From positions 1 through 31,508 of IMG/VR virus record IMGVR_UViG_3300032086_004246: a stretch of 31,508 nucleotides of DNA; one strand, written 5' to 3'. Source of the stretch: a virus. The notes below the pieces were generated by a model, which was not told the origin of the DNA, did no database searches, and saw only the letters and a program-made list of their open reading frames with translations. Both the position numbers and the translations under genes were made by a program. How positions within the stretch are numbered: the first letter of the stretch is position 1; each line of letters starts with the position of its first letter. Below are positions 1-31,508 of this stretch, piece by piece.

Positions 1-1550
1 TTGTAAACCTAGACAAAGGTAAAATGAAAATACCCCTCTATGCTAGCCAAAAGAGGGTATTGAGATCATTGCGCGATAATCGATTCGTAGCATGTCTAGC
101 ATCACGACAGACGGGTAAGACTACTATGATGACAATATATGCGCTATGGATCGCATGCTTTCAAGAAGATCAGCGTATACTTGTTGTAGCAAATAAAGAA
201 CAAACTGCAATCAATATCTTCTCTAGAATTAGAACTGCATATGAGATGTTACCTAATTATCTAAAACCTGGTGTAATAGAATATGGTAAAACATCTATGA
301 AGTTAGCTAATGGCAGTAGTATAGGTATTAGTACTACAAGCTCAGATGCAGGTCGTGGTGATTCTTGTAACGTTCTTATTCTTGATGAGTTGGCTTTTAT
401 TCCTAATAATTTAGTAGATGCATTCTGGAAATCAGTTTATCCTATTATTTCCTCTTCAAAGAAATCTAAAATTTTTATAGCTTCAACTCCTAATGGTACT
501 GATAATCTTTTTTACAAACTCTATATGGATGGAATGAACAAAAAGAGTAACTGGTATGCAGAGAAGATGCTATGGTACGAAATCCCTGGTAGAGATGAAA
601 AATGGAAACAAGAAACTATACAATCTATAGGAAGTGAAGAAGCTTTCAAACAAGAATTTGACTGTGAGTTTTTGGAGTCCGGAGACTCATTCATTGATGA
701 AGAGTACTTTGCAAAGTTAGAGAGTTTAATTATCGACCCTAAACATATATTTGAAGATGGTGCATATAAAATATGGGAAGAGCCAGATGTAAATTGTATA
801 TACACCATAGGAGTAGACGTTGCAGAAGGTGTAAATAAAAACTACTCAGTTATACAAATTTTTGATATCACTGATCTAACAGAGATAAAACAAGTAGCAG
901 AATATTCAAGTAACAAAATTAATCCATTTGAGTTTACTACTAAAGTATATGAAATTTGTCATCACTGGGGCGCGCCACCTGTGTTAATAGAAAGAAATAA
1001 TTGCGGAGCGCAAGTAGTAGACCTGCTCTATCAAACTTATAGATATCCTAATATTGTTAGTTATAGTCCTAAAACAGGTAAAAGCTCTTTTGATAGATTA
1101 GGTGTATATGCTCATACTAACACTAAGTACAAGGGTGTAACCAATATGAGATATTGGGTTCATGAACTTAAATGTATTTCTTTTAGAAGTAAAGAACTAG
1201 TAGAAGAGCTTAGGCACTTTCAAAGAAAACCAAACGGTACATGGTCTGCAAAACCCGGGTATGACGATGATAAAGTAATGGCTATGATCTGGGCATTAAT
1301 GATCTTAGATAATACATTAGTACAAAGATATTATGAAATTATCGAACTTGATGATAACGGTAAACCCAAAAACATTATTCTATCAGATTTCGTACATCAA
1401 AATTTTAAAGGGTTCCTAAACGATTATAAGACCGAAAACATATCTGATACATGGGAGCCACCGAGCATGGTGTATTATGATATAAATATTGGTGAACAGC
1501 GCGGTGAGATAGATGATATGATCGCTGATGGCTGGGAGGTATTACAATGA
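1..1550 (+). CDS. terL: Terminase large subunit, T4 gp17 type (5' end outside window)
   Basis: ATP-driven DNA-packaging motor and headful nuclease. Numbering from the ATG at 24: Walker A SRQTGKTT (27-34), Walker B VLILDE (117-122), coupling motif ASTPNG (153-158), then an RNase H-like nuclease with acidic residues at D265 (GVDVAEG), E323 (LIERN) and D414-D416 (DDDK). This is the order and spacing of T4 gp17. The first in-frame ATG is at 24, but the frame stays open to base 1 and reads VNLDKGK before that Met. T4 gp17 carries over 100 residues before its Walker A, against 26 here, so the true start very probably lies upstream of the window and the Met at 24 is internal. The 3' end overlaps the next gene by ATGA. 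Confidence is high for function and moderate for the truncation. Confidence 0.97.
   Translation, partial: VNLDKGKMKIPLYASQKRVLRSLRDNRFVACLASRQTGKTTMMTIYALWIACFQEDQRILVVANKEQTAINIFSRIRTAYEMLPNYLKPGVIEYGKTSMKLANGSSIGISTTSSDAGRGDSCNVLILDELAFIPNNLVDAFWKSVYPIISSSKKSKIFIASTPNGTDNLFYKLYMDGMNKKSNWYAEKMLWYEIPGRDEKWKQETIQSIGSEEAFKQEFDCEFLESGDSFIDEEYFAKLESLIIDPKHIFEDGAYKIWEEPDVNCIYTIGVDVAEGVNKNYSVIQIFDITDLTEIKQVAEYSSNKINPFEFTTKVYEICHHWGAPPVLIERNNCGAQVVDLLYQTYRYPNIVSYSPKTGKSSFDRLGVYAHTNTKYKGVTNMRYWVHELKCISFRSKELVEELRHFQRKPNGTWSAKPGYDDDKVMAMIWALMILDNTLVQRYYEIIELDDNGKPKNIILSDFVHQNFKGFLNDYKTENISDTWEPPSMVYYDINIGEQRGEIDDMIADGWEVLQ
1481..1488 (+). promoter_or_regulatory. Candidate T4-type late promoter inside terL 3' end
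   Basis: Exact TATAAATA on the + strand, 58 nt before the ATG at 1547. A transcript from it would carry a leader of about 50 nt with a strong Shine-Dalgarno, GGGAGG at 1534-1539, 7 nt before the ATG. This is the usual layout, unlike the very short spacing at most other sites in this window. The octamer also occurs by chance inside genes here, so support is moderate. Confidence 0.4.
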
Positions 1551-2113
1551 ATCAATCCCCGTTAAATAAGAATAGAAACGATAAGTTTATTTTAGTTCTC
1601 AACTTACCTGATGGACTAAAAGAAATAAACGATAATACATCTCGTAATAACAATAGAGTAAATTCAAATAGTCTTGAAATGAGTATTTTCGGTACTCTTA
1701 CTCCCTCTTTTGATATACCTGAGGTAACATTACCATATGGTACTCAAAGTATAAAAATTAGCTCTCATACAAGATCGGCTCCCACAAGTTTTTCTTTTAA
1801 TTTTAAAATTGATAATGAATATAAAAATTACTGGGTAATTTATAAATGGCTAGATCTACTTAATGACGTTAAAACTGGTATTTTCAATAGTGATCAAAAT
1901 ATCGACATTGTTGGTAATCAATACCTTAAAGCTTATTCATCTAATATTACTGTTTTTGGTCTAGACGAATATGACAATAGAAAAATACAGTTTGATTATA
2001 TTGGAGCATTTCCTACTACTCTAGCTGAGATTAGCTGGAATTACAGTGATAATAGCGAAATAACTTCATCAAGTAGTTTTAGTTTTACTAAAATGGAAGC
2101 GAAACTGCTTTAA
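1547..2113 (+). CDS. Tail-tube-fold virion protein (gp19-like family)
   Basis: 188 residues. The C-terminal third (FDYIGAFPTTLAEISWNYS, then a strand-rich end) matches the ending common to T4 gp19/gp54-type tube proteins, where a G-x-FP-T/V segment precedes a final beta hairpin. The middle has the usual amphipathic helix (NYWVIYKWLDLLND). It starts in an ATGA overlap with terL, with a strong Shine-Dalgarno GGGAGG 7 nt upstream, so the two are translationally coupled. Its 3' end overlaps the convergent rmlA by 26 nt. A second, better gp19 match lies at 7722-8300, so this one may be a specialised tube, neck or initiator paralogue. The fold assignment is by pattern only. Confidence 0.5.
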   Translation: MNQSPLNKNRNDKFILVLNLPDGLKEINDNTSRNNNRVNSNSLEMSIFGTLTPSFDIPEVTLPYGTQSIKISSHTRSAPTSFSFNFKIDNEYKNYWVIYKWLDLLNDVKTGIFNSDQNIDIVGNQYLKAYSSNITVFGLDEYDNRKIQFDYIGAFPTTLAEISWNYSDNSEITSSSSFSFTKMEAKLL

Positions 2114-2930
2114 CAATACTTTGCTTGTATTTACATTCAGGCATGTTGTATAGTAATTTATTAAGTTCATCAATATTAATATTACCTGCTTTGTAAGTTT
2201 CAAGTTCTACACTACCAATCATTTGATTAGTTCTATTTTGTATACTCTTTATATACATAGTAGCTTCAAACATTTGATCGGTATCACCAGTATCGAACCA
2301 AGCATACTCTGAATTGAGTATAGATAAACTTAAATCTCCAGACTCTAAATAACTTTTATTGAGATCTGTTATTTCTAGCTCTTTTCTACTAGAAGGGGTT
2401 AACTTTTTAGCTCTTTCAGGAGCAGAGCTGTCATAAAAATAAAGACCGGTTACTGCAACATCACTTTTAGGTTTTTCTGGTTTTTCAATTATGTTAGTAA
2501 TTTCTAAATCTTTATTATATTCTACTACCCCGTAATCTTGTGGATTACTAACTCTATAACCTACAATGGTAGCACCAGATACTCTATTATAATTGATACC
2601 TGTAAAAATATTATCTCCAAGAGCTAACACTACATCATCGTAACCTATAAACTTTTCACCTATAATAAGAGCTTCTGCTATACCTTTTGGTTGCTTTTGC
2701 TCCTTGTATGTAATATTGATACCTAGATTTGAACCATCCCCAAGTAAATCAAAAAAAGAATGTAGTTTATTAGATATAATTAATACATCTTTTATTCCTA
2801 GTTTAATAAGGGTAGATAGAGGGTAATATATGGTAGGCTTGTCGTAAACTGGCAGTATTTGCTTTGAAAGTACTCTTGTGTTAGGATAGACTCGAGTACC
2901 GCTACCTCCAGCTAGTATTATACCTTTCAT
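2088..2930 (-). CDS. rmlA: Glucose-1-phosphate thymidylyltransferase (dTDP-glucose synthase)
   Basis: Makes dTDP-glucose from dTTP and glucose 1-phosphate, the first step to dTDP-rhamnose and other dTDP-sugars. 280 residues against about 290 in bacterial RmlA. The nucleotide-binding loop is GGSGTR (8-13), followed by SKQILPVYDKP (22-32) with the conserved Lys, the QPKGIAEA segment (80-87), the metal-binding LGDN (104-107), YGVVEY, EKPEKPKS, TGLYFYD, LEITDLN and WFDTGD, all in family order. The catalytic core looks intact. It stands alone on the minus strand between a tube-like gene and the sheath; no rmlB, C or D is visible here. Its last 8 codons are antisense to the tube-like gene. It is probably a host-derived metabolic gene that feeds surface-sugar or glycosylation chemistry; that role is inferred. 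Confidence 0.95.
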   Translation of the reverse strand: MKGIILAGGSGTRVYPNTRVLSKQILPVYDKPTIYYPLSTLIKLGIKDVLIISNKLHSFFDLLGDGSNLGINITYKEQKQPKGIAEALIIGEKFIGYDDVVLALGDNIFTGINYNRVSGATIVGYRVSNPQDYGVVEYNKDLEITNIIEKPEKPKSDVAVTGLYFYDSSAPERAKKLTPSSRKELEITDLNKSYLESGDLSLSILNSEYAWFDTGDTDQMFEATMYIKSIQNRTNQMIGSVELETYKAGNINIDELNKLLYNMPECKYKQSIVKAVSLPF

Positions 2931-2931
2931 A

Positions 2932-2939
2932 TATTTATA
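2932..2939 (-). promoter_or_regulatory. Late-promoter-like octamer abutting rmlA ATG
   Basis: Exact TATAAATA on the minus strand, ending only 1 nt before the rmlA ATG. By T4 geometry the start would fall inside codon 2 or 3 and the AUG would be lost. Either it is fortuitous, start selection differs, or it acts at another level. No clear Shine-Dalgarno is visible upstream of rmlA. Confidence 0.25.
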
Positions 2940-2999
2940 TTATATTCTATTTCTCAATGTTTTCAACTAATAATAAATCCCAACTTTCCATTAAGGAAC

Positions 3000-3007
3000 A
3001 ATAAATA
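3000..3007 (+). promoter_or_regulatory. Candidate late promoter of the sheath gene
   Basis: AATAAATA ends 19 nt before the sheath ATG at 3027, leaving a predicted leader of about 13 nt that contains AAAGAAAG but no good Shine-Dalgarno. It lies in the 96-bp divergent gap between rmlA and the sheath gene. Confidence 0.5.
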
Positions 3008-3026
3008 ATTAAAGAAAGTTACAACT

Positions 3027-5645
3027 ATGTCTAGAAGAACAATTCAATCTCCAGGTGTAGAAATCAGAGAAATTGATCAAACATTGAGAGCACCAGCTAA
3101 CGTTGGTACTACTGTCTTTATCCCAGGGTTTTCTAATGAAGGGCCTACAGATGAAATTCTCAATGTTGGTACTTTTGCAGATTTCGAACAAATTTATGGT
3201 AAACCAACAACTGCTGCTGAAAGATACTTTTATCACAGTGTGCGTCAAGTGTTTAACAGTGATGCTAATGTATATGTCTCTCGCTTACCTTACGGTAACG
3301 GAAATGGCTTAGAAACTCAAAAATATACCGCGCAGGTATATCCAGTAGTATCTCCACAAACAGTAGCTGTATCAGCTATAACTTCTGATGCTTCCGGCAC
3401 TTCATTATCATTTGATAATACGCTCGGAGATCCTGTGCAAGCTGGTGTGACAGGAGCTACAGCTTATTTAGAGGGAGTTTTTAAAGCAACTAACGGAGAG
3501 CTGAGTTATATCAGTACATCTGTTGCTAATTTATCTTCATCAGCAGGTACGAGTACAATCACCTTATCTACTAGTGCTACTAATGCTGATTTAGCTTCTG
3601 TTGTCGGAAAAGATATAATTAGCGCGCAAGTATATTCAACTCAAATCGCCGGCGCATCTGGCTTTTCTACAGAAAAGCTATCAGGTAGTGAGTATTATAT
3701 TTTAGGTCAACCTACTTTAGTAGAACTCACAGAAACCCAATACAATCAAGTTGCCAATGGTGAGTTTACATGGAGTAATGATGTATCTGCAGGTCAAGAT
3801 ACTGCTTACACAGGTAGTAACATTTTGACAGGTGCAGGTATTGGTATTGTAGTATTAAACACCGGTAAGACAAGTGTCAATGAGAAGTATGAAGGATATT
3901 ATGCTACTATTATTGATAACACTGACTTCAACCCAGCAACGGACTTCGATGGTGTTAGATCCCAATATACAATGACATCAACTGGTACTAAAGCACCTAG
4001 TGCATATACAACAGTACCTACATCTAGATTAGATTATGCCTTAAGTGCTACTAACTTATCTGAAACAAGAAATGTTAGCAGATCAATTGAAGACGTACCT
4101 GAATTCAACATTAATGGTCCAGAATATGTTGATACAGTTTCGTTTGGATTAATAAAATCTCGTATAACGCCGTTCGCGAGTGATGATCTTAAGTTAAGTT
4201 ACTTCTTAGCTGAAGGTTATACTGGTTCGTTAAATTATTATAGAACAATACAAAACGAAAACGGAAGTGGTAATAAGTCATTCTTCTTAGAGGCCAGTGA
4301 CGATAGATCTCCTAACGTTAAAATATTTGTTAATCCAAATATTAGTAGAAATGACGGAGATTGGACATCCGGGGTAGGAGATGCTCCTACTAAGTTTGTA
4401 AGAACGGCTAAGTCTTCAAACAGTAACGCAAGTATTGTTAATGAAGTTATGGGTTCAGGAGGTCTCCTCAACACTCAAAAGAACTACAATAACACACCTG
4501 GTATATATCCTTTTGGTACTTTTGTTGATACTGGAACAATCACTACAGGTAAAAACTTAGGTAGTATCTATGATAAACTAGATAGAGTGTTTAGAATTGC
4601 TTCAAACGTAGAATTGTTCAATATTGATATTTCTATTGAAGCAGGCTTAGGAACAATTGCTGCTAATAGAAAGTACAGTTCTGATACCTCACTTACCGCA
4701 GCTAGTGGTTTTGAAGATACTGCATTCTTAAACATTGGAAATATTACTACTGGGGATGGTTTTTATTCTACTTCTCAAAACTTAGTAGGAGATAACTTCG
4801 TTGGTATTAGAGACGAGTATAGAAATATATATAACATCTTCGAGCAGTTTGCGAGACAAACTCGTAAGGATCATATCTTTATCGCAGATATCTTACGTAA
4901 TATTGTTGTTCAAGGGGATAATGCTAAAGCATTAGATGATAAGAATAAAAACTTTAGTAAGCATGTTTACTGGCCGTTACGCCATCAGTTTGGTATAGCT
5001 AATAGTAATTATGCATGTGTTTTTGCTAACTGGGCTAAAGTTTATGATGTAACCTCAGATAAAAACATTTGGATTCCATTCTCTGGGGTCGCGGCTTCTA
5101 ACTTCGCTAGAACAGATGCAAACTTCGCACCATGGTTTGCTCCAGCTGGATTTACTAGAGGGGTAGTAACAGGAGTAACTGATATTGCTATTAGTCCTAC
5201 TCAACGTCAGAGAGATCAATTGTATAGAGTCGCTCTTAACCCTGTAACGCAATTCCCTAATGAAGGAGTTGTTATATTTGGTCAAAAGACATTGCAAAAG
5301 AAACCAACTGCGTTTGATAGAATTAATGTTCGTAGATTGTTCTTAGATTTAGAAAAGCGTACAAAGAGAGTTATGAAATACTTCATCTTTGAACCGAATA
5401 CATTCTTAACAAGAACAAAAATTGTTAACACATTATCACCTATATTTGAAAATGCTAAGCAAACTGAAGGTTTGTATGATTATTTGATTGTATGTGATGA
5501 AAGAAATAATACTACAGATAGAATTAACAACAACGAATTAGTAGTAGATATCTACTTAAAACCTGTTCGTGCTGCTGAATTTATCTTAGTTAATTTCTAC
5601 GCAGTTAATAACGATGTTAACTTTGAAGAGATTGTAGGTCAGTAA
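3027..5645 (+). CDS. gp18: Tail sheath protein, T4 gp18 type
   Basis: Forms the contractile sheath around the tail tube. 872 residues, longer than T4 gp18 (about 660); the extra length lies in the variable middle region, as in other T4-like sheaths. The N-terminus SRRTIQSPGVEIREIDQT is the classic sheath start that donates a strand to the neighbouring subunit, followed by the FIPGFSNEGP and VYVSRLPYG segments. The conserved C-terminal domain includes FGQKTLQKKPTAFDRINVRRL, KYFIFEPNT, and the final strand ELVVDIYLKPVRAAEFILVNF. It is a one-gene transcription unit: a late-type element sits upstream and an intrinsic terminator directly downstream, as fits a protein needed in many copies. Confidence 0.96.
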   Translation: MSRRTIQSPGVEIREIDQTLRAPANVGTTVFIPGFSNEGPTDEILNVGTFADFEQIYGKPTTAAERYFYHSVRQVFNSDANVYVSRLPYGNGNGLETQKYTAQVYPVVSPQTVAVSAITSDASGTSLSFDNTLGDPVQAGVTGATAYLEGVFKATNGELSYISTSVANLSSSAGTSTITLSTSATNADLASVVGKDIISAQVYSTQIAGASGFSTEKLSGSEYYILGQPTLVELTETQYNQVANGEFTWSNDVSAGQDTAYTGSNILTGAGIGIVVLNTGKTSVNEKYEGYYATIIDNTDFNPATDFDGVRSQYTMTSTGTKAPSAYTTVPTSRLDYALSATNLSETRNVSRSIEDVPEFNINGPEYVDTVSFGLIKSRITPFASDDLKLSYFLAEGYTGSLNYYRTIQNENGSGNKSFFLEASDDRSPNVKIFVNPNISRNDGDWTSGVGDAPTKFVRTAKSSNSNASIVNEVMGSGGLLNTQKNYNNTPGIYPFGTFVDTGTITTGKNLGSIYDKLDRVFRIASNVELFNIDISIEAGLGTIAANRKYSSDTSLTAASGFEDTAFLNIGNITTGDGFYSTSQNLVGDNFVGIRDEYRNIYNIFEQFARQTRKDHIFIADILRNIVVQGDNAKALDDKNKNFSKHVYWPLRHQFGIANSNYACVFANWAKVYDVTSDKNIWIPFSGVAASNFARTDANFAPWFAPAGFTRGVVTGVTDIAISPTQRQRDQLYRVALNPVTQFPNEGVVIFGQKTLQKKPTAFDRINVRRLFLDLEKRTKRVMKYFIFEPNTFLTRTKIVNTLSPIFENAKQTEGLYDYLIVCDERNNTTDRINNNELVVDIYLKPVRAAEFILVNFYAVNNDVNFEEIVGQ

Positions 5646-5666
5646 GTTACCTATTCATAGTTATGC

Positions 5667-5694
5667 AAAGCTCGGCGAAAGCCGAGCTTTTTTT
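5667..5694 (+). terminator. Rho-independent terminator after sheath gene
   Basis: A perfect 10-bp stem (AAAGCTCGGC / GCCGAGCTTT) closed by a GAAA tetraloop (5677-5680) and followed by a T-tract to 5694. The GNRA loop and G+C-rich stem make it very stable. The last T of the tract is also the first base of the late promoter at 5694-5701. It is the only clear intrinsic terminator I found in the window. Confidence 0.93.
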
Positions 5695-5701
5695 ATAAAT
5701 A
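5694..5701 (+). promoter_or_regulatory. T4-type late promoter with 6-nt spacing to ATG
   Basis: Exact TATAAATA, 6 nt (TTTTTA) before the ATG at 5708, sharing base 5694 with the terminator T-tract. In T4 late promoters the element spans about -13 to -6, so the predicted start is base 5707 or so, making the message leaderless or nearly so. Confidence 0.75.
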
Positions 5702-5707
5702 TTTTTA

Positions 5708-6385
5708 ATGAGTATAACCTATAAACAAAATGATGCGAACGGAATCATTACAGAGTTTTATACTAGATTACTAGAGTTTGATACCTCTTTATCAGATTCT
5801 AATTTATTTTACGTGTCTTATAGTATTCCAGAAGCTTTAACTGATGAGTTATATCAGTTTATAGGAGAGACAGCAAACGACGGGAGAATAGGTATTTCCC
5901 CTACTAAAGAAATTTTCCAACGTAATAAGATACAGGCGTTGACTACTGGGGTGGATTTACCGGATGATAAAAACAGTGTTCAAGTTATTGACCATGAATC
6001 TAGCGTTAATGGCTATTTACCCATTACAGTGAATAATGGAAGAGTATATGACTCAACTGGTTTAAAAACCCAATTTTATGATACTAATTTAAGTTTGAAT
6101 GACTTAATTTTTAAACCATGGGTTAGATTAATATCTCGAAACGGTTGTTTCGATAATAGTTTATTTACAGATGTACAAGTTGTATTTCTCGGAAAGCAAG
6201 TTAATAAAAGTGGAGTTGGTGCTACCTATCAATCTGTAATAAGAAAACTATATACATTTAAAGATTGTATACCGGTTGATACAGAAAGTGCAGATACGTA
6301 TAAGTATACTATTGACTCTAATATAATTGATCAAAGAGTACAATGGAAATTTAACAGGTATGATGTCGTGCTTACTAACATTTAA
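5708..6385 (+). CDS. Tail-tube-fold baseplate protein, possibly gp54-like
   Basis: 225 residues. The C-terminal part runs through TDVQVVFLGKQ, RKLYTFKDCIPVDTES, then YTIDSNIIDQRVQWKFNRYDVV. The order strand, F-x-x-CIPV turn, then a final hairpin recalls T4 gp54 (tail tube initiator), which has GGCIPVAVSS followed by a TFNVTFAYR strand. It is the first gene after the sheath terminator, and two baseplate-type genes follow in overlapping frames. T4 gp54 is longer (about 320), so the N-terminal region differs. Alternatives are another gp19-family tube protein or a tail completion protein. The gene is certain; the name is tentative. Confidence 0.45.
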   Translation: MSITYKQNDANGIITEFYTRLLEFDTSLSDSNLFYVSYSIPEALTDELYQFIGETANDGRIGISPTKEIFQRNKIQALTTGVDLPDDKNSVQVIDHESSVNGYLPITVNNGRVYDSTGLKTQFYDTNLSLNDLIFKPWVRLISRNGCFDNSLFTDVQVVFLGKQVNKSGVGATYQSVIRKLYTFKDCIPVDTESADTYKYTIDSNIIDQRVQWKFNRYDVVLTNI

Positions 6386-7055
6386 TGATATAGAATATCT
6401 TACAACTCAAATAGATGCCAATAATATTGAAAATGTTTTTAACTACTTAGCTAAGTATGATACAATCATAGACTATATTGAGACAGTAAAAAATACAATA
6501 TACAGTAACAATGATAATTTTTCTTTTCCGGTAAAAACAAAAAAATTTAAAGGAGACTTATTATTAACAAAAAAAGAGTTTCTCGTTAATATACCCAAAA
6601 AACAGACCTTTAGAAAAACAATTGATGGATTAAAGTTTGAACTTAAATATCCTCGAGTTACTTTAGATGAAGACCTTTTACTTTCCTGTATATATAAAAT
6701 TAACAATATAGTTATTGGGGAGAATAGATATCAAGTAGTTAATTCTCTTCCAGTATCAATTTATAATCAACTAATTGATTTTATAAAAAATAATATAATA
6801 TTTGAGCTCGATAAAATTATAATAAGGAATACTAAAAATTTAGAACTCAAAGAAGATTTTACATATAATACCAACAATGTTTACAAACTTATTTTTTACG
6901 TTTGTTGCTATAATATAAATTACTTAAGAAAAATTAGATTAATTTTAAGTAAAGAAGGTAATCTAGACCATCAAACGTTCGATAGCATGACTGTTGAACA
7001 AACCGTGAGTTACTATAAATTATTAAAAGAAATGTATGACAAACCAAGAGAGTAG
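6360..7055 (+). CDS. Uncharacterised tail/baseplate-cluster protein
   Basis: The frame opens at an ATG at 6327, but adjacent ATG codons at 6360 and 6363 give a shorter overlap (26 or 23 nt) with the preceding gene and a more natural start (MMSCLLTFNDIEYL); neither has a strong Shine-Dalgarno, so the start is uncertain. The product is about 231 residues, Lys/Asn/Ile-rich, with no signal peptide. A hydrophobic patch (YKLIFYVCCYNINYL) lies near residue 185, and a helical end follows. I do not recognise the family. Being sandwiched between a tube-fold gene and a gp26-like gene, it may be a hub or assembly factor; gp51- or gp28-like roles are possible but unsupported. Confidence 0.4.
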   Translation: MMSCLLTFNDIEYLTTQIDANNIENVFNYLAKYDTIIDYIETVKNTIYSNNDNFSFPVKTKKFKGDLLLTKKEFLVNIPKKQTFRKTIDGLKFELKYPRVTLDEDLLLSCIYKINNIVIGENRYQVVNSLPVSIYNQLIDFIKNNIIFELDKIIIRNTKNLELKEDFTYNTNNVYKLIFYVCCYNINYLRKIRLILSKEGNLDHQTFDSMTVEQTVSYYKLLKEMYDKPRE

Positions 7056-7725
7056 TATAACAGAGATTTTATCTCTTATCGATAAAAATAATATTATTAA
7101 AGTTCATCTACCTGTACTTAATACCGAGGTTGAAATTAAAAGATATAGCGTTGACTCTCTTAATGTAATTAATGATATTTTTGAAAAAGAAACTAATAGC
7201 GAAATTATGTTTCAATATTTCAACTACCTTATCGAATTAGTAAAAGATAGAACTACTCTAAATTTAGACTATATTGATTTCCTTCACTTAATTTTTTGTT
7301 TACGTGCAGAAGAAAATAATGAATATAAAGAGACTAATTTACAAGATGTTATTTCAAATATAAAAGAAAATGTAAAACTAGATTCTCCTAAGCCTTTAAA
7401 AATAAAAGACGGTATAATTAATTATAAGGTTAATTTTTCTATACCTAAAATTTCTAATTTAGAGGATACAATAAAGCAATGTAACACTGCTACTAAAGAT
7501 CTTATTTTTTATAATATATTCAAATATATAGACAATATCGAAATATCTGCTCAAGATAAAACTACTAAAGCATCTTCTAAAGAAGAGTTGTATCAACTAT
7601 ATAATGCAATAAGTTATAGATCTTTAGATAAAATTAACAAGCAAGTTAACAATATCACTAATAAGATCTATAACTTATACAACGTAAATATAGAAGCAGA
7701 TACTAGTTTTTTGTATTCAATTTAA
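7036..7725 (+). CDS. Possible baseplate hub assembly protein (T4 gp26/gp51-like)
   Basis: 229 residues. The N-terminal segment VHLPVLNTEVEIKRYSVDSL followed by a helix resembles the start of the T4 baseplate hub family represented by gp26 and gp51, in which a 'LP-x-x-G/N-x-x-V-E-x-R/K-P/Y-F/S' strand is followed by acidic helices. A central segment (HLIFCLRAEE) and a helical C-terminus fit the family length (208-250). It overlaps the upstream gene by 20 nt. Its stop overlaps the stop of the convergent tube gene: both lie within TTAA at 7722-7725. The function would be a chaperone or subunit of the hub. The match is by eye, so confidence is limited. Confidence 0.42.
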   Translation: MTNQESSITEILSLIDKNNIIKVHLPVLNTEVEIKRYSVDSLNVINDIFEKETNSEIMFQYFNYLIELVKDRTTLNLDYIDFLHLIFCLRAEENNEYKETNLQDVISNIKENVKLDSPKPLKIKDGIINYKVNFSIPKISNLEDTIKQCNTATKDLIFYNIFKYIDNIEISAQDKTTKASSKEELYQLYNAISYRSLDKINKQVNNITNKIYNLYNVNIEADTSFLYSI

Positions 7726-8300
7726 AGTAGCTTACCTATTTGATTTAGGACTTGACCTACTTCATTATCTCTACGGAAAAACTGATAAGCAAATGTAGTA
7801 TTGAATTCTACAACTTGTCCGTTATCTGAGTTAATGGTATATTGTATATCTGCTGCTTCTACAGGGAATACGCCAAATAATTTATAGGTACGCAAAACTT
7901 CAAATTCATTATCTAGTTGAGCTAAAGTAATAGTACTATCATTGTGAAGTAGACCATCACCTATAGATGTATCTTCATCAAAAGTTTCAGTGATCCAATT
8001 TTCCATTGCAATTCTAGCGCTACTCTGAGCATCTAAATAAAATACAATGGGAAATCCTTGAGTTTGATTGTATTCTACTGGCCCGGGTAAACTAAATTGA
8101 AAACCTGAGTATGGTACTGAGACTGGTTTAATCTTTTTTCCAGGTATCTGAGAAGATGTAGCGTAAACTAATTGATCCTCTGTAAATACAGAAGCTCCTT
8201 TGTTCGAAACATCTAAAACTCTAAACTGGTAGTTACGCGCGAAATCTTTAGTCTGCGCAACTTTGTAAAAGTCCTGTATTGTTTGCTTAATATCTGCCAT
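7722..8300 (-). CDS. gp19: Major tail tube protein, T4 gp19 type
   Basis: Forms the inner tube through which DNA passes. 192 residues from MADIKQ; T4 gp19 is 163. Family features: the N-terminal helix TIQDFYKVAQTKDFARNYQF, the strand-loop YATSSQIPGKKIKPVSVPYSG (residues 46-66), an amphipathic helix RIAMENWITETFDED, and the C-terminal TYKLFGVFPVEAADIQYTI followed by a long final strand FNTTFAYQFF. The frame opens 36 nt further upstream, but the start at 8300 is preferred because MADIKQ begins the family homology and a late-promoter element ends 5 nt before it. The gene is alone on the minus strand between two forward tail operons, back to back with the tape-measure gene. Confidence 0.87.
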   Translation of the reverse strand: MADIKQTIQDFYKVAQTKDFARNYQFRVLDVSNKGASVFTEDQLVYATSSQIPGKKIKPVSVPYSGFQFSLPGPVEYNQTQGFPIVFYLDAQSSARIAMENWITETFDEDTSIGDGLLHNDSTITLAQLDNEFEVLRTYKLFGVFPVEAADIQYTINSDNGQVVEFNTTFAYQFFRRDNEVGQVLNQIGKLL

Positions 8301-8305
8301 AAAAA

Positions 8306-8313
8306 TATTTATT
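8306..8313 (-). promoter_or_regulatory. Late promoter of the tail tube gene, 5-nt spacing
   Basis: AATAAATA on the minus strand, followed by TTTTT and then the ATG at 8300. The predicted start is the A of the AUG. This also supports the 8300 start over the longer frame. Confidence 0.7.
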
Positions 8314-8336
8314 CTCAACCAAATGTTTACATTCAA

Positions 8337-8344
8337 ATTAAATA
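8337..8344 (+). promoter_or_regulatory. Late promoter of the tape-measure gene, 6-nt spacing
   Basis: ATTAAATA (TAAATA core intact) ends 6 nt before the ATG at 8351. It is divergent from the tube promoter, and only 23 bp separate the two elements. Confidence 0.6.
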
Positions 8345-8350
8345 TTTTAT

Positions 8351-10075
8351 ATGGCTCTAGACCAACAAATTATACAATTGATTAAACAAACGGATAAAAG
8401 ACAGAGTACTTTCCGTCAAAGATCAATTGATAGTATGTATAATACTAAATCTCAATTAGAGAATTTAGATAATATTACTAGATATAATACTAAGCAAAAT
8501 AACACCTTAAAAGGTACTTTAGATAACTTAACTAAACAAGTATATAAAGGTAATAATAATAAAAATAATAATAATACTGATAAAATACTTACTGACTTAA
8601 AATCTATAGAATCTAGTTCATCTGAAACTGTAGTTGATAAGCTAGATGAAATAAGAGATCTCATGCAAGATCAAAGAGATATATTTAAAAAATATTTTTC
8701 TGATATGCGAAGAGATAAAAGCATGGAGGTTGAAAGTGATGATAAAAAGAGCAAGAAACAGATAGCAACTATAGTTGCTGCTACTCAAAAAAGCTCTAAA
8801 GACACAAGACAGCAAACTGCTAGTAGCGGTGGTTCTGGTTTTGGCGCAGCTGCTTTAGCATTAGCACCCGTTCTTGGTCCTTTGGGTTTAATTTCTAATT
8901 TAGGTAGAGGCGCTAGTAGATTGTTCAGTAGAGGAGCTAATGCGTTCAAAAATTTGACCGGACGTACCCCTGAAGGATTAAAAGGGTTGCAACAAAAAGG
9001 AACTCGACAACAAGCTAAGCTTGATGCTTCGAAATCTAAAATGGCAAAGCAACAACAAAGCGTTACCCGAGCTCAAGAACAACTTAAGAGATTGCAAAAA
9101 GCAGATCCTAACTCCAAGTTAGCTAAAAATACTCAAGATCTACTAAATAAAAGACAAAAAGATTTATCTAAGACTGTCAAGCAGTCTGAAAAATTAGCTA
9201 AAGACTTAGGTAAAACTCAAAAAACCATTTCAAATGTAACTAAAAGCTTGGCTCCGCCTAAACTCCCATCAAGTGTAGCTGGTCGGGCTGCAGCTGGATT
9301 AGGAAAAGGTGCAGCAGCAACAGCGAAGGGATTGGGTAAAGCTTTAGGACCTATTGGTTTGGTTGCAGGGGTAGGGTTCGAAGCATACGACACTTTTAAT
9401 CTACTTACTATGGATGAAAAAACTCGTAAGCAAGAGTTAAATAAAATAGCAGATGATTTATCTGAAAAAGGTCCTCTTGGGAGAGCATGGTATGCGCTCA
9501 ATAATCAATCAAAAACAATAGCCGCGACTTACTCTACTATCGCAGAAACAGCAGATTTAAATAATCAAACAAAGCTGCTAGATGAATTCAATGAAGAAAA
9601 AGCTAGGGAATTAGAGTTACGAAAACAAATAAATAAAGAAAACGAAACTCAAGAAGTTATAGAAAAAAAATTAGCTGATATAGGCGACCTCAAAGATATT
9701 AATTTTAATCAATATGAGTCTAAAGCAGCATTAAATAGTTTCTTGTCTACCCCTGAAGGGAGAAAATATATAGAACAACGCGCTCTTAAAGAAGGTCGCA
9801 CAAAAATACAAGCCAGAAGAGAAATATTAGAAGACTATGAATTTTCAGACCCTGGTACTGAGAGTCCTATAGAACAAAAACAAGAACAAGTATTACCGGC
9901 TGTTACATTAAGCAGTTCATTGGAAAATAATACTAAGGCATTTAAAACTTTATCAGAAGATCTAAAGAACCTTATTGAACAACAGCAACCTGTGGTAATG
10001 AACAATAGTAACACATCTATTAATGCCCCGAGTATGGATTACGGAGAAAGGCAAAGACTTTCAGTAGCAGGATAA
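8351..10075 (+). CDS. Tail length tape-measure protein, T4 gp29-like by position
   Basis: 574 residues, close to T4 gp29 (590), which sets tail length and caps the hub. It is helix-rich: an N-terminal Asn/Lys/Asp-rich coiled-coil stretch (to about 150), a Gly/Ala hydrophobic segment (about 160-186, GAAALALAPVLGPLGLISNL), a long coiled coil rich in Gln/Lys (about 220-300), a second Gly/Ala hydrophobic segment (about 305-350), then acidic helices. Two membrane-like patches between coiled coils are typical of tape measures, which insert in the host membrane on ejection. It is immediately followed by the gp48-like gene, as in T4 (29-48). No sequence-level match to gp29 was recognised, so the call rests on composition, length and order. 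Confidence 0.68.
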   Translation: MALDQQIIQLIKQTDKRQSTFRQRSIDSMYNTKSQLENLDNITRYNTKQNNTLKGTLDNLTKQVYKGNNNKNNNNTDKILTDLKSIESSSSETVVDKLDEIRDLMQDQRDIFKKYFSDMRRDKSMEVESDDKKSKKQIATIVAATQKSSKDTRQQTASSGGSGFGAAALALAPVLGPLGLISNLGRGASRLFSRGANAFKNLTGRTPEGLKGLQQKGTRQQAKLDASKSKMAKQQQSVTRAQEQLKRLQKADPNSKLAKNTQDLLNKRQKDLSKTVKQSEKLAKDLGKTQKTISNVTKSLAPPKLPSSVAGRAAAGLGKGAAATAKGLGKALGPIGLVAGVGFEAYDTFNLLTMDEKTRKQELNKIADDLSEKGPLGRAWYALNNQSKTIAATYSTIAETADLNNQTKLLDEFNEEKARELELRKQINKENETQEVIEKKLADIGDLKDINFNQYESKAALNSFLSTPEGRKYIEQRALKEGRTKIQARREILEDYEFSDPGTESPIEQKQEQVLPAVTLSSSLENNTKAFKTLSEDLKNLIEQQQPVVMNNSNTSINAPSMDYGERQRLSVAG

Positions 10076-10079
10076 AATT

Positions 10080-11258
10080 ATGAGTAGTTATTTTAAATTA
10101 AATTTAAACCCAGAAGTAGCTAGTAAGACAGCTGGAGCTGCATTAATTAATAATGTCTCGTCAAGCAAAATGGCACCGTTACCTGAGCCAATAGTCGGTA
10201 ACGGTATAATTAATGTTTCTAAAGACTTTAAGTGGACTAAAACTCAAAGAACTAATCAAAATGAGTATTTGAAAGATAATATCCCTGTACTACACTTAAA
10301 AGAATTTTACGTAACTCAACCTGGGTTTGTATCAAATGTACAAAACATTTTTGAAACTGTAGTTAATGGATTTAGTACCGCGGCAAGCACAGGGTTAGAC
10401 TCCTTACCAGACGATAGTATAGCTGCCCGTGGGGTAGAAAAAGCAAAAGAAATAATGGGCAATTTTGAGCAGAGTGATTTCTATCAAGATTCTATTGGTC
10501 AAAATATTAAAGATATAAAAGAAGCAGGTACTGCGTTAAATGAAAAATTTAATTTAGTAAGCAAAGGAGTTAATGTAGGGTCAGCTGCTTATATGAAAAC
10601 TTACGAAAACATATACGGGGTTTATCCTACAGGATTTAAACACGTTTTACCTTACTTTGTATCTCAGTGGAAAACAGTTAATAACTCTTGGCAAGATTCT
10701 TTTGGATCTCAAAGTAGTAATATAAATGTTGGAGCCGCTGGAAAAGCTTTATCTAAGTTTGCTGATATTGCTGGTAAAGTAACGTCTGGTTTTGGAATGG
10801 ATTTTGCTAAAACCTTTTCTTATCCTAACGAAGGACCGGATACTAGCTTTTCTCTTATTTTAGATAATACATATGATAGTTATTATGACAATAGACGTTT
10901 CAATAGTTATCAACATAATTGGGAGTTTATATTTTTATTATTATATCAGAATCTTCCTAACAGGAGAAATAAATTATTTTATGATCCTCCAGTAATTTAT
11001 AGAGCTCAGGTCCCTGGGGTTTTCTCTTATTTATATAGTTACTTAGCTAGCTTGTCTGTTACGAGTATAGGTAACAGACAACCGAAAGAAATATTTCTTA
11101 ATTTACAAGATGAGGATGGTAGACTTGAGCTAAAGACATTTAAAACGTTAATACCAGAAGCATTTAAAATTGATATAACTTTAAAGAGCTTACTACCTGA
11201 AACTAAAAATTTATTTTTAAATAGTTTGGAAAACAAAGTAACAGTATCTAAGCAATAA
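10080..11258 (+). CDS. gp48: Tail tube cap / baseplate protein, T4 gp48-like
   Basis: 392 residues (T4 gp48 is 364). The C-terminal half has the gp48 signature pattern: NWEFIFLLLYQNLPNRRN (about 282-299), then PPVIYRAQVPGVFSYLYSYL, a strand SVTSIGNRQ, and IPEAFKIDITLKSLLPETKN close to the C-terminus (about 357-376). gp48 sits on the baseplate hub and, with gp54, nucleates tube polymerisation. It starts 4 nt after the tape-measure stop and ends in a TAATG junction with the gp53 gene, so the tail-core genes form one tightly coupled operon. The family call is by pattern and synteny. Confidence 0.72.
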   Translation: MSSYFKLNLNPEVASKTAGAALINNVSSSKMAPLPEPIVGNGIINVSKDFKWTKTQRTNQNEYLKDNIPVLHLKEFYVTQPGFVSNVQNIFETVVNGFSTAASTGLDSLPDDSIAARGVEKAKEIMGNFEQSDFYQDSIGQNIKDIKEAGTALNEKFNLVSKGVNVGSAAYMKTYENIYGVYPTGFKHVLPYFVSQWKTVNNSWQDSFGSQSSNINVGAAGKALSKFADIAGKVTSGFGMDFAKTFSYPNEGPDTSFSLILDNTYDSYYDNRRFNSYQHNWEFIFLLLYQNLPNRRNKLFYDPPVIYRAQVPGVFSYLYSYLASLSVTSIGNRQPKEIFLNLQDEDGRLELKTFKTLIPEAFKIDITLKSLLPETKNLFLNSLENKVTVSKQ

Positions 11259-11632
11259 TGAAAATTGTAGATTTAAATTTAAAAAATAATGATATAAAAG
11301 ATCTAAATAGATTGGGTAAATCTAGATATGAAAATCTTTTTAAAGTTGGTAAAAATAATGAATTCTATTTTTATAATATTTTAAAGACTGTCAGATTTCC
11401 TGAAAATTTAAATTCAGATATTTTTTATTACAAAAGAATAAACAGCAGAATGCCTTATACTGCTATAAGTTATCAAGTTTATAATACTCAAGATTTGTGG
11501 TGGTTTATATTACTAACTAATAATATTACAAATCCCGTGCAAGTATTAGAAACAGGTACGAAATTAAAAATAATAAAAAAAGAATTTGTCAATTCTATTA
11601 TTGAAAATATTTTAAAGATAAGTAATGCCTAA
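11258..11632 (+). CDS. gp53: Baseplate wedge subunit, T4 gp53
   Basis: 124 residues, shorter than T4 gp53 (196). The diagnostic block is YYKRINSRMPYTAISYQVYN (about 57-76), then DLWWFILLTNNITNPVQVLETGTKLKI (79-105), the LysM-like core with its Trp pair that docks gp53 between wedges. gp53 links adjacent wedges through the ring of gp6 and the gp25 proteins, both encoded further on. The start shares one base with the preceding stop (TAATG) and the end overlaps the next gene by 8 nt. A short C-terminus after the LysM core is a difference from T4. Confidence 0.87.
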   Translation: MKIVDLNLKNNDIKDLNRLGKSRYENLFKVGKNNEFYFYNILKTVRFPENLNSDIFYYKRINSRMPYTAISYQVYNTQDLWWFILLTNNITNPVQVLETGTKLKIIKKEFVNSIIENILKISNA

Positions 11633-12974
11633 ATCTAGTATACCAGAAAAAAATAATATTGATACCAATTCCTATCTCCTTATAGACGGGGAAAGAGTTG
11701 GTATAGATATTACTTTGCTAAATAAAAACTCAAAAATGCCAATCCCTGTAGATAATTTTGTAGGGTTAGAGATAGAGGAAAATATAAATTCTCCCTTTTA
11801 TAAAGGGGTGTTAAAAATTAAGAATGATAATAATAGGTTTGATCTCATAGGGAGCGATACACCGAATTTCAAAATTGAATATAATTTTTTAGAAACTGGG
11901 GAAAATTTTATTGTAATAAATTTAAAAAGAGAAAATAAAATTAAATCTTATTTATTATTTGTTACTGAAGAGTCTAACGGCATAGAGAATAATATTAAGA
12001 TAAAAACATTTTTTGTAGAAAATGCATATTTTTATTTACTTAAAAATAATAAAATACCATTCTCAACTACTGAGTTAATCAAGGGAGATGTTACTCAATT
12101 ATCTGACGAGCAAAGACAGGTAAACATAAGTAATGCGATTGAAAAGCTGTTAAAAAATAGTATCGATGAATTTATTATAGATAAAGATCATTGGTATCTA
12201 AGTAAAACTAAAACTAATTTTTCTTCTAGTTACAATGAATCTGCTTTAGATAGTTTAAATTTTTTATTAGATAAAGCGCTTGATAATGATGATAATTTTT
12301 TGTTTTGTTTACAAAGGGATAACGTCTTTAGTTTATGGAGCATAAAAGATATGTATGATAGTTATTTAACGAGAAATTATGAAAATAATTTTGGAGGTAA
12401 TTTTCTCTTAGTATCAGAAGAAATGCCTGAAGAAAGTAGAAAAAATGTTTTAACTATGAGAGTTACAGATTATAATTTGTATAATGAAAACCCTAAGCAT
12501 ACATTAGATAATTTGGTTAATCATAAAGTTATAAACTACGATTTTAAAGGTAAAAAATTTAATTTATTATCTAAAGATAATTCATTTCACAATCTAAAAA
12601 CCTATATAAATAAAGAATTACTAAACGATAATACGATAATTAATAGAGAAGAAAACCCTAAAATAACTAACAACACAATTTATAAACCACTATACACAAC
12701 AACGTCTAATATTGAAACTGCCCGGTATGAAGGTAGAAATATTATTTTTAAAAATTTGATAAACCTTTCTACTATGCTCTCTTTTAGGTCTCAAGGAGTA
12801 TTCGAAGTTAATACCGGTAATTTTATTAACGTAACATATCAAACTGAAAACGAAAATCAGCGAAGTAATAAATTAAATGGAGGTTGGTTTGTTGTTGGCT
12901 ATAAGCATACATACACTATAAATTCCTTTTCATCAGAAATAGTCTGCACTAAATTTCACGAGTTAAAATTATGA
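11625..12974 (+). CDS. Baseplate hub protein, T4 gp27/gpD-like
   Basis: 449 residues. The N-terminal half is a strand-rich domain (PVDNFVGLEIEENINSPFYK, then IKTFFVENAYFYLL), and the C-terminal part has the hub barrel pattern: LVNHKVINYDFKGKKFNLL, then FRSQGVFEVNTGNFINVTY, and a final YKHTYTINSFSSEIVCTKFH. This 'promoted fields plus H-x-Y-x-x-x-x-F-x-S/T-E-x-x-C' ending is shared by gp27, gpD and VgrG hubs, in which a trimer adapts the six-fold tube to the three-fold spike. It starts 8 nt before the gp53 stop and ends in an ATGA overlap with the next gene. The gp5-type lysozyme spike that should sit on it is not in this window. Confidence 0.65.
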   Translation: MPKSSIPEKNNIDTNSYLLIDGERVGIDITLLNKNSKMPIPVDNFVGLEIEENINSPFYKGVLKIKNDNNRFDLIGSDTPNFKIEYNFLETGENFIVINLKRENKIKSYLLFVTEESNGIENNIKIKTFFVENAYFYLLKNNKIPFSTTELIKGDVTQLSDEQRQVNISNAIEKLLKNSIDEFIIDKDHWYLSKTKTNFSSSYNESALDSLNFLLDKALDNDDNFLFCLQRDNVFSLWSIKDMYDSYLTRNYENNFGGNFLLVSEEMPEESRKNVLTMRVTDYNLYNENPKHTLDNLVNHKVINYDFKGKKFNLLSKDNSFHNLKTYINKELLNDNTIINREENPKITNNTIYKPLYTTTSNIETARYEGRNIIFKNLINLSTMLSFRSQGVFEVNTGNFINVTYQTENENQRSNKLNGGWFVVGYKHTYTINSFSSEIVCTKFHELKL

Positions 12975-13801
12975 GTCAAGTACCTTCCAAAACTTTATTG
13001 CATGAGTTAGTAAATACAAAGTTCACTAACTCTCATAAATTTCAGGTTAGCGCGACTAAGGAAAATAAACCATTCACTGCTCATAAAGATCAGTTTGAAC
13101 TGTATAATGATTTTACTAATACTAAACAAAAAAATGACCCTATTAGCGCTGAAGCAAATTTTTGGAAAGATAATATAAATAAAATAACAAATTTACCGCC
13201 AGAGTTTGTAGTTTACTGGTTAGATAAATTTGAAACAACTCATCCTAAAGTAAAAGAAGAATTAAAATCTAATACAAATATAGAAGAAACGATTTACCAG
13301 AATTTTGGAGACCCTATAACTAATATTTTTAGACAAGATGAAAATATAAGCGCGAGGTATATTCCTTTTGATGATATAGATTTTGAAGCTAATCCCCCAA
13401 GTCCACTAACACCTATACTTCAAGATAAATTAAATGTTAATATACAAACAAATATTTTAAACTCATCTACTAAAGTTAATAGTTTGTTTAATAATAATAT
13501 TAATAAGTTATACGACGGATCAAAACAAGATCAAGCTCATCAATCTAACTTAACAACTGATTATTTACATTTACAGCGACTCACAGAAAATAAACCTGAG
13601 CTTTTAGAATTAGTAGCTGATTACTTAGGAGATTTATACGAGATATTATTATATATCTTTAACTATAAACTTAATAATATACAAAAAGTTTTTCCGGCAA
13701 CCTTTAATGTAAATGTAGAAGGAAAAGAAACTGAAGTGGATACTTTAGGTAACCAGGTACAAAAAGAAAAGAAATATAATACCAAAGACTTAATCGGTTG
13801 A
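12971..13801 (+). CDS. Uncharacterised baseplate-operon protein
   Basis: 276 residues. It follows the hub gene in an ATGA overlap and closes the tail-core operon. It is polar and Asn/Lys/Glu-rich. The first half has a Trp-containing helix (SAEANFWKDNINKI), a second motif PPEFVVYWLDKF and helical stretches. The second half has a coiled-coil-like section (NNINKLYDGSKQDQAHQSN), a hydrophobic helix LYEILLYIFNYKL, and a strand-rich end. No enzyme motif is seen, nor a signal peptide. By position it could be a hub-associated or spike-attachment protein or a gp28-like factor. I do not recognise the family. Its stop overlaps the convergent gene by 12 nt. Confidence 0.4.
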   Translation: MSQVPSKTLLHELVNTKFTNSHKFQVSATKENKPFTAHKDQFELYNDFTNTKQKNDPISAEANFWKDNINKITNLPPEFVVYWLDKFETTHPKVKEELKSNTNIEETIYQNFGDPITNIFRQDENISARYIPFDDIDFEANPPSPLTPILQDKLNVNIQTNILNSSTKVNSLFNNNINKLYDGSKQDQAHQSNLTTDYLHLQRLTENKPELLELVADYLGDLYEILLYIFNYKLNNIQKVFPATFNVNVEGKETEVDTLGNQVQKEKKYNTKDLIG

Positions 13802-14242
13802 TTCTTCTGCGTCGATGTTGATTACATCTTTACCATCTATTAGCTTTTTTAAAACTTCTTCTCTAGATATTTTTAGTTTATGCTCTTGTTCGCTATTTTG
13901 GAGCATTTGCTTAGATTGAATATCTAATTGTTTTACTTGCAATTGAGTTTTAGATTTCTTATCCTGTGTTACAAGCTTATTAAGAGTTTCTATTGCTCCG
14001 GTTGATGCTTTAACTAACTCAGCTAGAGATGAAACATTATCTGCATCAGGTACATGAAAAACAACCTCTTTCATATTATCAATCATCTCCATGCTATCCT
14101 TGATTAGCTTAGCGGATTGATCTATAATGAATTGCTCGACCTCTTCTTTTTCGAGGGGTTCCATATCTTTCTTAGCAGCTATTTGTTTAGCTTCTTTTGG
14201 AATATTTTTAAGCTGTGCTATAATATCATTAGCTTCTTCCAT
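13790..14242 (-). CDS. Coiled-coil protein, possibly terminase small subunit (gp16-like)
   Basis: 150 residues, almost entirely predicted helix and highly charged. The central part (FIIDQSAKLIKDSMEMIDNM, a turn with FHVPDADNVSS, then LAELVKASTGAIETLNKLV) recalls T4 gp16 (164 residues), where a helix is followed by '[32 protein letters not shown]'. The C-terminal coiled coil (KQLDIQSKQMLQNSEQEH) leads to KISREEVLKKLIDG. If correct, it would form the ring that recognises DNA and stimulates TerL. It lies over 12 kb from terL, inverted and alone, with an exact TATAAATA promoter. Alternative: a structural or assembly coiled-coil protein. Confidence 0.45.
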   Translation of the reverse strand: MEEANDIIAQLKNIPKEAKQIAAKKDMEPLEKEEVEQFIIDQSAKLIKDSMEMIDNMKEVVFHVPDADNVSSLAELVKASTGAIETLNKLVTQDKKSKTQLQVKQLDIQSKQMLQNSEQEHKLKISREEVLKKLIDGKDVINIDAEESTD

Positions 14243-14247
14243 AGGAG

Positions 14248-14255
14248 TATTTATA
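14248..14255 (-). promoter_or_regulatory. Late promoter of the gp16-like gene, 5-nt spacing
   Basis: Exact TATAAATA on the minus strand followed by CTCCT and the ATG at 14242. The spacer is anti-Shine-Dalgarno-like rather than Shine-Dalgarno-like, so translation is unlikely to rely on a leader. The predicted start coincides with the AUG. Confidence 0.75.
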
Positions 14256-14311
14256 ATTTGTTTCTAAGAATTAAACCTTGAACATAAAATAGAAATATAT
14301 ATCATACACAT

Positions 14312-14794
14312 ATGACTGAAAATGTAAATTGGAATATCGTAGATGAACCTGCGATCAAAGTTAAGTTTTTGAAAACTCATGATGACGCTATTCTACCGAA
14401 AGTTAATAACAACGCATGGGCGACAGGAGACTCTGGTTACGATATTTTTAGTGTAGAGGATGTTGTTATTCCTGCTCGTAGCTCTGTAGTAGCACCCGTT
14501 GGTATTACAGTTGCTGATATTTCACCTGGTTATTGGTTTCGAATTGAACCTCGATCAGGTTTAGGCTTTAAGCATAATATTCAACCTCATCTTGGAGTTA
14601 TTGATAATCAATATCGTGGTGACCTAGGGGTTAAACTTTATAACTTTAGCGATACTGATGTAACTATTGAAAAAGGTAAAGCTGTTGCTCAGTTTGTTGT
14701 CTACCCTCTCTTGCAAGTTGCAGTTGATTGGTCGGATGAAGTAACTGAGACTAATCGTGGTGCTAAGGGCTTTGGTTCATCTGATAGTAAGTAA
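14312..14794 (+). CDS. dut: dUTP pyrophosphatase
   Basis: Hydrolyses dUTP to dUMP and PPi, keeping uracil out of phage DNA and feeding dTMP synthesis. 160 residues, trimeric dUTPase family with all five motifs: I SGYDIF (41-46), II PRSGLG (80-85), III GVIDNQYRGDL (95-105, with the catalytic Asp98 and Tyr101), IV KGKAVAQFVV (121-130) and V RGAKGFGSS (149-157). An N-terminal extension of about 20 residues precedes the barrel. T4 itself uses a different enzyme (gp56 dCTPase/dUTPase), so this is a functional replacement. No late-type element lies upstream. The next gene starts 3 nt after its stop, suggesting an early or middle bicistronic unit. Confidence 0.97.
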   Translation: MTENVNWNIVDEPAIKVKFLKTHDDAILPKVNNNAWATGDSGYDIFSVEDVVIPARSSVVAPVGITVADISPGYWFRIEPRSGLGFKHNIQPHLGVIDNQYRGDLGVKLYNFSDTDVTIEKGKAVAQFVVYPLLQVAVDWSDEVTETNRGAKGFGSSDSK

Positions 14795-14797
14795 GTT

Positions 14798-15721
14798 ATG
14801 GAAATTACCGACATCTGGGTAGAGAAGTATAGACCAACGAAATTAGAAGATGTAGTTCTTTCTGATGACGCGCGTGGTTATTTTAACAATGTTAAACAAA
14901 CTGGTAATCTACCTAACTTGTTACTTGTTGGATCCCCAGGTGTCGGTAAAACTACTTTAGCGAAGGTCATAATTAGCGATATTCTGAATGCACAATATCT
15001 TTATATTAATGCATCAGATGAGAACGGTATTGATACAATCCGTACTAAAGTACTAAACTTCGCTCAAACGCAAAGTATTTTTGGTACTACTAAGGTTATT
15101 ATTCTTGATGAGTGTGATGGTCTTAGCCTTGATGCTCAAAAAGCTTTACGTAATAGTATGGAAGAATATCATGATATTGCTAGATTTGTTCTTACTGCAA
15201 ATTATCAGCATAAAATAATTCCTGCTCTTCAGTCTAGATGTCATGTATTCCAGTTTGCTCCTCCTAAACAAGAGTACGTAAAGAGAGTCTTACATATAGT
15301 AAAAGAAGAGAAAGTAGACATTGAGCAGCCATACCTGTCAGAGTTGATTAGTAAGTCATATCCTGATTTGCGTAAGTGTATCAATAGTATTCAAAAATAT
15401 ACTATTTCAGGTAAGCAAGTTAACGTGGTTAGCACTGCGGAGAACGTTATAGACTCATGTCTCTCCATAGTTAAAGGTAACAACCTATACAAGGCACGTA
15501 AGCATATTATCGAAAATGAGAGTGCGTTTAGCAATGATTATGATACCCTATTTAAAGTACTGTTTGATAAGCTATATGCTAATAAGCTAGGGTTATCAGA
15601 ACAAAAAAACAGAGACTGCATGATTACAGTCTCTGAATACTTTTATAGAAATAATATTGTTATTGATAAAGAGATTAACTTCTTTACTTGTTTGATTGAA
15701 TTATCAAGACAAATACTTTGA
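14798..15721 (+). CDS. gp44: Clamp-loader ATPase, T4 gp44 type
   Basis: AAA+ ATPase that loads the sliding clamp (gp45) on primer-template DNA. 307 residues; T4 gp44 has 319. It begins with the RFC-box WVEKYRPTKLEDVV (7-20), Walker A GSPGVGKT (45-52), Walker B VIILDECD (100-107), sensor 1 LTANY (132-136, Asn135) and the SRC motif (146-148) carrying the trans-acting arginine finger. It follows dut by 3 nt. In T4 the small loader subunit gp62 follows gp44 directly; here the next gene is an unrelated minus-strand one that overlaps the gp44 end by 18 nt. Confidence 0.95.
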   Translation: MEITDIWVEKYRPTKLEDVVLSDDARGYFNNVKQTGNLPNLLLVGSPGVGKTTLAKVIISDILNAQYLYINASDENGIDTIRTKVLNFAQTQSIFGTTKVIILDECDGLSLDAQKALRNSMEEYHDIARFVLTANYQHKIIPALQSRCHVFQFAPPKQEYVKRVLHIVKEEKVDIEQPYLSELISKSYPDLRKCINSIQKYTISGKQVNVVSTAENVIDSCLSIVKGNNLYKARKHIIENESAFSNDYDTLFKVLFDKLYANKLGLSEQKNRDCMITVSEYFYRNNIVIDKEINFFTCLIELSRQIL

Positions 15722-16216
15722 AGTATAGCTTTCACTCTCTGTAGCTAGCTTATAATCTCCACCTTCAATCTTGTTACTATTACCTACATCAACCTGAGCG
15801 TCTTCTACAGGCTCGGGTTTGTGGGTCAATTTTTCTTCTTTCTCGTTAGTTTTATCAGATCTGGTACCTCTATGTACATCTCCTTTTTCATCGAATTCAA
15901 CCAATTCGATTGGGATAGTTAGAGCATTACTATAAAAACCAGGAGCTTCTTCTACTGTAATATCAGCAATAAACTCTTTAGCTCCTAATGAATTAGTTTC
16001 GTACTGAGTAGACTTGATAGCACTAAATAAAATAAATTTACCCGCTTCTTGTAAAGCAATAATATTATCTACATAGCCCTGTCTGGCCTCGTCTAGGTTT
16101 TTATACCAGTCGGAGCTTTTTACATTAGAACGGATTTTAACATAATCTCCGGGAATTGCGCTTGTTTTTTCAAAGCGTTGGTATACCTCTTCGTATATTT
16201 CGTTAAATTTTCCCAT
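15704..16216 (-). CDS. Uncharacterised late protein with disordered acidic C-terminus
   Basis: 170 residues. The N-terminal part (EIYEEVYQRFEKTSAIPGDYVKIRSN) and a strand-rich middle (KFILFSAIKS, KEFIADITVEEAPGF, LTIPIELVEFD) suggest a small alpha/beta or barrel domain of about 110 residues, followed by a polar, probably disordered tail rich in Glu, Lys, Ser and Thr. No catalytic motif is seen. The start is supported by a CATAAATA element ending 6 nt before the ATG. The gene is alone on the minus strand, back to back with gp25, and overlaps gp44 by 18 nt at its 3' end. I do not recognise the family; a minor virion or assembly protein is possible. Confidence 0.4.
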   Translation of the reverse strand: MGKFNEIYEEVYQRFEKTSAIPGDYVKIRSNVKSSDWYKNLDEARQGYVDNIIALQEAGKFILFSAIKSTQYETNSLGAKEFIADITVEEAPGFYSNALTIPIELVEFDEKGDVHRGTRSDKTNEKEEKLTHKPEPVEDAQVDVGNSNKIEGGDYKLATESESYTSKYLS

Positions 16217-16222
16217 TTTAAT

Positions 16223-16230
16223 TATTTATG
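16223..16230 (-). promoter_or_regulatory. Late promoter of the 170-residue gene, 6-nt spacing
   Basis: CATAAATA on the minus strand, then ATTAAA and the ATG at 16216. It forms a back-to-back pair with the element at 16245-16252. Confidence 0.65.
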
Positions 16231-16244
16231 CTTTTTGTTTTATT

Positions 16245-16252
16245 ATTAAATA
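16245..16252 (+). promoter_or_regulatory. Late promoter of the wedge operon, 6-nt spacing
   Basis: ATTAAATA ends 6 nt (ATTAAT) before the gp25 ATG at 16259. It is the same variant and spacing as the tape-measure promoter at 8337-8344. Only 14 bp separate it from the opposing promoter. Confidence 0.6.
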
Positions 16253-16258
16253 ATTAAT

Positions 16259-16744
16259 ATGGCTATAAATTTAGATTTTTTATCTGATCAGTCTTCGAAA
16301 GTAGGTGATACATCCTATGTGTACGCTGATCTACATCTTGATTTTAAGTTACAAAATAAATTATCTACAGATTATTTAAACGATACAGGTAGATCAAATA
16401 AAGATGTCAAAATCGATTATGATTTAAGAGCTATAGTTAATTCAATTTCAAACATATTCAATACCAAGCAAGGAGAAAAAATACTCAACCCTGCATTTGG
16501 TTTAGATCTAAGACAATATTTATTTGAACCCATATCAGAAGAGACTGCTCAAGAAATAGGTAATGATATTCTAGAACAGGTTCCCTTGTATGAGCCTAGA
16601 GTAATACTAAATTCAGTAGATATAATTGCGAGAGAGAATTATAACGAATATATTATAACTATCAGTATTACCATTCCTGAATTAAATAATTCAACAACCG
16701 AATTAAACGGTACATTAACATCTAACGGATTTACATACAATTAA
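16259..16744 (+). CDS. gp25: Baseplate wedge subunit, T4 gp25
   Basis: 161 residues (T4 gp25 132). GPW/gp25 family: GEKILNPAFGLDLRQYLFEP (about 72-91), then the invariant EPR triad (112-114) within VPLYEPRVILNSV, followed by two strands. In contractile tails gp25 forms the wedge core with gp6 and gp53 and starts sheath polymerisation by donating a strand to the first sheath ring. An N-terminal extension of about 30 residues precedes the core. It is the first gene of the wedge operon, and gp6 follows 2 nt after its stop. Confidence 0.92.
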   Translation: MAINLDFLSDQSSKVGDTSYVYADLHLDFKLQNKLSTDYLNDTGRSNKDVKIDYDLRAIVNSISNIFNTKQGEKILNPAFGLDLRQYLFEPISEETAQEIGNDILEQVPLYEPRVILNSVDIIARENYNEYIITISITIPELNNSTTELNGTLTSNGFTYN

Positions 16745-16746
16745 TT

Positions 16747-18573
16747 ATGCCAGAAGAAATAACACAATTTGATTTACCAAAAAACAGTTACGCTGCTTTT
16801 GATGCGCAGAGTATGCGAGATCTTATAATTGATAGGCTTAATAACAACAGCGCGACAACATTTACAGATCAAAACTACGAGGGTAGTAATCTTAATGCTA
16901 TAATAGATGTAATTGCTTACTCTTTTCATACTCTACTTTTTTACTTAAACCAAACTAGTTCAGAAAGTATGTTCTCAGATTCTCAATTATACGAGAATAT
17001 GAATAGAATAGTAAAACTAATAGATTATAAACCAATTGGTAGACAGTCTAGTATTGTTCCTATGATTCTTAAGAGTACAGAAAGTTTGTCTACAGGTTAT
17101 TTTACTCTACCTAAATTCTCATTTGTTACTTCGAATGGTATTACATACTCAACCACTAAAGATATAACTTTTAGAAAAGTAAATTCAGGAGCGATAGAAA
17201 CATTAACTCCGATAGATAATACTTTATTTTTTGAAGGTAAGTATAAAGAATATCCTTTAATACCTTCAGTAGGAGAGAATTTCGAAACTGTTAATTTACT
17301 TCCTGGCGCAGAAGCAATAGTAGATCATTTTAGTATAAAAGTTTATGTAAAAGAAAGAATTACTAACAAATGGTTTGAGTACGAAAGAGTACCTTCTCTT
17401 TACTTAAAAAATTCTAATGATAGAGCATTTGAATGTAGATTTAATCATAATAAAAATTATGAAATTAAGTTCGGTAATAATGTAAACGGTCGTAGATTGG
17501 TACAAAACGAACAAATCGCTATATATTATATTTCCTCTTCCGGTACTGAAGGTCAGATTACTAAAAATAATTTTTCAGGCTCTACAATCAATATATATAA
17601 TACAACTAACTATAATCAGATATTTGCGGATACAAAAGACACTACGTTATCTTATGTGACAATAGAAGATAGTGTTAATATAAATGTTACTAATGAAGAA
17701 GCAAGTACCGATTATAGTGAGGAAGAATCAGTTGAAGAAATAAGATCCAACGCTCCTAAGTTTTTCAGTTCTGAATATAAACTTATAACTAAGGATGATT
17801 ATAAAAACTTTGTTGTAAGAAATTATAGTAATTTTGTTTATGATGTAGTGGCTTCCAATAATTCAGACTATGTAGATATTTTTCAACAATACTTATTTGA
17901 AGATCTAGGGCTGAATAGTTATCATGATTATACAAACGCGTTATATAATCAGTTTCAATACGCTGATAGCTTTAATGTTAATAATTTATATTTAACTATA
18001 GTACCTAAGTTTAAGAAGAGTAATTCTATAGTAAAGAGATCTAATTACTTAACCCCAGCCTTAAAGAATGAGATTTTATTTGAATTAAGAAAATATAAAC
18101 TACTAAACGGAGAAGTTTGTTTCCTTGATCCTGTATATCTAGCAGTTGATATAGCAGTGAAGAATGCTAACGAACCGAATAAAGTTGAATACAAAGATAA
18201 TTCTAGTTTGGTTATACTAAGAAATAATAATACCATCTCTAATGATGATACAATAAAAAACAAAGTAGTAAAAATATTACAAGATTATTTTTCTAATTCT
18301 ACTCTAGGGCAAATAATAGATATGCAAAAGTTAAATTCTGATATTTTAAGTATACCCGGGGTAGATGGATTTTATACAGTTAGAGATAATGTACGTAAAG
18401 ATAGTTTGAGTCTCAGCTTATATAATCCAATATATAATGGCAGAGATGTTAAATTAATAGATTCTAACTTAAAACTTAAATATTTTCAAATACCTTATAT
18501 AGAGGATATAGAACAAATAAAAAATAAAATTACAGTAACACCTATTACTAAATCTAAATCTGTTGAATATTAA
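16747..18573 (+). CDS. gp6: Baseplate wedge protein, T4 gp6 (gpJ-like)
   Basis: 608 residues (T4 gp6 is 660). The N-terminal domain is strongly conserved: FTDQNYEGSNLNAIIDVIAY (39-58), then LLFYLNQTSSESMFSDSQLY (63-82) and ENMNRIVKLIDYKP. The middle has the gpJ-type strands, including FGNNVNGRRLVQNEQIAIYY. The C-terminal dimerisation region includes SIPGVDGFYTVRDN. gp6 dimers make the inner ring that holds the wedges together. Gene order gp25-gp6 is a common contractile-tail pairing. It ends in TAATG with the next gene. Confidence 0.94.
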   Translation: MPEEITQFDLPKNSYAAFDAQSMRDLIIDRLNNNSATTFTDQNYEGSNLNAIIDVIAYSFHTLLFYLNQTSSESMFSDSQLYENMNRIVKLIDYKPIGRQSSIVPMILKSTESLSTGYFTLPKFSFVTSNGITYSTTKDITFRKVNSGAIETLTPIDNTLFFEGKYKEYPLIPSVGENFETVNLLPGAEAIVDHFSIKVYVKERITNKWFEYERVPSLYLKNSNDRAFECRFNHNKNYEIKFGNNVNGRRLVQNEQIAIYYISSSGTEGQITKNNFSGSTINIYNTTNYNQIFADTKDTTLSYVTIEDSVNINVTNEEASTDYSEEESVEEIRSNAPKFFSSEYKLITKDDYKNFVVRNYSNFVYDVVASNNSDYVDIFQQYLFEDLGLNSYHDYTNALYNQFQYADSFNVNNLYLTIVPKFKKSNSIVKRSNYLTPALKNEILFELRKYKLLNGEVCFLDPVYLAVDIAVKNANEPNKVEYKDNSSLVILRNNNTISNDDTIKNKVVKILQDYFSNSTLGQIIDMQKLNSDILSIPGVDGFYTVRDNVRKDSLSLSLYNPIYNGRDVKLIDSNLKLKYFQIPYIEDIEQIKNKITVTPITKSKSVEY

Positions 18574-20747
18574 TGGCAATTAATAATTACATATCTTCTG
18601 AAAGTATAAGGAAACTATCTGCTCCAATAACAGTAACTCCTAATATGTCGGGTTATACTAGGATTTCTGAATTTACTTTTACCGTTGAAGCAACTGGTTC
18701 GTTTGCTACATATTTTCCCTCAGACTTAAGCCAGGTTAAGGTAGTTTGGGACTTTGGAGATGGTTATACTCTAAGCGCTGATACACCCTACCAAAGTACG
18801 CATATATATGATCACCCTGGTCAGTATACAGTTAATTTACATATGTATGACTCAAGTGGGGAAACATATTTAAATACCCTAACTGAAACAGTAAGTGTTT
18901 TTAATTATAAAAAAACTAGAGTTACCTTAGCTAATGGAATTTCTTCAAAGCAAATTAAAGCAGGAGTATTTGATATTAACTCTGGTAATTCTACGAATAA
19001 AGTAGAGGTTGCAATTCAAACTACCTGGCAAGATTATAACCCAACTGGCAATACAGTTTACTTTACCTCGAGTGGTAGTAACAGTAAACCATATGATGTT
19101 AACTACAAATACTCCCATTTACTACCCTATTGGTCATTTTATAATAGGATAGGTTCGAAAGTTGTAAGAGATAATAAAACCATAGCGTTATTAGAGCCAC
19201 AATATTATGTACTAGACTCAAATAATACACCGGTTTTGACTTCCGCAGAAGCATCTGGTGCAAAGTTATTATGGGCTCAAGGTAAAGCGGATATTTATTA
19301 TTTTGATGATAGTCCTGGAGAAGTTAATTTAGTTGCAGCGCTGGATACTTCAAATCATAAATTACCTGACTTCTATGTTAATCAAATTGAGACAGATATA
19401 AACTTATCAAAGTTAAATTTCATGGAAAGTAACGTTGGTTTGTTAAACATAAGATGCAATAAGGTAGAGCCAACAAAATTAATACTTACTAGTACCGGTC
19501 ATAGAGATATGCCTTTACCGGGCTTAAAACGTTTAGAAAAACCTTTTCAAATATTCTTTGCAGCCGGTGATGATAATAATAATATTTTTAAATATTACCC
19601 TGAATTTTATTTAAGTGCTTCGGGGTTTGATGATAACGATTCTAATACATTTAAGGCAGAAATGATAGGTCTGACCGGAGATCCAGCAAACAGATCTGGT
19701 TACAACTTAACATCAAATATAAGTAGTGTAAGTACTAATAAATACCCGTACAATACTTCTTTGAGTAGTACTTATTTGAGTTCTTTTGGGTACATAAATG
19801 TTACTCCGGTTTTATCAGGTCAAACTACTACAGTAGTAAGAGTTAGTGCAAGGCCGACTTTAGTTAACGGTTTAACATCTAGTCCTCTTACAGGGGAGTA
19901 TGCTTTTAGAGTAGAGAGCATTCAAGGTCCAGTTGAATATAAATTAGGAGAAGACTTTGATATGTCTGAAACCATAGCTAGTTATAGGTTTCAAGAGTTC
20001 ATGCATGACTACGGGACTTTATTTAGACAGTTAATAGGTAACATAACCGGTAATGTTACAAGTGATCCTAATACATACGGTAAACAGATCTACGAGAAGA
20101 TACAAAACTTTAATAACAATATAAATGACATAGATTTATGTAATTTAGATGTACTGAAAAAATTCTATAAAATTTTTGATGACGATCCTAACTTTACTAT
20201 TACCACTGCTCCACCGAAAGTAAAAAGATTATTTGATACATATACTATACAATATAAAAAATTATTTGGAGATTTTGAAAAGTTTGGAGAAAATTTCGAT
20301 ACTCAATTTTCGAGTAATTCTACTTTAGGAGTAAACATTGATTTTGATAATCCTATCACAACTACTTCATATACTGTAACTGCTGGTACTAATTTCGTAG
20401 CAAGACAAAAATTTGGTAACAAATATATTTTGATAGAGCCTATGAACGTACCTACATCAACTATAGAGGCTGGTGCTACTACAAGTCAATATCCTTTGAG
20501 TAATTATAATATGTGCGCTAATTCCACATGGGGATGGCCATTGGATTCGACAGCTAATGGTTCTGATTTGGATACGATATATGATTTTTTTCCGTATGTT
20601 ACAAATTACACTAACACGAAGGAAAATAATGTTATAGATGACACAAACGCATTGAACGAAATTAGAGATGTTGCAAGTCTGTCAGCAAATCAACAAAATT
20701 TTTATTTATCAGTTGATAAAAGATTAAGAGAGGGTTTAACTAAATGA
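18573..20747 (+). CDS. Baseplate/virion protein with N-terminal PKD domain
   Basis: 724 residues. A PKD (Ig-like) domain is clear at about 33-112: VVWDFGDG (57-64), a spacer, then HIYDHPGQYTVNLHMYD (77-93). The rest is strand-rich, with Ser/Thr/Asn-rich stretches. A helical segment then follows (ETIASYRFQEFMHDYGTLFRQL, and the acidic ICDLDVL-like stretch around 540), and a final strand-rich part with TWGWPLD. It sits directly after gp6, the place of gp7 in T4, and is co-translated (TAATG), so a wedge or peripheral baseplate role is likely. The PKD domain may bind host surface sugar or act as a spacer. No similarity to gp7 was seen by eye. Confidence 0.6.
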   Translation: MAINNYISSESIRKLSAPITVTPNMSGYTRISEFTFTVEATGSFATYFPSDLSQVKVVWDFGDGYTLSADTPYQSTHIYDHPGQYTVNLHMYDSSGETYLNTLTETVSVFNYKKTRVTLANGISSKQIKAGVFDINSGNSTNKVEVAIQTTWQDYNPTGNTVYFTSSGSNSKPYDVNYKYSHLLPYWSFYNRIGSKVVRDNKTIALLEPQYYVLDSNNTPVLTSAEASGAKLLWAQGKADIYYFDDSPGEVNLVAALDTSNHKLPDFYVNQIETDINLSKLNFMESNVGLLNIRCNKVEPTKLILTSTGHRDMPLPGLKRLEKPFQIFFAAGDDNNNIFKYYPEFYLSASGFDDNDSNTFKAEMIGLTGDPANRSGYNLTSNISSVSTNKYPYNTSLSSTYLSSFGYINVTPVLSGQTTTVVRVSARPTLVNGLTSSPLTGEYAFRVESIQGPVEYKLGEDFDMSETIASYRFQEFMHDYGTLFRQLIGNITGNVTSDPNTYGKQIYEKIQNFNNNINDIDLCNLDVLKKFYKIFDDDPNFTITTAPPKVKRLFDTYTIQYKKLFGDFEKFGENFDTQFSSNSTLGVNIDFDNPITTTSYTVTAGTNFVARQKFGNKYILIEPMNVPTSTIEAGATTSQYPLSNYNMCANSTWGWPLDSTANGSDLDTIYDFFPYVTNYTNTKENNVIDDTNALNEIRDVASLSANQQNFYLSVDKRLREGLTK

Positions 20748-22924
20748 TAAACTTAGATACAATAAAACCATATACTTTTAAACAGTACAAAGATTATTAT
20801 AGAGATTTAAATAATCCCAATGAAATAATTGAAGAATATAACTCTTATCTAGTTGACTGGAAGAAATTTAAAACACAAAAGCAAGTAACTGATAATAATT
20901 ATACGTTTGAAATTTACAAAGACTTTCTAAAAAACATAAATCTAGATAATTTATCGACTGATATACAAAATTTTATTAATCAATTGGATTATGATGACCC
21001 GTATGAAGTTGACTTAGCTGTACATTATTTTAGTGAAAGTATAACTAGAGAGTTTAATAGATTAAAAGATTACAGAGAAGAGCTTAGATTTAATGTACCT
21101 AAAAATAATTTAAAAAGCTCAAAGCTTGGTATAGAAAAATATCTCAAAGCTCATTTATTAAGACTCGTTTTACAACCAGATTTTTACGCTAATATAGGTA
21201 CTAAAAAAGTAAAAATAAATAAATCTAAGTTAAGTAGCAGATTAAAAATATTCTTCAATAGATATGCAACTAAATCTCCTAATTTAATAGATTCTGATTT
21301 AGCCCCTTATTATGATAATAAAGTTGATTTAAAAAAGAGTGTTAAGGAATTATCTAAAAATACAATACAAGCGTTACAAATCAACTCAAAAAATAAAAAA
21401 TATCTACAAACATCTAAAAAGGTTAAATTAGTAATTAATAAAACCTATACTGATTGGGAGAAACTACCGGAAAGGTATTTTGCCGGAGAAAATAAAAAGT
21501 TAGAAAATTTAAACATAAACCTTTTTTCAGGTTTGAAAGAAAAATACTTAAGTACTGACTTATTTCTATTATCAGGAACGAATGAAAACTATACCTTAAA
21601 TAAAATTTTTGAAGCAGATAAACCCTTTTCAAATTTGTATAGGTACTACAATCCAGTCGTAGCAAAGGATTACGGTACAAAGATAAGAGAAGATCTCTTA
21701 CCATTTCAACTTAGTTATAATAATGCAGGTCTAGCTATAGCGTTGTCAAAAAACTTAACCTATAATGTTAATTTATCAGCTTTAAGCGGAGAGTTTGTTG
21801 TTCCAGACCCATCTAGAATTCAATCAGGGATAGGCTTAGGAATTTCTAGTGTAAAAAGATCAGTACCTATAAACTATAACGCAGATAATAGTTGGATAAA
21901 AAATAATGAAAATGTAAGCATTAATGTTAATGATAACTCGGCTTTAAAAGGCACTGGTTATCAATCTAAAGAAAACAGTTTACAGTATACTCCTAACGGT
22001 ATAAATAAGGTAACTGATGAAATAAGTTTTTGGGAAGGAGATGGTCAAATTGTATGGAAGAACAAAGACGTATATGAAAGATATAGCTTAAATTTATATC
22101 CTGAGACAGAAAGATTTAATGATTTATTAATTCTTAACTCAACCAATACTCAGGTGAGAAGCGATGTTTATGGTAATGAATTTATTCTTTTAAAAGATAC
22201 CAGACCTAAAAGAAAAGCATCAAGCCAAAGCTCGTCATCTAGTTCAGGTAGTAGTAATGAAACATGTGAAAGTTACGATGCATTATACTTTGATGGTTTG
22301 TTGAGCGCTATATCCGCAGCTGATCCAACTACGTTTACTAGCCTTACATCTATATATGATACAGTCCTTTTCAATGATAACTCTGGATGTGAAGCTACGT
22401 TTGATTCAACAGCAGTAAGCATTTCATCCTTTTTCGCCCCTTTGAGTACTTCTTCATGTGATGTTATATCAGGAGATGACTTAGTCGATGGTGGTCCGTT
22501 TGCTAATCACCCTTGTAGATCAAATGAATTTATAGGTAACGAGTTTTCTAAATTTAATATACCATATTATAATAATACCGCAGTATCACCGTATAATACA
22601 GTTTATATTAGCAATGCTACAGACGAACCATCTACATCGGCTGTACCTCTGTATAACGAAAATTATACAACACCGGGTAAAGTTTACATACGAGATATTA
22701 CCTCTCAAAAAGTTTACACTTTATACGAAAGAATGAGCGGAGTATTCGCGAAATTACCTACAGCTGCGCAGAGCGGGATTTCTGCAGATGAAATTTTAAA
22801 TATGGATATTATAGGTAATACTATATTTATTCAATTATCAAGTTCCACTTTTACAGAAAAATATAACTATGATGAAACTGGATTCACTATAGCAGCACCA
22901 TCAATATCAATTATTAATAAATAA
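20744..22924 (+). CDS. Large uncharacterised distal-tail protein
   Basis: 726 residues, co-translated with the PKD gene (ATGA overlap). The first 220 residues are helical, Lys/Asp/Asn-rich (YRDLNNPNEIIEEYNSYLVDW). The middle (about 300-490) is strand-rich. A Ser-rich linker lies at about 491-505, where several Ser codons follow KRKASSQ. After it comes a Cys-containing domain (about 508-590) with four spaced cysteines (ETCESY, SGCEAT, SSCDVI, HPCRSN). The C-terminal 130 residues are strand-rich. The long order helix, strands, linker, Cys domain suggests an adaptor or fibre-base protein. I do not recognise the family, and no enzyme motif is visible. Confidence 0.45.
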   Translation: MINLDTIKPYTFKQYKDYYRDLNNPNEIIEEYNSYLVDWKKFKTQKQVTDNNYTFEIYKDFLKNINLDNLSTDIQNFINQLDYDDPYEVDLAVHYFSESITREFNRLKDYREELRFNVPKNNLKSSKLGIEKYLKAHLLRLVLQPDFYANIGTKKVKINKSKLSSRLKIFFNRYATKSPNLIDSDLAPYYDNKVDLKKSVKELSKNTIQALQINSKNKKYLQTSKKVKLVINKTYTDWEKLPERYFAGENKKLENLNINLFSGLKEKYLSTDLFLLSGTNENYTLNKIFEADKPFSNLYRYYNPVVAKDYGTKIREDLLPFQLSYNNAGLAIALSKNLTYNVNLSALSGEFVVPDPSRIQSGIGLGISSVKRSVPINYNADNSWIKNNENVSINVNDNSALKGTGYQSKENSLQYTPNGINKVTDEISFWEGDGQIVWKNKDVYERYSLNLYPETERFNDLLILNSTNTQVRSDVYGNEFILLKDTRPKRKASSQSSSSSSGSSNETCESYDALYFDGLLSAISAADPTTFTSLTSIYDTVLFNDNSGCEATFDSTAVSISSFFAPLSTSSCDVISGDDLVDGGPFANHPCRSNEFIGNEFSKFNIPYYNNTAVSPYNTVYISNATDEPSTSAVPLYNENYTTPGKVYIRDITSQKVYTLYERMSGVFAKLPTAAQSGISADEILNMDIIGNTIFIQLSSSTFTEKYNYDETGFTIAAPSISIINK

Positions 22925-22932
22925 ATTTAAAG

Positions 22933-24666
22933 ATGTTTGAAAGTAAACAATCAGATTATTGGTTTATAGAAAGTACAAATGATTTATTAGTTTGTACTGT
23001 TACATCTGTATCTGCAGATGGACTTAAACCATGTAAGGGAGATTTAATCTCTATATTTCCTTTAATACATAAAATTGATAGAAAGACTAATAAAAAAGAC
23101 TTTTTATACCCACCATCATCAGCAGTTTCATCTATATCTGCTGACATGAGTCTGACTCTTTCAGCTTTAAGTACAGAAAAGTTTTTCTACTCCACAGTTG
23201 CTCAGACTAGCGCAGATATAGAAATAGGTGAAATAACAAAACCCATAATCACTTTCAATAATAAAACAGATCTCTACAATATATCTTTTCTAGGTAAATA
23301 CAATGATAATAACGTATCCATTTTTACATACAATTTTAAATACCTAGACAATCAAATGGAGCTTCTTGGTGCTCATGCAATAGTACCAGAAGAGAAAAAT
23401 TATACATATAAGTATACATTTGAGGATGGATATTTGCATCCGGACTATGTAATTAAAGGTAATGATACAACTGGCTTTGATAGTAGCTTTGGTATTTATT
23501 TTGGCATACAACAAGATGAGGTACCGCCTAATTATCAATTCAAACCTTTTCATTTTGAAAATTATTTAAAATTTGCTGCAAGTCCATATGCTACTACTGT
23601 AACAGAAGTAACTGGTAACGCAACTTTACCATTGACATGGGCTGGTGGTTTCATTACTCAAAAGAGATCTGCCCCGGCGTTGAATACAGAAGAAATTATA
23701 AGGATAGATCTCACCTGCAAAAGTTACAGCTTAACTAATCAGAATTTACTCAACCATGATATTTATAATGACTCAGCTCCATATTATAGAAAAGTAAATA
23801 CCGGTACTTCCCCTGGTCCTGGATCTGGTTTTTGTATATTCTTATATGAGCCTACTTCAGAGACAGTAGATGTTGGTATTGGTACCACGAGTGTAGAAAT
23901 ACAGGGGCTAAGTTCATTTGAAGTTTTAGAAGATCCGGATATTAGAGAATTAAGCTTAAACGGCTATGGTCCATCAATGGGATACGCACCAGCTTCAGCT
24001 ACTAAACTCGAGCCTAGTAGTTTAATATATAGGTTAGCAGGAATTAAAGCTAAAGGATTTATTGGAATTTGTTTCGATATAGAAGGATCTTTTGGAGATA
24101 GTAGTTATGGGTTACCACCGAGTTACGATGGTTCGACGTTAACTCAAGTCGCGAGCTCGATTGCGATAAGAGGTGGTTTTGAGAATGATTACAAACTATT
24201 AGATAAAACGGCAACCCTCAACCCAGCTACGTTTAAAATGCACGATGATGTAGCCACAAGAGCGGATGCGCCAGATAAAGATATAAGAATTGAAATATCT
24301 AATAGAGGAACGAAATTAAAAATATTTGGTAAGGAAAATTCAAATACATATTCATTATTACATGAAGTTAATTTAGCTAATTATTTTCAAAGTATACCTA
24401 AATTTTTAAAGGCAGGCCTATCATTTAACACTTCAGAAAAATCTTCTAATTTTGAATTGAAAAAATTTAAAGTATCTGGCACTAATACTCAAACACCATT
24501 CCAGCCTAAAATAATAACAAGTAATAATAATGAAAGTTTTATTGAATCTCAATATGGCTTGGAGACTACTGGAAGTGTAAACGTAGGAGGAACATCAGAA
24601 ACAGAAAATACATGTACATGTGATATTTGTAATACTACAACATCTTACAGTTGTTGTGAATGCTAA
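22933..24666 (+). CDS. Virion adhesin with L-type-lectin-like domain and Cys-rich tail
   Basis: 577 residues. From about 285 the pattern resembles legume-type (ConA-like) lectins: PGPGSGFCIFLYEP, LSLNGYGPSMGYAP, GFIGICFDIEGSFGD, a central IRIEISNRGTKLKIFG and a closing FLKAGLSFNTSEKSSNFELKKFKVSG. This is the order 'G-x-G-F strand, G-x-G-Y/A loop, V-x-F-D strand, I/V-x-I-x-Y, G-F-S-A-x-T'. The likely role is glycan binding on the host envelope. The last 17 residues carry six Cys (561, 563, 566, 574, 575, 577). Start ATG at 22933, 8 nt after the preceding stop; AATAAATA lies at 22916-22923, 9 nt before the ATG, and may or may not be a promoter. The lectin call is by pattern. Confidence 0.5.
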   Translation: MFESKQSDYWFIESTNDLLVCTVTSVSADGLKPCKGDLISIFPLIHKIDRKTNKKDFLYPPSSAVSSISADMSLTLSALSTEKFFYSTVAQTSADIEIGEITKPIITFNNKTDLYNISFLGKYNDNNVSIFTYNFKYLDNQMELLGAHAIVPEEKNYTYKYTFEDGYLHPDYVIKGNDTTGFDSSFGIYFGIQQDEVPPNYQFKPFHFENYLKFAASPYATTVTEVTGNATLPLTWAGGFITQKRSAPALNTEEIIRIDLTCKSYSLTNQNLLNHDIYNDSAPYYRKVNTGTSPGPGSGFCIFLYEPTSETVDVGIGTTSVEIQGLSSFEVLEDPDIRELSLNGYGPSMGYAPASATKLEPSSLIYRLAGIKAKGFIGICFDIEGSFGDSSYGLPPSYDGSTLTQVASSIAIRGGFENDYKLLDKTATLNPATFKMHDDVATRADAPDKDIRIEISNRGTKLKIFGKENSNTYSLLHEVNLANYFQSIPKFLKAGLSFNTSEKSSNFELKKFKVSGTNTQTPFQPKIITSNNNESFIESQYGLETTGSVNVGGTSETENTCTCDICNTTTSYSCCEC

Positions 24667-24672
24667 TGTAAA

Positions 24673-25707
24673 ATGAGATCATATACCCATACAATAAATA
24701 ACACTCAAGCCCAGACTAGTTCATCGACAACGTCTGAAACTGTAAACGTATCTGGTACGAACATTTTTACGTTTGCCTTGAGTGGTTTAGATCAACAATA
24801 TTCTGGTATAAATAAAGTTTATGTGAATTACCCTGACGTTACTTCAGATGTTATATATAGAAGTCTGACAACTTCAGATGTATCATCTATAAGTTCAAAT
24901 AGTTTTGAAAAAATAATTGAAAGCGAGCCTTTATCAGCTGTAGATAAACCTATAACTTTCACTATGCTAAGGGATGACGGTATTGAAGATATACATACTG
25001 TAACTGTTTCAATTACTTCTGCTACCTTAGACACTTATACAGATATAAATTTAATAAAAACCGATTTAGTCACTAATGATAGTTTAAATAATAATTTATT
25101 GTTAACCTTTAATACAGATGATTTTGGGATAACAGGTTTAAATAATATAGAATTAGATACCATAAGTAATGAAGTTTTGAATGTTGGTTTCAATCCCGAG
25201 ATAATTAGTAATGTTTTTGAATCTATTTCAGCTGAAATATCATTTAATTATAGTACTATTTTTTATAATTCAGATAGACCAGCAAAAGCCTTAGCTATAA
25301 GGTCAGGTAACAACAGCGAGTTAGTGAAAATAAAATTTAGAACTCGAGTACCCTCAGTGACTGCAGTCACAGAGTATCAAGGAGGTTCAGCTGTATATGC
25401 ACCTGCAATACCTAACACTACATTTTTTCACACTTCAGGATTTTTAGTATGGCATCCTAATAGTCTCGAGCAGGTAAAAAGTATAAGCATACCTATCATA
25501 GACCCTTTAGGCACTAAAGTACTGTCCGCAGAAACATCTTATGGTATGGAGTATGATATCGATAATATAAGATTGTACCATTATTTTGATGATACAACAG
25601 TATCATTATCTGGTAGCTACTTTTTTATTGATTTGTTTGATATTGATGCGTGTGATACATTAATATGTAGTTCTTGTAGCACTTTAACAGCATACATAAA
25701 CTATTAG
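24673..25707 (+). CDS. Uncharacterised strand-rich virion protein with C-terminal Cys motif
   Basis: 344 residues, rich in Ser, Thr, Asp and Ile, almost all predicted strand; no long helix, no signal peptide. The N-terminus is low-complexity Thr/Ser (QAQTSSSTTSETVNVSG). The body looks like repeated Ig- or beta-sandwich strands, for example VSISSNSFEKII-type stretches. The C-terminal 20 residues hold C327, C332 and C335 (CX4CX2C), echoing the Cys tail of the preceding protein. It starts 6 nt after that gene's stop and is followed after 17 nt by the fibre operon promoter. It is likely a fibre or baseplate appendage component. Family not recognised. Confidence 0.42.
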   Translation: MRSYTHTINNTQAQTSSSTTSETVNVSGTNIFTFALSGLDQQYSGINKVYVNYPDVTSDVIYRSLTTSDVSSISSNSFEKIIESEPLSAVDKPITFTMLRDDGIEDIHTVTVSITSATLDTYTDINLIKTDLVTNDSLNNNLLLTFNTDDFGITGLNNIELDTISNEVLNVGFNPEIISNVFESISAEISFNYSTIFYNSDRPAKALAIRSGNNSELVKIKFRTRVPSVTAVTEYQGGSAVYAPAIPNTTFFHTSGFLVWHPNSLEQVKSISIPIIDPLGTKVLSAETSYGMEYDIDNIRLYHYFDDTTVSLSGSYFFIDLFDIDACDTLICSSCSTLTAYINY

Positions 25708-25711
25708 TAAG

Positions 25712-25719
25712 GATAAATA
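25712..25719 (+). promoter_or_regulatory. Late promoter of the fibre genes, 5-nt spacing
   Basis: GATAAATA ends 5 nt (ATTAT) before the ATG at 25725. It sits just after the upstream stop codon (25705-25707), inside a same-strand gene run, so the fibre pair can be transcribed separately as a leaderless message. Confidence 0.7.
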
Positions 25720-25724
25720 ATTAT

Positions 25725-26531
25725 ATGGCTTTGGAAGACGAAATTATTAATATACAAGACTTAGATATAGCTAAAGAAATAAAAATTGGTGACTTTGTAT
25801 TACTTGAAACAACTGATGGCACAAAGCTTATTGACTTTAAAGACTTTATCATAGGTACTGATAATATTACATTCTTTGATAAAATCTCAGGTGGAGACTA
25901 TCTCCAAACAACAGATATATCAGGTTTATCTGCTGATGTAAGTAATCATAAAACAATATTAACAGATTTAAGTGGAGTGGATGCGAGAGTTGATTCGGTG
26001 GAAGCTGCAATTAATAATCTCGCAAGTGATTTATCTAAGTTTGTGTCTCAAATAAATAGTACTTCAGAAGTCACATTAGCAACGTACACTACTTCAAAAG
26101 CTGGGTTTAGAGTTTCTGTTAAAAATCCTGTAGACATATACACTCCAAAAAGGTTGCATTTGTCTACTTTAGAGTTTAAAGGATCGGAATTAACTGAAGA
26201 TACTCATATAGTTAAAGGTACCCCTACCACCAATTTTAGTTATACTGCTATAGGTAGCTATACTTTACTACTAATAGGTAGTTTTACGTTAACTGGAACA
26301 AGAAGAGCAGCTGGTGGTGGTAATTATCTAAGTACTGTGGGATTAAAAATTTACAAAAACGATCAATTAATTTTTCAGCAAACAGCCGATGCTAGCAGGA
26401 ATTCAGGTGGTTCTGGTACTATCAGTTTTGTAGAATCAGTAAATTTAGTTGAAGGTGATAAAATTACAATAATAAGAGATTCGGGTACTAAATCTATTGT
26501 TCGTGCTAATGTTTCAGGTACCATATCGTAA
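25725..26531 (+). CDS. Short tail fibre-like trimeric protein
   Basis: 268 residues. The N-terminal 90 are strand-rich, with a compact globular look (IKIGDFVLLETTDGTKLIDF). A heptad-repeat stem follows at about 84-110 (DLSGVDARVDSVEAAINNLA SDLSKF region), with hydrophobic a/d positions. The C-terminal 150 residues are a beta-sandwich with the C1q/TNF-like pattern (SYTAIGSYTLLLIGSFTL, GLKIYKNDQLIFQQTAD, VESVNLVEGDKITIIRDSG). Such 'globule, coiled coil, jelly-roll tip' proteins are typical trimeric receptor-binding or fibre-tip proteins. It overlaps the giant fibre gene by one base (TAATG), so the two are made together. The fold call is pattern-based. Confidence 0.55.
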   Translation: MALEDEIINIQDLDIAKEIKIGDFVLLETTDGTKLIDFKDFIIGTDNITFFDKISGGDYLQTTDISGLSADVSNHKTILTDLSGVDARVDSVEAAINNLASDLSKFVSQINSTSEVTLATYTTSKAGFRVSVKNPVDIYTPKRLHLSTLEFKGSELTEDTHIVKGTPTTNFSYTAIGSYTLLLIGSFTLTGTRRAAGGGNYLSTVGLKIYKNDQLIFQQTADASRNSGGSGTISFVESVNLVEGDKITIIRDSGTKSIVRANVSGTIS

Positions 26532-29500
26532 TGAAGATACATACCTTTGATAATAACATCGTTAAACCTATAAAGCTTACACACCAAGCTGATAATAAAC
26601 TATTGTTCAAAGGTTTTAGAGAGAACTACAATTTTGGATTATCTCTTAATTCATATAATATTAACGAAGGGTTGAGAGATAGAAAAAGTAATTATAATAC
26701 TTCATACTTTTTATCGGACTTAAAATCATTGAGTTCAGTAGTTGAGTTAGACGTACCTTATTCATTTTTTGCTGATAGTAAGTTTACTACATATATAAAA
26801 AACGGAGACAATTACGCAAAAGCCGAAAACGCTACTAGTTCTATTACTTATGATACAAACTTCGATACTTTTCAAGAAAAATATTTTTTCACTTTTAATT
26901 TAAGTACTAATCAATATCTTTATATAACTAAAGAAATAGATGATAATACTTATTTTGCTTTTGCTTCTGCTGAGACTTTATTTTTATCAGCGTCGGCGCC
27001 ACCTAACGAAGCTCATTTATTTAAGTATACTATACATGATAGTAAAATAAAACTCATACCAGCGTATGATCTTGATGATAATTCAAAAATACGACAATTA
27101 ATTTTTAATAGCAATACAGTTTCTGCTACAGAAGCATCTACTGATCCTACTAATACAAGTTCTGTGTTTGAAATAAAAAGAAACACTATAACCAATAATA
27201 AGAAAAATTTAAATAATACTTTTAGTTTATATTTGTCAAGTTATAACAAAGACGATGTAAATTTAAATTTATCTACCACTGTTGATCAAGTAAGTAATAA
27301 CTTTTTATTATTTGGTAATAATTATAGTTTATCTCAAACCAATGAGAGTTTATCTGTAGATTTACTACCTTTAAAAAACCAAGCAACTTTAGAAGAATTT
27401 TTTGTACCAGTAAATCATTATAATTCCCAACCTAGTAACTTAAACAGAGTTTATGAGAAAATATATTCAGGTAACAACCAGGAAACTGGTTATGATAAAT
27501 TATATCTGAGTTATAATATAGGTACTAAAGATGTTAAATTTGAACCTTCTAAATTAACATACTTTACTACCCCGTCAAGTTTAGCGCCATATACAAGAGT
27601 TAATGTTAATGACTCCAAGCTCGAAACATTAGGAGCAATAGCTAGTAACAATCCGTTAATGGCAGATAAAATTTTCAAAAGAAGAGAGAAAATAAAAAAT
27701 AATTATTTTACTGATGAAACTGTCAACGCTACATACTTATGTTCTTGGTTATCAGGTAATGAAGAAGATGAAAAAATTTGGGTTGATAGATTCTATAATC
27801 CTGATTATTTGAATTTTAATACAGCTCTAAGAGGTACATCATTTTTTGATACAGTAACATCCGTAGGAGCAAGTGCTAGTTATATTTTTGATCTTAAATC
27901 TAAATTAACATTTGAACCTAATAATGATTATGCTTTTTATCATATAGGTGAAAGAGATTATGAGCAGCATTTGATTTCATTGGAAAAATATTCTTTATCA
28001 AATGATATTGAAATATTAACATCTAAGGGTGCGCCAGCAGATATAACAACTGTAAAAAGAGATACAGAAATTAACTTTGACGGTGACAAGTTCGCTAGGT
28101 TTATAACTGACAAAAAAGGAGACTTTAGTTTCTCGTTTTGGCTCAGCGCGCAAGATTATTCCAAACCTTTGGGTTATCAGTTACTCGGTAATTACTTTGA
28201 AGAAGGTTTTGGTATATTTAATACTGATTTAGTTACCCCTAATATATACTTACCTCACGATAATAAATTATTATTAATTAATAACGATTTTGAAGTATAT
28301 GATGAAATTGAATTATTAGAAGGTAACAACCCAGTAAATATCAAAGCAGTTGCTCGTAAAGATAATTTCAGCGAATTTTACTTACTAGGGGAAAATAATG
28401 TTATATACATTTATAATAGTAATCCGAATTTGGTAAGTAAGGTTACTGATTTATCTGGTGTTTCGAATTTAGTTATAGATGATATAGAACTAACAGAAGA
28501 TAGAATATATCTATCTTTTAACCCTCTCAACGGACCCAGAGAAAAAATATTTTTCTACGATACGAAAAATAATCAAACATTTTTCCAACAATCCGTCAGC
28601 GCTAATACGTATGGTAAAAGAGGTAAGATTCACTCTACTTTAGACGATGGGTTATCTTTCTTTGAAGCAGATGCTAATATTAATACAGGTAATGAAATGG
28701 ATGTTGATAGTCAGGGTAATAAATTTACCATCAAACAAAAATATCCGTTACAACAAGCAATAGAAACCAATTTAATATACAAAAATAGTTTCATAAACAA
28801 TAGTACAAATACTATTGAATTAACTGGTGGACAAAATAACACTACAGCAACAAACTTGATAATTGATGATGAAGATTTTCTTTATATAATTTATGATCAA
28901 AATAAAATTGCTAAATTAAAAAACACGAGAGAGTTAGTAGATTACACTACTTTAAATTTCCTAGATAAGACTTCCAAAAAATATATAGATTTAATATACG
29001 ACTTCGAAGGTAAAGAATATAAAAAATATATTCTAATAGTAGAGAAATTATCTGATCGTACCCTAATTCATAAGCTAAATTTTAATTTCACTTTAGTTAA
29101 AACTAAAAGCCTAGGTTCTATAAATCTTAATAACTTAAATTTAACTAAATCTGTAACAAGTTATAACTTTCTTAAAAAACTTAATGCAAACAAAAATAGA
29201 TTTAAAGTAGTACTAAAAACCAAACCCGCATTTACCTCGACAGGTGCTTTTGATAAATTAAAATCTGTTATCGATTATGATATAACTCAACTAGAGAACG
29301 GATATAATCATTTTGCAGTTAATGTTAGTACTAAGACTGGTTTCATGGAGCTATATGTTAATGGAATTAAGTTTCAAAGAGTTCACTTCGCTCCAGGTAA
29401 ATACAGCCTAGATAATCCTCTAGGTTCAGGAATTTTCGTTGGAGCTTTAAGTACACCCTATAATCTAACCCTAGCTAGTAGATTACTACAAAAAGGTAAA

Positions 29501-31030
29501 TACCTTCTTAGAGATATTAAGATAAAGGGATTCAAGATGTATAATCGGCCTATCGATTATTTTGAGATAAAATCTCATATAAACTACCATACCGTAAATA
29601 AAGATACTGTGTGGTCCCTACCAGTTGGTCAGAGAGTTTATACAGATACTATAGATAGAGTATTCAAATTTACAGTCCCAGAAAAGGTTACTAATACATA
29701 TGATGTTGAGATTAGAAACTTAGGTATTGAAGATTTAGACTTATTAAACAAAATAGAAGATGAGATTAGAAGCGAAGTTCCTAAGGTCACTCCTTATTTT
29801 GATAAATTGAGAGAAATAATTTTAACAACTTCTATAACTCCAGAGCCTGATGCAGTTATTGAAAAGATTGTATCAAAAGCAACTATACTACTTAACCCAG
29901 GAGAGTGTCTAATAAAATACATAAACGGTAGAAGAACTATTTTCTTTGAACCAGGTGATTATGAAGTAGAAAAAGATGACATAGTAATCAAGATACCAGA
30001 TATACCTTTATTAGGTGGTGGTAACCCTGTTAACATTTTAAGAGAGATTCCAGAACCAGAGCCGGAAGATATACCTTTATTAGGTAGTGGTAATCCTATT
30101 GATGTTTTAAGAGAGCTTCCTCCGACTTCAAAACTCGTGCCAATGCCAGGGGTTATTATAACCGACTGCTGTACATGCAGATGTAGAAGAAAACCTATAG
30201 TAGGAGTATGCCGAGGTGGTTGCTGCGGCGGAGGCGGTGGAGGTGGCGGCAGTCAAGGTGGACCACCTCATGGCGACCCAATTTGGGGTGGCGGTGGTGG
30301 TGGAGGCGGAACGCTTCTCAACAGCGGCGGTGGCGGTGGAGAAAGCGAAATCACCCTGGTTGAAGATCCGGTTTTAGTTAGCTCAGATGTAGAGATTTAT
30401 GGGTCATGGGGTGGTCTTTTTGGACAAAACCCTGGACCGGGAGCAAAATATCGTTATACAGATGACGGAGTCCTTATAACTGTTAACGATGTACCTGTAG
30501 TTAACGATGGTAGTACAGGGTCAGTATATAGCGAAGTAAAAATAAGAACTAATTGTTTTGGCACTCCAGATGGAAAAACTGTAATATGTTCTCGCTCTGG
30601 TAAGCACTCTCCAGGTCAAAAAATTGAATACGAAAGGTTAGTTCAAGGATCAAAAGAAATACCGTTAACTCATATAGCTACAATATCGTTAAAACACGAA
30701 CCAGATGTAACCTTTGATGCCGCAAGTACGAGAATAACAGATTATTTGCAAAATACTTTGAACTATAACAGTAATGATATCGTTTTACTTGACACCATTG
30801 GTATACTACATGCAGGAAGAGGAGCAGTATCGGGATTTAGTATAAACTTTACAACATTAAAAGGTATATGGACTACACAGTATAATTATGCAAACTTTAT
30901 TGGTGATGTTGATTTAGCAGCTGGTACATCAGGTATTAAAACATGGGAATACACATCAACTGGTCAAGGAGTAAATTTCACTGGTGGTAATACTCAAATG
31001 TTTGGTCAGATCTGCGTGCTAATATCGTAA
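26531..31030 (+). CDS. Giant tail-fibre/adhesin with LamG-like parts and Cys/Gly-rich hinge
   Basis: 1499 residues, the largest protein here. Strand-rich N-terminal 500 residues. At about 513-560 the start of a LamG/ConA-like sandwich (DFSFSFWLSAQDY). At about 920-1025 its typical end (GYNHFAVNVS, GFMELYVNGIKF, IKIKGFKMYNRPIDYFEI). Between them lie about 350 residues with repeated four-strand-like units (KLLLINNDFEVYDEIELL, FLYIIYDQNKIAKLKN), perhaps a propeller. Then two copies of an IPLLGxGNP unit (about 1157-1197), a Cys cluster (1213, 1214, 1216, 1218, 1227, 1231, 1232), a Gly-rich hinge (about 1229-1271) and a unique C-terminal domain of about 225 residues. Likely the host-recognition fibre. 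Translation is coupled to the preceding gene. Its stop abuts the stop of the convergent gene with no gap. Confidence 0.6.
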   Translation: MKIHTFDNNIVKPIKLTHQADNKLLFKGFRENYNFGLSLNSYNINEGLRDRKSNYNTSYFLSDLKSLSSVVELDVPYSFFADSKFTTYIKNGDNYAKAENATSSITYDTNFDTFQEKYFFTFNLSTNQYLYITKEIDDNTYFAFASAETLFLSASAPPNEAHLFKYTIHDSKIKLIPAYDLDDNSKIRQLIFNSNTVSATEASTDPTNTSSVFEIKRNTITNNKKNLNNTFSLYLSSYNKDDVNLNLSTTVDQVSNNFLLFGNNYSLSQTNESLSVDLLPLKNQATLEEFFVPVNHYNSQPSNLNRVYEKIYSGNNQETGYDKLYLSYNIGTKDVKFEPSKLTYFTTPSSLAPYTRVNVNDSKLETLGAIASNNPLMADKIFKRREKIKNNYFTDETVNATYLCSWLSGNEEDEKIWVDRFYNPDYLNFNTALRGTSFFDTVTSVGASASYIFDLKSKLTFEPNNDYAFYHIGERDYEQHLISLEKYSLSNDIEILTSKGAPADITTVKRDTEINFDGDKFARFITDKKGDFSFSFWLSAQDYSKPLGYQLLGNYFEEGFGIFNTDLVTPNIYLPHDNKLLLINNDFEVYDEIELLEGNNPVNIKAVARKDNFSEFYLLGENNVIYIYNSNPNLVSKVTDLSGVSNLVIDDIELTEDRIYLSFNPLNGPREKIFFYDTKNNQTFFQQSVSANTYGKRGKIHSTLDDGLSFFEADANINTGNEMDVDSQGNKFTIKQKYPLQQAIETNLIYKNSFINNSTNTIELTGGQNNTTATNLIIDDEDFLYIIYDQNKIAKLKNTRELVDYTTLNFLDKTSKKYIDLIYDFEGKEYKKYILIVEKLSDRTLIHKLNFNFTLVKTKSLGSINLNNLNLTKSVTSYNFLKKLNANKNRFKVVLKTKPAFTSTGAFDKLKSVIDYDITQLENGYNHFAVNVSTKTGFMELYVNGIKFQRVHFAPGKYSLDNPLGSGIFVGALSTPYNLTLASRLLQKGKYLLRDIKIKGFKMYNRPIDYFEIKSHINYHTVNKDTVWSLPVGQRVYTDTIDRVFKFTVPEKVTNTYDVEIRNLGIEDLDLLNKIEDEIRSEVPKVTPYFDKLREIILTTSITPEPDAVIEKIVSKATILLNPGECLIKYINGRRTIFFEPGDYEVEKDDIVIKIPDIPLLGGGNPVNILREIPEPEPEDIPLLGSGNPIDVLRELPPTSKLVPMPGVIITDCCTCRCRRKPIVGVCRGGCCGGGGGGGGSQGGPPHGDPIWGGGGGGGGTLLNSGGGGGESEITLVEDPVLVSSDVEIYGSWGGLFGQNPGPGAKYRYTDDGVLITVNDVPVVNDGSTGSVYSEVKIRTNCFGTPDGKTVICSRSGKHSPGQKIEYERLVQGSKEIPLTHIATISLKHEPDVTFDAASTRITDYLQNTLNYNSNDIVLLDTIGILHAGRGAVSGFSINFTTLKGIWTTQYNYANFIGDVDLAAGTSGIKTWEYTSTGQGVNFTGGNTQMFGQICVLIS
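29999..30120 (+). repeat. Imperfect tandem repeat in the giant fibre gene
   Basis: Two 53-nt copies (29999-30051 and 30068-30120), period 69 nt, each coding IPLLG-G/S-GNP-x-x-x-LRE-I/L-P. The first is followed by a Pro/Glu-rich spacer (EPEPED). The copies differ mostly at silent or conservative positions, which indicates duplication followed by selection. They lie just before the Cys/Gly-rich hinge. Confidence 0.85.
30161..30345 (+). other. G+C-rich Cys/Gly-rich coding segment (fibre hinge)
   Basis: Codes seven cysteines in 20 residues (1213-1232), followed by runs of up to eight glycines separated by short Gln/Gly/Pro/His and Leu/Asn/Ser spacers. The DNA is rich in GGC/GGT/GGA repeats, in sharp contrast to the A+T-rich flanks. 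Confidence 0.85.
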
Positions 31031-31243
31031 CTATCTACCTGAAAGAAACAAAGATTGTATATTTTGCAATTCCATTAAATAGTCTCTATAGATACTAGCA
31101 GCTTTGGCATCTGTACCTTCCATGATGAGCTCTTTACCATCATGCTGATACTTCTCTAATAGAGATTGATATTTTCGAATCGTGCTCTGAAGAGCTTGAT
31201 AGGTCATTGTTGGTTTATTTCGTTCGAATTCGCTTACGTTCAT
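31031..31243 (-). CDS. Small helical protein, uncharacterised
   Basis: 70 residues from the ATG at 31243 (MNVSEF). A TTG-started frame runs to 31267 and an in-frame ATG lies at 31249, but the start at 31243 is chosen because a GATAAATA element ends 5 nt before it, which would place the mRNA start at this AUG. The product is nearly all helix with coiled-coil character (TYQALQSTIRKYQSLLEKYQ, then a second helix ASIYRDYLMELQNIQSLF), so a helical hairpin is likely. No known family. Its stop (TAG) abuts the giant fibre stop. It could be a fibre chaperone or a minor capsid or tail protein; that is only a suggestion from position. Confidence 0.5.
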   Translation of the reverse strand: MNVSEFERNKPTMTYQALQSTIRKYQSLLEKYQHDGKELIMEGTDAKAASIYRDYLMELQNIQSLFLSGR

Positions 31244-31248
31244 ATTCA

Positions 31249-31256
31249 TATTTATC
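31249..31256 (-). promoter_or_regulatory. Late promoter of the 70-residue gene, 5-nt spacing
   Basis: GATAAATA on the minus strand, then TGAAT and the ATG at 31243. It lies in the 14-nt gap after the stop of the upstream zinc-finger gene, the same layout as the promoter at 25712-25719. Confidence 0.65.
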
Positions 31257-31257
31257 C

Positions 31258-31503
31258 TTATGCACAAATGTGCTTACTAAAGTTCTTAACTGCACTACGA
31301 GCTCCATTAGGCTGATAATACTTCTTCTGCTCAGACCAACACTCAGATGACATAATCTGAATAACAGGAGCGGTCTTATGCGACCAATTCATAGTACCTT
31401 TATATCTATTTACATCAGGTCGCCGAAAAGCACAGGCTTTACAGGACTTGAGACCAAATTCAATACGAGCAGTTTCAATATCGTTTCCACATGAGCATTT
31501 CAT
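31258..31503 (-). CDS. Small protein with DksA/TraR-like zinc finger
   Basis: 81 residues. The N-terminus KCSCGNDIETARIEFGLKSC continues to KAC, giving Cys 3, 5, 21 and 24 (CXC-X15-CX2C). The 'C-G-x-x-I-x-x-A-R-I/L' order inside the finger resembles the DksA/TraR C4 finger, though there the first pair is CX2C and the finger is near the C-terminus. The remaining 55 residues hold basic and aromatic residues (MNWSHKTAPVIQIM, WSEQKKYYQPNGARS). It may bind DNA, RNA or RNA polymerase. Only 5 bases of upstream sequence (GTTAT) are in the window, so its promoter cannot be read. Confidence 0.5.
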   Translation of the reverse strand: MKCSCGNDIETARIEFGLKSCKACAFRRPDVNRYKGTMNWSHKTAPVIQIMSSECWSEQKKYYQPNGARSAVKNFSKHICA

Positions 31504-31508
31504 ATAAC

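Follow-up and report, generated by a model that had tools for sequence, protein, structure and literature searches.

Why do neighbouring virion proteins of an uncultured phage carry dense clusters of cysteines at or near their C-termini, and do these clusters belong to one common attachment site? The question is raised by IMG/VR record IMGVR_UViG_3300032086_004246, of which positions 1 to 31,508 were analysed (31,508 nt, hereafter the window). The window is AT-rich (26-35% GC in 2-kb steps), contains genes matching PHROGs families for terminase, tube, sheath, gp6-like wedge and clamp loader, and is on its sequence a stretch of a T4-like phage, one far from anything cultured, with best terminase matches that are only ~35% identical. 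The genes of interest, all on the plus strand, are anchored by two T4-like baseplate genes, a gp25-like gene (16259-16744), which we take to be such from its synteny and size, and a gp6-like baseplate wedge gene (16747-18573; PHROG 219, E=1.7e-39). These are followed by a gene for a 724-aa PKD-domain protein with three scattered Cys (18573..20747; Pfam PKD_4, E=4e-9) and then by five genes that we call A (starting at 20744), B (22933), C (24673), D (25725) and E (26531). Elsewhere in the window, a dUTPase-like gene and the clamp-loader gene are found inside the baseplate gene cluster (14312-15721), and a nucleotidyltransferase gene (2088-2930, minus strand; Pfam NTP_transferase, E=5e-56), the start of which resembles glucose-1-phosphate thymidylyltransferase, is flanked by the tube gene and the sheath gene and oriented opposite to them.

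Comparison of B, C, D and E with PHROGs and Pfam returned nothing significant, A, B and E had no match in 50,697 phage records (tblastn) and a search of genome contigs for relatives of B found none. Relatives came from IMG/VR, searched with A, B, C and E as queries, which yielded ~45 distinct uncultured phage contigs with A, in which B, C, D and E follow in the same order where the contig is long enough (D was not seen in L101). Three clades emerge from trees built with A and with the E core: G1 (the window, L002, L003, L004, L006 and L022), its sister G2 (L023, L024, L025/L027, L026 and L101) and an outer clade G3, with support of 99/98 for the branch dividing G1 from G2.

The clusters themselves are just as originally described, exact to the residue, in B and E. 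B (577 aa) has six Cys in its last 17 residues (positions 561, 563, 566, 574, 575 and 577, the latter being the C-terminal residue; CTCDICNTTTSYSCCEC, 24613-24663, last letter Cys), and E (1499 aa) has seven in the 20 residues 1213-1232 (positions 1213, 1214, 1216, 1218, 1227, 1231 and 1232; CCTCRCRRKPIVGVCRGGCC, 30167..30226), adjoining a Gly hinge. The CX4CX2C motif of C (344 aa, 24673..25707), formed by its sole Cys, C327, C332 and C335 (25651..25677), is also there, near the end of the protein rather than at the very end, since nine more residues follow. The accompanying statement that other structural proteins have few Cys holds at 0-0.9 per 100 residues (the sheath has 2 in 872 aa and the tube 0 in 188, while all window ORFs together are 0.6% Cys), except for a 242-aa ORF at 6327 with 1.65. 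In 25 window ORFs with 10,257 residues in total, 20,000 random shufflings of all 62 Cys never produced six Cys in 17 residues or seven in 20, and shuffling within each protein gave P values of 1e-5 for B, <1e-5 for E and 1.4e-3 for the C triplet. Among ~100 related loci, at least five Cys in 20 residues are confined to B and E of the clade that includes the window, and no comparable Cys clusters turned up in structural proteins in the stretches compared from the cyanophages S-MbCM100 and S-SM2 and the pelagiphage HTVC008M. The Cys clusters of B, C and E are thus real and not a product of chance.

The original prediction saw in these clusters, together with four spaced Cys in A, one attachment code shared by neighbouring proteins. 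A (726 aa, 20744..22924) is conserved in all clades, and its four Cys (508, 549, 572 and 591) do lie after a Ser linker as described, in a domain spanning residues 508-591 (22265..22516). C549 and C572 are found in almost every sequence, and the other two Cys occupy positions 508 and 591 in G1 and G2 and two other positions in G3, implying that this outer pair moved together. Both equivalents of the pair are lost together in L069, although L101 has lost only one of them. This pattern hints at a disulfide between residues 508 and 591 in a folded domain, readable from evolution. On this comparison, the four Cys of A are older than, and separate from, the clusters of B, C and E, and A was excluded from the set since its Cys are found in all clades and within a domain.

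B has two dissimilar parts. Its core (residues 1-518, 22933..24486) was predicted by AF2 with a pLDDT of 70-93 in most blocks (mean pLDDT 69), and Foldseek returned 156 PDB matches at E<=0.001, of which nearly all those listed are L-type lectins, among them those of legumes and of the ERGIC-53/VIP36 type (best E 2.4e-8). The TM-score is ~0.6 when normalized to the lectin, TMq is only ~0.3, indicating partial overlap, and identity in the structural alignments is 10-13%; a PDB profile search with B found nothing. The core is therefore predicted to adopt an L-type-lectin fold, i.e. a concanavalin-like β sandwich, in agreement with the earlier view of B as lectin-like. The rest (residues 519-577, 24487..24666) is a predicted disordered tail (pLDDT ~30) that is specific to G1. 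All five complete B proteins of this clade have such a Cys-rich tail, 48-96 residues long with 4-13% Cys and predicted to be disordered, and in all five the very last residue is Cys, even though the tails are otherwise barely alignable. The spacing of the Cys is different in every distinct G1 lineage, their number falls to three in L004 and His is absent from all tails. Nevertheless, between L002 and L003, where 11 of 13 Cys columns are common, dN/dS is ~0.18 in the tail (dN 0.05, dS 0.29) and 0.09 in the core, which shows that the tail is a translated protein segment under selection. In G2, B ends where the core ends. In G3 (L009-L062), it runs on for 350-600 residues, with ~1% Cys and no cluster. 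That G3 has one kind of extension, G1 another and G2 neither suggests that the C-terminus of the lectin is a replacement hot spot.

In C, for which only an N-terminal Ig/PKD-like domain is predicted with confidence and the Cys motif lies in the unresolved end of the model, all 29 sequences have the first Cys (C327). C332 and C335 are restricted to G1, where they are present in five of five proteins as CX4CX2C or CX4CXC, and are replaced elsewhere by Thr, Ser or other residues. The terminal Cys of B and the second and third Cys of C thus occur together in 5/5 G1, 0/5 G2 and none of the G3 contigs examined and, as the trees support both G1 and G2 as groups, one gain suffices to account for both. 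This shared-branch gain makes a partnership between B and C possible. Across the IMG/VR relatives, the Cys-rich B tail and the three-Cys motif of C are thus kept throughout G1 (5/5 each), while in G2 and G3 the B tail and the second and third Cys of C are absent. B with its lectin-like core, C and fibre E nevertheless persist in these two clades, and conserved adhesins without the clusters of B and C are just what the original prediction had named as refuting it. Of the neighbours supposed to co-assemble through Cys only B and C are still candidates, A and E having dropped out.

D (268 aa, 25725..26531), with a conserved N-terminus and a variable C-terminus, has no Cys and separates C from the giant fibre; in L023, a possible HNH-type ORF with zinc-ligand-like Cys (14676-15350), without a Pfam match at E<=0.01, is found between C and D. 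E consists of a core with a single Cys (residues 1-1100, 26531..29830), the end point of which is common to all homologues, a G1-specific segment with a Pro-rich linker (29831..30166) in which C1126 (codon 29906-29908) is conserved in 4/4 proteins, the Cys cluster, a Gly-rich hinge (residues 1233-1270, 30227..30340) and a distal tip domain (residues 1271-1499, 30341..31030). A search for relatives of the tip found only the window's own contig, and a PDB profile search with E found none. Most G1 and G2 members have a variable extension past the core, whereas the 55 other complete homologues (some of them near-duplicates, and including remote ones 24-32% identical) stop at or close to residue ~1099, with no more than one Cys past this point in any of them. 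Extensions are Cys-rich in six of the nine G1 and G2 proteins, with 2.7-7% Cys vs 0.1-0.5% in the core (Fisher P of 3e-6, a conservative value obtained with 45 others). These are the window, L022 and L101 (23 Cys each), L003 (HCCCQPTPGIC followed by poly-Gly), L023 (ending in FCNTTDPSKTLCNQIC) and L027 (ending in QTCCTCN); those of L004, L024 and L026 are not Cys-rich. Past residue 1165 the extensions can hardly be aligned, and in the window GC changes from 0.28 in the core to 0.57 in the cluster and hinge (30161-30270) and 0.40 in the tip, a pattern that would be expected if tips are exchanged. In L022 and L101, different tips are preceded by long Cys-repeat regions. Those of the L022 extension include CBM_14-like repeats that score above the Pfam cut-off, although these are half-domain repeats only, and CBM_14, a family held by disulfides, was not found in the window's E. 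In L101, the extension (16003-17982) has about four CC-centred repeats (ECCLKS, RCCLPD, PCCIKD and PCCMPG) without a family match. The recurrence of non-homologous Cys-rich versions at the same place suggests a function for which Cys are required and their exact spacing is not. The Cys of E come and go independently of those in B and C, as L023, L027 and L101 (G2) have a Cys-rich E extension and no B/C clusters and L004 (G1) shows the reverse, which rules out a code requiring all three proteins and, with it, one metal site common to B, C and E.

What, then, might the clusters do? Our preferred reading, to which we would give an even chance, is that they are lineage-specific Cys-rich C-terminal extensions on conserved adhesins, acting as post-lysis disulfide clasps. 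Gene order and fibre type suggest both the location of these proteins in the virion and a trimeric state. E, B and C would be made and assembled in the reducing cytoplasm, and after lysis, in oxygenated water, their Cys would oxidize to disulfides. The E cluster would close the three fibre chains just ahead of the flexible Gly hinge and tip, while the flexible tail of B might form a small disulfide knot, an inter-chain link or a link to the C-terminal Cys motif of its neighbour C, to which a pair of new Cys was added. The outcome would be sturdier, covalently held distal parts. A more specific version, which has the lectin adhesin B latched to C after lysis through the obligatory terminal Cys and CX4CX1-2C, with the giant fibre clasped separately before its hinge, as a redox-controlled attachment of receptor-binding proteins, is rather doubtful. 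Counting against clasps in general, E of L004 lacks a cluster and its B tail has only the three Cys mentioned above, and the joint gain in B and C is a single event. As the AF2 models do not resolve the B tail or the end of C, they reveal neither a pairing of Cys nor a preformed site.

Binding of a metal (Zn, Fe-S or Cu), either per chain or at the threefold axis of a trimer, could instead stabilize the tips or carry metal to the host, a reading that we consider unlikely. Metal-binding peptides typically carry motifs such as CXC, CC and CX2C, which are also present in the tails, and fibres of marine phages have been proposed to bind iron via HxH motifs (PMC11705849). However, the number and spacing of Cys vary freely in B and E, B tails have no His, and isolated Cys segments of B and E matched no metal-binding or metallothionein family in Pfam, even at E up to 10. 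Together with the adjacent CC pairs, the CBM_14-like repeats of L022 and the precedent of phage Milano (see below), this favours disulfides over metal and speaks against the single metal site initially envisaged. A metal site is thus less likely than a disulfide clasp; it is more conceivable for the regular motif of C, the short spacing of which is near-constant in G1, than for B, in which there is neither the conserved spacing nor the family profile match of a Cys-based site (Zn ribbon, metallothionein or Fe-S).

No joining of proteins at all would be involved if the clusters were small disulfide-rich binding modules, part of a receptor-binding repertoire turning over by recombination. The non-homologous E extensions, the uneven GC along E and the Cys-repeat regions that precede different tips in L022 and L101 would all fit, but since every G1 B tail ends exactly on Cys and the C motif is tightly conserved, a link fits better, and we regard such modules as improbable too. 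It is harder still to believe that these are functionless low-complexity tails at free C-termini, with Cys arising by drift or by slippage beside (GGN)n repeats. The E cluster does adjoin poly-Gly codons, and TGN and GGN are one base apart, but the B tail uses a mixture of TGT and TGC with no repeat around it, is under purifying selection and keeps its terminal Cys in all five G1 proteins despite A being only ~52% identical across this clade. Mixed codons and selection led us to reject a slippage artefact.

Linking phage appendages by Cys is not undescribed, as the original prediction had supposed. In Agrobacterium phage Milano, the baseplate holds both the tail spike and the short fibre through disulfides, and the chains of the trimeric spike are clasped by Cys24/Cys26 in a CXC motif (PMC10811340). 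The parallel would be with its contractile tail, with the Cys of its tail spike, short fibre and baseplate and with its disulfides, both the inter-chain clasp at CXC and the bonds between appendage and baseplate. However, in Milano Cys are spread across all tail proteins (2.1% of structural residues), which is not so here, as sheath and tube make clear, and its spike and fibre links are N-terminal, while here the Cys are concentrated at or near the C-termini of distal proteins. Metal-binding fibre tips, such as the HxH iron sites of T4 gp37 or the alterophage R22Y (PMC11705849), similarly present clustered potential ligands in distal fibres of aquatic phages, but the ligands here are Cys rather than HxH and form no regular repeat. 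The resemblance of B to legume lectins, ERGIC-53 and VIP36 is confined to the predicted fold of its core, the disordered Cys tail being outside that fold, and that to the CBM_14 (peritrophin-A) chitin-binding domain is confined to the extension of L022.

The comparison of clades makes it clear that the mere presence of Cys clusters in adjacent virion proteins is no evidence of a shared site. If the disulfide reading is true, uncultured T4-like phages would have evolved C-terminal covalent clasps on their adhesins, and the distal virion would mature only after release into oxygenated water. What was found in Milano would then apply to phages far removed from it too, and Cys count together with a terminal Cys would provide a simple rule, open to testing, for spotting such links in metagenomes.
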